Shown here piece after piece: positions 1 through 64,000 of a stretch of 64,000 bases of DNA. This DNA comes from Thioalkalivibrio thiocyanoxidans ARh2 (GTDB lineage: Bacteria > Pseudomonadota > Gammaproteobacteria > Ectothiorhodospirales > Ectothiorhodospiraceae): assembly GCF_000385215.1 (NCBI RefSeq), contig NZ_ARQK01000059.1, positions 1-64,000 of the forward strand. Reading direction: 5' to 3'. The notes below the pieces were generated by a model. The model was given only the letters and a program-made list of their open reading frames with translations, was not told the origin of the DNA and made no database searches. How positions within the stretch are numbered: the first letter of the stretch is position 1; every line of letters begins with the position of its first letter. The position numbers were made by a program, and so were the translations under genes.

Positions 1-1110
1 CGTCATTTCCGCAGGGCCTACACCTGCGCCCGGGGTTACTACCTGGCCGTGTCGCAGCCGAACCCGGATGCCCCGCGCGTCACGACCCGGCTGCATGGGG
101 TACTCAAGGCCCGGTTCCGGTATCGCATCGGGCCGCGTTATTACTCGCTCTACCGCCTGGCCTCGGTCGAGCCTTCGCGCTGGAACGACTACGTGATCGA
201 CAACAAGGCCTACGGAGATAACTTCCGGTCGATCAGCGAGGAACGGTTCCGAAGCATCATCAATCGCAAGAGCCTGTTCTTTGCGCACTGCGTGCACCAC
301 AGCCTGCCTACGCCGCCAGTGCGGGCGATCATACCCCCCAGCAATGGAGCCCACACCGGAGGTGACGGCTTCGACATAACCGGGCCGGTAGCCACGAACG
401 CCCGGGATTGGCTCGGGTTGGTACAGACCGGCGAAGGGGATTTGTTTATCAAGTCCGATGATGGCGCCTATGGGGATGGGGCCTTCTCCGCCACACGGCA
501 GAGTGATCGCTGGCACTACTGCGGTCGGGCCAGTTCTCTGAGCGATCTGTTTTATTACGTCCGCGAACGCGCCAACCGGAGCCAGACGTGCTTCATCGCC
601 CAGTCGCGCATTCATGCCCATGACGAGCTCAGGAGTTTGATGTCACCCACGGCCGTGGGCTGTGTGCGCATCGTGACCTACATGCGCGAGGGGGAGGCCC
701 ACCTATTCTGTGCGGAAATCAAGTTGACCGCAGGGAACGGGGAAACCGACAATTTCGGATTGGCAGCCAATGGAAACATGGTCGCTGCCGTCGATATGGA
801 TAGTGGCCGCCTAGCGGTGGGTTATGCTTCGCGTAGCCTGGCGTGGCCGGTCATTCAGCCGATCGCCGAGCACCCGGATACGGGCAAACGGATTGAGGGT
901 ACCCGGTTGCCGTTGTGGGAGGAGGTCAAATCACTCGCGCTGCAGGCCCAGCGCAGCCTGCCCGAGGTCAAGACGATTGGCTGGGATATCGCGATTACCC
1001 CCGAGGGCCCGCTGATCCTCGAGGGCAATACGACCTATGGGCTTGCCAGTCTCCAGATCGCACACCAGCGCGGGTTCAAGCGGGAGATGGAGCAGATCTT
1101 TCGCGGCTAG
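1..1110 (+). CDS. Sugar-transfer-associated ATP-grasp ligase, 5' end outside window
   Basis: The reading frame is open to the first base of the window, so the true start lies upstream; the GTG at 49 is only an internal candidate, and 369 residues are visible. The C-terminal half reads as an ATP-grasp ligase: a lysine in LFIKSDDGAYGDG for ATP binding, RIVTYM, a basic/acidic strand around CAEIKL, and the metal-binding end GWDIAITPEGPLILEGN. This is the family often found beside sugar transferases in capsule and EPS clusters. Such enzymes activate a carboxylate with ATP and join it to an amine or hydroxyl; the substrate cannot be read here. It converges on the next ATP-grasp gene with a gap of only 9 bases. 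It resembles the ligase at 3167-4336 in motif layout, which suggests a paralogous pair. Confidence 0.8.
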   Translation, partial: RHFRRAYTCARGYYLAVSQPNPDAPRVTTRLHGVLKARFRYRIGPRYYSLYRLASVEPSRWNDYVIDNKAYGDNFRSISEERFRSIINRKSLFFAHCVHHSLPTPPVRAIIPPSNGAHTGGDGFDITGPVATNARDWLGLVQTGEGDLFIKSDDGAYGDGAFSATRQSDRWHYCGRASSLSDLFYYVRERANRSQTCFIAQSRIHAHDELRSLMSPTAVGCVRIVTYMREGEAHLFCAEIKLTAGNGETDNFGLAANGNMVAAVDMDSGRLAVGYASRSLAWPVIQPIAEHPDTGKRIEGTRLPLWEEVKSLALQAQRSLPEVKTIGWDIAITPEGPLILEGNTTYGLASLQIAHQRGFKREMEQIFRG

Positions 1111-1119
1111 CGTCTATGG

Positions 1120-2199
1120 CTAGAGCAGAAAGGGCAGCGGATCGCGCATCGCCTGCCAGAGGCCGCGCAGGTTGTACGGGGCGATCCCGCGCCATTGACG
1201 GGGCTGCCAGAGCAGGTGTTTGAGCAGATGGCTGTGCAGATGGTAGGCGCCGGCCGCGGGGGAGGCGCGCACAAATGAGCCCCCCGCGGCGAGTGCAAAA
1301 CCCGCCTCGACGAAATTGATCCCCGCCCACAGCGAGGCCTGCAGGGTGTACCAGAAGCGCGGGTTGCACTCGAGTACGCGAACGTCCCCTGTCGATTCGT
1401 CCACGCGCAGATCGATATTCGCTACGCCAGTATAGTGCGCCGCCCGGACGATCCGGCGACCGATCTCCAGCAGCCGCTCGTCGGCGAAGAATTCCAGTGA
1501 GCAGGGATTCCGGCGCGATTGCAGGAGATGGCAGACCACGTCCCCATCCCGGGCCAGCAGGCTAAGGTCCGCGTCGAATCCGGGCGCATATTCCTGCACC
1601 ACCAGCGGGAAGCGGGCATGTCGGCCACCTCTCTCCAGGTGGGCCTCGATATCCTCGAGCCGCTTCGCCTGAATGATTCCATGACTGGACTCGCCGTACA
1701 GCGGTTTGGCCACGAGCGGGAATGTCATCCCGGCATCCTGCAGGCGCTCCAGGTCTCCGGGGCCTTCCAGGCGCAGCGCCTTTGGACACGGGATTCCGTG
1801 GGTCTCCATGAAACGCTGAAAGGCCCATTTGTCGTCCAGCATGCCCAGCACCTCCAGGCTGCTGGAGGGAAAGGCCGTCACGCCCGGCAGGCGCGGTGCG
1901 AGCGCGTGGACTACGCCGGCCCCCAGGATGTCGGCACCGATAATCCCGTCGATACGGTGTTGTGTGCAGTAGTTGCGCAGGCGGTCGCCAAAGACTTCCA
2001 GGGTTTCCGGCCGGGTATCCGTCAGGGGCATGCGCTGGTAGCGGTCGCGGTACCGGGAGTGACGGGCGGCCCCCGGGGACTTGAGCTCCAGCAGGTGGAT
2101 CTCGGCGGCGAGGCGCTGCAGGCAGTACAGCACCTTCAGGGCGAGTGGCGAACCGTCGGAGAGCACCGCGACGCGCCGCGGCATGGTGGTCTCGGTCAT
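1120..2199 (-). CDS. ATP-grasp ligase (carbamoyl-phosphate-synthase-like)
   Basis: The frame could extend upstream to 2505, but the ATG at 2199 overlaps the stop of the GNAT gene as ATGA and gives a natural 359-residue protein. The N-terminus RRVAVLSDGSPLALKVLYC is a pre-ATP-grasp Rossmann-like fold. The central part has the ATP-binding lysine in PLVAKPLYGESSHG and the acidic strand VVQEYAPGFDADLSLL, and the C-terminal metal site is VRVLECNPRFWY. It belongs to the ATP-grasp superfamily that makes amide or peptide-like bonds; the substrate is unknown. Translational coupling to the acetyltransferase suggests that both act on one small molecule or sugar side chain. It is clearly distinct from the two sugar-transfer-associated ATP-grasp proteins that flank it. 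Confidence 0.8.
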   Translation of the reverse strand: MTETTMPRRVAVLSDGSPLALKVLYCLQRLAAEIHLLELKSPGAARHSRYRDRYQRMPLTDTRPETLEVFGDRLRNYCTQHRIDGIIGADILGAGVVHALAPRLPGVTAFPSSSLEVLGMLDDKWAFQRFMETHGIPCPKALRLEGPGDLERLQDAGMTFPLVAKPLYGESSHGIIQAKRLEDIEAHLERGGRHARFPLVVQEYAPGFDADLSLLARDGDVVCHLLQSRRNPCSLEFFADERLLEIGRRIVRAAHYTGVANIDLRVDESTGDVRVLECNPRFWYTLQASLWAGINFVEAGFALAAGGSFVRASPAAGAYHLHSHLLKHLLWQPRQWRGIAPYNLRGLWQAMRDPLPFLL

Positions 2200-2849
2200 A
2201 CCGGCAGGCGAAGCTGAATGCGTCGGCGGAACGGGCAGATCTCGATATAGGAACCGGCGATCCGCCAGCCGGTTTTTTGGCTTACCCGGATCGAGCTCTT
2301 GTGGCTGTGCCAGATGCGGCTGTACAGGCGAGTGAAGCCCCGTTGCGACATCAGGTAGGCCGTCTGCCTTTTCAGCAGGGCCGCATATCCTTGCCCGCGA
2401 TGCTGGGGCAGGGTGTAAAGCCCGGTGGATTTCGCGGCACTCTCGGGCAGCTTCCAGCTGCGTCCCTGGCGTTCGGCCTCGTAACGCGCGCCCCACCAGT
2501 ACCATTGCACCGCCACGAGCTCATCGTCGCGAAAAAGGCCGAAGCCCTGGGCCCCTTCACCTCCGAACTCCCGGCGCTGAAGCATGCCTTCATCCACCAC
2601 GCCGTCCAGGTCCTCGGGGGTGATCGGCTCGACCCGGATACCGGCGGGCATCTCGACCTCGGGCTGCGGGAGATCGATATAAAAGACCTTCCAGTACTGA
2701 TAGTCGCCAAGCCCCAGATGCAGGGCCTCCTTTAAAAGGCTGCGCGGACTATAAACATTCACGGTGCCCACACGCGTCCCCCATTGCGAACTTTGCTGTC
2801 CAGGCAGGCGGCCGGATATAGCCGACCCTGGTTTTTCAATGCAAGCCAT
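2196..2849 (-). CDS. GNAT-family N-acetyltransferase
   Basis: 217 residues from the ATG at 2849, or about 188 from the GTG at 2762; neither has a strong ribosome binding site, so the start is uncertain. The core is a GNAT acyl-CoA-binding fold: a substrate strand around residues 105-120 (LVAVQWYWWGARY), then LYTLPQHRGQGYAALL, which carries the R/Q-x-x-G-x-G/A pyrophosphate loop, and the C-terminal strand KTGWRIAGSYIEI. It would transfer an acetyl or other acyl group from CoA to an amine. It is the first gene of a two-gene minus-strand operon with the ATP-grasp ligase (ATGA overlap). Together they could acylate and then ligate an amino sugar or amino acid. The acceptor is unknown. Confidence 0.72.
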   Translation of the reverse strand: MACIEKPGSAISGRLPGQQSSQWGTRVGTVNVYSPRSLLKEALHLGLGDYQYWKVFYIDLPQPEVEMPAGIRVEPITPEDLDGVVDEGMLQRREFGGEGAQGFGLFRDDELVAVQWYWWGARYEAERQGRSWKLPESAAKSTGLYTLPQHRGQGYAALLKRQTAYLMSQRGFTRLYSRIWHSHKSSIRVSQKTGWRIAGSYIEICPFRRRIQLRLPV

Positions 2850-3166
2850 GCCGCGGGCGCGACTTTAAGATGTTTTCTTGATCAACCGCCCATGGAGGTT
2901 GGTTGTGGTTAAGCGTTCGTATGTCACCAAGGAACGATTATGAATCAGTGTCTCCCTAGCATATATCGCCAGGTTCCCACTGTCGGTACGGTTTTTTTGG
3001 TACGCGAAAGCCCTTTCGGTTCCGTTTCAAGCTGCTAGTCTGAAATGTCCGGCTCGGGTTTGTTCAGGGGCGATGGGGTTGCTCAGTCAGGCCCGCCACA
3101 CAGGACGCTCTTGTAACAACGAGGCCAAGTGCGTTCGTGCGTTTATTTTCACTTGGGGAGGACATC
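2850..3166. other. Divergent intergenic region with solitary repeat end
   Basis: 317 bases between the minus-strand acetyltransferase and the plus-strand ATP-grasp gene, so promoters in both directions are expected. The one clear landmark is AATCAGTGTCTCCCTAG at 2943-2959, one end of the dispersed terminal-repeat-like family also seen at 8126, 10019 and 60529. No convincing -24/-12 promoter was found. A loose GG-N10-GC spacing near 2899 matches the consensus poorly. Confidence 0.6.
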
Positions 3167-4336
3167 GTGGGTAAAGTCTCGGGGTTGCTGGTGTCCGCGC
3201 TCTATCGTTCCAATCACATCGTGCGCCACTTTTGCCGTTCCGATGTGTGGGGCCAGTTTCAGGCGGCCGCCGACCACTATGGTTCGTCAGCACCGGCCAT
3301 CGCCTGGAGGGCGCTGCGCCTGTATGGGGCCGGTCGTTTTCTGCCTGGCGAATCGTTGTGCCGGGGGCTGCTGGACCCGCGGCTGCCGGTGAACGAGCAC
3401 CTGGCCCATGTCAGCGAAGAACGCCTGCACGGGCTCCAGCTTGCGGTGAACTCGCCGCATGCGGAGATGTGTCGCGACAAGCTCATGTTCCATGACTTCT
3501 GTCGCAGCCATGACCTCCCTGTGGCCGACCTGCTCGGGGTTGTGTCGCGCCATGGTTCGCGCGACGCCTGGGGCGAGCCGCTCTCCACGCCCGCGCAATG
3601 GGAAGATTTCGTGTGCCGTTTGCCCGCCTCGTTTCTGGCCAAGCCCCGGCACGGGCGCCAGGGGCGCGGTATTGCCGCACTGGGGCTGGATCCACGGGAG
3701 GACACCGCTCTGCCCGAGTTCGCGAAGGAGGTCGCCGGTCTGGCCGATGATGGCGAGGATCGCATTCTCGAGCAGCGCCTGCGAAGCCATGATCGTGTTG
3801 CCGAACTGACCGGGACCCGCTCCATATCGGCACTGAGGCTCTTTACTCGGGTCAGCCCGGAAGGGGAGCCGGAGGTATTGGACTGCCACTTCCGGCTGAT
3901 CGTTGGCGACTCGGTCACCGACAACATCAGTGACCCGCACACGGGCCGTTTCACAGCCAACGTGGTGGCCCTGCCGCAACTTGAGGATGGAAAGCTGGGC
4001 AAGGCCTGGGCGTTCAACGCCAATGGGCTGGGCTATGACTGGGTCACCCACCACCCGAGCACGGGCGTTCTGATCGAAGGATTCGAGGTGCCGTTCTGGG
4101 CGGACACCCTGCAACTGGCCAAGACGGCCGCGCGGGACCTCCTGCCGATCCGGACGGCCGGCTGGGATGTCGCCCTGACCCCGAACGGCCCGGTCCTGAT
4201 CGAGGTGAACGAGCGTTTCCAGCATGTCGGGTTTGGAGATGGCATTCAGCGTATCCGGCAGGCCCTGCTGGCGGACAAGCGCTACCTGGAAACGGCTGGC
4301 TTCTCGTGTTCCCCTTCGTCTTCGCAACTGCATTAG
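3167..4336 (+). CDS. Sugar-transfer-associated ATP-grasp ligase
   Basis: 389 residues from the GTG at 3167. That start is chosen because GGGGAG sits about six bases upstream; an in-frame ATG at 3137 lacks such a site. ATP-grasp signatures are FLAKPRHGRQGRGIAAL (ATP-binding lysine and glycine-rich loop, about residues 160-176), SISALRLFTRV, the strand LDCHFRLIVGDSVTDN, and the metal-binding terminus AGWDVALTPNGPVLIEVN. It belongs to the same family as the protein at the window start. It begins a plus-strand run with the asparagine-synthase-like and secreted proteins, a likely three-gene operon. Membership in the EPS locus suggests attachment of an amino-acid-like group to a sugar, but the acceptor is not visible. 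Confidence 0.78.
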   Translation: MGKVSGLLVSALYRSNHIVRHFCRSDVWGQFQAAADHYGSSAPAIAWRALRLYGAGRFLPGESLCRGLLDPRLPVNEHLAHVSEERLHGLQLAVNSPHAEMCRDKLMFHDFCRSHDLPVADLLGVVSRHGSRDAWGEPLSTPAQWEDFVCRLPASFLAKPRHGRQGRGIAALGLDPREDTALPEFAKEVAGLADDGEDRILEQRLRSHDRVAELTGTRSISALRLFTRVSPEGEPEVLDCHFRLIVGDSVTDNISDPHTGRFTANVVALPQLEDGKLGKAWAFNANGLGYDWVTHHPSTGVLIEGFEVPFWADTLQLAKTAARDLLPIRTAGWDVALTPNGPVLIEVNERFQHVGFGDGIQRIRQALLADKRYLETAGFSCSPSSSQLH

Positions 4337-4418
4337 TCGCCATGCCCACGGTGTCAGGCCATACCGCGCATCGGTGGAGCCGCATCCTGGGATGCCGCAG
4401 GTCCTCGCGAGGGATGCG

Positions 4419-5885
4419 ATGGCTTTCGTAGAGGTCATCGGTCGCCAGTACCTGGGACAGGCGTCCCATCACCTGGACTTCGACTGGGTAGCCGGAGGCC
4501 CGACGCTCGTCGCGGGCTGGTCATTCGACGGGGCGAGTCTGTCCGTCTCGGCCGATCGGCTCGGGTTTATTCCGTTGTTCTATGCCCGTGAGGGCCGTCG
4601 CCTGATCGTGGCCGACTCCCTGCAGGAGGCCGCGGCGCGCTTGTCGGCCCCCGCCTTTGACGACGAGGCCATCGCGGTCTTCATGGCACTGGGCTATCTC
4701 GTGGGTGCCCAGACCCCGCTGGCGGGCGTAAAGGTCCTGATGCCGGGAGAGACCCTGCTGTGGCGAGAAGGCGTGCTCTCCGGCGAACGCCCCGCCATCC
4801 CCCTGACACCTCCATTTTCCGGCGACCCGCACGAGGCGCGGACACGATTCACGGAGCTTTTTGCGCGGGCGATCGAGCGGCGCGCCGCTGGCGGTGTGGG
4901 GCGCCTGCCGCTGTCCGGTGGCCGCGACTCGCGCCATATCTGTCTGGAGCTGGCGCAACAGGACACCCCGCCACCCCGAACCCTGGTCCTGCGGGCGAAG
5001 AGGGGGGACGAGAGTGGTGTGGCGTGCACAGTGGCCCGGCACCTGGGCATCGAATGTCAGGTGATCGACAATCCCCAGGATCGTATCGCCGCGGAGCGAC
5101 AGAAAAACCGCCTGAACCACTACTCCACCGACGAGAACAGCTGGTACCTCGCGCTGATGCCGCATCTGGAGGGCCCGGTATTCGATGGCCTGGCCGGCGA
5201 TGTGTTGTGCAACGGTTCCTATTTCGACGCGCGTCTGGCCGAGTGCCTGGGTGCCGGTGACCTCGAAGGGGCGGCGAATCGTGTGCTGATGGCGGGCAGT
5301 TACACGTCGTTTCTGAAACGGACCTTCCAGGACCGCTGGCGCCTGCAGATCGCTCGTGATGCGATCATTCGGGAGCTGGGTGCACACGTTGGTACGCCCG
5401 ACCCGGCCAAGTCGTTTGTTTTCTGGAATCGGATTCGCCGCGAGATCGCCCTGTTGCCGATCGCCATGGCCGGACAGCAGCAGGCCGTCTGTCTGCCCTA
5501 TCAAGACCCGGACGTGCTGGAGTTCCTGCTGAGCCTGCCGTGGCAGTCGTTCGCGACGCGCGCGTTCCACGACGAGGTGATCCGGAGCTGTTATCCCCAC
5601 GCCGCGCATATCCCGTACAGCCAGAAGGCCACGGGGTCACCGCCAAGGGTCGAGTGGGCGAGCCTCGGTCGCAGGGTGTCGCATCTGGCGCGGCCGTTGT
5701 TCAACGCCTTTACGCGCCCGGAGCGTGTCGTCGGGTATGCCCTCGAGGCCCTGCGCACGGGCCATATCCGCCCGCTCACGCCGACCTTCGTCAAGGTGAT
5801 GCCGCTCCTCCAGGCGGTTCAGGAGCTGGGGGTCGACCCTCACCGCCACCAGGCGGCTGCTTACCCAGCCGGAAAGGCTGCCTGA
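4419..5885 (+). CDS. Asparagine-synthase-like protein without glutaminase nucleophile
   Basis: The frame is open from 4224, but the ATG at 4419 has GAGGG at 4409-4413 and gives 488 residues. It has the ATP-pyrophosphatase half of asparagine synthase: the PP-loop RLPLSGGRDSRH (about residue 165) and DGLAGD, which replaces the usual GDGGDE. The N-terminal 150 residues match only the distal part of a class II glutaminase domain, and there is no N-terminal cysteine. Glutamine-derived ammonia is therefore unlikely. It probably adenylates a carboxylate and uses free ammonia or another amine, as in lasso-peptide and beta-lactam synthetase relatives. The stop codon overlaps the start of the secreted protein by one base (TGATG), so the two are translationally coupled. 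Confidence 0.75.
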   Translation: MAFVEVIGRQYLGQASHHLDFDWVAGGPTLVAGWSFDGASLSVSADRLGFIPLFYAREGRRLIVADSLQEAAARLSAPAFDDEAIAVFMALGYLVGAQTPLAGVKVLMPGETLLWREGVLSGERPAIPLTPPFSGDPHEARTRFTELFARAIERRAAGGVGRLPLSGGRDSRHICLELAQQDTPPPRTLVLRAKRGDESGVACTVARHLGIECQVIDNPQDRIAAERQKNRLNHYSTDENSWYLALMPHLEGPVFDGLAGDVLCNGSYFDARLAECLGAGDLEGAANRVLMAGSYTSFLKRTFQDRWRLQIARDAIIRELGAHVGTPDPAKSFVFWNRIRREIALLPIAMAGQQQAVCLPYQDPDVLEFLLSLPWQSFATRAFHDEVIRSCYPHAAHIPYSQKATGSPPRVEWASLGRRVSHLARPLFNAFTRPERVVGYALEALRTGHIRPLTPTFVKVMPLLQAVQELGVDPHRHQAAAYPAGKAA

Positions 5886-8113
5886 TGCGCCGGCTCGCGC
5901 GTCGAAGCATCGTCTGGTTGCTGGCCATCTTCGCGCCGGCGCTCGCGACCAGCCAGGCCGCGGCCAGTGACAGCTCCTTGGGGCGGATGGCGGCGGGCCT
6001 GCAGCCCGGAGAGCTGGCCCCCCTCGATGCCGGCTTTCCCGAGGGGTTCCAGCGCTACTACGATTTCCTGCGCGCCAGATCGAACGATCCGGATACCTGG
6101 AATGACAGCGCGCACTGGGATGCCAACCGGCGCCAGGTCTTCATGTATGGCGACCGCGGATCGAGACCGGTATTCATTACCTACCGCGAAGACCAGCATG
6201 CATGGCAGCACCTGTCCGCCGAGGGCCCGCCCCCCTTCGCGCATGTCTATGGCGGTGTGGCGCTCGACCCCGAGAGGGGGCACTACTACAAGATCAGTGC
6301 CGGCCGCTCGCAGCGCACCCTGTATCGCTATTCCATTGCGGATGATCACTGGGAACTCGCGACGCGCAGTTTGCCCGGGCCCGGCGGGGGGTGGGAACAC
6401 ACCGACCCGATCGAGTGGCACGACGCGCTGGACCAGCTGATCTACCTCCGCGAGAACCAGGTTTACGGCCTTCGCGATGGTCGCTGGGTCGAACACGGCA
6501 AGGCCGCGGTCGATGGCTATCACTCCTCGGCCCAGTACAACCGCGTGCGCGACGAGATGCTGTTCATCGGCGGCAACAAGTCGCGCAACAAGGTCTCCCT
6601 GCTGGATGCGAATGGCACAGTGCGTGATCTCGGCGATGCGCCGTTCGTGTTCGGGATCATGAACGAGAGCCTGACCTACGACCCGAAAACGGGGAACTAC
6701 CTCGTGCTGAGGGCAGGCCGTGTACGCGAGTTGTGGGAGCTCGATCCGGACAAGGACGAATGGCGCAAGGCTGCGGACTGGAGCGGACAGCGCTGGCCAT
6801 TCGACCGCTATGGCGGGATCGTGCCGGTGCCGATTGACGACCACGGGGTGGTCCTCTGGCTCAACCAGGCCGGCCCTCTGCTGCACCGGCACCAGTCTGC
6901 GTTCAGCCAGGAACATTCGGAGGCCGAAACTCTGCCCCCGGCCGAGCCCCGTGCGGCGTTCCTGAAGGTTTCGGCCAGTGCGCCAGCGCCCGCGTCGGAG
7001 GGGCGCTCAAAGCTTTACGACATTGCCGAGACGCTGGAGCCTGGCGAGTTCCGCCGTGTCGAAACCCGGCTGCCGGAAGGTGTGCCGGACATGGCGCGAA
7101 TGAACAACACCCAGTGGCACGACCCGGACAAGCGCGGCACGTTCGGGGTGGGATGGACAGACCGCCATATCTTCGATCCGGAGACCGGGCGCCTGTTCAA
7201 TGTCCTGATGCGGGACAATTCCGTCCGCTCGGTGACCTGGCTGGAGCCGGACCTGTCCTGGTCCGGCGTTGTGGCCCCGCCGGGCCTCGACTATGACGGG
7301 GGCGAACGGCGTCCGTACAACCGCCTGATGGATGGCGGTGATGGCTACATGTACTTTTCGCCGAGCGAACCTCGCCGATCCGACATTGGACGTCTGGTGC
7401 GCGCTCCGTACACCGATCCGACCGCCTGGGAAGAAGTTGGTCGAGGCGCGGGCCAGGGCAACGCCCATGCAGTGGGCGACCACTCCACCGTGTGGCACCC
7501 CGATATCGAGAAATTCGTCCTCTACACGCTGGGGTCCGCCAGCTATGACCACCTGCCGGGAGACGGCATCGAGGCCCACACGATGGGGCAGGTCCGTGTC
7601 TGGGGGCATGGCGACCGGGCGTGGACCCATCCCCGGAATCACCCGGACTACCGGGGCCCCGAGGGCCGCACCCAGTCCTCCGGATATGGCGGGACCATGC
7701 TCTACAACCCGGTCCACCGCGAGGTACTGATCTACGGCGGGATGACCCAGTACGGTGGCAACCACCGACGCGGGGCCGAGGCCACGGCCACCATCGATCG
7801 CGAGGGCCGATTCCAGCGGCATGGGGCCTCTGGACAGGCCTATGTTGCCGGCGGCAGCCGGCTGACCTATCACCCGGAGACCGGGGACTACATCCTGCTG
7901 CAAAACAATGCCCGGCAGATGTACATCGGCGATCCGCCGCGCGGGAAGCCCTGGCGGCTCCTGTACAACTGGCAGGATGTGGACTTTGCCGATCGCCCGT
8001 TTGACCGCTACGAGAACTGGCATCGCGTCACCCCGCTGCCGGGAACGGACGTGCTGATCTGGTCCGACCTGCGCCGCGGGATCATCCTGCAGCGCCTGCC
8101 CGAGAGTGATTAG
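5885..8113 (+). CDS. Secreted tandem-duplicated beta-propeller-like protein
   Basis: 742 residues starting at the ATG that overlaps the previous stop. A signal peptide is clear: a basic start MRRLARR, a hydrophobic core, and likely cleavage after ATSQAAA (about residue 27). The mature protein appears to be two homologous halves. LQPGEL near residue 39 recurs as LEPGEF near 384, both followed by a PEG motif (FPEGF, then LPEGV), and WPFDRY in the first half recurs as RPFDRY in the second. Repeats with W/H, DP and G-rich turns (WHDALDQLIYL, YHPETGDYILL) fit kelch-like or galactose-oxidase-type propeller blades. No catalytic residues could be assigned. It may bind or modify the EPS outside the inner membrane. 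The stop codon lies inside the palindrome that follows. Confidence 0.72.
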   Translation: MRRLARRSIVWLLAIFAPALATSQAAASDSSLGRMAAGLQPGELAPLDAGFPEGFQRYYDFLRARSNDPDTWNDSAHWDANRRQVFMYGDRGSRPVFITYREDQHAWQHLSAEGPPPFAHVYGGVALDPERGHYYKISAGRSQRTLYRYSIADDHWELATRSLPGPGGGWEHTDPIEWHDALDQLIYLRENQVYGLRDGRWVEHGKAAVDGYHSSAQYNRVRDEMLFIGGNKSRNKVSLLDANGTVRDLGDAPFVFGIMNESLTYDPKTGNYLVLRAGRVRELWELDPDKDEWRKAADWSGQRWPFDRYGGIVPVPIDDHGVVLWLNQAGPLLHRHQSAFSQEHSEAETLPPAEPRAAFLKVSASAPAPASEGRSKLYDIAETLEPGEFRRVETRLPEGVPDMARMNNTQWHDPDKRGTFGVGWTDRHIFDPETGRLFNVLMRDNSVRSVTWLEPDLSWSGVVAPPGLDYDGGERRPYNRLMDGGDGYMYFSPSEPRRSDIGRLVRAPYTDPTAWEEVGRGAGQGNAHAVGDHSTVWHPDIEKFVLYTLGSASYDHLPGDGIEAHTMGQVRVWGHGDRAWTHPRNHPDYRGPEGRTQSSGYGGTMLYNPVHREVLIYGGMTQYGGNHRRGAEATATIDREGRFQRHGASGQAYVAGGSRLTYHPETGDYILLQNNARQMYIGDPPRGKPWRLLYNWQDVDFADRPFDRYENWHRVTPLPGTDVLIWSDLRRGIILQRLPESD

Positions 8114-8142
8114 GGAGATGGATTCAATCCGCGTCTCCCTAA
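8110..8142. repeat. Palindromic repeat copy between convergent genes
   Basis: TTAGGGAGA (8110-8118) and TCTCCCTAA (8134-8142) form a perfect 9-bp inverted repeat around a 15-base centre. The right arm, AATCCGCGTCTCCCTAA, matches the dispersed repeat end found at 2943, 10019 and 60529, and the left arm is the same motif inverted. It contains the stop codon of the upstream gene and could act as a stem-loop terminator for both convergent genes, although no T-run follows. Confidence 0.65.
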
Positions 8143-8159
8143 CGTTCCGGGTTACGTAA

Positions 8160-10001
8160 TCAGTCGCCCCAGCCGAGCGTCAGTCGATGGGCATAGGGGC
8201 CCGGGTGCAAGGGCTTCGGCGGCAATGCGCAGCCCACTCCCGGGATGGTCGAGGGCAGGGGGACACTAACGATCGAGGGTCCGGAGGCAGGAAACAGAAC
8301 CTCGGTCCACTGGCCCGTCAGGGGGTCTTGCTGCTGAAAGCGCCGCACGGGGGGAGGTTGATCGGCGACCAGTGCATGGCCACCCGGATTCAGGTAATGG
8401 ACCGGATCTTCACCCCGACACTCGAGCCGGACCTCCTGTCGCAGTACAGGCCCCGCGGGGTCCAGCCACAGCGTAATGGCCCCGAACAGGGCGGACGAAC
8501 GCGGGCGTCGCAAGGCCGCGCCGCGTCCCAGGGCCCCGTCGAACCAGCGCCAGTCCAGCGCCGCAAGGCCGCGCCTCCAGAGGGCGCGGGCCGCTGCACG
8601 CACAACAGGCACCGCCCGGCCCCCGTCCAGCTGTATTCGCACGGCAGTCGACGCTGCGTCCACCGTGACCGCGCGAAAATCCGCCAGGGCCCAGAGCTGG
8701 TCGTCGATCTGAAACAGCGGTAGCCACCCGGCCAGGGCCGGGCTGCGCGCCAATGATTCGGCGCTGACCCTCACGGCTGGCGGACACAGGACCCGGTCGC
8801 GATAGCGGACATGAACGGGCTGTCCGCCTGCATAACGCAGCTCGGCGACCTCTCGACTGTAGGCCTGGGGCGCCTGCCCACGGGTACTGATCAGGGCGCA
8901 CAAGTCGGGTCCCGCCTGGGCACGCAGCACACCCGCCTGAGCGTCCTGCTGGCAGACCTCTGTCCGCCCCCCTGCCCATTTGAGGTTGACGATCCGTCCG
9001 GGGGGGGCGTGGCGCCGCTGTGGGTCGCTGGCCCAGGCCAGGACTGCAGCCGCCCAGGCGTTGTAGACCGACAGATGCATGTAGTCGTCCCAACCTGCAG
9101 GCCGGGTTCCGGCTGCGAAGATGCGATCCGCGGGCGTCAGGTCCAGGAGCCCGTCGGCCCGGCGCTGCCGTTCCCATCGCCTCAGTACGCCACGCAGCAT
9201 CTGCCCGGCCGGCGTATCCGCCTGCTCCGCGCCGGCCAGCCCGAGGAGCTGCAGACTGGCCACCAGACAGGCATCACCGAACAGGGAGTGTGTGCTGCGG
9301 CCGAGGCCACCCACGTACTCTCCACCGTCCCAGCTCAGCGCAACCCAGCCATAGAGTCGCTGGGTGATGGCTGCCAACGCAGGCGTGGCTGTATAGCAGA
9401 GGGCGATGGAAGCGATCAGCAGGGCCTTGTGGTGGTAGGCCATGGGGGTGGCTGCGCCGAGCGGGTCCGGTCGGGACGGATAATCAACAAAACCGCCGTG
9501 GGCGGTCGTCCAGCGCTCCAGCAAAGTCGCCAGCCGATCCGTTTCCCGCTCTCTTGGACGGCCGGGTGGCGACTCGATCAGGCGGCAAAGCTGGGCCAGC
9601 AGGGTCCAGTTGTTCGAGGGATAGCGCCGCTCCAGGCGACACCGCTGCAGCGCCTCGTCGAGGACCGCCTCGAGTGCCGGCGTAACGAGTTGCGCACCCA
9701 CGATCACCCGTTCCCTCAGCAGCAGCAGCAACAGACGATTGAATGGGGCATGGCCGGCCCGGTTGCCACAGCGGTCCAACCATGCCCGCAGGGGCCAGCC
9801 CCACTGTTCGATTTCCGGGCCACCCTGCAGGTACAACGCGAGGGCCGCGCTGGTCTGGCCGTAGTGATCGGCGGGAGTCGGACGCTGTTCGAGGACATCC
9901 CATAGTCCGATGTCCGGCCGAACATGGGCCGCGACTGCCTGCGTCAGGCGCTCGGCCCAGGGCTGGACCATGGAGACCCCCAATGTGACGGTCTTACCCA
10001 T
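8160..10001 (-). CDS. Large protein of unknown function, heparinase-like layout
   Basis: 613 residues from the ATG at 10001, or 603 from the ATG at 9971, which has GGGGG six bases upstream and may be the real start. I do not recognise the family firmly. The first 330 residues are helix-rich with repeated aromatic and histidine motifs (DHYGQTSAALALYL, YPSNNWTLLAQL, MAYHHKALLIASIAL, GDACLVASLQLLG), like an alpha/alpha toroid. The last 280 are strand-rich. That order is seen in heparinase II/III-type lyases and some glycan-processing enzymes. No signal peptide is visible. It lies beside the polymerase gene, so a role in EPS processing is possible but unproven. Terminal-repeat-like motifs in inverted orientation flank it. 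Confidence 0.6.
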   Translation of the reverse strand: MGKTVTLGVSMVQPWAERLTQAVAAHVRPDIGLWDVLEQRPTPADHYGQTSAALALYLQGGPEIEQWGWPLRAWLDRCGNRAGHAPFNRLLLLLLRERVIVGAQLVTPALEAVLDEALQRCRLERRYPSNNWTLLAQLCRLIESPPGRPRERETDRLATLLERWTTAHGGFVDYPSRPDPLGAATPMAYHHKALLIASIALCYTATPALAAITQRLYGWVALSWDGGEYVGGLGRSTHSLFGDACLVASLQLLGLAGAEQADTPAGQMLRGVLRRWERQRRADGLLDLTPADRIFAAGTRPAGWDDYMHLSVYNAWAAAVLAWASDPQRRHAPPGRIVNLKWAGGRTEVCQQDAQAGVLRAQAGPDLCALISTRGQAPQAYSREVAELRYAGGQPVHVRYRDRVLCPPAVRVSAESLARSPALAGWLPLFQIDDQLWALADFRAVTVDAASTAVRIQLDGGRAVPVVRAAARALWRRGLAALDWRWFDGALGRGAALRRPRSSALFGAITLWLDPAGPVLRQEVRLECRGEDPVHYLNPGGHALVADQPPPVRRFQQQDPLTGQWTEVLFPASGPSIVSVPLPSTIPGVGCALPPKPLHPGPYAHRLTLGWGD

Positions 10002-10018
10002 GAACGTGCGGCCACATT

Positions 10019-10035
10019 GATCAGCGTTTCCCTAG
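10019..10035 (+). repeat. Solitary copy of the dispersed repeat end
   Basis: GATCAGCGTTTCCCTAG matches the repeat ends at 2943, 8126 and 60529 at 14 or more of 17 positions. It overlaps the stop codon of the polymerase gene. With the inverted arm at 8110 it brackets the unknown gene at 8160-10001. Confidence 0.6.
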
Positions 10036-11423
10036 CGCAGGATGCCGGGTGCCCCGGTGGCGCTGTCATGCGCGGCGCCCGCCGGCAGGTTGGGCGCCTG
10101 TGCCGGCACGGGTGCGGGTGCCTCGGCTACTCGCGGCGCCTCTTCCAGTTCGCGGCGCATGATGATGGCCAGGGCGATGAAGGCGAACAGCAGGTTGAAG
10201 TAGATCACGTCGAGGAAGGCCCCGGCGGCCAGGTAGCCGATCAACCCCACCTGGATCGCCCAGGCGTATTCCGCCAGCCATATCTGCCCCGTCTCGAGCC
10301 GGGCTCGCTTGCGGACCCGGTTCAGGGAAAAGAACGTGAACCCGACCAGCAGCAGAAAGGTAGCGAGCCCGCCAAACCCATGTTCGCCGATCAGCCCGAA
10401 ATAGACGCTGTGTGGCGAGAGTACATGGCGCCAGTCCCCCTCGAAGTTCGCATAGCGGATCCACCAGTCGTACCCGAGGTGATGGTTGCGAAAACCCATT
10501 CCGGTCAGGGGCCGCTCGGTCGCCATGTTCCAGTTCACGCCCCACGCCTGGATGCGCTGCATGGCGGAGCGGTCTTCCTCATAGGTCTCGATGGTCCCCC
10601 AGCGATCCAGCAGGCGATCCGGCGCGGTCACCCCGATCACCCCGAAGACCAGCACGCCGGCCATCACCATCGCCAGCTTGTGGCGCATGTGCCAGAACAG
10701 GAATGGCGCCACCACCAGGATCCCCAGCAGAGCACCGCGGGAATAGGTCGCGAGGATCGCGATCACGGTCAGCCAGAACACGCCGTAGATGGCCCAGCTG
10801 ATCGGCCGGTAGAAGCGCTCCATGCCAGGGATCTCGAGGTCAACCCAGCGCTCGCGGAACAGCCTCGCGCTGATGAGGATCAGCGGCAGCACCATCACCA
10901 TCGCCAGCCCGATGTAGGTGTTTCCAGACAGATACGAGCCGGGTGGCCCCAGCACCATGTATTGCCCCCCCGTGGACAGCGTGAACAGGCCGCCCTTGAA
11001 TCCGAAAAAGGCGATCGAGAATGTAATAACTAATAACAACCATACGATGCGAAGCTGACCAAATATCAGCATGGGTGTGATAAATGTAATCAGCAGGATC
11101 TTAAAAACATGCTGCCAGAAGTCCCATGCACCGCTGGGATTTACCGCAAAATACGAAGTCATGGTGATGTAGCCGAAAAAGACCCATAGCATCACCATTT
11201 CGCGCGTCATCGGCATTGGCCGTCGATCCTTGGCCAGAAACAGCGCCACCAGCGTTGTGATGCCGATCACCGCTGCTACGGGGAAGGTGCGCATGAATGA
11301 CCAGGTGAGGCCGTGCGGGGCCATCAGACCTACCCAGAACCAGGCGGGGATGCCAACCCAGGGCCTTGCCAGGATCACCGGGATCAACACCATGATGATA
11401 AAAAACAGCAGGTAGTCGCGCAT
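10032..11423 (-). CDS. O-antigen-ligase/polymerase homologue, exosortase A-associated
   Basis: 463 residues with about ten to twelve hydrophobic segments, starting MRDYLLFFIIMVLIPVILA. The sequence follows the family described as probable O-glycosylation ligase of exosortase A systems (TIGR03097): an aromatic, proline-rich first loop (RPWVGIPAWFWVGLMAPHGL), the motif TYSRGALLG, and a long periplasmic segment with GMGFRNHHLGYD. Wzy/WaaL-fold enzymes move lipid-linked glycans at the outer face of the inner membrane, so it is either the EPS polymerase or a ligase that attaches glycan to PEP-CTERM proteins. The C-terminal tail is proline- and alanine-rich and probably cytoplasmic. The stop codon falls inside a repeat copy. 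Confidence 0.88.
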   Translation of the reverse strand: MRDYLLFFIIMVLIPVILARPWVGIPAWFWVGLMAPHGLTWSFMRTFPVAAVIGITTLVALFLAKDRRPMPMTREMVMLWVFFGYITMTSYFAVNPSGAWDFWQHVFKILLITFITPMLIFGQLRIVWLLLVITFSIAFFGFKGGLFTLSTGGQYMVLGPPGSYLSGNTYIGLAMVMVLPLILISARLFRERWVDLEIPGMERFYRPISWAIYGVFWLTVIAILATYSRGALLGILVVAPFLFWHMRHKLAMVMAGVLVFGVIGVTAPDRLLDRWGTIETYEEDRSAMQRIQAWGVNWNMATERPLTGMGFRNHHLGYDWWIRYANFEGDWRHVLSPHSVYFGLIGEHGFGGLATFLLLVGFTFFSLNRVRKRARLETGQIWLAEYAWAIQVGLIGYLAAGAFLDVIYFNLLFAFIALAIIMRRELEEAPRVAEAPAPVPAQAPNLPAGAAHDSATGAPGILR

Positions 11424-11614
11424 TACAGAGAATTCCGCTATACAGCAATTACGGGTGTGTCGCGGTACGTCGCGAGCACGCGAAAGCGGCGATATGATTC
11501 AGCCCACTCGAAGAGTAGCCCATTTGCCGAAATAGTGGGCATTTTTGTAAAAGATTGGTAACACACTACGAGCTGTCTTTTTTGGTCCTTGCCTCAAGGA
11601 GAACCATCCTGATC

Positions 11615-13213
11615 ATGCGCCTCCCGACTCTGCTGCACGACGGCGTCCTGCATAGCGCCGAACGAGCTCCCATGGCCCCGGCGATCACGCATCGGGGGAT
11701 TTCGCAATCCTACGAGGCGGTCGCCAGCGACATCGAGAATGCGGCGTGGCGGTTGCTCGCCACCGGGCTCCAGCGACAGGACCGGGTTGCCGTGTACCTG
11801 GACAAATGCCCGGAGGCGGTCCACGCGATGTTCGGGGCCTCGCGGGCGGGTGCGGTACTGGTACCCATTAATCCGCTGCTGAAGGCCGCGCAAGTTGCGC
11901 ACATCCTTCAGGACTGCGGGGTGCGGACCCTGGTTACGTCCGCGGCGCGCTATGCCGCGCTGCGCGATGTCCTGGCGCAATGTCCGGACCTGGACACCAT
12001 CCTGTTCGTGGACACACCGCCCGACGGCGAAGAACCGGGCGGGCCGCGCCTGGAGGCCTGGCAATCCGCGGCGGATTTCGGGATCGGCAGGCCGGCACAC
12101 CGGGTTATCGATACGGATATGGCGGCGATCCTCTATACCTCCGGCAGCACCGGTCGACCCAAGGGCGTGGTGCTGTCGCACCGCAATCTGGTGGCCGGCG
12201 CCCAAAGCGTCGCGCATTACCTGCAAAATCGGGCGGGGGACCGCATCCTCTGCGTGCTGCCGTTCAGCTTCGATTACGGCTTCAGTCAGTTGACGACCGC
12301 GTTCCTGACCGGGGCCCATGCCACCCTGCTCAATTACCTCCTGCCCCGTGATGTGCTCAAGGCGGTCGAGCAGGGCGGGATCACCGGGCTGGCGGCGGTG
12401 CCACCGCTGTGGATCCAGCTGGCCGAGATGGAGTGGCCGGAGGCCGCGCGGCGGTCCCTTCGCTACATCACGAACTCGGGCGGCGCGATGCCCTTGAAGA
12501 CCCTGAAGCGCCTGCGGGCGCATCTGCCGCACACCCAGGTGTATCTGATGTACGGGCTCACGGAGGCCTTTCGCTCCACCTATCTGCCGCCCGAGGAGGT
12601 CGATCGTCGACCCGACTCCATGGGGCGGGCCATACCCAATGCCGAGGTCATGGTCGTGCGCGAGGATGGTAGCCGCTGCGCGCCCGGAGAACCCGGGGAG
12701 CTGGTCCATCGCGGGGCCCTGGTCGCGATGGGCTACTGGAACGATGCCGCGCGCACGGCCGAGCGCTTCCGCCCCGTGCCGGGGCAGCCGTCCGGCCTGC
12801 CAGGTCAGGAGATGGCGGTGTGGTCAGGCGATACGGTGCGGATGGACGAGGACGGCTATCTGTATTTCGTCGGCCGGCGCGACGAGATGATCAAGACCTC
12901 GGGCTACCGGGTAAGCCCGGTAGAGATCGAGGAGGCCGCCTATGCAACGGGGCTGGTGGCGGAAGGCGCCGCATTGGGCATTACGCATCCGCAACTGGGC
13001 CAGGCAGTGGTCCTGGTCGTATTGCCGCGCGACCCCGCGGTAACCCGGGAGCAGGTTCTGGCTCTTCTGCGCGAGCGCTTGCCCGCCTTCATGGTGCCGA
13101 GCCACCTGGAGCTGCGGGTCCAGTCCCTGCCCCGCAATGGCAACGGCAAGATCGACCGCAAGGCGGTGGCGGCCGAGTTCGAGGGCTTGTTCCAGGAGGT
13201 CGCCCTGTCATGA
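11615..13213 (+). CDS. Acyl-CoA ligase (AMP-forming), exosortase A-associated
   Basis: 532 residues from the ATG at 11615, with AAGGAGA about 12 bases upstream; a frame extension to 11555 uses a TTG without a good site. All ANL-superfamily motifs are present: ILYTSGSTGRPKGVVLSHRN (P-loop, about residues 170-190), MYGLTEAF, the hinge GRRDEMIKTSGYRVSP, and the C-terminal catalytic lysine in GNGKIDRKAV. It matches the family named ligase_PEP_1 (TIGR03098). It would adenylate a carboxylic or amino acid and load it onto CoA or, more likely here, onto the acyl carrier protein at 21654. Its stop overlaps the decarboxylase start as ATGA, and the two usually occur together in XrtA loci. Confidence 0.9.
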   Translation: MRLPTLLHDGVLHSAERAPMAPAITHRGISQSYEAVASDIENAAWRLLATGLQRQDRVAVYLDKCPEAVHAMFGASRAGAVLVPINPLLKAAQVAHILQDCGVRTLVTSAARYAALRDVLAQCPDLDTILFVDTPPDGEEPGGPRLEAWQSAADFGIGRPAHRVIDTDMAAILYTSGSTGRPKGVVLSHRNLVAGAQSVAHYLQNRAGDRILCVLPFSFDYGFSQLTTAFLTGAHATLLNYLLPRDVLKAVEQGGITGLAAVPPLWIQLAEMEWPEAARRSLRYITNSGGAMPLKTLKRLRAHLPHTQVYLMYGLTEAFRSTYLPPEEVDRRPDSMGRAIPNAEVMVVREDGSRCAPGEPGELVHRGALVAMGYWNDAARTAERFRPVPGQPSGLPGQEMAVWSGDTVRMDEDGYLYFVGRRDEMIKTSGYRVSPVEIEEAAYATGLVAEGAALGITHPQLGQAVVLVVLPRDPAVTREQVLALLRERLPAFMVPSHLELRVQSLPRNGNGKIDRKAVAAEFEGLFQEVALS

Positions 13214-14460
13214 ACCGGGAGGTATCCATAACGCCCGCCCCTCGACATGCGGCAATGGCGGCCTTCGAGGTGCGTGACCGCTCGCTGCTGATCGGCGGTA
13301 TGCCCCTGCCCGAGATCGCCCGCCGCGCGGGCCGGACCCCGTTCTATGCCTATGACCGACAGGTCATGACGCGCCGCGTCCAGGCCCTGCGTCAGGCTCT
13401 GCCCCGGGACCTGTCGATCCACTACGCGGTCAAGGCGAACCCGATGTCGGCGGTGGTGGGCCATATGGCCTCGCTGGTCGATGGCCTGGATGTCGCATCC
13501 GGGCGCGAACTGCAGATTGCCCTGGACGCCGGGGTGTCCGCCGCCGATATCAGCTTCGCCGGGCCGGGCAAGTCCCCGGCGGAGCTGGAGATGGCGGTGG
13601 CCGCGGGGATCACGATCCACCTCGAATCCGATACCGAACTGACGCGGGTCGCGGCGATTGCGGAGCGCACCGGCAGGACGCCCTGCGTCGCGGTGCGCGT
13701 GAACCCCGACTTCGAGCTGAAGACCTCGGGCATGAAGATGAGTGGTGGGCCCAAGGTGTTCGGTGTGGATGCCGAGCGCGTGCCCGAGATGCTGGCGCGA
13801 ATTGGCAAGATGGGGCTGCATTTCCGCGGCTTCCACATCTTTTCCGGCTCGCAGAACCTGCGCGCCGAGTCGCTGGTGGAGGCCCAGGGCCTGACCCTGG
13901 ATCTGGCATTGCGGCTGGCCGAGCATGCCCCTGGACCGGTGGAGACACTGAACATCGGGGGCGGTTTTGGTATCCCCTATTTCCCGGGCGATCAGCCGTT
14001 GACCCTGGGCCCTATCGCCGAGCAGCTTGAGCAACGCCTGCCGCAGGTTCGCGCGCGCATGCCGCAGGCCGAGATCATCCTCGAGCTCGGCCGCTATCTG
14101 GTGGGGGAGGCGGGCGTATACGTCGCCGAAGTGCTGGACCGCAAGGTCTCGCGCGGCCGGGTGTTCCTCGTCACCAATGGAGGGCTCCATCACCACCTGG
14201 CAGCCTCGGGCAACTTTGGCCAGGTGATTCGCAAGAACTACCCGGTCGCCATCGGCAACCGCATGGGAGAGACCGACACGGAAGTCGTGGACGTCGTCGG
14301 GCCGCTGTGCACCCCGCTGGACGTCCTGGGCCAGCAGATGGAACTACCCCGCGCGGAGATCGGCGATCTGGTGGTGGTCTTCCAGTCCGGGGCCTACGGA
14401 TATTCGGCCAGCCCCAGGGGCTTCCTCAGCCATCCGGAGCCCGCGGAAATCCTCGTCTGA
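13210..14460 (+). CDS. PLP-dependent decarboxylase, exosortase A-associated
   Basis: 416 residues from the ATG overlapping the ligase stop. It is a fold type III (alanine-racemase-like) decarboxylase: the PLP lysine is K75 in IHYAVKANP, HFRGFHIFSGSQ lies in the barrel, the glycine-rich phosphate loop is NIGGGFGIPY, and the C-terminal substrate-site cysteine lies in GPLCTPLD, followed by SGAYGYS. It resembles diaminopimelate and ornithine decarboxylases and fits the dCO2ase_PEP1 family (TIGR03099). The exact amino acid is not known. Coupling with the ligase suggests decarboxylation of an amino acid that is free or carrier-bound, yielding an amine for EPS or lipid decoration. It ends 15 bases before the convergent ABC transporter gene. 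Confidence 0.88.
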   Translation: MNREVSITPAPRHAAMAAFEVRDRSLLIGGMPLPEIARRAGRTPFYAYDRQVMTRRVQALRQALPRDLSIHYAVKANPMSAVVGHMASLVDGLDVASGRELQIALDAGVSAADISFAGPGKSPAELEMAVAAGITIHLESDTELTRVAAIAERTGRTPCVAVRVNPDFELKTSGMKMSGGPKVFGVDAERVPEMLARIGKMGLHFRGFHIFSGSQNLRAESLVEAQGLTLDLALRLAEHAPGPVETLNIGGGFGIPYFPGDQPLTLGPIAEQLEQRLPQVRARMPQAEIILELGRYLVGEAGVYVAEVLDRKVSRGRVFLVTNGGLHHHLAASGNFGQVIRKNYPVAIGNRMGETDTEVVDVVGPLCTPLDVLGQQMELPRAEIGDLVVVFQSGAYGYSASPRGFLSHPEPAEILV

Positions 14461-14475
14461 CACCAGAGTCGGCCT

Positions 14476-16275
14476 TCAGGCGTGACCAGCGGCCAGCTGC
14501 TGGAAGTGCGTGCTGCCGTCGACCAGCATCTCCCAGCTTCCCTGGTCGACCAGGCGCCCGCTCTCGAGTACGTAGATCTGATCGCAGGGTTTGACGGTGC
14601 TCAGCCGGTGTGCCACCAGGATAATCGTCTTTTCACCGCTCAGGTTGTGAATGGCATCCATCACGGCGCGCTCGGTGGCATTGTCCAGGGCACTGGTCGC
14701 TTCGTCGAAGAACAGCACCGCCGGATCGCGGTACAGGGCCCGGGCGATGCCGATACGCTGGCGCTGCCCGCCGGACAGGCGCGTCCCGCGTTCGCCGATC
14801 AGCGTTTCGTAGCCCTGCGGGAGCTCGTTCATCACAAAGTCGTGCAGATTCGCCAGGCGCGCGGCCCGCTCTACCGCGGCCTGATCGATCTCGGCCTCGG
14901 GGACGCCCAGGGCGATATTGGCAGCGACACTCTGGTCGGCCAGGAAGATGTGCTGTGGGACATACCCGAGTGCCGCCTGCCACTGCCGCACGTTTGCCGC
15001 CGTCAGTGGCTGGCCGTCGACAAGAACCGCACCTTCGTCGGGTTCCAGCAGCCCCAGCAGGACATCCACCAGCGTGCTCTTGCCGGCCCCGGACGAGCCT
15101 ACCAGCCCGATGGTCGTGCGGGCCGGGATCTCCAGCGAGAGTTGGTCCAGTGCGGCGCGGTCATGCTGGGGGTAGCGATAGGTTACGCCCTCGACCCGAA
15201 TCGCCTGCCGGGGTGCCAGGGCAGGACGGGCCTCGCCGCGCGAGGGCAGGGCGTCGCCGCCGCGGTCACCGAGATCCTTCAGGATGTTGTCCACCGCCGC
15301 AAAATTGAAGCGCAGGGCCGCCAGGTTCTGAAAGATCTTCTGGAAGGCGGGAATCAGTTGCTTGCCCGCCAGCGCATACAGGCCGAGCAGGGGGAGGGCC
15401 TGGGCCAGGCCCCCGTCGCCGGCCATCAGGTACAGCACGAGCAGCAGTACGCCACCAAAGGCGATCGCCTCGATCGCGTACTGCGGGGTGTCCTGCAACA
15501 GCACCGCATTCGCCTGGTGCCGGGCATAGCGCCTGGACGGGTGGCGGTAGCGCTCCAGGTAGTCACGTTCGCGTCCCAGCAGGCGGATCTCCTTGGCGCC
15601 CGCGAAGGCCTCGGCCGCCGCGGTGAAGCGTTCGCGGTTGGCCTCCACCCGGTCTTGTCCGATCCGGTTCAGCCAGATCCGGGCCACGATGTAGATGGCC
15701 GCGTAGACGCTGCCCAGACCCAGGGCCACGGTGAGTGCGAGCCACGGCTCGACCACGATAAGCAGGGCGATGATCGAGAGCGCCAGCAGGCCCTGGCTGA
15801 CCAGCCGCATGGCCGGCATTACCGCGCCACTGATCGCGTGTGTAGTCTCCTGCAGGATCGTCTTGGCCAGGTCACCGGAATTGCGGTGCAGGAAGAAGGT
15901 AAACGGCCGTCGCAGATAGTCGGCCATCAACCGGCGCGACAGCTCGTATTGCTGCATGTGCGAGAAGCGGGTGATCGACCACTGCGTGAGTGCCTGCAGC
16001 AACGTCCCGAGCATGAACATCACAAACGCCGCCACCCCCAGAAAGTAGAGAAACTCTCCGGTCGATTCGAACCCGAGGGTGTTGTATGCCTGGCTCAAGA
16101 GTGCGTGGTCATGAACCATGTCCGGGTCGGACAGCACTGCGAGAAACGGCATCACCGAGGCGACACCCACGGTCTGCATGAATGCCGTGATGATCATCAG
16201 GACTACCAAAAGCCCTACCTTGCGCCGATCCCGGGGGTGCAAAAGGGCATTCAACTTGCGCAAGGTTCCAGCCAT
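14476..16275 (-). CDS. ABC transporter, fused permease and ATPase (flippase/exporter type)
   Basis: 599 residues. The first 310 form an exporter-type membrane domain with about six helices, starting with VGLLVVLMIITAFMQTVGVA. The nucleotide-binding domain follows: Walker A GLVGSSGAGKSTLVD, Q-loop YVPQHIFL, signature LSGGQRQRIGIARAL, Walker B AVLFFDEATSAL, and switch histidine in VAHRLS. It resembles MsbA and PglK, which flip lipid-linked glycans or lipids. In this locus it is a good candidate for flipping the undecaprenyl-linked repeat unit or the product of the carrier-protein block. It is a lone minus-strand gene between two plus-strand pairs, with its own upstream region of 298 bases shared with the adenylation gene. 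Confidence 0.88.
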   Translation of the reverse strand: MAGTLRKLNALLHPRDRRKVGLLVVLMIITAFMQTVGVASVMPFLAVLSDPDMVHDHALLSQAYNTLGFESTGEFLYFLGVAAFVMFMLGTLLQALTQWSITRFSHMQQYELSRRLMADYLRRPFTFFLHRNSGDLAKTILQETTHAISGAVMPAMRLVSQGLLALSIIALLIVVEPWLALTVALGLGSVYAAIYIVARIWLNRIGQDRVEANRERFTAAAEAFAGAKEIRLLGRERDYLERYRHPSRRYARHQANAVLLQDTPQYAIEAIAFGGVLLLVLYLMAGDGGLAQALPLLGLYALAGKQLIPAFQKIFQNLAALRFNFAAVDNILKDLGDRGGDALPSRGEARPALAPRQAIRVEGVTYRYPQHDRAALDQLSLEIPARTTIGLVGSSGAGKSTLVDVLLGLLEPDEGAVLVDGQPLTAANVRQWQAALGYVPQHIFLADQSVAANIALGVPEAEIDQAAVERAARLANLHDFVMNELPQGYETLIGERGTRLSGGQRQRIGIARALYRDPAVLFFDEATSALDNATERAVMDAIHNLSGEKTIILVAHRLSTVKPCDQIYVLESGRLVDQGSWEMLVDGSTHFQQLAAGHA

Positions 16276-16573
16276 GAATCAACCGATTCTCGTTGTCGCG
16301 ATCCCTATGACGTATAGCGTTTTTTTGCCTTCGAGGAAACGGAAAATTTGGTTCTGGCGGCGTGGAATCGACCGTCAATTACAAAACTCATGCAGCTGTC
16401 TGGATCGGATCATCAGGTAAATCCATCGCAGTCGGGATTGCTTGATTCAACGGGTTTTTGGATCCTCCAGTTAGGGGGGTGGACAGGCCGGTGCTGGCGA
16501 TCGAGTTGCATGGAGTCTCGCCATAAGCCGCGATTGCCACCCTATGCCTTTTTGCGATTTCAAGGGGTGGTCA
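16276..16573. other. Divergent intergenic region
   Basis: 298 bases between the ABC transporter and the adenylation gene. It holds the sigma-54-type promoter listed separately at 16495. AT-rich stretches near 16315-16350 could carry the minus-strand promoter, but no clear -35/-10 pair could be defended. Confidence 0.5.
16495..16510 (+). promoter_or_regulatory. Candidate sigma-54 (-24/-12) promoter
   Basis: TGGCGATCGAGTTGCA has the invariant GG and GC spaced by exactly 10 bases, plus the TTGCA of the -12 element. Transcription would start near 16521, about 53 bases before the ATG at 16574. PrsK/PrsR, encoded at 50-53 kb, is the obvious activator pair. Confidence 0.6.
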
Positions 16574-18181
16574 ATGGCCATGGACGAGTTCGGTTTGCAC
16601 GCCGGTTTCCTGCACGCGGCAAGGCAGTTCGCGGACCGCCCGGCGCTGGATGTGGAGGGGGGCGAGATCCGCTACCGGGATCTCTACGCCGCCAGTGCCA
16701 GCCTGGCTTCGGGCCTTCAGGCCGACCTGCCCGCCGACGGGCCGCGCACGATCGGCGTCCTGGCCCAGCGCTCGCGCATCCTGTACCAGGGCCTCCTGGG
16801 GGTGCTCATGGCCGGGCACACGCTGGTACCCCTGAATCCGTCCTTCCCCCCCGAGCGAACACGGCGGATGGTCGATTTGGCCGGTCTGGGGGCCCTGGTC
16901 GTGGATGCCACCGGGATGCAGTCGCTGGACGGCTGGCTGGGGCCGGAGCATTCCGACTGTGCGATCTGGCTGCCGACCCGGGAGGACTGCGATGCCTTTC
17001 AGTCCCGCTGGCCCGGGCATGCCTTTCATGCCCTGGACGAGGCCTCGGCCCCCGAGGGATGGTCGCCGGCCCGGGTCAATCCCGACGATCTCGCCTGTCT
17101 GTTCTTCACCTCGGGCAGTACCGGTGTACCCAAGGGCGTGGCCGTGCGGCATCGCAATGCGGCCCGGTTCGTGGCCATGTCGCGGGAGCGCTATGACCCT
17201 CTGGGTCTGAGCGAGAACGACCGTTTTTCTCAGTTCTACGACATTACCTTCGACTCCTCGATGTTCGATCTGTACGTGGGCTGGTCTTATGGCGCATGTC
17301 TTTGCTGCCCCTCCGCCCGCGAGTGGTTCAACCCCAACCGCTACATCGTCGACAAGGCCCTGACCGTCATCGACATCACGCCGTCGGCCGGCCATGGCAT
17401 GAGCCGCCGCAACGGCTGGGCCCCCGGCCGCTTCCCCCAGCTGCGGCTGTGCCGCTTTGGCGGTGAGGCCCTGTCGGCGGAACTGGCCAGGATCATGGAG
17501 GCCGCCGCGCCCAACGCCGCGATCGACAATGCCTACGGGCCGACCGAATGCACCGTCGATGCCTGCTTTTACCGCTGGGATCCAGAGCGGTCGCCGGCGG
17601 AGTGCATACACGGGATGGCCCCCATTGGTTATCCGGGAAACCAGGTCGGGGTTCGCGTGGTCGACGAGGCCTTTCGCGAAGTGCCCGAAGGGGGGGAGGG
17701 CGAACTCCTGATCAGCGGGCCACAGGTCAGTGCCGGGTACTGGAAGGAGCCCGAGCGTACCGCGACCACGTTCATCCGGCTCGGGGATGACGACAGCCTG
17801 TATTACCGCACGGGTGATCTCGTGAGGCGCCCGTATCCCGGGGAGCCCCTGCAGTTTCTCGGGCGTTTCGATCACCAGATCAAGATTGGCGGCGTGCGCA
17901 TCGAACTGGGAGAGATCGAACAGGCCCTGCGCGAGGCCGCGTCGACTGACCAGGCCGTTGCGATCGGCTGGCCGCGTACCGCGAGCGGGGCCTCCGGCAT
18001 CATCGCCTTTGTGGTCGCCGAACACGCGGACCTGGAGGGGATTAGGGAACAACTGAGGCAGCGGCTCCCCACCGTGATGGTGCCGCGGGAGATTCATCTT
18101 CTGGACGAACTGCCGCTGAACGGGAATGGCAAGGTCGATCGCAAGATGCTCGTCGAGGCGCTGGAGGCGGACGAAGCATGA
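16574..18181 (+). CDS. Free-standing adenylation enzyme (NRPS A-domain / DltA-like)
   Basis: 535 residues from the ATG at 16574, preceded closely by AAGGGGTGG; a frame extension to 16544 is less likely. Core motifs of amino-acid-adenylating enzymes are present: LFFTSGSTGVPKGVAVRHRN, NAYGPTECTVDACFY, YYRTGDLVRR, GRFDHQIKIGGVRIELGEIE, and the catalytic lysine in LNGNGKVDRKML. The YGPTE motif and the RIELGEIE block place it with NRPS/DltA proteins rather than acyl-CoA synthetases. There is no condensation or carrier domain attached, so it should load a separate carrier, most simply the ACP at 21654. It is followed by a methyltransferase in a likely two-gene operon behind a sigma-54-type promoter. 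Confidence 0.82.
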   Translation: MAMDEFGLHAGFLHAARQFADRPALDVEGGEIRYRDLYAASASLASGLQADLPADGPRTIGVLAQRSRILYQGLLGVLMAGHTLVPLNPSFPPERTRRMVDLAGLGALVVDATGMQSLDGWLGPEHSDCAIWLPTREDCDAFQSRWPGHAFHALDEASAPEGWSPARVNPDDLACLFFTSGSTGVPKGVAVRHRNAARFVAMSRERYDPLGLSENDRFSQFYDITFDSSMFDLYVGWSYGACLCCPSAREWFNPNRYIVDKALTVIDITPSAGHGMSRRNGWAPGRFPQLRLCRFGGEALSAELARIMEAAAPNAAIDNAYGPTECTVDACFYRWDPERSPAECIHGMAPIGYPGNQVGVRVVDEAFREVPEGGEGELLISGPQVSAGYWKEPERTATTFIRLGDDDSLYYRTGDLVRRPYPGEPLQFLGRFDHQIKIGGVRIELGEIEQALREAASTDQAVAIGWPRTASGASGIIAFVVAEHADLEGIREQLRQRLPTVMVPREIHLLDELPLNGNGKVDRKMLVEALEADEA

Positions 18182-18224
18182 ATGGTCGCGCGCCCTCCGG
18201 CGCTGCCCCCGCCAGGCCGGCGAG

Positions 18225-18938
18225 ATGACGAATGTGCTGGTTCAGCTGCGTTCCTCCCTGCACCGGCACGGCTGGTGGCGCACTATGGCGCTCGTCCCGC
18301 GGAACATCCTGTTCCGGCTGACGGACTTCGATCTCAAGCACGGCACCAATACCGGTATCCAGGCCGAGGACGATGCCGGCCTGCCGCAGGAGCACGAGGG
18401 ATACGAGGGCGCCCCGCCGCGCCTGTTCCACCGGATCATCCGTTCCCTGGCCATCGCCCCCGCGCGCTATGCGTTCATTGATCTGGGGTCGGGCAAGGGC
18501 AAGGCGCTGCTGCTCGCGTCGCACCATCCGTTTCGGCGGATCATCGGGGTCGAGTTCAACCCCCGCCTGGACGCGATCGCCGCCGCGAATGCGCGGATCT
18601 ACCGGCATCCCGAGCGCTGCATGCACCGGATCGAAACCGTCTGTGGCGACGCCGGCGCGTTCGAGTTGCCGCCGGGCGACCTGCTGATCTACCTGTTCAA
18701 CCCTTTCAAGGCCGCGATCATGGAGCGCGTGCTCGCGAATCTCGAGAGTGCCCTGCAGGCCGACGAGGGACGGGACGTGCTGGTCGTGTACCAGAACCCG
18801 ACCCAGAGAAGACTGCTGGACGAGGCCCCGTTTCTGGAGCGGGTTGCCTACCGCGAGTACCGCACCAGGCGGCTGCGAAAGATGCCGATCGGCCGTGTCG
18901 CGGTTTATCGAAATCGCCGAGGCCCTGCTCGCGCTTAG
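18225..18938 (+). CDS. Class I SAM-dependent methyltransferase
   Basis: 237 residues from the ATG at 18225, 43 bases after the adenylation gene; GGCGAG precedes the start. The SAM-binding motif is AFIDLGSGKGKALLLA (about residues 83-98), followed by the acidic loop RIIGVEFNP and LIYLFNPFK as motif IV. The N-terminal 80 residues (RNILFRLTDFDLKHGTNT) resemble the leader of small-molecule methyltransferases found beside carrier-protein genes. The target is not known; it could be the adenylated product or a sugar. The stop codon overlaps the stop region of the convergent glycosyltransferase by four bases. Confidence 0.75.
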   Translation: MTNVLVQLRSSLHRHGWWRTMALVPRNILFRLTDFDLKHGTNTGIQAEDDAGLPQEHEGYEGAPPRLFHRIIRSLAIAPARYAFIDLGSGKGKALLLASHHPFRRIIGVEFNPRLDAIAAANARIYRHPERCMHRIETVCGDAGAFELPPGDLLIYLFNPFKAAIMERVLANLESALQADEGRDVLVVYQNPTQRRLLDEAPFLERVAYREYRTRRLRKMPIGRVAVYRNRRGPARA

Positions 18939-19948
18939 CTACGCGCGAGCAGGGCCTTCACCGTACTTGCCCCCAGATATCCCCAGGTCTTCACCCGCCC
19001 CGGGCGGCGCACCAGGGCCTGAAAGAACGCACGCCGGGCGATCCGTGGGTCCCCCTCCCAGTAGTGGTGGTAGCCGAAGGTGAAACAGGCATCACCCAGG
19101 CGCTCGCGCACCCGGAGCCAGGAGGTCTTTTCGCCATTGGGTCCCACCAGACCCCAGCGGCCGAGCGCCCGTTGGACCACCTCGACCTCGTAGTTCACAT
19201 CCGGGTACTTGGTCATGCAGCCACGCCCGTGCAGGCGATAAAGGGCGGTGACGCGGTCCAGCTGGCGGTACTCGGTCAGTCGCGAGGCTCGAATCCAGTA
19301 GTCATAGTCCTGGCCGCGCTTGAGCTGAGGGTCGAACGGGCCGACCTGTTCCACCAGCTCGCGCCGCATCATCACCGTGATCGTATGCGGCAGGGATTCC
19401 ATCAGCAGCCGGTTGTACACCCAGCCCGAACCCTCCGGGACAATTCCCGGTGCCTCGGTCACCGGGACCGGGGGATCGGCCAGGGTATGGGCCGGGGCGA
19501 ACTGCCCGCTGGCATCCGGCGTCCACGCCAGAAAATCCGTGTGCACCAGACCGATCTCCGGGTGCTGCTCCATGTACAGGATCTGGGCGGTCAGCTTGCC
19601 GGGCAGCCAGACATCGTCGGAATCGATGAAGGCGATGAAGTCGCCCTGTGCGGCCGAGATGCCGGCGTTGCGGGCCACGGCCGCTCCCTGGTTCTGCTGG
19701 GTCAGCAGCGTCAGGCGGTCGCCATAACGGCGCAGGATCTCGACGGTCCCGTCGGTCGAGCCGTCATCCACCACGATCAGCTCGATGCTGGGGTAGTCCT
19801 GATCCAGGACGCTGTCGACGGATTCGGCAATGTAGGCCGCCGTGTTGTAGGCCGGCATGACTACCGACACCAGTGGCTTGCGGGGCAAGGCCTCCGACTC
19901 GGCTGCGTGTGTGTTGTTCGCCAGTGACGCTTCCATGGGTGGCATCAT
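18935..19948 (-). CDS. Family 2 glycosyltransferase
   Basis: 337 residues. A GT-A fold is evident at the N-terminus: PLVSVVMPAYNTAAYI, then LIVVDDGSTDGT (nucleotide and metal binding), FIDSDDVWLPGKL (the DxD-like motif), and KRGQDYDYWIRAS as the catalytic base region. It transfers a sugar from a nucleotide donor to a lipid-linked EPS intermediate at the inner face of the membrane; donor and linkage cannot be predicted. Start and stop overlap the hydrolase gene as ATGA, so it is the last gene of the minus-strand unit ACP, hydrolase 2, hydrolase 1, glycosyltransferase. Confidence 0.87.
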   Translation of the reverse strand: MMPPMEASLANNTHAAESEALPRKPLVSVVMPAYNTAAYIAESVDSVLDQDYPSIELIVVDDGSTDGTVEILRRYGDRLTLLTQQNQGAAVARNAGISAAQGDFIAFIDSDDVWLPGKLTAQILYMEQHPEIGLVHTDFLAWTPDASGQFAPAHTLADPPVPVTEAPGIVPEGSGWVYNRLLMESLPHTITVMMRRELVEQVGPFDPQLKRGQDYDYWIRASRLTEYRQLDRVTALYRLHGRGCMTKYPDVNYEVEVVQRALGRWGLVGPNGEKTSWLRVRERLGDACFTFGYHHYWEGDPRIARRAFFQALVRRPGRVKTWGYLGASTVKALLARS

Positions 19949-20829
19949 CCCGGGCTGCGCCCTGGCGCCTGGCGCAGCCAGTCATGCGTCCATCTGGCCA
20001 CCTGGTCACGCCACTCGCGGCGGGAAAAGGTGTGGTTTGCGTCCGGCAGTTCGCGCAGGGTCACGCGTGGCTGTCGCAGCAAGCCGTCCCAGGCCGGTGC
20101 ATGGCTGGCCACATCCCGAAACTCGGCGGCCGTCAGGTCCTCTCCGCTCAGGACCACCAGGATCGGCCCGTGAAAGCGGCGCCAGCCCTCGGCCATCCGG
20201 TCCGGAAGGGGCGCAGACGAAACATCGAAGCGGCCCTCGTCGGTCGCAGCCGGGGCAGTCCCGGCACGACGGCCCAGTACCGTAGAGACCACTCGCCCCA
20301 GGGACTGCAGGGAGACCCAGGGGTTGAAACGTCCCTTCAGGGCGCCCGACCAGAAGTCGCGCGAGAAAAGCCGCTGGAGGTAGTAGGTCTTCAGGTAGGC
20401 GCGGGCCAGGCCCTCGTCGGTGCGGACCCACGGGTTGGCCAGCACCAGGCCCGCCACCCGGGGGTCACGCCAGGCATAGAACAAGGCGGCGGAGGCCGCA
20501 CCGCACAGGCCCCAGATCACGACCTCGCGCATTCCCGGCACCTCGGCCGAGAAGATATCCATCGCCGCGCGCAGGTCATCGTGCACCTCTTCGTAATCGC
20601 GCTGGGCGCCGGACGAGTCGCCCATGCCGCGAAAATCGAAGCGGAACACCGGTATCCCCCGAGCCGCCAGGTCGCGCGCCAGGAGCAGAAACTGGCGATG
20701 ACTGCCGACGCGATACTGCGGGCCGCCCACGGCGATCAGGACGCCCCGTGCGGCCCCGGCGGCGCCAGGGTGGAGGATGCCGAGCAGCTCGTCTCCGCCC
20801 AGCCGGAAGACCACGGCCCGCTCGTTCAT
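19945..20829 (-). CDS. Alpha/beta hydrolase, exosortase A-associated ortholog 1
   Basis: 294 residues from the ATG at 20829, which overlaps the upstream hydrolase stop by four bases; the frame stays open further upstream but that part is not protein-like. It has an alpha/beta-hydrolase fold with GGPQYRVGSHRQFLLLARDL, the strand FRFDFRGMGDSSG, and a nucleophile elbow reading WGLCGAAS, in which cysteine takes the usual serine place. A late aspartate-histidine pair is seen in LSGEDLTAAEF and DANHTFSRREW. It corresponds to the hydr1_PEP family (TIGR03100). A thioesterase or acyltransferase role on carrier-bound acyl groups fits its place between the ACP unit and the glycosyltransferase. Confidence 0.85.
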   Translation of the reverse strand: MNERAVVFRLGGDELLGILHPGAAGAARGVLIAVGGPQYRVGSHRQFLLLARDLAARGIPVFRFDFRGMGDSSGAQRDYEEVHDDLRAAMDIFSAEVPGMREVVIWGLCGAASAALFYAWRDPRVAGLVLANPWVRTDEGLARAYLKTYYLQRLFSRDFWSGALKGRFNPWVSLQSLGRVVSTVLGRRAGTAPAATDEGRFDVSSAPLPDRMAEGWRRFHGPILVVLSGEDLTAAEFRDVASHAPAWDGLLRQPRVTLRELPDANHTFSRREWRDQVARWTHDWLRQAPGRSPG

Positions 20830-21653
20830 GCCGCCCGCCCCAGAGACACCGAGCGCCCCAGACAATCCATGGTGTGTTCCAGCAGGGCCGGGACCTCGAG
20901 GATGTCCGGCGCATTCCAGAAGGGTTCGCCGGGGACGACCGAGGCGTGTACGTCCAGCCCCTGCTCGCGCCACGCCTTCAGCGTTCGGGTGCTCCCCGCA
21001 GACAGGGAGACGTCCTCGTCGTCGTTGACCTCGAACCAGTACAGCGGCCCTTGTGGCGGTGGTGCCAGGCGGGCCATTGCCAGGGCGTTCGCCAGCTCCG
21101 GCGCCAGGGTATAGCCCGCGACCTCGATGGCTTCTCCCGCCTCCAGTCGGCCGCGCAACTGCCCCGTGCTTTCCTTCTCCCCGCCCATCATGCCCGCGGC
21201 CATGCGCAGGCGGAGGAACTGCGTCAGGTGCTGTTCGCCGTTGGTGACCGGTTGCCACAGCACGGTGGCCGCCACCGACGGGGCGCGTGCGGCCAGAAGG
21301 TCGCTGATCAGCAGGGCGCCCGCGCGCAGTCCCCAGAGGATCAGGGGGGGCTGGGCGCCGGTTTGGGATTCCAGATGAGCCAGGCAGCGCGCGAGGTCGT
21401 CGAGCCAGGAATCCCAGCGCGCATCACCAAAATCGCCTCCGCTGTCCCCGCAGCCGTACAGGTCCGGCAGCAGGACGGTGTACCCCTCGCGGGCCATGCG
21501 CCGGGCCTGCAGCGCCACCATGCGCCGGGCCTTGTTCAGCTCCTCGGCAAAGGGCGGCACGAACAGGACCCGCCCGCGGGCAGGGGTCCGGGCGGCCGGG
21601 TGCAGGACATAAAAGACTGGTCCGTCGCAGCCCGGCAGGAAACCGGCCTCCAT
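20826..21653 (-). CDS. Alpha/beta hydrolase-like protein, exosortase A-associated ortholog 2
   Basis: 275 residues. The N-terminus GRVLFVPPFAEELNKARRMV and LLPDLYGCGDSGGDFGD mark an alpha/beta-hydrolase fold of the hydr2_PEP family (TIGR03101). The nucleophile elbow reads WGLRAGALL, with arginine where serine, cysteine or aspartate would be expected, so classic hydrolysis is doubtful. It may bind rather than cleave, or act with hydrolase 1 as a pair. It is separated from the ACP stop by a stop-start junction with no gap (ACP ends at 21654) and overlaps hydrolase 1 by four bases, so all are in one operon. Confidence 0.84.
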   Translation of the reverse strand: MEAGFLPGCDGPVFYVLHPAARTPARGRVLFVPPFAEELNKARRMVALQARRMAREGYTVLLPDLYGCGDSGGDFGDARWDSWLDDLARCLAHLESQTGAQPPLILWGLRAGALLISDLLAARAPSVAATVLWQPVTNGEQHLTQFLRLRMAAGMMGGEKESTGQLRGRLEAGEAIEVAGYTLAPELANALAMARLAPPPQGPLYWFEVNDDEDVSLSAGSTRTLKAWREQGLDVHASVVPGEPFWNAPDILEVPALLEHTMDCLGRSVSLGRAA

Positions 21654-21905
21654 CTAGGCACCATTCTTGTGTTCAACGAAATCGACCAGGGCGCCGACGG
21701 TCTCGAACGTCTCCGCACTGACGTCATCGTCATCGATAACGATGTCGAACTGTTCTTCCATCTCGTTGATCAAGGAAACCACCGCCATGGAATCCAGTTC
21801 GGGGACCCCGCCCAGCAGAGGGGTGGAGCGGTCAAAGTGCTGGGCACGGCCGTTCAGGCCGAGGGCGCTGTCAAGCAAAGCCTTGATGTGCTCGAGCGTT
21901 GACAT
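21654..21905 (-). CDS. Acyl carrier protein of the exosortase A locus
   Basis: 83 residues, the normal length for a free-standing carrier protein. The phosphopantetheine attachment serine is S39 in PELDSMAVVSLI, followed by the acidic helix II (NEMEEQFDIVIDDDD) that docks partner enzymes. It should be activated by a phosphopantetheinyl transferase encoded elsewhere. It opens the minus-strand operon with the two hydrolases and the family 2 glycosyltransferase. It is the likely carrier for products of the acyl-CoA ligase (11615), the adenylation enzyme (16574) and the PLP decarboxylase. A Shine-Dalgarno-like AGGAGAT lies just upstream on the minus strand. Confidence 0.9.
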   Translation of the reverse strand: MSTLEHIKALLDSALGLNGRAQHFDRSTPLLGGVPELDSMAVVSLINEMEEQFDIVIDDDDVSAETFETVGALVDFVEHKNGA

Positions 21906-22185
21906 GATGCTGATCTCCTGTTCCCTGGTGGCGCATTCCGCATACTTCCGGAAGCCCTATTGTGAAAGCTTGTGGCCGACAACTGGAGACCTTGCGGGTA
22001 CCAAATAATCAATACTTTAAAGTGGTCGGCGGTCCCTCCATCATTGAGTTTTACCTTTGCCTGCATTTTTTTGTTTGCTGGAAGGTAAACGCGGAAACTT
22101 GTATATCGGCATGCCCACGGGAGCCATCACAGGCGGGTATTTGCTGCTGTTTCCTTGAACGCCACTTCAGGCGACAGGAAGGCCA
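21906..22185. other. Divergent intergenic region, ACP / amidotransferase
   Basis: 280 bases with AT-rich stretches near 22005-22085. Promoters for both directions are expected. Both strands were scanned for the GG-N10-GC pattern of sigma-54 and no good match was seen, so these units are probably read from sigma-70-type promoters that cannot be placed exactly. Confidence 0.45.
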
Positions 22186-24048
22186 ATGGCGGGACTATGC
22201 GGATGGTTTGGGGCGCCCAGGGAGGCGGCGGGCGATATTCTCGGCCTGCAGAAGGCGGGGCTCCCTTCGGTCCCGGGTGAGTCCAGCGCGCGTTGCGATG
22301 GCCCCCGGGGCGGGTGTCTGGTCCAGGGCGGCTGGGTGGCCCAGGCCCCGGACGGGCTGATCGCAGGCATCACCGGCCACCCTCGGTGGCGGGAACGCGG
22401 TCTGCAGCGTCTGGCGCTGGAGCAGTCGCCCGCACATGCCTTGCTGGACGCCTACCGGCGCTTTGGCGAGGCCCTGTTCAGCCAGGTGGCGGGGGCGTTC
22501 GCGCTGGCGATCCTGGATCCTCAGAGGGCGCGTCTCCTGGCAGGCGTGGACCGCATGGGGCAGATTCCGTTGCATTGGGCGGTCGTGCCTGACGGGGTGG
22601 TCTTCGGGACGGCGGCAGGCAGTGTGGTTCGCTATCCCGGCCTGATGCGCGAGCCCACCCCGGCGGGGCTTTATCACTACTTCTTCTTCCACATGCTGCC
22701 GGCTCCGGTCAGTGTGTTCGCCGGTGTCGAGAAGCTGCGTGCCGCGCATTGCCTGGACCGCCAGGCGGACACGATCCGCGTGAAGTCATACTGGGTCCCG
22801 CATTTTCGCGAGTCGCGCCTGGGGGATGCCGCCGAGATGGGGACGGCCCTGCGTGATCAGCTGCGCAGCGCCGTCAAACATCATCGGGAGACACCGAGGC
22901 CGGGGGCCTTTCTCAGTGGAGGACTGGACAGCTCGACCGTGGCCGGGCTCCTGGCCGAGACGACCCCCGAGCCGCCGCCGACCTTCAGCATCGGTTTCGA
23001 TGCCCCGGGTTACGACGAGATGGAGTACGCCCGCATCGCGGCCCGGCACTTTGCGACCCAGGCGAACGAGTACTACGTGACGCCGGACGACGTCGTTGCC
23101 GCCGTCCCCCTGATTGCCGGCAGTTACGACGAGCCCTTTGGCAACTCCTCGGCGCTGCCTGCCTATTTCTGTGCACGCATGGCGGCACAGGCGGGCGTGA
23201 CACGGATGCTGGCCGGCGATGGTGGCGACGAGCTGTTTGCCGGCAACGCACGCTATGCCAAGCAGGGCCTGTTCGAGCACTGGCAGCGCCTGCCGCGCCC
23301 CTTGCGCCAGGGCATGCTGGAACCCCTGGCGACCCGCATCCCGAAGGGGGCCGGCTGGTTGAGCAAGGCGCGCCGCTACGTGGAGCAGGCGCGCATCCCG
23401 CTGCCCGATCGGCTGCAGACCTACAACTACCTGTACCACCTCTCGCCCACGGCGATGTTCGAGCCCGACTTTCTCTCGGCGGTGGATACCCAGGCCCCGT
23501 GGGACTTGATGCGCGAGATCCACGACCAGCCGGCGCACGCCTCGTCGCTGAACCGCATGATGTACCTGGACTGGCAGCAGACCCTGGCCGACAACGACCT
23601 GCGCAAGGTGACCCGCATGTGCGAGCTGGCCGGCGTGGATGTCGTCTTTCCGATGCTGGACGACGACGTGGTGGAGTTCTCCCTGGGTATCCCGTCCGAC
23701 CAGAAACTGCGCGGGCAGCGGCTGCGCCACTTCTACAAGGAGGCGATGCAGGGTTTCCTGCCCGACGCCATCATCGACAAGAAGAAGCATGGCTTTGGCC
23801 TGCCCTTCGGGGTGTGGATGCACGACCATGCGCCGCTGCGCGAACTGGCCTATGACAGCCTGCTGCGGCTCAAGGGGCAGGGCTTTCTGCGGCCGCAGTT
23901 CATCGACGAGCTCATTTCGCTGCACCGCGACGGACACGCGGCCTACTACGGTGACATGGTGTGGGTGCTGATGATGCTGGATCTCTGGCTGCACGCGCCG
24001 TCGAGCGAGATGCCGGCCGAAGCGCGCGCCCAGGCGGGCGGTTACTGA
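22186..24048 (+). CDS. Asparagine-synthase family amidotransferase (displaced glutaminase cysteine)
   Basis: 620 residues; AGGAAGG just upstream supports the ATG at 22186. It has both halves of an AsnB-type enzyme. The class II glutaminase domain starts MAGLCGWFG, so the catalytic cysteine would be residue 5 instead of residue 2. The synthetase domain has the PP-loop AFLSGGLDSSTVAGLL and LAGDGGDELFAGNARY, and ends with KKKHGFGLPFGVWM. Free N-terminal exposure of Cys5 would need proteolytic trimming of four residues; otherwise the enzyme may use ammonia. It likely amidates a carboxylated sugar or amino acid of the EPS. It is a single plus-strand gene whose stop overlaps the end of the convergent CapK-like gene by seven bases. 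Confidence 0.85.
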   Translation: MAGLCGWFGAPREAAGDILGLQKAGLPSVPGESSARCDGPRGGCLVQGGWVAQAPDGLIAGITGHPRWRERGLQRLALEQSPAHALLDAYRRFGEALFSQVAGAFALAILDPQRARLLAGVDRMGQIPLHWAVVPDGVVFGTAAGSVVRYPGLMREPTPAGLYHYFFFHMLPAPVSVFAGVEKLRAAHCLDRQADTIRVKSYWVPHFRESRLGDAAEMGTALRDQLRSAVKHHRETPRPGAFLSGGLDSSTVAGLLAETTPEPPPTFSIGFDAPGYDEMEYARIAARHFATQANEYYVTPDDVVAAVPLIAGSYDEPFGNSSALPAYFCARMAAQAGVTRMLAGDGGDELFAGNARYAKQGLFEHWQRLPRPLRQGMLEPLATRIPKGAGWLSKARRYVEQARIPLPDRLQTYNYLYHLSPTAMFEPDFLSAVDTQAPWDLMREIHDQPAHASSLNRMMYLDWQQTLADNDLRKVTRMCELAGVDVVFPMLDDDVVEFSLGIPSDQKLRGQRLRHFYKEAMQGFLPDAIIDKKKHGFGLPFGVWMHDHAPLRELAYDSLLRLKGQGFLRPQFIDELISLHRDGHAAYYGDMVWVLMMLDLWLHAPSSEMPAEARAQAGGY

Positions 24049-25388
24049 ACTCTACAGACCACGTGCCGGTGCTTGCCTCCGGCTTCCGGGGCAATCGCCT
24101 CGACCTGACGGATCTCCACTGTCAGGGGTTCCCCCAGGGCCTGCGCGAAGGCGCGCCGCAGGCCTTGCTCTACGGCCTCGGCCAGTGTCTCGTCGAGGAC
24201 CAGCAACAGCTCGACCCGGTCCGGCGCGTGCTGGATGATCTTGTACGAGCGCAGGCCCGCGATCTCGCGCAGGCAGTAGTTGAAATGACTGCCGTGCACC
24301 CAGCGGCCATCGAGCGCGATCAGGCCGTCGTTGGCCCGCCCCTCGATCTCCCGTAGCAGCGGCAGGCCGCGCCCGCAGGGGCAGGGTGCCGGGTCCAGCG
24401 CGCCACGATCACCGGTGCGGTAGCGGATGAAGGGATACTCCGGACCCATCAGGTTGGTGACCACGATCTGTCCGGTCTCGCCGGCCGGAAGCGTTCGCCC
24501 GGCATCGTCCAGGATCTCGACGATCAGCGCCTCGGCCGTCAGGTGCAGCCCGCCATGCGGGCATTCGCGTGCGATCAGGCCGGCATCCCGGCCGCCATAC
24601 TCGTTCGCGACCCCACAGCCCAGTACGTCGGTGATGATCGCCCGCCATTCCGGGCGCAGGACCTCCGACGTGGTGAAGGCCACCCGAATGCCCCGATCGT
24701 CCAGGCGTCGGCCCTGTTCCCGCGCGTGCGCGCAGACCCGTGCCAGCACGGAGGGATAGCCGAAGATCATGCGCGGGCGGAACTCGCGAATCTGGTCAAT
24801 GATGGCATCGACCCGTGCCCGGTCGAGGTCGCGGGCCGGGACCAGGCGCGAGCGCAGCACGCGGTCGCGCCAGGACCGCAGGCGATTCTGCGCGTCGGTC
24901 TCGTTCGGTGCGCCCCACAGGACCAGCTCGCGGTCGCCAATGTCGACGCCCCACCAGCGGGTCGCGCGCCACTTGGCGGCGATGTCCATCGCAATGCGTT
25001 CGCGCCCCAGCCAGAAGGCCAGCGGTTCGCCGGTCGAACCGCTGGTACGTTGCGCGACCAGGTGCTGTGCCCCCTCGGCCCGCCACTCGTGGCCTGCCTG
25101 GCGCAGAACGTTCTTGTCGATGACCGGCAGGCGCTCAAGATCCGCAAGGCTCGTCAGCGCGCGGGATGACCAGCCCTGGTCGGCGAACCACTGGCGATAG
25201 AACGGAATCTGTTGTGCCACGCGCTCGAGCAGGGCCTGCAAGCGGGCCAGCTGCAGGTTCTCCAGTGCCTCGGGTTCCCACCACTGGGTCGCCTCCAGCG
25301 CCTTGCGCAGGCGCACCGTCGAGTGCCCCTTCAACCGCTCGTGCACGGGAAACGCGCCATGCGCGACCAGTGAGGTGTACAGCCCCAT
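24042..25388 (-). CDS. CapK/PaaK-like adenylate-forming enzyme
   Basis: 448 residues. It resembles phenylacetate-CoA ligase and the capsule protein CapK: the ATP-binding loop RTSGSTGEPLAFWLG (about residues 110-125), the strand MIFGYPSVLARVC, YGGRDAGLIARECPHGG with putative metal-binding residues, and FIRYRTGDRG. CapK-like proteins are common in EPS loci and are thought to activate a carboxylic acid for attachment to a sugar. It is the last gene of the long minus-strand operon, two bases after the glycosyltransferase. It is the third adenylate-forming enzyme of the locus, after those at 11615 and 16574. Confidence 0.85.
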   Translation of the reverse strand: MGLYTSLVAHGAFPVHERLKGHSTVRLRKALEATQWWEPEALENLQLARLQALLERVAQQIPFYRQWFADQGWSSRALTSLADLERLPVIDKNVLRQAGHEWRAEGAQHLVAQRTSGSTGEPLAFWLGRERIAMDIAAKWRATRWWGVDIGDRELVLWGAPNETDAQNRLRSWRDRVLRSRLVPARDLDRARVDAIIDQIREFRPRMIFGYPSVLARVCAHAREQGRRLDDRGIRVAFTTSEVLRPEWRAIITDVLGCGVANEYGGRDAGLIARECPHGGLHLTAEALIVEILDDAGRTLPAGETGQIVVTNLMGPEYPFIRYRTGDRGALDPAPCPCGRGLPLLREIEGRANDGLIALDGRWVHGSHFNYCLREIAGLRSYKIIQHAPDRVELLLVLDETLAEAVEQGLRRAFAQALGEPLTVEIRQVEAIAPEAGGKHRHVVCRVQ

Positions 25389-25390
25389 CT

Positions 25391-26626
25391 TCAGGCGCGC
25401 CGTGACAGGCGATGTCCGACGGGCCCGGCGATCGTCTCGAAGGCCGCGACCAGTTCCGGGATCCGCACCCGCCAGTCATTCGCCCGCGCATGGGCCAGGA
25501 TCGCCTTGCGGTCCCATTCGCGACCCAGGGCCTCGTGGATCGCTGCGCGCAGTGCGTCATGGTCCCCATAGGGGACGATCAGCCCCACCTGCTCCGAGGC
25601 GACGACCTCGGCGTTGCCTCCCACATCCGTGGTGACGATGGGCAGCCCGCAGGCCGAGGCCTCCAGGAATACATTCGCCCAGCCTTCAAAACGCGTGGCG
25701 AGCACGAACAAGTCCCCCGCGGAGTACACAAACCGCAGCTCGTCGGGTGGGACGGGCCCGAGGAACCACACCCGGTCCTGCAGCCCCAGTGACTGGACCT
25801 GCTGGCGCAGCTCGGCCTCGTTGTTGCCCTCGGGGGTGCCGCCTCCGGCAATCACCAGGTGCAGATCCGGGTGCTGTTGCAGTAGTTCCGGCAGGGTCGC
25901 GATCACGCGGTGGAAGCCCTTGCGCTCGGACAGCCCCCCGACGGAGATCAGGAACCGCCCCTCGGCGGGCAGGCCCAGGCGCTGCCGGGCCTCGGCCCGG
26001 TCCTCCGGCTTGAAGCGGTCGAGATCGGCCCCGTTTCCCACGACCTGCACATGATCAGGCTCGATGCCCCAGTCCAGCGCCTCGTCCCGCAGCGCCCCGG
26101 CCACCGAGAACACCCGCGCCGCATCCTCCAGCGCCCGGCGAATCTGCGCCCGGTGCAGCGGCCGGTCGCGGAAACGGTTCAGGCTGCCGCGCAGGGTGAT
26201 GGTGTAGGGGTGGTGCAGCCAGCGTGACAGCCAGCGCGCGGCGACCCCGTCGGGGTAAATGAAATGGGCATCGATCACGTCGAAGCCGAACTCGCGCTGC
26301 AGCCGACGCATCAGGCGCAGACTGCCGAGCGCCTGAAAGAAGCCGTCGGTCCACTTGAACAGGCCCGGGATACACAGGAAACGGGGGTGGTAGACGCGAA
26401 TCGAACCCTGCCTCTCGAAGGCCGGCAGCGGCGGTCGGGCGTGCGGGCGCAGGCGTCCCAGCCAGTGCTGGAACGGGAACCAGGGCGCCGGGGCGACGAC
26501 GACCAGATCGAGATGCTCGGCGACACGGCGCATGCGCTCGCGCACGAACAGTCCCAGATTGGGTTGCGCCGCGTTCGGGTACACGCGCGTGAAGACCACC
26601 AGACGTGGGCGCCCATCATCCGGCAC
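25391..26626 (-). CDS. Family 4 glycosyltransferase
   Basis: 411 residues from the GTG at 26626. That start is chosen because GGAGGT lies six bases upstream inside the end of the previous gene; the open frame to 26830 is not protein-like. It is a GT-B enzyme of the GT4 type: RLVVFTRVYPNAAQPNLGLF at the start, acceptor-site HFIYPDG, then LISVGGLSERKGFHRVI, and the donor-site motif FEGWANVFLEASACGLPIV. It should add a hexose-type sugar to the growing lipid-linked repeat unit. It overlaps the upstream glycosyltransferase by 11 bases, so the two are translationally coupled. Confidence 0.88.
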   Translation of the reverse strand: MPDDGRPRLVVFTRVYPNAAQPNLGLFVRERMRRVAEHLDLVVVAPAPWFPFQHWLGRLRPHARPPLPAFERQGSIRVYHPRFLCIPGLFKWTDGFFQALGSLRLMRRLQREFGFDVIDAHFIYPDGVAARWLSRWLHHPYTITLRGSLNRFRDRPLHRAQIRRALEDAARVFSVAGALRDEALDWGIEPDHVQVVGNGADLDRFKPEDRAEARQRLGLPAEGRFLISVGGLSERKGFHRVIATLPELLQQHPDLHLVIAGGGTPEGNNEAELRQQVQSLGLQDRVWFLGPVPPDELRFVYSAGDLFVLATRFEGWANVFLEASACGLPIVTTDVGGNAEVVASEQVGLIVPYGDHDALRAAIHEALGREWDRKAILAHARANDWRVRIPELVAAFETIAGPVGHRLSRRA

Positions 26627-27833
26627 GCAGCACCTCCGGCCGGGCCCGCAGCCCGTCGTAGACCGACTGGTAGCGCGCGACACTCGCCGCCCAGGTGCGC
26701 TCCTGTTCCACGAAACGCCGTCCGTTCTCCCGCACCCGTGGCCAGTGTTCCGGGTGCTCGAGCGTCTCCAGCACCCGGGCGGCCAGGGCCTCGGGGTTGT
26801 CGGCCGGGAACAGCCAGCCGGTCTCGCCATCCCGGATCAGTTCCCGGTGGCCGCCCACGTCCGATGCCACCAGCAGGCGCCCCTGGGCCATCGCCTCCAG
26901 TGGCTTCAGCGGCGTGACCAGCTCGGTCAGGCGCATCGAATGGCGCGGATACACGAGCAGATCGACCAGGTCGTAGTAGCGCTGCACCTGGTGATGCGGG
27001 ACGCGCCCGGTGAAGATGACGCGGTCCTGGATACCGAGGCGTTCGGCCTGGGCCTTCAGGCGCTCGGCTTGCGGCCCGCCCCCGACCAGCAGGATGCGCA
27101 CGTCGGGCGCTCGGGCTTGGATAAGCGGACAGGCCTCGAGCAGGGTATCCAGCCCCTCGTAGGCATAAAAGGATCCGAGAAAGCCGAGCACACGGGCATC
27201 ACCAAGACCCAGTTCGGCCTTCAGGGCGGGATCGGGCTGGCCGCCCAGGTGGAAGTCGTCCGCGTCCACCGCATTGGGGATTACGGTGACCTGCTCGGCC
27301 GGGATGCCGCGCGCGATGATGTCGCGGCGCAGCCCCTCGCAGATGGTCGTGACATGTCCCACGCGCTTCAGGGCATAGGTCTCCAGCTCCCGCGTCAGGC
27401 GGTAGCGCAGGCCATGTTCGCGGGCGGTGCCATGGTCGACCGCGGCGTCCTCCCAGAATGCCCGTACCTCGTAGACCACCGGGATGCCCAGCCGGCGACC
27501 GGCACGCAGGGCCGGCAGGGCATTCAGCGCGGGCGAGTGCGCATGGATGATGTCGGGCGCGACCTGGCAGGCGACGCGGGTCAGCCGCTGGGTCAGTGCC
27601 TGCATCAACCCCCATTGTTCGACCCCCGGGATCGCGCTCGGGTTGTAGGCCGTGCGATAGAAATGCAGGCCGTCAATCGTCTCCTCGTCCGCCTGGGCCA
27701 CCATGTGCTTGGGGCTGGTCAGGTGAAAGGTCCGCCAGCCCCTGCGGCGCTGTTCGCGCAGGATGGCCGCGGTGCGAAAGGTATACCCGCTGTGCAGCGG
27801 GATGGAGTGGTCGAGGACATGGAGGATCTTCAT
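26616..27833 (-). CDS. Glycosyltransferase, PEP-CTERM/exosortase A-associated (Daro_2409-type)
   Basis: 405 residues. The start MKILHVLDHSIPLHSGYTFR is characteristic of the exosortase A-associated glycosyltransferase family I know as TIGR04063. GT-B/GT4 features follow: HAHSPALNALPAL, LGFLGSFYAYEGLD, ILLVGGGPQAERL, and the donor-binding region LTELVTPLKPLEAMAQGRLL with the catalytic glutamates. Its start overlaps the upstream methyltransferase stop as ATGA. It is expected to work on the cytoplasmic face in repeat-unit assembly. Donor specificity cannot be read from the sequence. Confidence 0.92.
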   Translation of the reverse strand: MKILHVLDHSIPLHSGYTFRTAAILREQRRRGWRTFHLTSPKHMVAQADEETIDGLHFYRTAYNPSAIPGVEQWGLMQALTQRLTRVACQVAPDIIHAHSPALNALPALRAGRRLGIPVVYEVRAFWEDAAVDHGTAREHGLRYRLTRELETYALKRVGHVTTICEGLRRDIIARGIPAEQVTVIPNAVDADDFHLGGQPDPALKAELGLGDARVLGFLGSFYAYEGLDTLLEACPLIQARAPDVRILLVGGGPQAERLKAQAERLGIQDRVIFTGRVPHHQVQRYYDLVDLLVYPRHSMRLTELVTPLKPLEAMAQGRLLVASDVGGHRELIRDGETGWLFPADNPEALAARVLETLEHPEHWPRVRENGRRFVEQERTWAASVARYQSVYDGLRARPEVLRAG

Positions 27834-28777
27834 GCCGCAGCCCTCGCTTCACCGCCCGGCGCCGGTCGGGTCACCACGAGCCAGAAGCCCAGGCAGCGCA
27901 GCGTGTCCGCGTCGAGTCCGCGAAACGGCGCGGCCAGATAAGGGGCCACTGCGGCCACATCCTCGTCCAGCGCCTCGGCCGTGGATTCGATATGCCGTAT
28001 CACCAGCCCTGCGTTCTTGATTGCCTGCTGGTAGCGGTCCAGGCGCCAGCGGTTCGGTACGCCCTTGCCGGCATACATCCACTGCCACAGGGCGTCCGGC
28101 CAGGTGAGAAAATCGAGCGGGTTTTCACGGTGCAGGCCGTGGCTCTTGAGATCCACCTGGTGTACCGCCAGTGCCCCCGGTTTCAGGGCCGTCGCCATGT
28201 CACGAAAGGTCGCGTCGAGGTCGTTGACGTGTTCCAGCACCGCGCGCGAATAGATCAGGTCGACCTCGGCGTTCAGGCCCGCCAGCCCATCCCGGGTCAC
28301 GCGGTATTCCAGCCGCTCGCTGCGAAACCCCGAGGCCGGGTCCCCGGGGCGCACGAAGCACGCCGCCGCCCGTGCATGGGCCTCGGGATCCAGGTTGTCC
28401 AGCAGGCACTGCAGGACCTCCAGCTGGAAGGGGCTGCGCTGCGACAGCGCAAAGCGGTCGACACAGGTTACCCGGGCCGCGCCATGGGCCAGCATCAGCA
28501 GGGCCACGCCGGGCACGTCGCCGGGCCCGTACTCCAGCAGGTGTTTGTCGCGAAGCGCGTCCTCGATCGCCTCGGGCGGGACCGCCAGCTGATCGAAGTA
28601 GTCGAAGAAACAGGTGGTGAAGTACTGCGCCACGGATTCCGCCGTCTCCGCGCCGCGGCCACGCCCGGTCTCGTGGGTCAGGCGCACATAGAGCCCCGGG
28701 GCCCCCCGGGCCAGGAGGTTGCTGAGGATGGCGCGGGTGGCACGCGTGGCATCGGCAACGGGGTGGCGTCCGTACAT
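27830..28777 (-). CDS. SAM-dependent methyltransferase of the EPS operon
   Basis: 315 residues from the ATG at 28777, two bases after the upstream amidotransferase stop; an upstream in-frame start at 28864 lies inside that gene and is less likely. The SAM-binding strand is LLEYGPGDVPGVALLML with an acidic VTCVDRF, and YSRAVLEHVNDLDATF with LKPGALAVHQ match motifs IV-V of class I methyltransferases acting on small molecules. It probably methylates a sugar of the repeat unit. Operon position is between the amidotransferase and the Daro_2409-type glycosyltransferase, with an ATGA overlap to the latter. Confidence 0.8.
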   Translation of the reverse strand: MYGRHPVADATRATRAILSNLLARGAPGLYVRLTHETGRGRGAETAESVAQYFTTCFFDYFDQLAVPPEAIEDALRDKHLLEYGPGDVPGVALLMLAHGAARVTCVDRFALSQRSPFQLEVLQCLLDNLDPEAHARAAACFVRPGDPASGFRSERLEYRVTRDGLAGLNAEVDLIYSRAVLEHVNDLDATFRDMATALKPGALAVHQVDLKSHGLHRENPLDFLTWPDALWQWMYAGKGVPNRWRLDRYQQAIKNAGLVIRHIESTAEALDEDVAAVAPYLAAPFRGLDADTLRCLGFWLVVTRPAPGGEARAAA

Positions 28778-28779
28778 GG

Positions 28780-30717
28780 CTAGGCCCCGGGTACGGCGCA
28801 GCCGCTGAGCGGGCTGGTCGGTTGCACCTTGTCCAGAAAGGTCTGGAACATCACGAGCGACCACAGCGCCGCGCTGTGGTCGCGCGCGCCACGGCCGTGT
28901 TCGTCGACCAGCCGCTTGAGGGCACGCTCGTCGAACAGTCCGGAATCACGCATCTGCTCGCCCAGCACTCGCTCGTGCATCGCCTCGCGCAGTGGCCCCC
29001 GGAACCAGTTGGCCAGTGGCACGGCGAAGCCCCGCTTGCGCCGGTAGAGAATCGAGTGGGGCAGGTAGGGCTCCATTGCCTTCTTCAGGACCGCCTTGCC
29101 TTCGCCGTCGCGCAGCTTGAGTTCCGGCGCGAGTGTGGAGGCCCACTCCACCAGCGGGTGATCCAGCAGCGGCACGCGGACCTCCAGCGAGTGCGCCATG
29201 CTGGCGCGGTCGACCTTGGTCAGGATGTCTCCGGGGAGGTAGGTCTTCAGATCCAGGTACTGCACCAGCGAGAGGGGGTCGTCGGTCGGGGCCCGCCCGG
29301 CATGGGCACGCAGCACCTCCACCGCCCCGTAGCCCTGCAGCTCGCGCCGGAATGCGGGCGAGAACAGCGTGTCCCGCTGCTCGTCGCGCAGCACCGACAC
29401 GCCCTGGAAGTAGCCCTCGACCGCATCCCGCGCCAGCGCCTGGAAGGTCGCCCGGGCGCGCAGCGGGCGTGGCGCCCAGTCCGCCTTGGGATAGACCTGG
29501 GCCAGGCTGCCGAACAGGACCCGCCGCAGGCCCAGGGGCAGCGGGTTGCGCAGGCGCTCCTCGGCCAGGTGGTGCCGATACCGGCGGTAGCCCGCCAGGT
29601 TTTCGTCGCCCCCGTCACCGGACAGCGCGACTACGACCTGGCGGCGGGCCTGCTCGCAGACGCGGTAGGTCGGCAGGGCCGAGCTGTCCGCAAAGGGCTC
29701 GTCATAGAGCTCGCCCAGGCGTTCCAGCAGGGCAAAGTCATCGGGATCGACCTCGCGGTTGTGATGGTCCGTCGCGTAACGCTCGGCGACTTCCCGGGCA
29801 TAGTGCGACTCGTCAAATGCGGGGTCGGCAAAGCCGATGGAGCAGGTGCGCACGGGCTCGGTGGAGAGCCCGGCCATCATTGCCACCACGGCGCTGGAAT
29901 CCACGCCCCCCGACAGGAAGGCGCCCAGCGGCACCTCGGCGACCATGCGGATGCGTACGGCCTCGCGCAGGCGTTCGGTCAGCTCCTCGGCGGCCTCGGG
30001 CATGTCGATGGGGGTGGGTGCCGTCGTCGCAAAGGGGACATCCCAGTACGCGCGCGGGATGGCAGCGGAGCGCTGGTTGCGCCGCACGGTCAGCGTATGT
30101 GCCGGTGGCAGCTTGTGGACGCCGGCCAGAATGCTGCGCGGTTCGGGCACATAGCCATAGGCGAAGTATTCCTCCACCGCGCAGGGGTCGAGCTCGCGGG
30201 GCTGTCCTGGGTGGGCCAGCAAGGCCTTGAGTTCGGAGCCGAAGATCAGCTGACCATCCGGCAGCACGCTGTAGTAAAGCGGCTTGATGCCCAGGCGGTC
30301 GCGGGCCAGAAACAGGGTCTGGGTGTGACGATCCCAGAGGGCGAAGGCGAACATCCCGCGAAAGCGCTGGACGCAGTCCTCGCCCCATTCCTCCCAGGCA
30401 TGCACGATGACTTCCGTATCGCAGTGGGTGAGAAAGCGATGGCCTGCCCGCTGGAGTTCGCGGGTCAGCTCCGGGAAGTTGTAGATCTCGCCGTTGTAGG
30501 TGACGACGACGCTCCCGTCCTCGTTGAACAGCGGCTGCTGGCCGCTGGCGAGATCAATGATGGACAGGCGCCGGTGTGCCAGCCCGATTCCCGGTTCCAG
30601 GTGGATGCCGCCTTCGTCCGGGCCCCGGTGGAACTGGGTTGCGTTCATGCCTTCCAGACAGGCGCGATCAATCGGCCGCCGTCCGTGCATGTCGAAAATT
30701 CCAGCGATACCGCACAT
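28780..30717 (-). CDS. XrtA-system amidotransferase 1 (asparagine synthase type)
   Basis: 645 residues from the ATG at 30717; the longer open frame to 30984 is not protein-like. It is the canonical exosortase-associated amidotransferase (TIGR03108 type). It starts MCGIAGIFD, so Cys2 becomes the N-terminal nucleophile after Met removal. Glutaminase motifs include FHRGPDEGG, AHRRLSIIDL and TYNGEIYNF; the synthetase domain has LSGGVDSSAVVAMM and SGDGGDENLAGYRR. It should transfer glutamine-derived ammonia to a carboxyl group, probably of an uronic acid or amino acid in the EPS. Contrast the proteins at 4419 and 22186, which lack this N-terminal cysteine arrangement. One base separates it from the upstream glycosyltransferase. 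Confidence 0.93.
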   Translation of the reverse strand: MCGIAGIFDMHGRRPIDRACLEGMNATQFHRGPDEGGIHLEPGIGLAHRRLSIIDLASGQQPLFNEDGSVVVTYNGEIYNFPELTRELQRAGHRFLTHCDTEVIVHAWEEWGEDCVQRFRGMFAFALWDRHTQTLFLARDRLGIKPLYYSVLPDGQLIFGSELKALLAHPGQPRELDPCAVEEYFAYGYVPEPRSILAGVHKLPPAHTLTVRRNQRSAAIPRAYWDVPFATTAPTPIDMPEAAEELTERLREAVRIRMVAEVPLGAFLSGGVDSSAVVAMMAGLSTEPVRTCSIGFADPAFDESHYAREVAERYATDHHNREVDPDDFALLERLGELYDEPFADSSALPTYRVCEQARRQVVVALSGDGGDENLAGYRRYRHHLAEERLRNPLPLGLRRVLFGSLAQVYPKADWAPRPLRARATFQALARDAVEGYFQGVSVLRDEQRDTLFSPAFRRELQGYGAVEVLRAHAGRAPTDDPLSLVQYLDLKTYLPGDILTKVDRASMAHSLEVRVPLLDHPLVEWASTLAPELKLRDGEGKAVLKKAMEPYLPHSILYRRKRGFAVPLANWFRGPLREAMHERVLGEQMRDSGLFDERALKRLVDEHGRGARDHSAALWSLVMFQTFLDKVQPTSPLSGCAVPGA

Positions 30718-30718
30718 G

Positions 30719-31957
30719 TCAGTGTCCCGTCGTCCCGTGTTGCCGCCGGCGGTGCCTCGCCCGCATCGAGGAGGGCCGGGCGTTGGCCTTGTCCAGCAGG
30801 GTGTCGTAAACCCCAAGGTAGCCCTCCACCATGGCGTCCATGCTGAACTCCGCCTCGGCCCGGGCGCGGGCAGCCTGTCCCGTGCGCTTGCGGGCATCAG
30901 GATTGGCGAGACAGTCGCCGATGGCCCCGGCGAGGGCGTCGGGCGTTCCGGCTGGCACGAGGGTCCCGGTTTGCCCCGGGGCAACCAGGTCCGGATTGCC
31001 GCCGACCTCGGTGGCGATTACGGGCAGCCCGGAGGCCATGGCCTCGAGAATGGTGTTGCAGATGCCTTCGGCGAGTGACGGGAGGACAAAGAGGTCCATG
31101 GCGCGCAGGCAGCCCGCGACGTCCTCGCGGGCGCCGGGCAGCCATGTTTGTGCCGCCACCCCGGCGGCCTTCAGACGCTCCACGGCGTGTTCCCTCAAGG
31201 GCCCGTCACCCACAATCACCAGGCGAAGGCGGTGGAAGGGAACCGGAGCGCGTTCGCGCAGGGCAATGAACGCCTCCACGAGATCCAGCGGTGCCTTCAC
31301 CGCCTGCATCCGCATCACGCTCCCGATCACGATGTCCTCCGGCCCGGCAAAGTCCGAGGGCCAGGGCCCGGTGCGGACGCCTTCGCGCGGGTGGAAGTGC
31401 CGGGTGTCCACCCCGTTACAGATGTGCGTCAACCGCTCGGGGCCGACGCCAACCCTCTGTTGCAGATAGTCCACCTGGTGTTGCGACAAGGCGATATAGC
31501 GGCCGACCAGGGGGCGCACCAGCCGCCGCATGTAACGATGCTTGTCGCGGGAGCCATCCAGATCCGCGACATCCCAGCCATGCTCGCCATGTACCCGGGT
31601 ACGCACGCCGGCGAGGGTGGCGGTAATCTGCGCCTCCAGCGTCGCGAGATTGCGGGTGTGGACGATCGCGGGGCGCAGTTCGCGCAACAGCCGCCACAGG
31701 CGCCGGTGCACGCCGAGATCCTTGCCTTCGCGCTTTTGCAGAGCATGCAGGCCGACATCGTCCCTTTGCAGGCGTTCGCTGAACCGCGTGTAGTCCGTCA
31801 TGCAGATGATCGCGTGCCGGTAGCGCTCGGCGGGCATATGGTTGAGCAGATTGACCAGCCCGTTCTCCATGCCGCCGACGTCCAGGCGGTGGATGACGTG
31901 GGCCACGCAGGGCCGCGGGTCGACGGTCTCCGGTCGATAAGCTGCGCGGGCGTTCAT
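30719..31957 (-). CDS. Sugar transferase, PEP-CTERM/EpsH1 system (stp2 type)
   Basis: 412 residues. CVAHVIHRLDVGGMENGLVN followed by HMPAERYRH matches the second of the two sugar transferases that mark EpsH1/XrtA loci (TIGR03088). GT-B/GT4 elements are VHTRNLATLEAQ, GEHGWDV, THICNGVDTRHF, VIVGDGPLREHAV, and the donor motif SLAEGICNTILEAMASGLPV. It assembles the EPS repeat unit at the cytoplasmic face. Its start overlaps the exosortase stop as ATGA. The last 20 residues are basic and histidine-rich, unlike the core. Confidence 0.92.
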   Translation of the reverse strand: MNARAAYRPETVDPRPCVAHVIHRLDVGGMENGLVNLLNHMPAERYRHAIICMTDYTRFSERLQRDDVGLHALQKREGKDLGVHRRLWRLLRELRPAIVHTRNLATLEAQITATLAGVRTRVHGEHGWDVADLDGSRDKHRYMRRLVRPLVGRYIALSQHQVDYLQQRVGVGPERLTHICNGVDTRHFHPREGVRTGPWPSDFAGPEDIVIGSVMRMQAVKAPLDLVEAFIALRERAPVPFHRLRLVIVGDGPLREHAVERLKAAGVAAQTWLPGAREDVAGCLRAMDLFVLPSLAEGICNTILEAMASGLPVIATEVGGNPDLVAPGQTGTLVPAGTPDALAGAIGDCLANPDARKRTGQAARARAEAEFSMDAMVEGYLGVYDTLLDKANARPSSMRARHRRRQHGTTGH

Positions 31958-33498
31958 CGCTGGTTCACGTCCTGCAGGCGTTCGAGCAGCTGCGGCATGG
32001 CGTCCTCCACATAGGCCCGCATCGCGTCCTCGGCCTCCTGCGGGTCATCGCGGTACTCGGCATAGATCACGATCAGTGCCGCATCGTCGCGCCCGCCCAG
32101 TAGTCGGCTCGTGGCCTCGCGGGCCTTGACCTCGAAGGGCCGGGTGGTGAGCCGCCCATTTGCCCAGTACCACTGCCACGCCACCAGTTGCTGCTGGCGG
32201 CCGCGCAGCAGGACCCGTCGCGGATCTGGATAGCCCGCCACCTCGGCATGGCCGCGGCGGGCCTGACTCCATTCCGCCCGTTCCCGGCCTGCCAGCGTGT
32301 TGTGCCAGCCAAGCATGTTTCCGTGGCGTGCCTGTTCGCGGTAGAAGCCCAGGTGCATGCCGACCTTCGCCTGTCCCTCGTTCACGACCCAGCCGCCGCG
32401 CTCGGCGCGCATGAACTGGTAGCCGGGTTGCCAGGCGGGCCGTTCCCGAGCGGGCACGGCTGTCCAGCCGGAAGGCACGACCGGCCCGGTTCCGAGTCCC
32501 TGCACCGCACCGAGATCCCGGGTATGCGTCCAGTGGGCATATACCGGCCCCAGGGTGACCACCAGTGCGGCGATGACTGCCATATGAGCAAAGCTCGCGG
32601 CCCCCGTCTGCGGGGCCTGCGCCGGGGCGCGGCGCACGGCTTTCGATGCCGCGCCATCCTCGCGCCAGAAGGCACCGATCCAGAACATCAGGAAGATCAC
32701 GACCCCAAAGAAGACCCACCCGTAGATCAGGTGATCAACACCCACGGCATACTCCATGCCGCTCAGATGACCCACCATCACGATCATGTAGGCGCGCAGG
32801 CCATTGGCGATGATCGGCACGATGATCGCGACACCGACAAAGGCCAGACGTCGCCAGAGGCTGCGATACATCAGATAGGCGTACAGCGTCCCCAGGGCGA
32901 CGGACGCAATCAGATAGCGCACGCCGCTGCAGGCCTCGACCACGGACCAGCGTCCGGTGGGCAGCTCGAAGTACAAGCCCTCGCGATAGATCGGAACCCC
33001 GGACAGCTGTACCGCCGCGACGGTGAAATTCGCGGTGAAGTCCATCAACGGCGGTACGAGGAACTCGCCAAACGGGACGGCAAACAGCAGGTAGGCCAGT
33101 GGAAGCTGCAGCACGCGCACCACCGCGGTACCCATCACCAGCCACACCAGGAAGGGGATCATCAGGGTCGCGGCGAACTGGCGCACCGAGGTGACATCCA
33201 CCAGCTCCCCCATGACCCAGGCAAGCCCCAGCAGCAGGATGGGAGCCAACGCCAGGGGGGTGGGTCGAGGCGATACGGCCGCCAGCTCGGCACGCTTGAG
33301 ATAGACCAGAAACAGGACGATCGGCACGATCAGGAACCCGTGCGCGAAGGTGTCCGAACGTGCCCAGGTATCTACCATCGAGAGGAAGGTGGGCGCGAAC
33401 ACGATCAGCACAATGGCCAACAGAGCGGCCAGTGCCAGCACGGGTGCCCACCACCGCTGCACCCGCGGCTGGGACATCACGGTGGCCGGCGTGTTCAT
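31954..33498 (-). CDS. xrtA: Exosortase A (XrtA) fused to EpsI domain
   Basis: 514 residues from the ATG at 33498, which overlaps the upstream glycosyltransferase stop; the frame extension to 33651 is spurious. The first 280 residues are a multi-span membrane protein with the exosortase triad: C190 in VVEACSGVRYL, R235 in ANGLRAYM, and H256 in GVDHLIYGW. The remaining part, from about residue 300, has one membrane anchor and a periplasmic EpsI-like domain (WTAVPARERPAWQPGY, EYRDDPQEAE). Exosortase is thought to cleave at the PEP motif of PEP-CTERM proteins and transfer them to a cell-envelope acceptor. EpsI is often encoded separately or fused, as here. The substrate in this window is the protein at 45524-46357. 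Confidence 0.95.
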   Translation of the reverse strand: MNTPATVMSQPRVQRWWAPVLALAALLAIVLIVFAPTFLSMVDTWARSDTFAHGFLIVPIVLFLVYLKRAELAAVSPRPTPLALAPILLLGLAWVMGELVDVTSVRQFAATLMIPFLVWLVMGTAVVRVLQLPLAYLLFAVPFGEFLVPPLMDFTANFTVAAVQLSGVPIYREGLYFELPTGRWSVVEACSGVRYLIASVALGTLYAYLMYRSLWRRLAFVGVAIIVPIIANGLRAYMIVMVGHLSGMEYAVGVDHLIYGWVFFGVVIFLMFWIGAFWREDGAASKAVRRAPAQAPQTGAASFAHMAVIAALVVTLGPVYAHWTHTRDLGAVQGLGTGPVVPSGWTAVPARERPAWQPGYQFMRAERGGWVVNEGQAKVGMHLGFYREQARHGNMLGWHNTLAGRERAEWSQARRGHAEVAGYPDPRRVLLRGRQQQLVAWQWYWANGRLTTRPFEVKAREATSRLLGGRDDAALIVIYAEYRDDPQEAEDAMRAYVEDAMPQLLERLQDVNQR

Positions 33499-34736
33499 GC
33501 ATCCCCCCGGGATGCGATCGCCTCGCCCTCGGGCGCCAGTCCGCTCTCGAGATAGTCGTGCAGGCGGGCGAGATTGCGGCCCCAGTCGTAGTCCGTAGTG
33601 ATGCGCCGGCGGGCGCTGGCCGCCATCTCGGGTTCGGGTTGTTCCAGGCACCGAAGGACCGCGCGGGCGAACACCTCGGGGTCGGTCTCGGCCTCGATCA
33701 CCTCGTCATTGCGCGCTGCGGTGATCCCCTCGAGCGCCTGCGGGGAGGCCACGACGGGGCGCGCGAGCGCCATGGCCTCGAGCACCTTGTTCTGGACTCC
33801 GCGCGCGATCCGCAGGGGCGCCACCGATACCGCGGCCGACCCGACCCAGGGGCGCATGTCCTCCACTGGCCCGACGACCTCGACGCCGGGCTGGCGCTCC
33901 AGTTCACGGACATCCGGCGAAGGTCGGCAACCGACAATATAGAAGCGCACATCCGGACATTCGCGTCGGATCCGGGGCAGGACGGACTCCGCGAACCAGA
34001 CCACCGCCTCCACGTTCGGCCAGTAGTCCATGGCGCCGCTGAACACGATTGGCCGGACGTGATCCGGGTAAGGGCCTTTCTTCGGGAGCTTTTGCGGATC
34101 GAAGTACGCCGCATCCACGCCGTTATTCAGTGCGTGCACCCGATCGGCGCTTTCCGGCGCCAGGGCCCGAAACGCGGTGGCCTCGTCCGGTGACACGAAC
34201 AGGCTGGCCTCGCTGCGCGCCGCGACCTGCCGTTCATAGCGCAACAGCTGGCGTCCTTCGCGGCGGTAGATCGCGCTCATCGGCCAGGCCTTGCTGGCGG
34301 CGTATTGCGTCCACTTGTCGGAGTCGACATCGACGAAATCCACCACTCGGGGCAGATTGGCCCGGTGTGGGAGGTATTGCGCCATCGCCGAGGAGAAGAC
34401 CAGCGCGCGCGTGATGTCCTGCTGTTCCAGTACCTGATCCACCCAGCGTTGCAGCGCCGCATCGCGGTACCAGGGCAGAGTCAGCGGTTCCTGTGTCAGC
34501 AGGCCGCGCAGGGCCCGCCATTTTGCACGTCCCGGCGAGAGCGGGCGCACGCAGACGCTCTCGCAGCAGCGTTCCAGCTCTTCTACATAGACCGCGTCGT
34601 CCGGGTCATCGATAAAGGTGCCCAGGTGAACCCGGTAACGCTGTGCCAGATAGCGCAGGATATGGTGCGACCGAATCTTGTCGCCCTTGTTGGGCGGCCA
34701 CGGGATTCGATGGGTCAGATAAAGAATGGCGTCCAT
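33495..34736 (-). CDS. Sugar transferase, PEP-CTERM/EpsH1 system (stp1 type)
   Basis: 413 residues. The opening ILYLTHRIPWPPNKGDKIR is the hallmark of the first EpsH1-associated sugar transferase (TIGR03087). It is a GT-B fold with VDFVDVDSDKWTQYA, FVSPDEATAFR, NNGVDAAYFDP, IVFSGAMDYWPNVEAV, and the donor motif RIARGVQNKVLEAMALARPV. It adds a sugar to the lipid-linked intermediate. The gene directly precedes xrtA with an ATGA overlap, which keeps the sugar transferase pair around the exosortase as in other XrtA loci. 54 bases separate it from the FemAB gene upstream. Confidence 0.92.
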   Translation of the reverse strand: MDAILYLTHRIPWPPNKGDKIRSHHILRYLAQRYRVHLGTFIDDPDDAVYVEELERCCESVCVRPLSPGRAKWRALRGLLTQEPLTLPWYRDAALQRWVDQVLEQQDITRALVFSSAMAQYLPHRANLPRVVDFVDVDSDKWTQYAASKAWPMSAIYRREGRQLLRYERQVAARSEASLFVSPDEATAFRALAPESADRVHALNNGVDAAYFDPQKLPKKGPYPDHVRPIVFSGAMDYWPNVEAVVWFAESVLPRIRRECPDVRFYIVGCRPSPDVRELERQPGVEVVGPVEDMRPWVGSAAVSVAPLRIARGVQNKVLEAMALARPVVASPQALEGITAARNDEVIEAETDPEVFARAVLRCLEQPEPEMAASARRRITTDYDWGRNLARLHDYLESGLAPEGEAIASRGDA

Positions 34737-34790
34737 TTCATGTCCACCCGCTGCTACGGTCGAAATCCAGGCATCCGAACACCCCGTCCC

Positions 34791-35861
34791 CTAACCCAGG
34801 CTGCGGGACAGCCAGGGTCCCACCCGGTTGGCCACCGACAACGGAAGCCGTTGCCACGCGTGGATGAAATAGCGGTACCTGGGATTGAGCGGGTTGATAT
34901 CGGGCATGTGCCGGGCACGCACCAGGTCGTACTCGTAGTACAGGGGCTGTGGTTCGAACCCCCAGTTCTTCTTGAAGCTGAACGACCCGGTATCGCGCTT
35001 GCTGCGGCCAAAGTCGAAGGTGCGCAGGCCCGCCTCGCAGGCGCGCCGCATCACCTCCCAGTACATAAAGTCATACCCGGCCACCTCGCGGGCCCGCGGT
35101 GTACCGCCGCCGTAGTAGGGCAGGACCTGATCGCGGAAATAGAAGGTGAGCACGCTGGCCACAGGCGTCCCCGCGTCGGTGACCGTCAGGATCCGGCAGT
35201 CGTTGCCGAACACGGTGCGCAGGAGGCGGAAGTAGCGCCGGCTGAACACGGGCGTCCCCATGCGGTGCACGTTGGCCGCATAGATGGGGTAGAACCGATC
35301 GGTGTCGCGGTCGATCTCGCTGACCAGGCCGGCCTGGATGCCCTTGCGCACCATGCGCCGCTGCTTGCGCGGGATCGCCTGCAGGTTCTCTTCGACCTCC
35401 TTCGCCATCGCCTTGCGGAAGGTCGCATACAGGTGCTTGGTGGGCCGCCCCGGGTGATAGGGCGCCATGTGGCGGTACTCGAGATAGTCCACCCTGTATT
35501 GCCGTGCCAGCTCCCGGGCCCGGTTGTCGAGGGCTACGAAGGCCTCTTCGGTGCGTGCGGCGATGCCGCCGTACACGCAGAACGGCAGCGAGACCAGGGA
35601 ATGGCCGAACAGGACGCTGCGCACGCGCGCCAGGGGCAGGACCCCCTCGATCCCATTCGGCCCCTCGGCAAACAGGAAATGCGTCGAGTGCCCGAAGGCC
35701 CGCTCGATCACCGTCTGCCAGCCTGCCCGGTGGAAGAACGTCGCCACCGGGCAGGCCTCGACGAAGGCATCCCAGCGCGCGACATCGGCAGGGCCGAGTT
35801 CCTGGACCCGCAATGCGGATGCGTGCGCCGCCGTGGGTCGTTGGTCAGTGGACTTGAGCAT
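34791..35861 (-). CDS. FemAB-family protein, XrtA system-associated
   Basis: 356 residues from the ATG at 35861, which lies inside the 3' end of the deacetylase gene; 35924 is an in-frame alternative. It has the two tandem GNAT-like halves of FemAB proteins: ATFFHRAGWQTVIERAFG and LPLARVRSVLFG in the first, then TVTDAGTPVASVLTFYF, YYGGGTPRAREVAGYDFMYW and FDFGRSKRDTGSFSFKKNWG in the second. It corresponds to the pepcterm_femAB family (TIGR03019). FemAB enzymes use aminoacyl-tRNA to build peptide side chains. In XrtA loci the role is unknown; it may add an amino acid to the EPS or to the sorted protein. Confidence 0.92.
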   Translation of the reverse strand: MLKSTDQRPTAAHASALRVQELGPADVARWDAFVEACPVATFFHRAGWQTVIERAFGHSTHFLFAEGPNGIEGVLPLARVRSVLFGHSLVSLPFCVYGGIAARTEEAFVALDNRARELARQYRVDYLEYRHMAPYHPGRPTKHLYATFRKAMAKEVEENLQAIPRKQRRMVRKGIQAGLVSEIDRDTDRFYPIYAANVHRMGTPVFSRRYFRLLRTVFGNDCRILTVTDAGTPVASVLTFYFRDQVLPYYGGGTPRAREVAGYDFMYWEVMRRACEAGLRTFDFGRSKRDTGSFSFKKNWGFEPQPLYYEYDLVRARHMPDINPLNPRYRYFIHAWQRLPLSVANRVGPWLSRSLG

Positions 35862-36762
35862 GGCCTGGTGCTGTCGTTGAGGGCGACACCGGCGACCGCG
35901 CCGGGCTCGCGAGGAGGTGGCCAAAGACCTCGTCCATGCGGCCCCAGCGGAAATCCTGCAGCAACCGCTGCAGCCGGCCTTCGGTACGTCCCAGGTTCAG
36001 GTAATGGCGAAACCGCGTTCTGGCGCTCACCCCGGGGATACGCGGTTGGCCCGGATCGATCTCCCAGGGGTGGAAATAGAACACCCCGGGCAGCCCGTCC
36101 CGAGTGTTGATCCTCCGCAGTGCCTGACGGGAAAAGGCATACGGCAACAACCGAAAGTAGCCGCCACCGGCGGCCGGCAGATTGCGTCCGGCGACGCGCA
36201 GGGTGGCCGGGGGCAGTTCCAGTACCCCGCCGGGTCCGCGTGGCCGATGGGGGTGGCGCGGTGCGGTCGGTGTCCCGTAGTGGTCGTGCTGTACCGGGTA
36301 GATGCTCGAGCTGTAGGTGTGGCCGGTCTCGGCCAGCACGTCGAGCGCCCACAGGTTGTCCTCGCCGATCGAAAAGCTGGGGGCGCGGTAGCCGCGTACC
36401 GGGACCCCGGCGATGTCCTCCAGGATCGACTTGGCGCGGATGATGTCCGCGCGAAACGCCTGCGGCCCCAGCTCGGTGACCCGCTGGTGCCCGTACCCGT
36501 GGCTGGCCATTTCGTGTCCGGCGTCGACGATGCGGCGAATCGCCTGCGGGTAGCGCTCGGCAATCCAGCCGAGGGTGAAGAAGGTTGCGCGTACCTGGTG
36601 GTGATCGAACAGTGCGAGGATGCGTTCGAGGTTGTATTCCACGCGGCACTCCTGGCTCTCCCAGCAGTGTCTCGGGATGTGCGGCGCCAGGGCCGAGACC
36701 TGGAAGTAGTCTTCGACATCGACGGTCAGGGCGTTGGACAGGGTGGGTGGTTCGGATCGCAT
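35845..36762 (-). CDS. Polysaccharide deacetylase, XrtA system-associated
   Basis: 305 residues. NodB-homology motifs are ALTVDVEDYFQ (motif 1, residues 12-21), HEMASHGYGHQ (motif 2 with metal-binding histidines, 83-93), and RGYRAPSFSIGEDN (motif 3). GVFYFHPWEIDPGQPR carries the C-terminal catalytic histidine. It matches the pepcterm_polyde family (TIGR03006). It would remove N-acetyl groups from the EPS, possibly exposing amines for the acyltransferases or ligases of the locus. No signal peptide is visible, as is usual for this family. It overlaps the FemAB gene start by 17 bases and lies 17 bases after the ATPase gene. Confidence 0.93.
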   Translation of the reverse strand: MRSEPPTLSNALTVDVEDYFQVSALAPHIPRHCWESQECRVEYNLERILALFDHHQVRATFFTLGWIAERYPQAIRRIVDAGHEMASHGYGHQRVTELGPQAFRADIIRAKSILEDIAGVPVRGYRAPSFSIGEDNLWALDVLAETGHTYSSSIYPVQHDHYGTPTAPRHPHRPRGPGGVLELPPATLRVAGRNLPAAGGGYFRLLPYAFSRQALRRINTRDGLPGVFYFHPWEIDPGQPRIPGVSARTRFRHYLNLGRTEGRLQRLLQDFRWGRMDEVFGHLLASPARSPVSPSTTAPGHAQVH

Positions 36763-36779
36763 GGTGATTTTCCCGGGCG

Positions 36780-37841
36780 CTAGTGCCTGGCGAACTCCTT
36801 GTGGTCGAAGCCCGAAATCTTGTTCAGCGAGTCCAGGGCGTCGAGGATGCGCTGCGACTGCCGGTAGTTGATCGCCAGGGCGTGTTCGATCCTGTCCAGG
36901 CGTTTTTCCATCGCCTCGTAGCTGTCTTCCAGACGGACCAGGGTCAGCTCGTTGGCAACGGCGCGTTCGGGATCGAACACGCCATTGACGACGCCGTCGG
37001 GTTGCGGTGCGGGTGCCTCCTGCTGTGCGCCGAAGTCCTCCTCGATCTCGTCCATCACCCGGCGCGCCTCGTCGGCGTCGAGGTCATAGCGCTCCTCGAG
37101 ATACCCCATCAGCAGCAGGCGGTCGCACAGGGTGTTGACCTTGCGCGGGATGCCGCCGGTGAACTCGTGGATTACGGGCCAGATATCGGTGGCAAAGTGT
37201 GGCGTTCCCTCCCAGCCGACGCGCGACAGGCGGTGTTCGACGTAGGCCTGGGTATCGCCCTCGTCCATCGGGCCGAGGTGATAGGTGGCGATCACCCGCT
37301 GGCGCAGCTGCTGCATGTTTTCGCTGCGCAGGATGTCGCGAAATTCGGGCTGCCCCAGCAGGAAGCTCTGCAGCAACGGCCCGTCAATGCCCTGAAAGTT
37401 GGACAGCATGCGCAGCTCTTCCACCGCATCCATGCCCAGGTTCTGTGCCTCGTCCACCACCAGCAGGGCTCGCTGTCCGCGTGAACGGGTGTCCAGCAGG
37501 AAACGCTCCATATGACGCAGCTGACTGGCCTTGTCATTGCCGGTCCCCTGCACACCGAAGGCCAGGCACACCGAGCGCAGCAGGTTCTCGGCATCGAGCT
37601 GGGTACTGACCAGCTGTGCCGCACGTACTGGTTTGGTGCCGAGCGTCTCGAACAGACTGCGTACCAGCGTCGTCTTGCCGGCCCCGACCTCGCCGGTGAT
37701 GACGATGAAGCCCTCTTCCTGCTGCACGCCATATTCGAGGTAGGCCATGGCGCGCCGGTGGCCCTTGCTGGCGTAGAAGAATTTCGGATCCGGGCTCAGG
37801 GCGAATGGCTTGCCCTGCAGCCCGTAGAAGTTCTCGTACAT
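36780..37841 (-). CDS. AAA ATPase, XrtA system-associated (ExeA-like)
   Basis: 353 residues from the ATG at 37841; the longer open frame reads into the beta-barrel gene and is spurious. MYENFYGLQGKPFALSPDPK is the typical start of ExeA/GspA-type ATPases. Walker A is GEVGAGKTT (50-58), Walker B LLVVDEAQNL, and arginine-containing sensor motifs lie in LRQRVIATYHLGPM and FTGGIPRKVN. The last 60 residues form a predicted coiled coil. It matches pepcterm_ATPase (TIGR03015). It may power assembly of the envelope-spanning export complex or load the beta-barrel partner, whose gene ends two bases upstream. Confidence 0.92.
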   Translation of the reverse strand: MYENFYGLQGKPFALSPDPKFFYASKGHRRAMAYLEYGVQQEEGFIVITGEVGAGKTTLVRSLFETLGTKPVRAAQLVSTQLDAENLLRSVCLAFGVQGTGNDKASQLRHMERFLLDTRSRGQRALLVVDEAQNLGMDAVEELRMLSNFQGIDGPLLQSFLLGQPEFRDILRSENMQQLRQRVIATYHLGPMDEGDTQAYVEHRLSRVGWEGTPHFATDIWPVIHEFTGGIPRKVNTLCDRLLLMGYLEERYDLDADEARRVMDEIEEDFGAQQEAPAPQPDGVVNGVFDPERAVANELTLVRLEDSYEAMEKRLDRIEHALAINYRQSQRILDALDSLNKISGFDHKEFARH

Positions 37842-37843
37842 GC

Positions 37844-39406
37844 TCAGAACTCCTTGGTGATCAGCGCGAGAATCGAGTTCTCTCGATACTCGTTGACCCG
37901 GCTGTTCGAATCCCGCTGCTGATAGCGATACGCCAGGCTGCCCCGCAGGTCCGGGGCGAACTGACGGTTCAGGCTGGCGCGGAAGTAGAAGAAGTCGTCT
38001 TCGCGGTCGCTGCCGAGAAACTCCGTGCGCGAGAGCCCAGAGCTCAGCTCTGTGGTGGTGCGTGGCCCCAGGGTCAGTTCCCAGAGCGCGATCACGCCGG
38101 TGCGTCGGTGGTTGTCCTCGAACAGCCCCGCACCGGTGTCGAACTCCGCCTCGCGCCGGGTCTGGTAGCCGGTCAGCCCGAATACGCTGCGCCCCGTGTC
38201 GTAGCGCCAGTTCGCGCGCACGCTGCGCGTCAGGTAGAACCCCTCGATCAGCGCTTCTTGAGATACCACCGCGCCCGGGACTGCATCGAACCACTGCTCC
38301 GGCGGGGTTTGGTCCAGCCACTCTTGGGGGCTCATGCCTTCCAGGGCAGCTCGTTCGGATACTCCAGCAGCCCATTCAGATAGATGAACGGCCTGGAACT
38401 CGCGACGATCACGCGTGGAGGTGATCCCCTCGCTGTAGCTGATGCCGTAGCTGGCGCGTCGGCTGCGGTGCGTCGCGCTGAGGGCTCGTGTTGTGCCGAA
38501 GAAGCGCTCGCCATAACGCGCCTCGACGGAGGTCACCGGTGTCGGGGTCCAGCCGACGCCAACCTCCCAGAAGCTGCCGTCGTTCTCGTCGCGCAGGGTT
38601 TCGTAGTCGTTGAACTCCTCGCCCACGACGCCGAACACGCGCAGGGTGCGGCCGATGTGGTACCCGAGGGTTGCGCTGATCTCGCTGAACTCGCCCTCCG
38701 GCCCGTCTTCGTACTTCAGCCGGTCGTAGAAGCCCGCCAGCTGCCAGAACACGCGATCAAAGGTCGGGCCGCTGTCCAGGGTGTATTCCGCGCGGTTGCC
38801 GGTGCTGCTGGCCCGGTTGCTGCGGTGGTAGTGCCGCTCGTCGTAGGTGTAGCGAATGTCCTGGCGGGCAAAGGTGCCAAACTCGTTCTGCAGGTTGGGC
38901 GACACGCTGTAATACGAGGTCTCCTCGATATTGCGGCGTGGCGTGCTGCCGCCAATGCCGACCGGGTCCAGCAGCGAGGTGGCCTGTTCCCGGCGCGACG
39001 CGGTCACGTCGACAAAGAACGTGTCTTCGATGACCTCTGTCTGGTTGCGGGCGCGCAGCATGTGAGTGGAGCGGTCCTCGCTCGACTCCGACAGGTGTCT
39101 GCGATGATTGAGCTGATAATCCACCCGGGTGTCATTGCGCGCACCGTCCCGGCGCAGGGTGAACCCGGGGCGTGCATGCCCGATCAGGTCCGCATCCTCC
39201 TGTCCCCGTGGGGACAGGCGGACGTTATCGGTTACCTCTGCACCCACGGTGACCCGTGGCGTGAAGTCCCACTCGGTGGCCAGGCCCGCGGTCGGCAGCG
39301 CCAACGAGCCACCGCTCAGTGCGGCCAGAATCCATGCCATTCGACCGTGCCGCGGCAGGACTGGCTTTGAGCACGCTGATTGTGTCCGTCCCTGGATGGC
39401 GCTCAT
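37844..39406 (-). CDS. Outer-membrane beta-barrel protein, PEP-CTERM system-associated
   Basis: 520 residues. A signal sequence is present, most plausibly from an internal Met (MAWILAALSGGSLALP) with cleavage near GLA-TEW. The mature part alternates polar and hydrophobic residues in strands, with many aromatic girdle residues and a terminal phenylalanine (ALITKEF), as in outer-membrane barrels. It matches the uncharacterised PEP-CTERM-associated family pepcterm_hypo_1 (TIGR03016). It is the likely outer-membrane pore for EPS or for the sorted proteins, since Wza-like EpsE here is short. The start overlaps the autokinase stop by four bases. Confidence 0.9.
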   Translation of the reverse strand: MSAIQGRTQSACSKPVLPRHGRMAWILAALSGGSLALPTAGLATEWDFTPRVTVGAEVTDNVRLSPRGQEDADLIGHARPGFTLRRDGARNDTRVDYQLNHRRHLSESSEDRSTHMLRARNQTEVIEDTFFVDVTASRREQATSLLDPVGIGGSTPRRNIEETSYYSVSPNLQNEFGTFARQDIRYTYDERHYHRSNRASSTGNRAEYTLDSGPTFDRVFWQLAGFYDRLKYEDGPEGEFSEISATLGYHIGRTLRVFGVVGEEFNDYETLRDENDGSFWEVGVGWTPTPVTSVEARYGERFFGTTRALSATHRSRRASYGISYSEGITSTRDRREFQAVHLSEWAAGVSERAALEGMSPQEWLDQTPPEQWFDAVPGAVVSQEALIEGFYLTRSVRANWRYDTGRSVFGLTGYQTRREAEFDTGAGLFEDNHRRTGVIALWELTLGPRTTTELSSGLSRTEFLGSDREDDFFYFRASLNRQFAPDLRGSLAYRYQQRDSNSRVNEYRENSILALITKEF

Positions 39407-40290
39407 TGCTCGTCTCCCCCGTATGGCCGTTCGTGGTAATAGCCACCTCCATAGCCCAGGCCCGATGCGGCGGGCGCGCGGTTGAGTGCAGTCAGGACCA
39501 CCTCGCAGCCGGCAAGCTGCCCCATCGCATTCTCGACCGAGGTGGCCGGGGTGCGCTCGGCGTCAACCACCATCACGACCTGCCCCATTCCGGCGGCCAG
39601 GACGCCCGGCTCGCTGGTGGCCAGCAGTGGCGGGGAATCGAACAGGATGATGCGGTCCTGATACCGATCGTGGAGCTCGTCGAGCAGGGCCCGCATCCCG
39701 TCACTGGCCAGGACTTCGGTGGAGCGCCCATGCGGGCGTCCGGCGGGCAGCACGCTGAGGTTCTCGATGTTGGTCCGCAGCAGGACATCGGGGATGGTCA
39801 GGCTCGGGTCCGTGAGGACGTCCATCAAGCCGCGCTCGGCCTCGAATCCCAGGACCCTGGGGATCGTGGGATGGGCGACGTCGGCGTCCACCAGCAATAC
39901 CGTGCGATCGATCTCCATTGCCATGCTGAGTGCCAGGTTGGTGGCCAGAAAGGTCTTGCCTTCGCGTGGCAATGCGCTGGTCAACATAATCAGGCGACCA
40001 CGCGAAATCCTCATCTCCGAGTGGTGCCCGAAGGCGTTGTTCAAGAGCGGCCGCTTCATCATCCGAATCTCTTCGGCCAGGCTGGACCGCTGGTCGCCCG
40101 GCACGATCAGCCCCTGCCGTCGCAAGCGTGCGAAATCGATCCGAGCCGCCAGTGGATGGTCGTGTTGTGCGGACACCGGCGAGGCCGTGCCCGCCGTCTC
40201 CTGGCCCGGATGCCCGGACTGGGCTCCGGCGGGCGGGGGCCGCAAGGGTGCCGACCGGTTCTTGTCGAGGGCTTTTTCAATGATGCTCAT
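39403..40290 (-). CDS. XrtA-associated tyrosine autokinase (BY-kinase)
   Basis: 295 residues. It is the cytoplasmic kinase half of a BY-kinase: variant Walker A TSALPREGKT (104-113), Walker A' VLLVDADVAHP, and DSPPLLATSEP as Walker B. The tail GYGGGYYHERPYGG supplies the tyrosine cluster that is autophosphorylated. It matches pepcterm_TyrKin (TIGR03018). It would pair with the chain-length protein at 40399 to set EPS length through cycles of phosphorylation and dephosphorylation. No tyrosine phosphatase is encoded nearby. An intergenic gap of 108 bases separates it from the chain-length gene. Confidence 0.93.
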   Translation of the reverse strand: MSIIEKALDKNRSAPLRPPPAGAQSGHPGQETAGTASPVSAQHDHPLAARIDFARLRRQGLIVPGDQRSSLAEEIRMMKRPLLNNAFGHHSEMRISRGRLIMLTSALPREGKTFLATNLALSMAMEIDRTVLLVDADVAHPTIPRVLGFEAERGLMDVLTDPSLTIPDVLLRTNIENLSVLPAGRPHGRSTEVLASDGMRALLDELHDRYQDRIILFDSPPLLATSEPGVLAAGMGQVVMVVDAERTPATSVENAMGQLAGCEVVLTALNRAPAASGLGYGGGYYHERPYGGDEQ

Positions 40291-40398
40291 GTGCGTCTGG
40301 CTCCCCTTGCCGTGCGCCGGTCCACAGGACCCGCGCCTCCATGGAACAAATGCATCCCGCTTCCCCGACGCGCGACGTCGGGCTGGTGCCGTAGTCGC

Positions 40399-41952
40399 TC
40401 ATCGCAGCAGGCTCAACAGGTCATCGAGAACACCGGCGGACCCCGTGAGATAAAGGGTCATCACCACGGCATACACCAGCAGCAGTGTCGCCAGGGCGAT
40501 CGCGAAGGCCGACAGCTCCAGCCGGCGGCGGCGCCGTGTCAGAGGGGTGTGTACAGCCGATATCGTGCCCAGCACAGGGCGTCCGGCGATCTCCGCGAGT
40601 TGCCGTCGATTGCTGATCGTCCGCCGCAGCTGCGAAAGCAGGAAGGCGAAGCCCGTACCCGCTCCCAGTCCGACCAGCAGGATGCCGGTGGTCATAAGCG
40701 GGCGATCGGGTGCCGAGGGCGCGGTCGGGCGGCGCGGCGGCTCCAGGACGCGGAAGTCGACCGAGTCGGTTTCCGATTCCACTGCCCCTGACATGATCGC
40801 CTGCTCGCGCCGGTTCTGGAGCTGGCGATAGGAATCGCGCAGCACATCGTAGTTGCGCGTCAGGGCGGTCAGTTCCGACTCTACCGCCGGGGCCCGGTCG
40901 ACATCCTGTTCCAGCCGGGCGACCCGCGCCTTGAATTCCTCGATGCGGGTCTCCAGCATCGCGATCTCGCTCTCGGTGTCGGTGATCGCGGCCTGCAAGG
41001 TGTCGCTGCCCCCGCCCGCGATGGGTACGATCGACGGATTGCGCGCATAGTCGGCGGCCTCGCGCGAACGGCGTTCCTCCAGTTCGGACAGGATGCGCCG
41101 TGCGGCGACCACATCCGGGTGATCGTCGGTGTATCGATGCCGCATGGAATCGATGTTTTCCTGCAGGTCGTTAATCCGCCGGTCCAGCTCCGGGTTGCGG
41201 TACTGCGCCCTCACCGTGCCTCCGCCCGTTCGGCTTTCCTCGGCGTGGCGCTGCAGGGTGGCCAGACGGCTGCGGGCCTCGCGCAGCTGCAGTTCTGTCT
41301 GGGCCACCTGTTCGCGGGCGCGTTCCAGGCGCGAGTAGAAGTTGCCGTCACCGCTGATGAAGCGTGCATTCTGCCGCTTGAAATCCTCGATCTCGGCTTC
41401 CTTGCTTTGCAGCTGACGTTCGTAGGTCTCGATCTGACGCTCGATGAATCGCTGCGAGACGCTCAGATCCAGGCGCGAGTCGCCCAGCCCGCGTTCCATG
41501 AACAGGTTTACCGTCTCGCGGACCACGCGCTCGGCGATCTCGGGATTGCTGTGTCGAAACTGCACGGTGTAGATGTTCTCGCGCCGCTCGCTGTCCAGAG
41601 ACAACCGGCTGCGCAGCAGGTTGACCTGCGTGTCGAGGTCGGACCCCCCCATGTACACGTCCAGATCGCTTTGCCGGGCGATCGTTTCCAGGTTGTCGCG
41701 GCTGAGCAGGGTGCGGGTGACCATCCGCAATCGCTCTTCTGTGTCCGGACGAACCGTCATCCCGCGAAGCAGGGGGTTCAGAACGGACTGGGTGTTCACG
41801 AAGACCTGGGCATTGGCCTGATACGTATCCGGCAGGCTCTGGATGTAGGCCCATCCGCCCAGGAACACAATCCAGGCGACCGGCAGAATCCACCAGCGCC
41901 GGCGCCAGGTGGCCCGCGCCCGCTGAACAAAATCCTGAACAATCTTTTCCAT
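40399..41952 (-). CDS. Chain-length determinant protein, XrtA system
   Basis: 517 residues from the ATG at 41952, with GGGGGA nine bases upstream; an alternative ATG at 41979 lacks a site. It is a Wzz/PCP-2 protein: a first membrane span near residues 20-38 (WWILPVAWIVFLGGWAYI), a Wzz domain with NPLLRGMTVRPDTEERL, a long coiled coil between about residues 170 and 390, and two C-terminal membrane segments. It matches pepcterm_ChnLen (TIGR03007). It is the membrane partner of the tyrosine autokinase and controls polymer length. It is the first gene of the 18-kb minus-strand operon that ends with the CapK-like gene. Confidence 0.93.
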   Translation of the reverse strand: MEKIVQDFVQRARATWRRRWWILPVAWIVFLGGWAYIQSLPDTYQANAQVFVNTQSVLNPLLRGMTVRPDTEERLRMVTRTLLSRDNLETIARQSDLDVYMGGSDLDTQVNLLRSRLSLDSERRENIYTVQFRHSNPEIAERVVRETVNLFMERGLGDSRLDLSVSQRFIERQIETYERQLQSKEAEIEDFKRQNARFISGDGNFYSRLERAREQVAQTELQLREARSRLATLQRHAEESRTGGGTVRAQYRNPELDRRINDLQENIDSMRHRYTDDHPDVVAARRILSELEERRSREAADYARNPSIVPIAGGGSDTLQAAITDTESEIAMLETRIEEFKARVARLEQDVDRAPAVESELTALTRNYDVLRDSYRQLQNRREQAIMSGAVESETDSVDFRVLEPPRRPTAPSAPDRPLMTTGILLVGLGAGTGFAFLLSQLRRTISNRRQLAEIAGRPVLGTISAVHTPLTRRRRRLELSAFAIALATLLLVYAVVMTLYLTGSAGVLDDLLSLLR

Positions 41953-42304
41953 GCCTTGCGGTCCCCCTGTTGCACCCATTGACGCTCAATTGGCACCTGC
42001 TGGGTTTTCAAACGGAGTAATAATTGACCGGGAAAAGGGATCCCCGGAAAGCCATCTGATGGCTTGCCTGGACCCCTCCCGGGAGATGCCTAGGGCTATT
42101 GAAGATGGTTTGTTTCGCCGTGTCTACCTATGTCGAGAATGTTTACACCTCGAAAGATTTCGTTACTTATTTTTCTAATAAATTTTCGCAGCCTTATAAC
42201 GGATCAGGGGTTTACGTTAACTGGTACACAGTTTGCTGGGGTTTGTTCGATTAGGCTCGAAAACCGGCCGGGGGGCGGATCGGCTGGTTGGGAGGGATTC
42301 TCAA
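41953..42304. other. Divergent intergenic region, EPS operon / PilZ operon
   Basis: 352 bases. It carries the sigma-54-type promoter for the PilZ operon (42222-42237). On the minus strand it must hold the promoter of the long EPS operon. A GG-N10-GC pattern near 42074-42087 is a poor match, so a sigma-70-type promoter in the AT-rich stretch around 42150-42190 is more likely but could not be fixed. Confidence 0.5.
42222..42237 (+). promoter_or_regulatory. Candidate sigma-54 (-24/-12) promoter of PilZ operon
   Basis: TGGTACACAGTTTGCT has GG and GC separated by exactly 10 bases, the TGG of the -24 box and TTTGCT at -12. Expected transcription start is near 42248, giving a leader of about 57 bases before the ATG at 42305. 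The PrsR activator encoded at 50189 is the natural candidate regulator. Confidence 0.68.
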
Positions 42305-42901
42305 ATGCACGACGATCTGGGCCAGAAGAGCCTCGCGCAAAACCTGGCGGAGTTCTGGCATCCCGCCATGCTCCGGCGGAGCTGGAGCGAACGACTCGAC
42401 TTGATGAGCGACATCTACCGTCAGCTGCACCGGTTTAGTGCGAGTGACCAGGAATACGAGAGGTGGGCCGGTCAGCTGGTTGCGGCTGTCATTGAACGAC
42501 TGGGGGAACCCCCGATCACGGACCCTCACCAGGCGGACCTCTATGCCTGTTCGCCGGACCCGCGGCACTGGTCTGCCGCCTTTGCCTGGCGATACGGCGG
42601 GCAGAAGTCCTCTGGCAGGCCCGACCAGCGTTGCTGGCCGCGGTACGCAGTCAACCTGTTGACCGAGATCGGCATACGGGAGGAGTGGCGCAAGTGCCGC
42701 CTGATCGACCTGTCGAGAGGTGGCGCGCGGATTGCGCTGATCGGGCAGCACCCGTATCTGCCCCCCGAGACCACCTTGCAACTGGTCCTTCCGACCGCCG
42801 GGACCTTCGATTCCGTTGTGGTATCCGATCGCCGGGTGGGCCTGGGTCTTCGTTTTCTGAGGCGCAATCCCTCGGGGCAACGCATCAACACAACGGCCTG
42901 A
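42305..42901 (+). CDS. PilZ-domain protein (c-di-GMP receptor candidate)
   Basis: 198 residues from the ATG at 42305, with GGAGGG eight bases upstream. The first 100 residues are a helical region of unknown function. The C-terminal part has both signatures of a c-di-GMP-binding PilZ domain: RxxxR as RCWPR (109-113) and DxSxxG as DLSRGG (135-140), followed by strands ending VVVSDRRVGLGLRF. It lies first in a sigma-54-driven operon with two acyltransferases and a ThiF-like enzyme. It may tie that pathway, or EPS synthesis opposite, to c-di-GMP levels. All residues needed for ligand binding appear to be present. Confidence 0.85.
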   Translation: MHDDLGQKSLAQNLAEFWHPAMLRRSWSERLDLMSDIYRQLHRFSASDQEYERWAGQLVAAVIERLGEPPITDPHQADLYACSPDPRHWSAAFAWRYGGQKSSGRPDQRCWPRYAVNLLTEIGIREEWRKCRLIDLSRGGARIALIGQHPYLPPETTLQLVLPTAGTFDSVVVSDRRVGLGLRFLRRNPSGQRINTTA

Positions 42902-42905
42902 AACG

Positions 42906-43757
42906 GTGCCCCGGCCGAACCCCTTTCTGAAACGTGCAATGGAGGACGAACTCTTGTCTACGCATGCTGACGTTGAGCCTGGATACCCAGGACCGGATCA
43001 CTGTGCCCCGGGCGCGGCTCTCCCGTCCTATCAGGTTTACCTCGCCACGGGCGCGCGGGCGCGTCACATTCACTATCGCATGCGCTATGCGGTGTACTGC
43101 CTGGAAACCGGCTTCGAAGCAGCCGAGCATTACCCGGAAGGCTTTGAACGCGATCTCTATGACGAGCACGCCGCTCATTTTCTGGTGCGTCTGGGAGGGC
43201 TTTACGCCGGAGGGCGCTGGGTGGGCGCCATGCGTCTGATCCGGCCGGATCAGACACCCCTCCCCACGATCGCCACCGGGCAGTTGTTTCCGGGTGCCTT
43301 TGCCAGGGCGCGGGACGAGCCGCCGCGAGTGCTGGAGGTCTCCCGTCTGATTGCCCGCGGCGCCCCGGAGCGTGGCTCGCCGCGCCTGCTGTATCACCTT
43401 TGTCAGGCTGCCCAGGCCTACGCCCAGAATCATGGCTATGAGTTCCTGCTGTTCATGATTCGGCCGGCGCTGGCGCGCCTGCTTCAGCGCCACCACATCC
43501 CCATCGAGTTGTGTGGGGAGGCCTGCGAACATCGGGGGTTGAGGCTGCCGTTTCGGGCGCCCACCGCCGAATCGGGCGCGGCCCTGTCCGCCTGGCGCCG
43601 TCGCCTGGGGCTGGGCGAGACGCCCGTTCGTGCCCCCTACGTGGAGTTTGCCGGGAATCCGCCCTTTCCTTACCGCACGAAACTCGGCTACAAGCCTTGC
43701 TGGCGCAGGCGTTCGTATCAGGCCCCGGGGGCTTTGGAAGTGCCCTGTGCAGGATGA
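42906..43757 (+). CDS. Exosortase system-associated acyltransferase, copy 1
   Basis: 283 residues from the GTG at 42906. Other starts are the ATG at 42939 and the TTG at 42954, and the latter has GGAGG eight bases upstream and may be the real one. The core resembles autoinducer-synthase/GNAT-like proteins of the exosort_acyl family (TIGR03694): MRYAVYCLETGFEA, FLVRLGGLYAGGRWVGAMRL, VLEVSRLIARGAP, and YEFLLFMIRPALARLL. The family is known by association with exosortases; its substrate is undefined. This copy is more divergent than the next one and overlaps it by 11 bases. The pair probably arose by duplication and may form a heterodimer. Confidence 0.82.
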   Translation: MPRPNPFLKRAMEDELLSTHADVEPGYPGPDHCAPGAALPSYQVYLATGARARHIHYRMRYAVYCLETGFEAAEHYPEGFERDLYDEHAAHFLVRLGGLYAGGRWVGAMRLIRPDQTPLPTIATGQLFPGAFARARDEPPRVLEVSRLIARGAPERGSPRLLYHLCQAAQAYAQNHGYEFLLFMIRPALARLLQRHHIPIELCGEACEHRGLRLPFRAPTAESGAALSAWRRRLGLGETPVRAPYVEFAGNPPFPYRTKLGYKPCWRRRSYQAPGALEVPCAG

Positions 43758-44523
43758 CCCGCTCATCTCCGCCTTCTGCCGCTACTTTGACCTGATCAGG
43801 CCAAATGAAGAGCAGATGGAGGCCGTTTATCGGCTACGCTATGAGGTCTACTGCCGCGAGTTCAAGTATGAATCCGGGGACAGCTGCCTTGGCGAGCGCG
43901 AGGTCGACGAGTATGACGCGCAGGCCACTCACTGCCTGCTGCAGCATGTGGTTAGCGGCACCAGTGCGGGCTGTGTACGAGTGGTGCATGTCGATGGCCG
44001 CCAGAAGATCCACGAACTACCGATGGAACGCCACTGCGAGAACTGTTTCTACGAGACGGACTATCGTCCGGACCGAATCGAGCGAGACCAGATTTGCGAG
44101 GTTTCCCGGCTGGCGGTCAATGGGCTGTTCCGTCGGCGCCTGGGCGAGTCGGTAACCCCCTTCGGGGACCTCCACCTGCTGAATGTACCGCTGGAGCAGG
44201 CGCGCACCTTCCCCTTGCTGGCGTTGAGCCTGTTCATGAGCGCGGTGGCGATGATGGAGATCCAGGGCCGGTCGCATGCCTTTGCGATGATGGAACCGTC
44301 GCTGGCGCGCATCCTGCGTCGCCATGGCCTGAAGGTGAAGCAGATCGGCACGCTGCAGAATTATCATGGCCGGCGCGCGCCGTTTCATATCAGTCTGCTT
44401 ACGGCCCTGGCCGGGATTCACCGTTCACCATCGCTGAGCCAGTTGTATGCGCACTCCTATAGCAATCTCTCCGACTCTCACCCCTCCGACTCGCTCTGGG
44501 ACGCTGTTGCCCGCGCGGCCTGA
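43747..44523 (+). CDS. Exosortase system-associated acyltransferase, copy 2
   Basis: 258 residues from the GTG at 43747, inside the end of copy 1, with GGAAG upstream; the frame is open further upstream but that overlap would be long. It is the more canonical family member: LRYEVYCREFKYES, DEYDAQATHCLLQH, GCVRVVHVD, ICEVSRLAVN, and FAMMEPSLARILRRHGLKVKQIG. The motifs match the fold of acyl-homoserine-lactone synthases, so it may use acyl-ACP or acyl-CoA. The stop overlaps the ThiF-like start by one base (TGATG). The two acyltransferases and the E1-like enzyme look like one pathway. Confidence 0.85.
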   Translation: MQDDPLISAFCRYFDLIRPNEEQMEAVYRLRYEVYCREFKYESGDSCLGEREVDEYDAQATHCLLQHVVSGTSAGCVRVVHVDGRQKIHELPMERHCENCFYETDYRPDRIERDQICEVSRLAVNGLFRRRLGESVTPFGDLHLLNVPLEQARTFPLLALSLFMSAVAMMEIQGRSHAFAMMEPSLARILRRHGLKVKQIGTLQNYHGRRAPFHISLLTALAGIHRSPSLSQLYAHSYSNLSDSHPSDSLWDAVARAA

Positions 44524-45398
44524 TGCCTGAGTTCGACTATCACGCGGCGTTCCGGCGCACCCACGGCTGGATGACCTGGCCGGAGATGGAACGCCTGCGC
44601 GGCGCGCGCGTGGCGATCGCCGGTCTTGGCGGCGTTGGTGGGAGCCACCTGCTGACGCTCGCCCGTCTCGGGGTCGGGCGCTTTCATATCGCGGATTTCG
44701 ATTGCTTCGAGCTGCACAACATGAACCGCCAGGCAGGGGCGGGCATGTCCCGTCTGGGCAGGCCCAAGGTCGAGGTCCTGCGCGAGATGGCCCTGGACAT
44801 CAATCCGGAACTGGAGATCACCACATTCCCGGAGGGCGTGTATCAGCAGAATCTCGATGTCTTTCTGCAGGGCGTGGATCTCTATGTCGACGGGCTCGAC
44901 TTCTTCGTGTTTCAGGTGCGCCGCGAGGTCTTTGCCGCGTGTGCGGAGCGCGGGATTCCGGCGATTACCGTGGCCCCGCTCGGTATGGGGGCGGCCTTGC
45001 TCAATTTCCGCCCGGGCGGGCTGTCGTTCGATGGCTACTTCGACCTGCGGGACGGGCTTTCCGACGAGGAACTCGCGCTGCGGTTCATGATGGGCCTGGC
45101 CCCCTCGATGATGCAGATGGGATACCTCGCAGACCCCGAGGCCGTCGACCTGGCGGCCCAGCATGGTCCGTCCACGGTGATGGCCTGCGAGCTGTGTGCG
45201 GGGGTCATGGGCACCGAGGCCCTGAAGATCCTGCTGGGGCGCGGGCGTGTCGTCTGGGCCCCGCACGGAGTCCACTTCGATGCCTACCGCCAGCGTCTCG
45301 TCCGCACCTGGCGCCCCGGCGGCAATCGCAACCCCCTGCAACGCCTGCTCCTGGCGATCGGCCGCCGCCGGATGGCGCGCCTTCGGGCGCAGGTCTAG
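44523..45398 (+). CDS. ThiF/MoeB-family E1-like adenylyltransferase
   Basis: 291 residues. The nucleotide-binding motif is VAIAGLGGVGGSHLLTLARL (about residues 30-50), followed by HIADFDCFELHNMNRQ, which holds the conserved Asp and Arg of E1-like enzymes, and PAITVAPLGMG. CELCAGVMGTEALKILLG is the helix that follows the crossover region. There are no zinc-binding CxxC pairs and no rhodanese domain. Members of this family adenylate a C-terminal carboxylate of a small protein or peptide. No ubiquitin-like partner is encoded in the window. Placement directly after the two exosortase acyltransferases suggests that it activates a carboxylate in the same pathway. Confidence 0.85.
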   Translation: MPEFDYHAAFRRTHGWMTWPEMERLRGARVAIAGLGGVGGSHLLTLARLGVGRFHIADFDCFELHNMNRQAGAGMSRLGRPKVEVLREMALDINPELEITTFPEGVYQQNLDVFLQGVDLYVDGLDFFVFQVRREVFAACAERGIPAITVAPLGMGAALLNFRPGGLSFDGYFDLRDGLSDEELALRFMMGLAPSMMQMGYLADPEAVDLAAQHGPSTVMACELCAGVMGTEALKILLGRGRVVWAPHGVHFDAYRQRLVRTWRPGGNRNPLQRLLLAIGRRRMARLRAQV

Positions 45399-45441
45399 AA
45401 AGCCTTTATCCAGTCGTTTTCGTTGCAGTATGCGCCCGGAC

Positions 45442-45470
45442 AAAAAAACCCCTCGTCCGAAGACGAGGGG
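45442..45470 (-). terminator. Rho-independent terminator of PEP-CTERM gene
   Basis: A 9-bp perfect stem, CCCCTCGTC with GACGAGGGG, around a CGAA loop; on the minus strand it is followed by a run of seven T. It lies 54 bases after the PEP-CTERM gene stop. In the other direction no T-run follows, though it may still slow reading from the ThiF-like gene. Confidence 0.9.
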
Positions 45471-45523
45471 CCGGGACAGGTCTTCCGCCCAGGGGGGAGC
45501 AGAAGGCCCAACCACAAGGGCTG

Positions 45524-46357
45524 CTAGGCGTCGAGACCGGTCTCGCGGCGGCGGCGCATGGCGATAAAGCCGAGCATCACCAGTCCAGTTCCCAGCAGAA
45601 GCAGCATCGCGGGTTCGGGTACTTCTGCTTCGGACCACCGAGAGTCGGCCGAGCCGACGACCTCAAAGGTGGTGCGCTCGTCGACTTCCTCGAATCCCTC
45701 GATGAAGTCGAACTGACCCGTCACGCGGACGTTCATGTAGAACGGATCCGGATCGGTAAAGAACTGCCGGCCTTCGTCCGTGAGCATCCATTCGTTGAAC
45801 AGCAGCGCAAAGCTGCCGATGTCGTCCGCACCCGGTTCGAAGCGACCATCGCCGCGGTCGAACATGTCGGACCAGCCGACGAGGATGTCGTCGTCCGTGC
45901 CGCCCAGGGCGACACCATCGGCCGCATCGCCCGTGTTGAACCCGAAGGTGGTATCCAGATTCGGGTCCAGATAGAGCGCGATCGAGCCACTTGTGCCGGT
46001 GAACTGGCCCGCGTCCGCATCGTAGGTCCCTGAGGACTCGAATACCGCGTAGAGCCCGTAGAACAGATCGGCATCGTCCCCGCTGGAGCCCAGTCTGTTG
46101 CTTACCGACGTGCCTCCGAGGAAGTACTGACCCACGTTCCAGTAGGCCGACGCGTCGAACGAGCCGTCGGCATCGAGGGTCAGCAGCTCTTCGTACCCGC
46201 CGGTAATACGGTCGACCTGCTGCTCGCCTACCGCAATCGTAGACAGCTCGAGCTGCGAGTCATCGATAGTAAAGACGCCGGCGTGTGCGGTGCCCGCAAG
46301 CCCGAGACTGGCAACTGCCAGTACCGCACCCAGCGCTGTTTGCTTGAACCTTTCCAT
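45524..46357 (-). CDS. PEP-CTERM sorting-signal protein, PepA-like (floc-associated type)
   Basis: 277 residues from the ATG at 46357, eight bases after GGAGG; an in-frame GTG at 46372 overlaps that site and is rejected. A signal peptide is cleaved near AGTAHA (residue 26). The C-terminus has the whole sorting signal: VPEP (246-249), a hydrophobic helix, and the basic cluster MRRRR near the end. The mature domain is acidic, with FTIDDSQLEL, VDRITGGYEELLTLDADGSF and NVGQYF, and resembles the flocculation-associated PEP-CTERM protein PepA as I remember it. It should be processed by XrtA and end up on the cell surface or in the EPS matrix. A sigma-54-type promoter lies about 93 bases upstream of the start. 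Confidence 0.9.
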   Translation of the reverse strand: MERFKQTALGAVLAVASLGLAGTAHAGVFTIDDSQLELSTIAVGEQQVDRITGGYEELLTLDADGSFDASAYWNVGQYFLGGTSVSNRLGSSGDDADLFYGLYAVFESSGTYDADAGQFTGTSGSIALYLDPNLDTTFGFNTGDAADGVALGGTDDDILVGWSDMFDRGDGRFEPGADDIGSFALLFNEWMLTDEGRQFFTDPDPFYMNVRVTGQFDFIEGFEEVDERTTFEVVGSADSRWSEAEVPEPAMLLLLGTGLVMLGFIAMRRRRETGLDA

Positions 46358-46449
46358 GTTGAAATCCTCCACCAGTTAGCATCAATTTGATTTGAATAAC
46401 GGTTGCTTCCACTTCACTTGCTGGTCGTCCTTTCCTGCACGAGAAGTAA

Positions 46450-46465
46450 AGCAGGCTGCGTGCCA
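46450..46465 (-). promoter_or_regulatory. Candidate sigma-54 (-24/-12) promoter of PEP-CTERM gene
   Basis: On the minus strand TGGCACGCAGCCTGCT matches the consensus -24 box TGGCACG exactly, with GG and GC spaced by 10 bases and TGC at -12. The predicted start point is near 46438, about 80 bases before the ATG. This fits control of PEP-CTERM genes by PrsK/PrsR and sigma-54, known from Zoogloea-type bacteria. Confidence 0.78.
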
Positions 46466-46582
46466 TGGGCGGCAAGTGTCTGTAGATAGGGCGGTTTTTG
46501 TTTTTTTGATTGCCCCGCGCCGGGAGCGATGTAAAAAAATCGGACGCCGGGAAAAACGGCCCCTGATTTGAGGAGACGTCTC

Positions 46583-47293
46583 ATGTCCAAACGTGCCAAG
46601 ACCCGCGACGAGATCGCCGAGGCCTACAAGTCGCCACCGTGGTGGTACGACGCGCGGGGGTTTTTCATCCTCACCTTTGCCTACAACAGCACGCTGGGCG
46701 GGCAGATCCGGTTTTTTGGCCGCAACATGGGGGCCCGGCACCTGGAGATCGGCTGCGGTACGGGGACGCTGCTGGAGATGACGATCAAGTGGCGTCGCCG
46801 GCGCAAGCTGCCGGAGAGCGAGGTGGTCGGTGTGGATTACGCCGAGTCCATGCTGGCCGGGGCCCGCCATCGCTTCGCAAAGGACCAGAGCGTGACTGTC
46901 AAACATGCCGACGCCGCGGAGTTGCCGTTCGCTGATGGCGAGTTCGATACGGCCAACATCGCCAACTCGGTGCACTGCTTTCCGGATGTGGACGGTGCCA
47001 TCCACGAGGCGTTTCGGGTGCTCAAGCCCGGGGGTACCCTGGCCGCGAACGTACTGCTGTATCCGCGCACGCCGCAGCCGCTCAAGGCCATCGCCGAGCG
47101 GATCAACCGCTGGGGGATGCGCAAGGGCATCCTGCATACACCGTACGAGGCCCGGGACATCCTGGGCCGGTTTACTCAGGCGGGATTCCTGGTAGTGGAT
47201 TCCTCGATCTCGGGCAATTGCTACAACCTCCTGCTGCAAAGGCCGGAGGCCTCCCAAGGCCCTGTGGAGGCGGCCTCATCGTCGTCCGGGTGA
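46583..47293 (+). CDS. Class I SAM-dependent methyltransferase (UbiE-like)
   Basis: 236 residues from the ATG at 46583, six bases after AGGAGA. Motif I is HLEIGCGTGTLLEM, motif post-I VVGVDYAESML, motif II FDTANIANSVHCF, and motif III LKPGGTLAANVLL. It belongs to the large UbiE/COQ5-like group. The aromatic N-terminus (PPWWYDARGFFIL) may contact a hydrophobic substrate. It sits between the PEP-CTERM gene (divergent) and prsT (convergent), so it may be unrelated to the EPS genes or may modify a lipid intermediate. The target is unknown. Confidence 0.78.
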   Translation: MSKRAKTRDEIAEAYKSPPWWYDARGFFILTFAYNSTLGGQIRFFGRNMGARHLEIGCGTGTLLEMTIKWRRRRKLPESEVVGVDYAESMLAGARHRFAKDQSVTVKHADAAELPFADGEFDTANIANSVHCFPDVDGAIHEAFRVLKPGGTLAANVLLYPRTPQPLKAIAERINRWGMRKGILHTPYEARDILGRFTQAGFLVVDSSISGNCYNLLLQRPEASQGPVEAASSSSG

Positions 47294-47311
47294 ACGGGCA
47301 GCCTGGGCTGA

Positions 47312-47359
47312 CCCGGCCCGACCTGGCCGCAGGTTGGCTGTCGGCCAGGTCAGGCCGGG
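47312..47359. terminator. Long GC-rich inverted repeat between convergent genes
   Basis: CCCGGCCCGACCTGGCCG (47312-47329) pairs with CGGCCAGGTCAGGCCGGG (47342-47359) with a single mismatch around a 12-base loop. It lies between the convergent methyltransferase and prsT genes. There is no T-run on either side, so it may be a bidirectional terminator helped by Rho, or a 3'-end stabilising hairpin. Confidence 0.6.
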
Positions 47360-47375
47360 GGTGTATAACGCAGCG

Positions 47376-50183
47376 TCAGAGGGATTCGTGGAGCGACTGG
47401 GCCCGCTCGCGTTCCGGAAAGTCCTCGTGTGCCTCCAGCAGTTCCGTCAGCAGCGCGCGCGCCTGTTCGGTATCGCCACTGGCCTGGTAGGCCTGCGCCA
47501 GATGAAACCCGATATCGGGGGCCTGCGGGCTCATCCGGTATGCACGCTGCAAAGTCTCCAGGGCGCTTTCGGTATCGCCTCCCTCCAGCAGGACCACGCC
47601 CAGGGTGTCGAGAATCGCAGGCTGGTCCGGCGCCAGATCGACGGCCCGCTCGGCGTACTCGCGGGCGCGGGGATTGTCCGCCTCGCGTGCCAGCCACGCC
47701 GCGTTGTTCAGGGCAACGACATCGTTGGGCCGTTCTTCCAGCAGGGTTTCGTAGGTCTCCAGTGCCTCGGTCTCCTGCCCCGCGTTGATCTGCGCTGAAC
47801 CGAGTACGTGCCGTGTGGCGCTATCGTCCGGGTGGTCCTGCAACCAGGCCTGCAACGTCCGGATCGCCGCCTCGGTCTGCCCGGCACGTTGTTGCACCTG
47901 GTATTTCTCCACCAGCCAGTCGCGTCGGGACTCGCGCTCGAGCGCGCGCTCGTAGCCATCGATCGCCTGTTCGAGCTGGCCGTCTTCGGCGTCGAACCAG
48001 GCCTGCTGTGCGATCACCTGCGTGGCCTCCGGGGCCCGCTCCGCGAGGGGCTCAAAGACCTGTCGCGCCTCGTCCACCTCGCCCGCCAGGCTCAGGTGCC
48101 GGGTCAGCACCATGCGCGCACTCATATGGCCGGAGTCGATCGACAGTGTCTCGCGCAGGGCCGCGACCGCCTGCTCGGTTTCACCCAGGGCGGCGAGATT
48201 GCGTGCCTGGCGGAAACGCAGCTCGGCGGCCTCGGGTCGCAGTACCGCCAGGTGCGCAAGGGTCTGCGCTGCGCCCTCGAAGTCCTGCTGGTGCTCCTGC
48301 AGGTCGACCAGCAGACCGAGCACCCGTGTGTCGTTGGGGTGATGCTCGCGCGCGTCCTCCAGAGTGGACCGGGCAGCAGTGTGATCGTCCTGCTGCGTCT
48401 GGGCGCGCGCCAGCATCAGGTGGGGCTCGATCCGGTCCGGGTGTTCATCGATCGCACCCTGCAGCCAGCGCGTGCCGGCCTCCATCTCGCCCTGCTGAAA
48501 GTGCAGCGTGGCCAGCCGAATCGCCGAGGTGGGGTGGCCGGGGCTGCGTTCCTGCAGGTCCTCGAGGATCTCGCGGGCTGTATCCAGGTTGCCCTGGCGC
48601 ACTTCGAGCGAACTCAGGTTCAGTGCCAGGGTGCTGTTGTCCGGGTGGAGCGACAGGCCCTCCTGGTAGATCAGGCGTGCCTCGTGGGTCTCGCCCAGGC
48701 CCAGGAGGGCTGCACCCATCAGGTTGTAACCCTGCGGGTTTTCCGGATCCTTCTCGCGCAGGCGCTGGGTGGCCTCCAGGGCCTCGTCGTACTGGCCGTC
48801 ACGGATATGCGCCAGCGCAAGCGAGTAGTCGGCCAGACGCACGTCGGTGCTTTCGACAGCAACCTGTTGCAGCAGGGCCATCCCCTGTTCGTGATCCCCG
48901 TGCCGTACCAGAGCGATTCCCAGCATTTCCTGCAGTTCCGGCCGATCCGCGCGGTTGGCCAGGGACTCGCGCAGGACCTCGATGCCGCTTTCGGTATCGC
49001 CCTCGCCGATATAGAGCGCGGCGAGCTGATCCCCCAGGGCCTCGACCAGGTCGGGTCGTTCGCTCAGCGCGTCGGCCAGGATTCGCCGCGCCTCCTGTGG
49101 CCGGCCCTGTCCGATGCGCAACTGAGCCAGCAGCCGATAGCTCATGGCGCTCTGCGGGCCCAGCGCGCGGTGACGCTCGAGCAGACGCTCGGCCCGAGAC
49201 CAGTTGCCTTCCTCCAGGTGGATGGCCGCCAGATAGGGCATCGCAAGGCGATAGTTGCGTGACACCGCCAGTGCTTCCTCCAGGTGTGGTTGCGCCTGCA
49301 GGGGTTCGCCGCTCTCGAACTTGACCAGGCCCAGCAGGAAGTGGCCACCGGGGTGATCCGGGGCGCCCTGCTGCAGAAACTCGCCATCCTCCCGGGCCTC
49401 GTCGAACTGTCCCAGCTCGACGTGCATCAACCCGCGCTTCAGGCGCTCGGCGACCGCGTCCGGGCGCAGTTCGATGGCGCGGCCAAAGGCTTCCAGCGCG
49501 CCCTCGGGGTCACCCTGTATCCGTACCAGATCCCCCTTGAGAGACCAGGCGGGGGAGAACTCGGGGTCGCTTTCCAGGGCCCTGTCGGTCATCTTCATCG
49601 CCTGCTCGGCGTCCCCGTCGGACATGGCCTCGTAGGCGCGCGCCAGGTGGATCTCTGCGAGGTCGTCATGCGTTTCCGCTGCGGCCGCCAGATATTCCGA
49701 GCCGGCGTCGCTTTCACCCGCCTGGAATGCCGCCAGCGCCCGGTAAGCCCGCAGGCGTGCCGCATCCTCGCCCTCCAGAGCATCGGCCTCGGGGATCTCG
49801 GCGATTGCGCCGCTACCGCCCAGGATGAACAGGAGGCGCGCCAGCGGCAGGGCATATGCGTTCGGGTCCGCCCCCATTTCCAGGGCCCGTTGCAGGTGGC
49901 GCACGGCCGGCTCCGGCTGCTGATCGCGCAGATAGGCGAGGCCCAAGCGGCCGCGTACCTCGGGGTCCGCGTTTTGCTGCAGCGCGTTGCGGTATTCGAT
50001 GGTGGCCGCGGCGTATTCGCCCGCCTCCATGTGGCGCTCGGCACGTTCCCGGTACTCCGCCTCGGTGGGGGTGCCCAGGGCGTCGCAGCCGACAAGGGCC
50101 AGAGCCATCGCCAGCGGGGCGAGGCGTGGAAGGACCCGGCGGGACGTGGCCACCGAATGGTTTACGGGACGGGGAATTTTCAT
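47376..50183 (-). CDS. prsT: TPR-repeat lipoprotein PrsT, XrtA/PEP-CTERM system
   Basis: 935 residues. A lipoprotein signal is visible: a basic start, a hydrophobic segment, and lipobox LVGC with the lipidated cysteine C33, so it is anchored in the membrane and periplasmic. The rest is about 25 tandem TPR-type helix pairs (for example YRNALQQNADPEVRGRLGLA, YNLMGAALLGLGETHEARLI). It matches PEP_TPR_lipo (TIGR02917). PrsT is conserved beside PrsK and PrsR; it probably scaffolds EPS or protein export in the periplasm. The gene follows prsR with a five-base gap and closes the minus-strand operon. Confidence 0.94.
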   Translation of the reverse strand: MKIPRPVNHSVATSRRVLPRLAPLAMALALVGCDALGTPTEAEYRERAERHMEAGEYAAATIEYRNALQQNADPEVRGRLGLAYLRDQQPEPAVRHLQRALEMGADPNAYALPLARLLFILGGSGAIAEIPEADALEGEDAARLRAYRALAAFQAGESDAGSEYLAAAAETHDDLAEIHLARAYEAMSDGDAEQAMKMTDRALESDPEFSPAWSLKGDLVRIQGDPEGALEAFGRAIELRPDAVAERLKRGLMHVELGQFDEAREDGEFLQQGAPDHPGGHFLLGLVKFESGEPLQAQPHLEEALAVSRNYRLAMPYLAAIHLEEGNWSRAERLLERHRALGPQSAMSYRLLAQLRIGQGRPQEARRILADALSERPDLVEALGDQLAALYIGEGDTESGIEVLRESLANRADRPELQEMLGIALVRHGDHEQGMALLQQVAVESTDVRLADYSLALAHIRDGQYDEALEATQRLREKDPENPQGYNLMGAALLGLGETHEARLIYQEGLSLHPDNSTLALNLSSLEVRQGNLDTAREILEDLQERSPGHPTSAIRLATLHFQQGEMEAGTRWLQGAIDEHPDRIEPHLMLARAQTQQDDHTAARSTLEDAREHHPNDTRVLGLLVDLQEHQQDFEGAAQTLAHLAVLRPEAAELRFRQARNLAALGETEQAVAALRETLSIDSGHMSARMVLTRHLSLAGEVDEARQVFEPLAERAPEATQVIAQQAWFDAEDGQLEQAIDGYERALERESRRDWLVEKYQVQQRAGQTEAAIRTLQAWLQDHPDDSATRHVLGSAQINAGQETEALETYETLLEERPNDVVALNNAAWLAREADNPRAREYAERAVDLAPDQPAILDTLGVVLLEGGDTESALETLQRAYRMSPQAPDIGFHLAQAYQASGDTEQARALLTELLEAHEDFPERERAQSLHESL

Positions 50184-50188
50184 GGGGA

Positions 50189-51526
50189 TTACCTCAGGCC
50201 GAATTTGTCGAGCAGGCTGTAGAGCGTTGGTCGCGTGATGCCGAGTTGATCCGCGGCCTGTGCAATGTTGTTTCTACTGCGGGCCAGGGCTTTCAGGATG
50301 GCCTCGTGTTCCGCGCTGTCCCGGATGTCGCGTAGCCGCACCGCCGGGGTCTCGCCATGCGGGGGTTCCAGGCCCAGGTCCTTAGCGGTTATCAGCTGGC
50401 CGTCGGCCATGATCACGGCGCGACGGATCAGGTTTTCCATCTCGCGCACGTTGCCCGGCCAGTCGTAACTCTCGATCGCGTTGGTGGCATCCAGGGTGAA
50501 ACCGCGGCGCGGCCGCCGCTGATCGTGGGCAAAGCGGTCGAGCAGATAGTGGGCCAGCAGGCTCGCATCCCCCTTGCGCTCGCGCAGGGGAGGGATGGAT
50601 ACCGAGATCTCGCTGATGCGGTAATACAGGTCTTCGCGAAAATCGCCCTGTTGAATCAGCGCCTTCAGGTCCTGGTTCGTGGCCCCGATGATGCGCACAT
50701 TGACCGGGATCTCGGCGCGGCCACCGAGGCGCTCGATCTTTCGTTCCTGCAGAAAGCGCAGCAGCTTGGCCTGCAGGCTGTGCGGCAAGTCGCCAATCTC
50801 GTCCAGGAACAGGGTGCCGTTGTTGGCGTGCTCGATCTTGCCGATGGTCTGGCGCGATGCCCCGGTAAAGGCGCCTTTTTCGTATCCGAACAGCTCGCTT
50901 TCGAGCAGGTTCTCGGGGATCGCCGCGCAGTTGATCGCCACGAAACGCTCGTTTGCCCGGTCGCTCAGATCGTGCACCGCGCGGGCCAGGATCTCCTTCC
51001 CCGTCCCGCTCTCTCCCAGCAGCAGCACCGTGGCGTCCGAGGGTGCGACTCGCTCCACGACCCGGCATACGTCCAGCATGCCCGGATCTCCGGTGACGAC
51101 CCCGTTCAGGGCGGCCCCCGGCCGGCGTGCCAGCTGACGGTTCTCGGCTTCGAGCGCGTACAGGTGAGCGGCGCGATCCACGATCGTCCGCAGGAGATCG
51201 GATTCGACCGGCTTGATGTAGTAGTCACAGGCGCCCATGGCCACGGCCTTGAGCGCGTTCTCGCGATCGTCGTTTCCGGTGACCACGATCACCTTGGTCT
51301 GCGGGTCCTGCGCCAGGATCTCCTGCAGTAGCGCCAGACCCTCGGAGGCATTGGCCGGGTCCGGTGGCAAGCCCAGGTCCAGCGTCACCAGCTCCGGCTG
51401 ATGGCGCCGCACCTTGGTCATGGCGCTTCCACGGTCTTCCGCCAGCAGGGTCTCGTACCCCTCGAAGCACCAGCTCAGCTGGTTTCGCAGACCCTGGTCG
51501 TCTTCAATGATGAGAAGCTTCAACAT
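50189..51526 (-). CDS. prsR: PrsR, sigma-54-dependent response regulator of PEP-CTERM system
   Basis: 445 residues from the ATG at 51526, with GAGGG five bases upstream; 51553 is a weaker start. The receiver domain has phospho-acceptor D50 in VTLDLGLPP and K in YYIKPV. The AAA+ domain has Walker A GESGTGKE (171-178), the sigma-54 contact loop GAFTGA (218-223), and [11 protein letters not shown] as Walker B. A Fis-type helix-turn-helix ends the protein ([20 protein letters not shown]). It matches PEP_resp_reg (TIGR02915). It is the expected activator of the sigma-54-type promoters at 16495, 42222 and 46450. It follows prsK by 23 bases. Confidence 0.95.
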
Positions 51527-51549
51527 AAAACCCTCGCAATCACCAGCGG

Positions 51550-53616
51550 TCACGATGGCTCGGCCATGGCCGGCACCATCTGCAAGGGGAGCTTCAGGGT
51601 GAAAACCGTTCCCACTCCGGCCTCGCTGTCAACGGTAATGCGTCCGCCCATGCGTGAAATGCGGTCCCGTGCCTCATACAAACCAATCCCCATCCCTGCG
51701 TTTCCCTTGGTGGTTTGAAAGGGTTTGAAAAGACGATTCTTTACGAAAGCCGGTTCCATGCCGCTCCCTGTGTCTTCGATTTTTACAATAGCCCAACCCC
51801 CTTCGGTGTAAAGGTTGAGATTGATTGACCCATCATCCGGAGTAGCTTCTTGAGCATTTCTTACAAGATTGAGTAGTACATTTTTAAGTCCTTCCTGATC
51901 GCCGATTACCGCCGCCGGCTCGCGCAGGTCGAGTCGCGGCAGGGGGGCGCGATGGCGGCTGGCCTCGGAGACCTCGGCCAGCAGCCGGTCGAGCGGGATG
52001 ATGCGGCTCGGCGTCTCGGGTGTGGTCTGCGCATGGCGCAGCTGAGCCAGGGTCCGTTCGAGCCGGTCGCGAGCGTTACCCACCGTGCGCAGGGCATCGC
52101 GGACAAAGTCCGGATTCGACAGATGACGCTCCGCGTTGGAACACACCAGGGACAGCTGGGCGGACACATTCTTCAGGTCATGCACCAGAAAGGCCGCGAG
52201 CCGGTGAAAGGCCTCGAACTGACGGGCTTCGAGCAGCGCCTCGTCGGTTTGCACCAGCGCGACATAGACGGCGAGCTGGCGCCCGGCGGTCTTCAGGAGA
52301 TCGCGCTCCTCCCAGTCGATCTTGCGCGGTGCGCGGGGCTGGGCGAGTACCACAAACCCTTGCAGGCGATCGCCCTTGAGCAGCGGCACCACCACCCACA
52401 GGCGCGTGTTCTGTGCCAGCCATTCGGGCAGCTGCAGGCCTTGATACAGCTCGGGGTCCCGGCGGTATTCGTTGAGGTCGATCACCCAGCCGGTGCGCGC
52501 GACGAAATCCACCAGCGCCCCGTCCGGTTCCTCCGGGGGATAACTCGGGTCGCCCAGGTTGAGGACGCCTTCCAGGGCATAGGTGCCGTTGCGGTCGCGT
52601 ACCCACAGCAGTCCCCCGGGGCTGTCCACCAGCTCGCCGATCGCCTGGATGGCCCGCTGGCGGAACGGGATCTCGTCATCCTCGGACGAGAGCGTGCCCG
52701 TGAATCTGAGCCATTCCTGCCGGTAATCGAACGAATAGCGAAAGAAGTGCTTGGCCAGGAACACGCGCAGGCGGGAGCGCAGGCTGCCCGAGGCCACAAT
52801 AACGCCCAGCAAAAGGGCGGCGCCGAACAGGAAGACCACCTGCAGGAAGGCACCCAGATCGCCCCCGACATGCCGCAGGTAGTAGCCGGCGGCCCCGATG
52901 GCGAGCAGATAGAGCCCGGCCCCGATCAGCGCCGCGGTATGGAACAGTAGATGGCGCGAGACCACCGGGGCCTCGCGAGCCTGCAGTGGCCGGCGCGCCA
53001 GCGAGATCGCGATCAGCGGCACGACCAGGGCGTTCACCAGACCCCGTGCCTGCCAGACCGGGCTGTTGATCGCCCCGAACAGGACGAGATCGGCAAACAG
53101 GAACAGGTCGAAGGCGAACATCGCCCCGAGGCCCAGGCTCAGGAACTTGATCTCCCAGCGGCGCTGCAAGGGGGTGTTGCGGAAGACCTGCTCGACCAGC
53201 ACCAGGCCCAGCACCACCATCCCCAGCATCGCCATGCCCACCCAGGCGCCATAGGCCAGGGGGGCAGGCAGGGCCAGGGCTGCAAACACCCCAAGCATCA
53301 CTGCAGCCGTGGCGATCATCGCCGCGCGCAATGGCCATGGCGGTCGGGAATCGGAGTCGCCGCGACGCGCGAGGAGGGCGAACAGGACCGCGAACCAGCC
53401 GGCATTGCGCAGCACCTCGAAGGCCCCTCCGGAGACCGGGGCCTCGCCGATCGCGTGAGCCACGAGCGCCATGTGCAGAGCCCACAGGACCGAGAGCAGC
53501 GCGGCACCCGCGACCCACAGGCTCCCCGGGCGCTGGCGCCAGGTCCAGAAGGCCAGCACCGCAAGTACGAGGAAGGCCAGGCCGGCCAGGAGATAACTGG
53601 GCGCCGCGAGATTCAT
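51550..53616 (-). CDS. prsK: PrsK, membrane histidine kinase of PEP-CTERM system
   Basis: 688 residues. The first 280 contain about eight membrane segments as sensor, followed by a GAF-like domain (about 310-460). The histidine kinase core has the phospho-acceptor H479 in FLVHDLKN, the N box NLVRNAQEA, and G boxes EDTGSGM and KGNAGMGIGLYEARDR. It matches the PrsK family (TIGR02916). It would phosphorylate PrsR in reply to an unknown envelope or metabolic signal. The H-box form HDLKN is typical of NtrB-like kinases that pair with sigma-54 activators. It starts three bases after the sugar transferase stop. Confidence 0.95.
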   Translation of the reverse strand: MNLAAPSYLLAGLAFLVLAVLAFWTWRQRPGSLWVAGAALLSVLWALHMALVAHAIGEAPVSGGAFEVLRNAGWFAVLFALLARRGDSDSRPPWPLRAAMIATAAVMLGVFAALALPAPLAYGAWVGMAMLGMVVLGLVLVEQVFRNTPLQRRWEIKFLSLGLGAMFAFDLFLFADLVLFGAINSPVWQARGLVNALVVPLIAISLARRPLQAREAPVVSRHLLFHTAALIGAGLYLLAIGAAGYYLRHVGGDLGAFLQVVFLFGAALLLGVIVASGSLRSRLRVFLAKHFFRYSFDYRQEWLRFTGTLSSEDDEIPFRQRAIQAIGELVDSPGGLLWVRDRNGTYALEGVLNLGDPSYPPEEPDGALVDFVARTGWVIDLNEYRRDPELYQGLQLPEWLAQNTRLWVVVPLLKGDRLQGFVVLAQPRAPRKIDWEERDLLKTAGRQLAVYVALVQTDEALLEARQFEAFHRLAAFLVHDLKNVSAQLSLVCSNAERHLSNPDFVRDALRTVGNARDRLERTLAQLRHAQTTPETPSRIIPLDRLLAEVSEASRHRAPLPRLDLREPAAVIGDQEGLKNVLLNLVRNAQEATPDDGSINLNLYTEGGWAIVKIEDTGSGMEPAFVKNRLFKPFQTTKGNAGMGIGLYEARDRISRMGGRITVDSEAGVGTVFTLKLPLQMVPAMAEPS

Positions 53617-53619
53617 GGG

Positions 53620-55014
53620 TCAGCGGGCCCCGCGGCCAAACAGCACGACGCGGACCGTCTCGAACAGGATCATCAGATCCATGAACAGGGTGTGGTTCTT
53701 CACGTAGTACAGGTCGTACTGGAGCTTCTGGCGCGCATCCTCGACCGACGCACCGTAGGCGTAGCGCACCTGGGCCCAGCCCGTGATGCCGGGGCGGATA
53801 CTGTGGCGGGCGAGGAAATACGGGATCTGCTCGCTGAGCTGCTCTACAAACACCGGCCGTTCCGGGCGCGGACCCACGAACGACATGCGTCCCTGAAAGA
53901 CGTTGATGATCTGCGGCAGCTCGTCGATGCGCAGCTTGCGGATCACGCGCCCCACACGCGTGATGCGGTCATCGTCGCCACTGGCCCAGCGCGCGACCCC
54001 GTCCCCCTCTGCATCACTGCGCATGCTGCGGAACTTGCAGATCTCGAACGGGGCATTGCCCTGGCCGACCCGGGTTTGCCAGTAGAGAACCGGCCCCGGA
54101 CTGTCGAGCTTGATCGCGAGGGCCGTGAGCAGCATCACCGGGAGCGTCACGATCAGCAAGGCCGTGCTTGCCGTCAGGTCAAAGCTGCGCTTGACCAGGG
54201 TACGCGGCCAGTGCTGACGAAACCCCTCGCCAAATACCAGCCAGCTGGTGTTGATCCCGTCCAGCTGGAGCTGGCGGTCCTCGCGTTCAAAGAACGACGA
54301 CAGGTCCGTGATGCGGATGCCGTTGAGCTTGCATTCCAGCAGCTGGTTGACCGGCAGGTTTTCGCGGCGCTCCCGCATCCCGACCACGATCTCGTCCACG
54401 TTCAGGGAGCGAGCCACGTCGAGAAGACTGGTCCGGGCATCCAGCACCCAGAGGCGGCGATTGTCGACCGGTCGGTCCGTTTCGCGCTCCGTCGCGACAT
54501 AGCCCACGACCTGGTAGGCGGCATCGCCTGCGCTGGGTCCCTCATGGCGCGTCTCCAGCGAACGGGCGCGGCTGCCCGTGCCCAGAACCAGAACGCGTCG
54601 TTTGAAGGCATCGGTTTCCGACAGCCCCCGAAAGAGGCTGCGTTCGGCCGTCAGACTGGCCAGCAGAACGACCGCGCTGCTGCCCACGATCGTGGGTGTG
54701 ACGAGGTTGCTGGCCGTTAGCATCCCGAGGATCGCGAGCGCTACGCCGGCCAGGATCAAGGCCCCGCCAAGGCGTACCACAGCCGAGCGCAAACTGAAGG
54801 TTGCCAGGCACTCCTGTTCATACAGGCCCGCCAGCATCACCGCGAACAGGACAACCCCCACGGCGATCAGGAGTTCCGGCATCCACGGGTCCATTGCGCC
54901 CAGCGACAAGGTGAACAGGGCCAGCGTCAGGTAGAGCGCGATGTAAATGGCAACCAGCTCGAGCCCTACCAGCGCCAGGATGCGCCGCGATACATAATGT
55001 CCGAGTATCCGCAT
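53620..55014 (-). CDS. EPS-initiating undecaprenyl-phosphate sugar transferase (EpsB type)
   Basis: 464 residues. The N-terminal 130 residues have about four membrane segments, then a CoA-binding-like Rossmann region (RRVLVLGTGSRARSL). The C-terminal bacterial sugar transferase domain has KRSFDLTASTALLIVTLP, FEICKFRSMRSDAEGDG, RKLRIDELPQIINVFQGRMS, VGPRPERPVF and RPGITGWAQVRY. This is the phosphoglycosyl transferase that puts the first sugar phosphate onto undecaprenyl phosphate (TIGR03013/03025 type). It starts the repeat unit that the glycosyltransferases of the large operon extend. The gene lies 116 bases after the export lipoprotein gene. Confidence 0.94.
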   Translation of the reverse strand: MRILGHYVSRRILALVGLELVAIYIALYLTLALFTLSLGAMDPWMPELLIAVGVVLFAVMLAGLYEQECLATFSLRSAVVRLGGALILAGVALAILGMLTASNLVTPTIVGSSAVVLLASLTAERSLFRGLSETDAFKRRVLVLGTGSRARSLETRHEGPSAGDAAYQVVGYVATERETDRPVDNRRLWVLDARTSLLDVARSLNVDEIVVGMRERRENLPVNQLLECKLNGIRITDLSSFFEREDRQLQLDGINTSWLVFGEGFRQHWPRTLVKRSFDLTASTALLIVTLPVMLLTALAIKLDSPGPVLYWQTRVGQGNAPFEICKFRSMRSDAEGDGVARWASGDDDRITRVGRVIRKLRIDELPQIINVFQGRMSFVGPRPERPVFVEQLSEQIPYFLARHSIRPGITGWAQVRYAYGASVEDARQKLQYDLYYVKNHTLFMDLMILFETVRVVLFGRGAR

Positions 55015-55092
55015 GTTGAAGCTGCCCCCCGGTCATCTCCCCAAGGGCCCGGGAGACGATCGATGCCTGTCCCTTCGCGATCCTGCTGGTCC

Positions 55093-55124
55093 ACCGGCGC
55101 TGCGGATCGCTCCGCTGCGCCGGT
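55093..55124 (-). other. Intra-operon hairpin after export gene
   Basis: ACCGGCGCTGCGGA and TCCGCTGCGCCGGT pair at 13 of 14 positions around a four-base loop. It begins six bases after the end of the export lipoprotein gene and precedes the sugar transferase gene. No T-run follows on the minus strand. It may protect the 3' end of the upstream message or reduce readthrough. Confidence 0.55.
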
Positions 55125-55130
55125 CGCCCA

Positions 55131-55769
55131 TCAGAAGCGCCGTTCCGGGATGATCAGGATGTCACCCGGCAACATGGCCACGTTTGCCGAGATGTCGCCG
55201 CCATAGATCAGGTCGTTCAGGCGTACCCGGTACTGCTTGCGTTCACCGTCTTCGTTGCGCACCAGCACGGCCCGGTTGCCGGCCGCGAAGTCGGTGATCC
55301 CGCCGACCGCAATCATCACGTCCATGACGGTCATCTCCTCGCGGTATTGCAGGGCTTGCGGCTCGGCGGCCTGACCGATCACCCGGACCTGGCGGTCGTA
55401 GGGTCCGGCAAAGTTGGTCACCATCACCGTTACGATCGGGTCGCGCAGGAAGTCGGACAGCTTGTCCTCCATGTCCCGGGCGAGCTGGCTGGGGGTTCTT
55501 CCGCTGGCCTGGACGTCCTCCACCAAAGGCGTGGTGATCTGGCCATCCGGCCGTACCGCCACCGAGGTGGACAGATCCGGGTTGTTGCGCACCGCGATGG
55601 TCAGGGTGTCTCCGGGGCCGATGATGTACTGGTCCACCGCGGCTTTTTCGACCGTGGACGGGGCATCCGCGTGTGGGGTCGTCGTGCACGCGCTGGTGGT
55701 CACCAGGACGAATGCCAGGGACAGCATGAGAATAAAAAAAGTGCCCTGTGGGCCGGTCTTGAGGGTCAT
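55131..55769 (-). CDS. Polysaccharide export lipoprotein, XrtA system (Wza/EpsE-like)
   Basis: 212 residues. The signal peptide ends in a lipobox with the acylated cysteine C28 (TTSAC). The polysaccharide export domain follows: YIIGPGDTLTIAVRNNPDLS, VRPDGQITTPLVEDVQASGR, and a SLBB-type domain with VRVIGQAAEPQALQYREEMT and LPGDILIIPER. It matches pepcterm_export (TIGR03027). It is short compared with Wza, lacking the C-terminal outer-membrane helix; the beta-barrel at 37844 may provide the pore. It is the first gene of the operon export, initiating transferase, prsK, prsR, prsT. Confidence 0.93.
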   Translation of the reverse strand: MTLKTGPQGTFFILMLSLAFVLVTTSACTTTPHADAPSTVEKAAVDQYIIGPGDTLTIAVRNNPDLSTSVAVRPDGQITTPLVEDVQASGRTPSQLARDMEDKLSDFLRDPIVTVMVTNFAGPYDRQVRVIGQAAEPQALQYREEMTVMDVMIAVGGITDFAAGNRAVLVRNEDGERKQYRVRLNDLIYGGDISANVAMLPGDILIIPERRF

Positions 55770-56087
55770 CGCTCGTCTCCCCTTTCAGGCGTTAAGTCAG
55801 TCCAAATTGACACCGCCGACTTCATTGTCCGGCGAAACCCGGACCAGGCCTGGGGGGTGCCCGGACCTGTCTCCGTTTAGCCTCGGAACGGTGCGGGCAA
55901 TAGCAACCACTTATTAGTATTGGCTATTCCCCTGGAACACTGATGTTAGACGCGGCCCGCGCCCCAAACCATCAGTCTTTAGTCTGACGCTAGGGCGTTT
56001 TTCGTTCGGTTTATTTGGTCCTTCAAAATCCGGTTGGTGGGTCCAAAATAGGGGTCCTGATTTTGCGTCTACTATCGGGGCAAAACG
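55770..56087. other. Divergent intergenic region, export operon / ElyC-like gene
   Basis: 318 bases, AT-richer than its surroundings between about 55900 and 56060. It contains a weak sigma-54-like site for the minus strand, listed separately. The plus-strand gene should have a promoter here, but none was clear enough to place. Confidence 0.5.
55831..55846 (-). promoter_or_regulatory. Weak sigma-54-like site upstream of export operon
   Basis: On the minus strand TGGTCCGGGTTTCGCC keeps the TGG, the 10-base spacing and the GC, but deviates in the TTGC element. It lies about 62 bases before the lipoprotein start. If real, prsK and prsR would control their own operon. Confidence 0.35.
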
Positions 56088-56846
56088 TTGGACATCGTTC
56101 CTCTGCGCCTGCTGGCCAATTGGCTCCTGCTACCTCCTTCCGGGCCTCTCATACTTGCCATTGCCGGGTGGGCTGTTTACCGCACACATGTTGGAAAAGT
56201 GCTGTTGGTAATCGGTCTCCTGTTGAGCTATTCATTCTCTACTCCTGTATTTAGTTATGCCCTCATGAAACCTTTACAAGAGGGCTATGCGCCGCCGGGC
56301 GACGACCAGTTAAGGGGCGCGCAGGCAATCGTGGTTTTGGGAGCGGGGTATCGCAGTGGAGCCGAGGAATTCTCGGGCGAGACCGTCCATGACCTCGCGC
56401 TGGTGCGCCTGCGTTACGCGGCGCATCTGCACCACCGCACCGGGCTGCCGGTGATGGTTTCGGGGGGTGGCCCCGAGGAACGAGTTCCAGAAGCCGACTA
56501 CATGGCAGAGGTACTGAAGGAATATGGCGTTCACCCGATCCTGCGGGAACCCAATGCACGCGACACCTGGGGCAACGCCCAGCATTCCGCGCAGCAGCTG
56601 CGCGCGGAGGGAGTCGAGCGCGTGGCACTCGTGAGCCATGCCCACCACATGCCGCGCGCCATCTGGTCATTCGAGCGCGCGGGCCTGGAGGTCATCCCGG
56701 GCCCGACTGGCGCGTATGTGCCACGCCATTCCGACTGGTCCCTGGAGGCCTTTCGGCCTCAGGCCAGTGCGCTCTGGGCCAGTTGGCTGGCGCTGCACGA
56801 GTACTGGGGCATGGCCTGGTATCGCTGGCAGTACGGGCCGGGATAG
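56088..56846 (+). CDS. YdcF/ElyC-family membrane protein (DUF218)
   Basis: 252 residues from a TTG at 56088; the start is uncertain because the site upstream is weak. Two N-terminal membrane segments (PPSGPLILAIAGWAVYR and KVLLVIGLLLSYSF) are followed by a DUF218 domain: AIVVLGAGYRSGAEEF, VMVSGGGPEE, ALVSHAHHMPRAIWSFERAG, and a conserved tail. ElyC of E. coli affects peptidoglycan and undecaprenyl phosphate metabolism, and this may relate to sharing of that lipid with the EPS pathway. The gene is just outside the EPS operons and 60 bases before galE. Confidence 0.85.
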   Translation: MDIVPLRLLANWLLLPPSGPLILAIAGWAVYRTHVGKVLLVIGLLLSYSFSTPVFSYALMKPLQEGYAPPGDDQLRGAQAIVVLGAGYRSGAEEFSGETVHDLALVRLRYAAHLHHRTGLPVMVSGGGPEERVPEADYMAEVLKEYGVHPILREPNARDTWGNAQHSAQQLRAEGVERVALVSHAHHMPRAIWSFERAGLEVIPGPTGAYVPRHSDWSLEAFRPQASALWASWLALHEYWGMAWYRWQYGPG

Positions 56847-56906
56847 CCCGGCTCCCCATTAATCCGTGTAAGGCCGTGCGATTCACGGCGAGACGAAGGT
56901 TTGACG

Positions 56907-57959
56907 ATGAAAATCCTGGTAACCGGTGGGGCGGGCTATATTGGTTCACATGTCGTGCGCCAACTGCTGGCGGAAGGCCACGACGTAGTCGTCTACGACA
57001 ATCTCAGCACAGGCCACCGCTGGGCCATTGGCCACGCCGCGCTGATCGTCGGGGACATGGCCGACCGGCAGCGCCTGCATCGGGTCCTGGCGGAACACGC
57101 GTTCGACGGGGTCCTGCACTTTGCTGCCAGGATCGTGGTCCCGGAATCGCTGGCCGACCCGCTCGGGTACTACGGCAGCAACACCCGCAACACCCTGAAT
57201 CTTCTGGAGGGGTGCCAGGCAACGGGCGTGCGTTTCCTGGTCTTTTCCTCCACCGCCGCGGTGTACGGTATCCCGGCTCAAAACCCCGTTGACGAGACCA
57301 GCCCGCTGCTGCCCATCAACCCCTACGGCGCCTCCAAGGTGATGTCCGAGCGGATGATTGCCGACTTCGGCCAGGCGAGCGATCTGCGCTACGTCTGTCT
57401 GCGCTACTTCAATGTGGCCGGCGCGGCCCCTGACGGCACACTGGGCCAGGCCACGCCCAATGCGACCCACCTGATCAAGGTCGCCTGTCAGGCCGCCCTG
57501 GGCGAACGCGAGAACATCACCGTCTTCGGCACCGACTACCCCACCTCCGATGGCACCTGCGTACGCGACTACATTCATGTCGAAGATCTCGCCGCGGCCC
57601 ACCTGTGTGCCATGGACTACCTGGTCGCGGGTGGCCCCTCGCAGGCCCTCAACTGCGGCTATGGTCACGGCTACAGCGTGTTGCAGGTCCTCGAGTCCGT
57701 GCAGCGCATCAGCGGCTACCGATTCCCCGTGATCCATGGCCCCCGCCGCGCCGGCGACCCGCCCGCCCTCACCGCAGACGCATCGCGCATCCGCGAGGTC
57801 CTGGCCTGGTCACCCGAATACGACGACCTGGACCTCATCGTCCGCCACGCCCTGACCTGGGAACGGCGCATGACCACTGCCGCCGCACCACCGCTGGCCG
57901 TCCGAGCCCGCCCCCTGCCTATACGGGAAACCACCGCCCACGCCTACGGCGCCCCCTGA
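56907..57959 (+). CDS. galE: UDP-glucose 4-epimerase
   Basis: 350 residues from the ATG at 56907, with GAAGG seven bases upstream; an in-frame TTG at 56901 is less likely. It is an extended short-chain dehydrogenase with the NAD-binding motif VTGGAGYIGSHVV, the Ser-Tyr-Lys triad (FSSTAAVYG and PYGASK), RYFNVAGAAPDG, and DYPTSDGTCVRDYIHVEDLA, all typical of GalE. It interconverts UDP-glucose and UDP-galactose, supplying sugar donors for the neighbouring EPS genes. The last 30 residues are proline- and arginine-rich and go beyond the usual end. Confidence 0.92.
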   Translation: MKILVTGGAGYIGSHVVRQLLAEGHDVVVYDNLSTGHRWAIGHAALIVGDMADRQRLHRVLAEHAFDGVLHFAARIVVPESLADPLGYYGSNTRNTLNLLEGCQATGVRFLVFSSTAAVYGIPAQNPVDETSPLLPINPYGASKVMSERMIADFGQASDLRYVCLRYFNVAGAAPDGTLGQATPNATHLIKVACQAALGERENITVFGTDYPTSDGTCVRDYIHVEDLAAAHLCAMDYLVAGGPSQALNCGYGHGYSVLQVLESVQRISGYRFPVIHGPRRAGDPPALTADASRIREVLAWSPEYDDLDLIVRHALTWERRMTTAAAPPLAVRARPLPIRETTAHAYGAP

Positions 57960-58166
57960 TTCGCCGCCGAGGCGGCTGCCCTCAAGCGGGCAGTCGTGCG
58001 CATCAGCCAGACGCCAGGCTTGGCGCATAGCGTTCCTCCCGGGAGACCCCTGACTGCAGAGTGTCCACCTTCGCTACGTGTGTGGGACCCGCGGGGGGCT
58101 GTCGCGCCCGCAGGGCTGCAGAGGCATACCGGGGCAAAGCCTGCTTATTGGTCGATGGGCCGCGCC

Positions 58167-58226
58167 TTGATCGGTGTTCCACCATCATATATGTTCAACA
58201 ATATTGAACAGAAGAGATTATTGAAC
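58167..58226 (+). promoter_or_regulatory. AbiE-type promoter and operator
   Basis: TTGATC (58167-58172) and TATGTT (58190-58195) are 17 bases apart and could be -35 and -10. GTTCAACAATATTGAAC (58193-58209) is an inverted repeat, matching in seven of eight pairs, and a third half-site ATTGAAC lies at 58220-58226, right before the ATG. The repeat overlaps the -10 box, as expected for self-repression by the antitoxin. Confidence 0.65.
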
Positions 58227-58228
58227 GA

Positions 58229-59287
58229 ATGGTCCTGGACGAAGAACCCCCTGCGGTGCCCCCGCTGTTGCAGCGCGCATGCGAGCGTCTGGAGAGCACG
58301 ACGGGGTTGCAGCCGGAATTGGGACATATCGCCGAGGATGGACGCTCTGACGGGGAGCGTGCGCTCCCCGTGTTTCTGCGATTTGGCCCGTCACACGCGG
58401 GCCGGCGCTTTCAGGTCTACCTCGTCCTTCGGCTCACCCCAGCCGACCCTGGGTTGATCGCCACCCGACACGATAAAGAGCGGCCTGCACTGATCATCAG
58501 CGAATACGTGAATCCGAAGATGGCCGATCGTCTGCAGGACATGGACATCGGCTTTCTGGACCTCGCAGGCAATGCGTACATCAACGCCCCGCCGGTCTAT
58601 GTCTTCATCAAGGGCAAAAAGCCAGCGGCCACGGAGTACGCGCATCGCGAACCCGCGGCGCACGCCGCCTTTCAGGGCACCGGATTGCGCATCGTGTTTG
58701 CCCTGCTATGCGCTCCGCATCTCGCCAGCGCCACCTACCGCGAAATCGCGGATGCTGCTGGTGTATCCCTGGGGAGCGCCAGCCGAGCGCTCCATGCACT
58801 GCGGGACCAGGGCTTTCTGCTGGACACGGGCCGTCGCACGCGGCGGCTGCACAATCACCCAGCGCTGGCCGAACGCTGGACCCTCGCGTATCCCGACCAG
58901 CTGCGGCGGAAAACTTTTCTCGGGCGTTACCGCGCAGCCAACCCGAAGTGGTGGCAGGACGCTTCGCTGGAGCCCTACCTCGCAGCCTGGGGCGGTGAAG
59001 TGGCGGCCGCGCGACTCACCGATTACTTGGTCCCGGAACGCATCTCCGTTCACACGCGCATGTCCCCGGCCCCGTTGCTAGCGGCCTTCGGCCTGCGCAA
59101 GGACCCGGCCGGCGATATCGAGCTCCACAAGAGCTTCTGGCCCCCGGAGTGCAACACGGACGCACCGGACCTGGCGCCACGCCTGCTCGTCTATGCCGAA
59201 CTGCTGGCGAGCGGGCACGAGCGGAACATCGAAACTGCAAGGATGCTTTATGAACAGGGTCTGGCTGGACGTCTCGAACCGGATTGA
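58229..59287 (+). CDS. AbiEi-type antitoxin / transcriptional repressor
   Basis: 352 residues. The middle holds a winged-helix segment (ATYREIADAAGVSLGSASRALHAL, about residues 165-190), and the C-terminal domain (YRAANPKWWQDASLEPYLAA, LRKDPAGDIELHKSFW, LLVYAELLASGHERNIETA) fits the AbiEi/type IV antitoxin family. It is longer at the N-terminus than the simplest AbiEi proteins: a domain of about 130 residues with PALIISEYVNPKMADRLQDM precedes the helix-turn-helix. It should repress its own promoter through the repeat upstream and oppose the toxin next to it, whose gene starts 38 bases before its stop. Confidence 0.8.
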   Translation: MVLDEEPPAVPPLLQRACERLESTTGLQPELGHIAEDGRSDGERALPVFLRFGPSHAGRRFQVYLVLRLTPADPGLIATRHDKERPALIISEYVNPKMADRLQDMDIGFLDLAGNAYINAPPVYVFIKGKKPAATEYAHREPAAHAAFQGTGLRIVFALLCAPHLASATYREIADAAGVSLGSASRALHALRDQGFLLDTGRRTRRLHNHPALAERWTLAYPDQLRRKTFLGRYRAANPKWWQDASLEPYLAAWGGEVAAARLTDYLVPERISVHTRMSPAPLLAAFGLRKDPAGDIELHKSFWPPECNTDAPDLAPRLLVYAELLASGHERNIETARMLYEQGLAGRLEPD

Positions 59288-60152
59288 TCCACTACTGGCC
59301 GAGGCACTGGGCGAGATCAACCGCCTGGCCGCCGATCTCGGCATACCGTTTGTAGTGGTCGGTGCGACCGCGCGAGATATGGTCCTTCACCATGGTTTCA
59401 GCCTTGAGGTCCGGCGCGCCACGCGGGATATCGACCTCGCACTGGAGATTGCACACTGGGGTACATTCCAGGACTTCGAGAACGGCCTGCTGGCCACCGG
59501 GCGCTTCCGCTCCGACCGCGCCGCCGCTCAGCGCCTGTTGTACACCGTTGCGCAACGACCTCTGCCGGTCGACCTTATCCCGTTCGGCAGGATCGAAAGC
59601 GCTGGTCATGCCATCACCTGGCCACCGGAGCATGTGGTCCAGCTGAATGTGCAGGGATTCGCCGATGCTTCCAGGGCCGCCCGCCCGGTGCGGGTCAAGG
59701 CCGACCCGCCGACCGACGTGCAATGCATCTCCCCTTCGGGCCTGGCTCTTCTCAAGCTCATCGCGTGGGACGACGCTCGGCAGGACGGCCGCCGTCGGCG
59801 CGACGCGGAAGACCTCCGGTACCTTGTGGAGACGTATCTGGACGCCGGCAATCGAGATCGCCTGTTCGAGGAGCATGCCAGCCTGCTTGATCGCGAAGAC
59901 TTCGACTACGTGGAAGCCGGGGTGCACATCCTCGGCTCGGACCTGACCGCCCTTATGGCTCCGGCCACGCGGACCAGTGTCATCGAAATCCTGGCGCGGG
60001 AGTCAGCACCGGACGGACCACTTCAGCTGGTCGGCGACATGCTGACCACCGCCCCGCATCATCCTGCGGAGCCCGCCAGCATCCGCCGACTGCTGGAAGT
60101 GATGCTTGACGGCATCCGGGCTTCCTCGACCGGGCAGCCCCGCTCCGAGTGA
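59250..60152 (+). CDS. AbiEii-type nucleotidyltransferase toxin candidate
   Basis: 300 residues from the ATG at 59250, six bases after AAGGA and 38 bases inside the antitoxin gene; an upstream in-frame start at 59193 is less likely. Nucleotidyltransferase motifs are VVVGATARDMVL, TRDIDLAL (the paired aspartates of the catalytic site), and LLKLIAWDDARQDGRRRRDAEDL, the late conserved block with the lysine and aspartate of AbiEii-like proteins. AbiEii blocks growth by modifying tRNA acceptor ends. The catalytic residues appear intact, so the toxin may be active. It is not a standard length for AbiEii but fits the wider family. Confidence 0.78.
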   Translation: MNRVWLDVSNRIDPLLAEALGEINRLAADLGIPFVVVGATARDMVLHHGFSLEVRRATRDIDLALEIAHWGTFQDFENGLLATGRFRSDRAAAQRLLYTVAQRPLPVDLIPFGRIESAGHAITWPPEHVVQLNVQGFADASRAARPVRVKADPPTDVQCISPSGLALLKLIAWDDARQDGRRRRDAEDLRYLVETYLDAGNRDRLFEEHASLLDREDFDYVEAGVHILGSDLTALMAPATRTSVIEILARESAPDGPLQLVGDMLTTAPHHPAEPASIRRLLEVMLDGIRASSTGQPRSE

Positions 60153-60258
60153 TGCCGCTGGTGAGGACCGTCACGTCGAATGGTGGAATTCGCCCGCGGC
60201 CTGCGCCGCCGCTTGGAGAACCGCGTCCTCACCCACGGCAATTTGCTCTGATCGACCA
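60153..60258 (+). other. Short region with possible gene remnant
   Basis: 106 bases between the toxin gene and the mobile element. A 23-codon frame (60181-60252, starting MVEFARGLRRRLENRV) ends just before the element and could be the tail of a gene lost on insertion or deletion. No domain can be assigned. Confidence 0.3.
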
Positions 60259-60545
60259 TTAAGGAGGCGCTGATTCAATCGCGCGACCGCGCTCGAGTCG
60301 CTTTTGCGTGCGAACAAGGCGCGGTGACTGCCGTGCAGTCATTCTGCACAAGGGAGCCGCAACGCTGTGCGCGCGCAAAAGCGGCCGAGCCCCTGCTTTC
60401 AATCGCTTGTGGGGTTGGCGCCCCCTGTCCCCGATGCTGCGTTGCACCGCTTCCACGTAGAACCACTACCTGCTACGCGGCGCGCCTTGTCTCGGAAAAC
60501 AGGGGGCGCCAACGCGGACGTGCGATTAAATCAGCGTCTCCTTAA
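60259..60545. mobile_element. MITE-like element with 24-bp terminal inverted repeats
   Basis: Left end TTAAGGAGGCGCTGATTC (60259-60276, continuing to 60282) and right end ATCAGCGTCTCCTTAA (60530-60545, repeat starting at 60522) are inverted copies over 24 bases with two mismatches. The outer TTAA occurs on both sides and could be a target duplication. A second perfect 15-bp inverted repeat, GTTGGCGCCCCCTGT / ACAGGGGGCGCCAAC, lies inside at 60414 and 60499. No protein is encoded, so it is non-autonomous. The right end supplies or abuts the stop codon of the helicase remnant. Confidence 0.75.
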
Positions 60546-61588
60546 AGGACCGTGCGGCGGGCGAGGTGCAGGAGCCGGGCGGGCAGTTCGTACTCCAGTT
60601 CCCAGACGATGCTCATCGGCTTGCTGCCTTCATGGCGCTGGTAGCGGACCGGGCCGCAGAAGGTGAACGGCTCGCTGAGGCCGGTTGCATCGCGCTTGGC
60701 GCGCCGAATGAACAGCATGGGGGTGTAGCCGAGCTGTTCGTGGTGGATGTAGCGCTGCCCGGTCTCCGAGGCGGGGGAGGTGCCGGACTGCGACTGCCAG
60801 TGGAACCGCCGTTCGTTGAGGGCGTAGTCCTCGTACATGGTGGTGGGCGAGAACTCCTGCTCGGATTTCTCCAGGGTGACGAACAACACATCCACCCGCC
60901 GCTCCGGTACGTGCCGCACACCCTCCTGCTGGGTGATCGGTTTCTCCAAGCTGCCAAGTCCCAGGGCCAGCAGGATCTGCTCGCGGGTATAGGACGCGTG
61001 CAGTTCCAGCGGCCCCGTCTGCTCCGGGAAGGTGATGCCGCTGGCGGGGACGATACGCTCGTGTCGCCAGGCGGCGACTTCCTGGAGATCCCGGTAAAGG
61101 GGGCGCTGTTCGCGGACGAATGCGTCCACGGCGGACAGGTCCCCGTCCCCCGGCCGCGTCTTGCCCCATAGCGTGCTGTGGACAAGGGCCAGCCGGAGCC
61201 GATCCTCTTCGGCAAGCTGCTCCACGTTCGCGGCTGGCTGCGCCAGGTGGGTCTGCAGGGTGTCCAGCAACTGCCGATCGTCACACCGCGCCAGGCGCTG
61301 CAGCCCGCGTTTGAGGCCGCTGGCATACGGCGCAAGCGCTTCGGTCGACTCGCCTCCGCAGTCCGCGCGCAGCCGGGAGGGCAGGTCCTTGCGCAGCAGG
61401 TCTTCCGCATCATCCATATGCAGGCAGTCGAGCATCTTGGATAGGCTGGCGGAGTCGACGTCCCCCCGGAAACAGTCCTTCAGCTCGCGGACGATCTGCG
61501 GTCGCTGGCGGCTGATCTGCGCACGGATGTTGTCGAGCACGTGCTGGGTGGCCAGGCGGTCGAGGTGGATCAGGCAGCCGCTGGGCAA
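60542..61588 (-). pseudogene. 5'-truncated DEAD/DEAH helicase remnant with DUF3427 domain
   Basis: 348 codons from a TTG at 61588. It is the C-terminal DUF3427 part of a large helicase: LHASYTREQILLALGLGS, GVRHVPERRVDVLFVTLEKS, FSPTTMYEDYALNERRFHWQ, TGQRYIHHEQLGYTPMLFIR. The sequence also begins inside the family, at LPSGCLIHLDRLATQHVLDN, and upstream codons back to about 61615 still read like it (TLRHF, then FPWLP) before a stop at 61640. The helicase core and any N-terminal nuclease are missing, so it cannot be a full enzyme. Its stop TAA falls in the TTAA at the end of the element. Full-length relatives are often in defence islands. Confidence 0.75.
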
Positions 61589-61846
61589 CCACGGGAAGGT
61601 GAAGTGACGCAGGGTCGGACCTCTCGATTGCCCCCAGAGTCAATAACTTACCGCTTCCAAGGCCCGTTTCTGGGCCCTTAGACCGCCGATTTTGACCGTC
61701 AAATGGGTTGTTCCAGGGACGAGCCCCATGCCGTGCACAAACCGCTACCTTCTGCCCGGCCACGGGTGGCACATCACCCATCGCCGCCATCGCAGGGAAT
61801 TCGTCCTGCGAGGTGCTAGGTCAAAGCTTATCTTCTGGCCTGCAGG

Positions 61847-63229
61847 CTACGATTCGTGGTCGTCCGCCGTATCTGTTGCTTCTTCAGGTAGATATGGCTC
61901 AGGCTCCGATGCGGCCTGGACCGGGTCCGACTTCATTTTGGGCGGCGGTGGCACCCAGGCGCGTAGGCGTTGGCCCACCTGCTCGTAGAAGTGGGGCACG
62001 GCCCGCTCGAGCTCCTCGATGAAGACCTTGTTTCCGGAGAAGCGGGAGGCTTGATCGGTCACGTAGATGATTTCGAAGCCGGTTGGGGCTACGTCGGTGT
62101 TCTCGGATTCGAGGTGCTCGGGGTCTTCCAGTACTAGGCCGAGCGGGGCCTGAGTGGATTCGGCCTTACCGGGGCGGATCGCCTTGACGAAGAAGCCGTC
62201 CGATTCGACGTTGTCGAGTTGGCGCCGTAGCCAATTGACGCGGGCGCTGGTCTTCTTTTTGTCCTTCGGTGCGTTGAGCCGCATGCTCGTGACGATCACG
62301 CGCTTCTCCAGGTTCGCTTCCACGTGAAGCTCTGCCGCGGCGTGCGGGATGTCCAGTTCGCAACGCAATACGTGTTCGCATGCAAGGAGCTCGCAATCGC
62401 TTTTCAGGCGGGCCTGCGGGTCGGTGCGGTGGTTTCGGCTCAGGCGCAGTTTGACGGCCTGGCCGAGTTTCCGTGAAAGAATCAGGCTCAGGTCGCGTTG
62501 CTCCTGATGCCAGCTGGAAACCGTGTTTTCGACCTCTTCGGAGTTCTTGTTCAGCTTCGCGCCATTCTTGACCTTGGCGACGACGTCCTTCCATTCCCGG
62601 TTCATGCTGTCGAAGCGGCTGACGCCGCTCGAGTCATGATTCAGATACCGGGTCACTTCCTCGAGGATAAAGCGCTGGTCGGGCGAGCTGATCTCGTCGG
62701 CTTCCAGCAGGAGGGTGGCCTGGGTGAGGATGTACATCCAGGACCAGTGATACAGCTCGACATTGCGCGTCTGGTTCTTCGGCAGCTTGATCGGGTGGTG
62801 GGTAGGCTGGGCGACAAACTGATTGGTGACGGTAATGACGGCGTCGATCTTGTTAGCGCGGGCCTGCTGGACGTAGGACTGGAGTTGTTCCTCGTCCACT
62901 TCGGCATTACCGATCTTGGCTTCGATCAGGGCGGTCCAACGCTTCTTCCCGGTATCGAGGACCAGCAGGCCGTCGGGACGGTCGTTCTTTTTGGAGCTCG
63001 ATTTCGCGCTCTTCTCTTCCTTGAATGTGACTTCGGTCCAGGCGCCAAGCCTTGCACGGTTGCCGACGCGGACGCCCAGGGAGCCCAGCATGGATTGGCG
63101 GAGTTCGTAGATGCTTCGCATGGCCGCCAGGACGATGGAGGCCGCTCTTTGTTCTTTGTTGGAGTCGGCGGTGACGGGGATCAGCCGGGCAGGTTCGCCT
63201 GACTCGATGAACTCGGGTAGCTCGGCCAT
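61847..63229 (-). CDS. Unknown protein with PD-(D/E)XK nuclease-like core
   Basis: 460 residues from the ATG at 63229, seven bases after AGGAGGA; the longer frame to 63298 is less likely. I do not know the family. Residues 80-125 look like a restriction-endonuclease fold: RPDGLLVL with D86, WTALIEAKIG with E103 and K105 (E-x-K), then EQLQSYVQQA, the helix with Gln/Tyr often seen in Mrr- and Cas4-like nucleases. The rest is mixed helix and strand, with a long middle region rich in charged residues. It stands alone, close to the helicase remnant and the AbiE pair, so a defence or DNA-repair role is plausible. Confidence 0.6.
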   Translation of the reverse strand: MAELPEFIESGEPARLIPVTADSNKEQRAASIVLAAMRSIYELRQSMLGSLGVRVGNRARLGAWTEVTFKEEKSAKSSSKKNDRPDGLLVLDTGKKRWTALIEAKIGNAEVDEEQLQSYVQQARANKIDAVITVTNQFVAQPTHHPIKLPKNQTRNVELYHWSWMYILTQATLLLEADEISSPDQRFILEEVTRYLNHDSSGVSRFDSMNREWKDVVAKVKNGAKLNKNSEEVENTVSSWHQEQRDLSLILSRKLGQAVKLRLSRNHRTDPQARLKSDCELLACEHVLRCELDIPHAAAELHVEANLEKRVIVTSMRLNAPKDKKKTSARVNWLRRQLDNVESDGFFVKAIRPGKAESTQAPLGLVLEDPEHLESENTDVAPTGFEIIYVTDQASRFSGNKVFIEELERAVPHFYEQVGQRLRAWVPPPPKMKSDPVQAASEPEPYLPEEATDTADDHES

Positions 63230-63298
63230 GGTTGGTTCCTCCTGGCTCTGGGCGAATCGGTTTCGCGGCATCCTTGCTTGCCAGCTTGTGGAAACCAT

Positions 63299-63677
63299 AG
63301 CCTATATGTGGTTGAGCGTCGATCTCGCTAGTTGCGCTTTGCCAGCGGCCCGGTCAGAGGGATGTTTCGGTCCGAAGCGAGAGATAGAGATCGATTGTGG
63401 TGGCGGGGCTTTCGCGACGAGCGGGGTCCATTACGCGCAACTTTGGGAGGACCCCGGAAGGGAACTTCGGGGTCAAACCTTGCCCGTTGCGCAGCGGTTT
63501 CTCGCCTAGTGAAGCATTCCACCATGCCTGTGATGAGCGACCGGTTGAGCTCTTCCCCATCGCTTCCGGGGTCACCTTTGACCGCCTCGAGGACGGGGTC
63601 TAGCGTCCAAGGGAAGGGGCAGGAAACGGCCCGGCTAAATCCGATGCAACCTCGCGGAATCGCGAAGGAGGCTCACT
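63299..63677. other. Non-coding stretch with small hairpin
   Basis: About 380 bases without a convincing gene. GACCCCGGAAG (63450-63460) and CTTCGGGGTC (63465-63474) can form a hairpin with one bulge, followed by AAACC instead of T. Short frames here have no ribosome binding sites and unusual composition. The last 15 bases carry the site for the next gene. Confidence 0.4.
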
Positions 63678-63998
63678 ATGCGCAGCGTAGAAAACATGCC
63701 GGTGCTCGACTGGCAGGACGGCAAGAACGCCATGCGGGCGAAGTTCCAGGTGATGCATGAGGAACCGGTGGTGCTGAAGATGCCGGCCGACATGGACTGG
63801 TCGGTGAACGAGGGCGAATTCGGCTGCACGCTGGACGACGACGGTGTCCCGCGCGATTGCGAAGGCGGCAGCCTGCTGCATCGTCTGGCGGAGCTCAATG
63901 ACATGCCAGAGCTGGAGGACATCGCGAAGGCCTGCGCCTACTCCAGCTCCCGCGTGGATATCGACGCCGCGGGCTCCCGCATCATCGTGCACGACTGA
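63678..63998 (+). CDS. Small hypothetical protein
   Basis: 106 residues. AGGAGG seven bases upstream of the ATG is one of the best ribosome binding sites in the window. The protein is acidic and has no membrane segment or known motif; GEFGCTLDDDGVPRDCEGG could be a loop with two cysteines. I do not recognise it. It follows the divergent PD-(D/E)XK-like gene and ends two bases before the window does, so its operon partners, if any, are not visible. Confidence 0.65.
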   Translation: MRSVENMPVLDWQDGKNAMRAKFQVMHEEPVVLKMPADMDWSVNEGEFGCTLDDDGVPRDCEGGSLLHRLAELNDMPELEDIAKACAYSSSRVDIDAAGSRIIVHD

Positions 63999-64000
63999 TT

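Follow-up and report, generated by a model that had tools for sequence, protein, structure and literature searches.

Operon and genomic setting

A single tight operon of four genes is present on the plus strand of contig NZ_ARQK01000059.1 of the sulfur-oxidising bacterium Thioalkalivibrio thiocyanoxidans ARh2, of which the first 64 kb were analysed (the window). Its first gene encodes a PilZ-domain protein and putative c-di-GMP receptor (42305–42901, with ATG 42305 as the probable start; PF07238, 35.9 bits, 1e-8, scanned with the longer TTG frame 42233–42901), and a similar gene is found in all nine Thioalkalivibrio loci compared. It is followed by two acyltransferase genes. AT1 (42906–43757) encodes a divergent FeeM-type enzyme and putative N-acyl amino acid synthase, and AT2 (43747–44523; likely start GTG 43747, profile scores from the frame 43696–44523) an acyl-homoserine lactone (AHL) synthase/FeeM-type enzyme, its 5′ end overlapping the 3′ end of AT1. 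The last gene (44523–45398), the ATG of which has one base in common with the AT2 stop codon, encodes a ThiF/E1-like ATP-dependent enzyme, putatively an N-acyl amino acid cyclase or activating enzyme. All four genes are under purifying selection, with dN/dS values of 0.08–0.17 against the nearest relative and up to 0.39 against more distant relatives, where dS exceeds 1. Between the operon and the convergent pepA gene lies a hairpin with a T tract (45447–45472) that is terminator-like on the minus strand, its folding energy alone being weak (z −1.26).

The operon is preceded by a predicted −24/−12 (sigma-54 type) promoter, TGGTACACAGTTTGCT (42222–42237, plus strand), which agrees with 12 of the 12 specified positions of TGGYRYRN4TTGCW; the window has no other strict match on its two strands, and transcription would be expected to start near 42248. 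Genome-wide, the pattern shows no excess (11 matches, and 11 for the reversed control), and these counts alone would permit a chance match. What lifts the site above chance is its conservation at the operon head in all nine Thioalkalivibrio loci, strictly in seven and with 11 of the 12 positions in two, and the sigma-54-type operon proposed in the preliminary description is supported.

The surroundings are those of an exosortase A (XrtA)/PEP-CTERM system encoded on the minus strand. They include XrtA itself (31954–33651; TIGR03109, 360.7 bits, cut-off 208), a flocculation-associated PEP-CTERM protein of the PepA family (45524–46372; NF033554, 180.4 bits, cut-off 80), the TPR protein PrsT (47376–50183; TIGR02917, 591.7 bits), the sigma-54-dependent response regulator PrsR (50189–51553; TIGR02915, 696.6 bits) and the histidine kinase PrsK (51550–53616; TIGR02916, 717.6 bits). 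From this arrangement, PrsR is the likely activator of the −24/−12 site.

Acyltransferases and E1-like enzyme

AT2 scores well above the curated cut-off of TIGR03694 (192.5 bits; cut-off 111.95), whereas AT1 remains just below it with 105 bits; the AT1 orthologue in the same-genus relative G223 reaches 123.5 bits. Both proteins carry the FeeM domain PF21926 (37.5 bits for AT1 and 39.9 bits for AT2; cut-off 27), AT1 is also above the cut-off of PF13444, and for both the FeeM profile scores better than the LuxI profile PF00765 (AT2 30.0 and AT1 18.6 bits; gathering cut-off 24). The AlphaFold model of AT1 (pLDDT 79.7) is closer to the CoA-dependent AHL synthases BjaI/RpaI (Z 18.9) than to FeeM (PDB 2g0b; Z 16.7, rmsd 3.4 over 174 residues). 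Since searching the PDB with the AT2 sequence gave no significant match, the fold assigned to AT2 is based on the profiles and the AT1 model. The earlier suggestion of two homologous acyltransferases thus agrees with the common fold that TIGR03694 and PF21926 indicate.

AT2 is a member of the exosortase-associated TIGR03694 acyltransferases (Craig et al. 2011, as cited), encoded in an XrtA genome; AT1 differs in being under the cut-off and in belonging to an older, second paralogue clade of its own that diverged anciently from that of AT2. The two enzymes retain a common core of conserved residues, which we take to correspond to residues of EsaI, and this argues against AT1 being a dead enzyme. 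The residues around the core differ, and therefore the two probably use a different amino acid or acyl chain.

The fourth protein contains the E1-type domain PF00899 (138.8 bits) and belongs to NF006077/PRK08223 (485.3 bits; cut-off 266), a family named 'hypothetical protein'. Its model (pLDDT 91.6) is most similar to AclA (9egb; Z 27.7), followed by ThiF and MoeB (Z 26.2), so that the E1-like assignment made before holds. Residues G34, G36, G37, V38, G39, N68, R69, Q70, K82 and D126 are invariant in 60 aligned rows, and D126 corresponds in the alignment to an Asp in ThiF of E. coli. Among the relatives found by profile are TcdA (entitled a t6A dehydratase), MccB and PaaA; the product of TcdA is an oxazolone, and MccB and PaaA form other bonds. 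With these enzymes and AclA, all small-substrate E1-like proteins, the ThiF-like enzyme has the fold and nucleotide site in common, but it differs from them in partners and substrates; for AclA, no paper was found.

That the enzyme is an E1 for a sulfur carrier or ubiquitin-like protein, placed beside acyltransferases by accident, is hardly credible in spite of the ThiF/MoeB fold, given that it scores far under the curated equivalog cut-offs for ThiF and MoeB (TIGR02356, 85 against 275.25; TIGR02355, 63.5 against 376.55) and also that for TcdA, and that it co-occurs with, and lies adjacent to, the acyltransferases. A defence-type E1 was likewise rejected, PADLOC yielding only partial E1–E2 domain matches (best 48 bits).

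Distribution of the gene set

In a sample of 321 genomes of the host's class, the ThiF-like gene occurs in 32, of which 30 also encode exosortase A and 24 an acyltransferase (TIGR03694 match at E 1e-10); within the genus Thioalkalivibrio, AT1, AT2 and XrtA accompany it in 13 of 13 genomes. This grouping is far above chance, in line with the non-random co-occurrence anticipated earlier. An acyltransferase gene lies no more than 5 kb from the ThiF gene in 39 of 75 distinct named loci and 18 of 32 class loci, and a flavin oxidase (FDO) gene in 62 of 75 and 20 of 32, respectively; in 22 of the 75 named loci the FDO is in one frame with ThiF. All three genes are that close together in 28 of 75 named and 12 of 32 class loci, so that the notion of a complete trio in most relatives was abandoned, ThiF with FDO and no nearby acyltransferase (34 of 75 named loci) being the commoner arrangement. 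Loci with all three genes occur, for instance, in Thauera, Azoarcus and Aromatoleum. Because of these 34 loci, and of the 8 of 32 genomes that are without a TIGR03694 match at E 1e-10, the ThiF-like enzyme need not depend on acyltransferases of this type. An apparent ThiF–FDO fusion in relative G223 was dismissed, the 686-aa frame consisting of open frame upstream of ThiF, with ThiF ending the frame.

In ARh2, no FDO-A desaturase is encoded in the locus, and none was found in the genome. The absence is typical of the host's ThiF clade, in which 11 of 12 members are without FDO, as against 81 of 93 other scored rows with one. Such a pattern would be expected if an oxazolone cluster had lost its desaturase and the locus were what is left of it in decay, but the purifying selection on all four genes, the conserved promoter, the retained core residues of AT1, AT2 and the ThiF-like enzyme, and the constant presence of AT1, AT2 and XrtA within the genus make decay very improbable.

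The AT1 clade is represented in 17 of 23 rows without FDO and in 8 of 82 rows with FDO (Fisher 4e-9 as a raw association; 105 of 107 rows, two being left out as cut-off contigs). On a quick tree in which 45 of 104 inner branches are weakly supported, this reduces to six independent pairs, of which about three are in favour, the rest show no difference, and occasionally one is against (median p 0.25). With so few pairs, a general replacement of FDO by AT1 is not established.

Relation to known pathways

The acyl-oxazolones Oxz, Tyz and Trz are made by an acyltransferase, a ThiF-type cyclase and an FDO, with ATP-dependent cyclisation of N-acyl amino acids reported for TyzB/TrzS; TyzACB and TrzAS were described from Mycobacterium and OxzAB from Pseudoalteromonas rubra, and all three pathways have an FDO and one acyltransferase (PMC10404671; PMC12856293). 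The operon of ARh2 resembles them in pairing an AHL-synthase/FeeM-fold acyltransferase with a ThiF-type enzyme in a similar layout. It differs in having two divergent acyltransferases and no FDO-A that we could find, and in the PilZ gene, the sigma-54 site and the XrtA setting; exosortase is not mentioned in either of these papers. The claim that no pathway had been described for this gene set can therefore be kept only in part: the core pair has known counterparts, and the link with exosortase A and the form with two acyltransferases and no oxidase are new in the literature searched.

In the open literature searched, no work was found that connects exosortase to an oxazolone pathway or to a ThiF partner, and no report of a ThiF partner of TIGR03694 acyltransferases emerged, subscription papers aside. 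Among the matches listed, one paper (PMC8776678) contains both oxazolone and exosortase, but in passages that have nothing to do with each other, one on methanobactin and the other the title of a reference; one paper, a study on IHF, mentions both exosortase and ThiF. In Methylomonas, mutation of an N-acyl amino acid synthase of the XrtA type is reported to abolish a distinct polysaccharide band, which is restored by complementation (PMC11072679). A 2016 paper describes the function of exosortase-linked N-acyl amino acids as not yet clear (PMC4897644).

Proposed function and alternatives

We consider the operon to be a module for acyl amino acids that is controlled by RpoN within the XrtA/PEP-CTERM surface-polymer regulon, and in which the ThiF-like enzyme would cyclise the product to a saturated oxazolone; we give this reading a probability of about one half. 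Judged from the promoter site and the neighbouring genes, PrsK/PrsR and RpoN would switch on the operon together with the PEP-CTERM genes. AT1 and AT2 would each acylate the amino group of an amino acid with a fatty acyl chain taken from ACP or CoA. The ThiF-like enzyme would then adenylate the resulting N-acyl amino acid at its carboxylate, and attack by the amide oxygen would displace AMP to give a 5(4H)-oxazolone ring, as with TyzB/TrzS. In favour of this reading, ThiF-linked FDOs of relatives match the FDO part of the Rv1355c/TrzS model with 165.7 and 142.2 bits, both below its cut-off of 476, which applies to the whole protein; it is also favoured by the linkage of ThiF to FDO, acyltransferase and XrtA genes, the invariant residues N68, R69, Q70, K82 and D126, the relationship to TcdA, the conserved promoter site and the Methylomonas phenotype. 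The score of the ThiF-like enzyme itself against the Rv1355c family, only 61 bits and thus far under the cut-off, counts against it, as do the FDO and single acyltransferase of all three known pathways and the ThiF loci and genomes without such acyltransferases. Because no FDO-A was found in the genome, the product would be saturated, rather than an unsaturated acyl-oxazolone of the Oxz, Tyz or Trz type. It may be a saturated electrophilic oxazolone, an activated N-acyl amino acid or a conjugate formed by nucleophilic ring opening, and would serve the polymer or aggregation programme. Oxazolones hydrolyse easily, and therefore the ring may be a mere intermediate. Acid and methanol are reported to open it (PMC12856293).

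An unlikely alternative is that the ThiF-like enzyme activates the N-acyl amino acid so that it can be passed on to some acceptor, without a free oxazolone as its goal. The acceptor could be another amino acid, the molecule made by the partner acyltransferase, an EPS sugar amine or a surface protein, and the two acyltransferases would provide donor and acceptor. This would fit two enzymes with an intact common core in different conserved surroundings, the lack of a detectable FDO-A, the proximity of MccB and PaaA among E1-like folds, and the EPS locus in which the operon is set; the nearest pathway relatives, however, cyclise, and family scans of the four genes gave no carrier, acceptor-binding or condensing domain.

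Quite doubtful is an ordinary pathway with desaturation in trans, in which a flavoprotein encoded elsewhere would lead to an unsaturated acyl-oxazolone. The genome does encode one ordinary nitroreductase and one Acg-family protein on another contig (NF047509, 251 bits; cut-off 199), and Halorhodospira, which belongs to the host's ThiF clade, carries a divergent FDO nearby. The Acg-type protein, however, groups with FDO-like proteins outside ThiF loci, mostly from genomes without a ThiF gene, by which it was rejected as a relocated cognate FDO; moreover, in six of nine Thioalkalivibrio genomes not a single FDO match was obtained, and the FDO-B genes of M. tuberculosis are not close to the oxazolone genes.

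More speculatively still, XrtA/PEP-CTERM systems might have an acyl-oxazolone branch of their own, which in Thioalkalivibrio would have turned from the production of an end metabolite to acyl transfer, with saturated azlactones, formed by the E1-like enzyme from the N-acyl amino acids of AT1 and AT2, lipidating an amine or hydroxyl of exopolysaccharide or sorted surface protein, tuned by c-di-GMP via PilZ. The attachment of a product to PEP-CTERM proteins or EPS had also been put forward in the preliminary description, and no evidence for it was found here.

Implications

Returning to the acyl-amino-acid module with oxazolone formation, the near confinement of the ThiF family to genomes with exosortase A (30 of 32 in the sample) offers a direct chemical hypothesis for the N-acyl amino acids of these systems, namely that exosortase systems convert N-acyl amino acids further, into oxazolones or activated acyl donors. 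The widespread exosortase surface systems may thus additionally make a small reactive lipid. The oxidase-less form found in Thioalkalivibrio would be a clean test case for this, since three enzymes suffice for expression.

Operon structure and promoter

The four genes form a compact co-directional unit on the forward strand, in which a PilZ gene (42305-42901) is followed by AT1 (42906-43757) and AT2 (about 43747-44523), which encode homologous acyltransferases of the AHL-synthase/FeeM type, and by a ThiF/E1-like gene, here called ThiF (44523-45398). The gap between PilZ and AT1 is 4 bases, AT1 and AT2 overlap, and one base is common to the AT2 stop and the ThiF start. On the 3' side lies a convergent pepA, with a hairpin in between; a UbiE/Methyltransf_11-type methyltransferase gene (46568-47293, forward strand) is found between pepA and prsT. 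Among the loci returned by the contig scan, the closest ThiF relative of this stretch of contig C59 (genome size 2.77 Mb) is that of Thioalkalivibrio sp. ALJ3, with 91% identity, and comparison with this strain gave dN/dS values of 0.12 (PilZ), 0.17 (AT1), 0.11 (AT2) and 0.08 (ThiF). Against two remoter relatives, for which dS exceeds 1, the values were 0.10-0.39. A PilZ-like gene is present in the nine Thioalkalivibrio loci and was not found in the two Ectothiorhodospira loci that share the window's ThiF clade; the Halorhodospira contig is uninformative on this point, since it stops about 0.35 kb upstream of AT1.

The operon is headed by TGGTACACAGTTTGCT (42222-42237), the sole match within 64 kb to a strict -24/-12 pattern of the sigma-54 (RpoN) type with 12 specified positions. 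The pattern by itself proves little, since its genome-wide count of 11 equals that of a reversed control. Such a site occurs at the operon head in all nine Thioalkalivibrio loci (the window, L063 (= L106), L102-L105, L107, L108 and L128), in strict form in seven and with 11 of 12 positions in two, and the six strict matches in the stretches of the eight relatives (about 160 kb, both strands) are all at this position. Across 107 loci, matches are denser within 1.1 kb upstream of the genes of this set (13 in 203 kb, counted strand-specifically) than elsewhere (28 in 3531 kb), but seven of these 13 are the Thioalkalivibrio sites.

The encoded enzymes

Both acyltransferases score above cut-off with the Pfam models FeeM and Acetyltransf_5, and that of the exosortase-associated model TIGR03694 is passed by AT2 and not by AT1. 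The predicted structure of AT1 (pLDDT 79.7, confident for approximately residues 40-250) resembles the CoA-dependent AHL synthases BjaI and RpaI (Z 18.9) and FeeM (Z 16.7). In a FastTree phylogeny of 95 acyltransferases of ThiF loci, rooted at the midpoint, AT1 and AT2 constitute two old clades. Comparison of 26 AT1 and 67 AT2 rows, with two L092 rows excluded, revealed an identical core (AT1/AT2: R60/R48, D83/D71, D86/D74, R110/R95, E144/E135, R147/R138), next to residues conserved in AT2 and not in AT1 (E111, R130, R148, E200) and positions conserved in AT1 at which the two differ (H56, F92, W105). Since the core is identical and its surroundings are not, both proteins look active, presumably with different substrates.

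The ThiF model (pLDDT 91.6) has a complete E1-like fold, with AclA as the best match (Z 27.7), followed by ThiF and MoeB (Z 26.2). By profile comparison, its relatives in the PDB include ThiF, TcdA, MoeB, PaaA and MccB.

Association with exosortase A

The preliminary description proposed that the acyltransferases and the ThiF-like gene belong together, and the distribution over genomes bears this out: among 60 genomes with exosortase A (XrtA), ThiF occurs in 22 of the 25 that have an acyltransferase above cut-off versus 8 of the 35 that do not (5e-7). These genomes come from a class sample of 321, spread over many families, in which 32 have the ThiF family, 47 TIGR03694 (39 above cut-off) and 60 XrtA above cut-off (94 at E 1e-10). 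ThiF is accompanied by TIGR03694 in 24 genomes (Fisher 9e-17) and by XrtA in 30 (Fisher 3e-23), as calculated with n = 321; none of these tests, including that within the XrtA genomes, takes kinship into account. The ThiF genomes without XrtA above cut-off are G098, with no match, and G249, with a match of 147.7 bits, below cut-off. In 18 of the 32 class loci, ThiF has an acyltransferase gene no more than 5 kb away.

Within the genus, ThiF was found in 13 of 30 genomes, all 13 with AT1 and AT2 alongside and XrtA in the genome, while XrtA above cut-off is present in 15 and an acyltransferase match in 17. The unmatched genomes have an acyltransferase without XrtA or ThiF (G334, G335), acyltransferases and XrtA without ThiF (G342), XrtA only (G346), a weak acyltransferase match (G353) or an XrtA match below cut-off (G350), and several match-less genomes are incomplete.

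Presence and absence of the oxidase

The known pathways built from such parts yield acyl-oxazolones. As described in the available text of PMC10404671 and PMC12856293, an acyltransferase N-acylates an aromatic amino acid, the product is cyclised by a ThiF homologue at the expense of ATP, and desaturation by a flavin-dependent oxidase (FDO) follows. Most relatives of the window's ThiF gene have an FDO. Of 80 named loci, 5 were removed as duplicates; among the 75 distinct ones that remained, 62 have an FDO gene within 5 kb of ThiF, as do 20 of the 32 class loci, and the FDO is in a single frame with ThiF in 22/75 and 11/32. With some contigs being short, the trio is complete within 5 kb in 28/75 named and 12/32 class loci, the acyltransferase alone is absent from 34/75 and 8/32, the FDO alone from 11/75 and 6/32, and both from 2/75 and 6/32. 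Loci with ThiF and FDO and no acyltransferase in the available, sometimes short, flanks include L116, L121, L122, L131, L149, L168, L171 and others, from Thiobacillus, Accumulibacter, Sulfuriferula and similar organisms; a different or remote acyltransferase may serve them. Three loci from distant phyla, L153 (Kitasatospora), L161 (a Nitrospirae MAG) and L164 (a Planctomycetota MAG), each on a short contig of 4-12 kb, carry ThiF 62-65% identical to that of the window, in two cases in one frame with an FDO, and reflect either horizontal transfer or contamination.

With a profile built from ThiF-linked FDOs, matches above 300 bits were obtained in 20 of the 321 genomes, all with ThiF, and none above 125 bits in the 289 without; the window's genome has none above 300 bits. 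Its best match is an Acg-family protein on another contig, C49 (251 bits to the Acg model, cut-off 199), which clusters with FDO-like proteins from outside ThiF loci and is possibly a separate lipid or stress enzyme. The gene (C49:11324-12268) is near a putative CorA-type transporter gene, and a similar gene is present in G223.

A divergent FDO class occurs next to or near ThiF in 14 loci (for example L110:3871-4911, minus strand; L077:7308-8507, minus strand; L080:4841-5968, plus strand), commonly with the flavin-site motif PSADNSQPW, and scores 55-130 bits with the canonical profile versus 380-514 bits with its own. A profile also covering this class was run against all 23 ThiF genomes that have no FDO nearby: 16 gave no match, two scored about 27 bits, and G000 (the window's genome), G223, G247, G327 and G330 scored 88-100 bits, versus 388 bits for the Halorhodospira FDO. 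Of these five, G000 alone was scanned with the Acg model, and the G223 and G247 proteins cluster with that of G000. Six of the nine Thioalkalivibrio genomes had no match to this wider profile.

The window's ThiF falls in a clade of 12 members from Thioalkalivibrio, Ectothiorhodospira and Halorhodospira (support 100), all with AT1 and 11 without FDO, Halorhodospira alone having a nearby, divergent one. The ThiF tree implies at least 10 changes between presence and absence of the FDO, so the oxidase seems to be often lost or gained. By raw counts, AT1 is strongly associated with a missing FDO, a link that was not shown after allowing for kinship.

Proposed function and setting

Most likely, AT1 and AT2 would be two N-acyl amino acid synthases that supply an ATP-dependent E1-like enzyme, which, by analogy with TyzB and TrzS, would adenylate the carboxylate and then close the oxazolone. 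An oxidase-less system would end at the saturated ring. Such a ring is a reactive acylating agent, and it may act as one in the cell, be hydrolysed, or be converted by a hidden oxidase. The available text of PMC12856293 reports that water and alcohols open the ring of natural oxazolones, and also gives the order of steps with TrzS, where the saturated ring is formed first and the oxidase acts later, which makes an oxidase-less system chemically plausible. None of the component parts is new, and the trio's chemistry has already been published; new, as far as the literature searched goes, are the near-exclusive tie of the ThiF family to exosortase A in our genome sample and the form that lacks the oxidase and has two acyltransferases.

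PrsT, PrsR, PrsK, XrtA and further XrtA-locus proteins are encoded in the window, each above cut-off. The accessible parts of earlier reports describe RpoN dependence of the PEP-CTERM gene pepA in Aquincola (PMC9850573), lower expression on thiocyanate than on thiosulfate (logFC -1.6) of a sigma-54 activator near PEP-CTERM genes in Thioalkalivibrio thiocyanoxidans (PMC5744179), and, for Methylomonas, failure to form the distinct polysaccharide band when an XrtA-type N-acyl amino acid synthase is mutated (PMC11072679). Together, the RpoN site and the nearby PrsK/PrsR, XrtA, PepA and EPS genes would place the operon in the aggregation and polymer programme.
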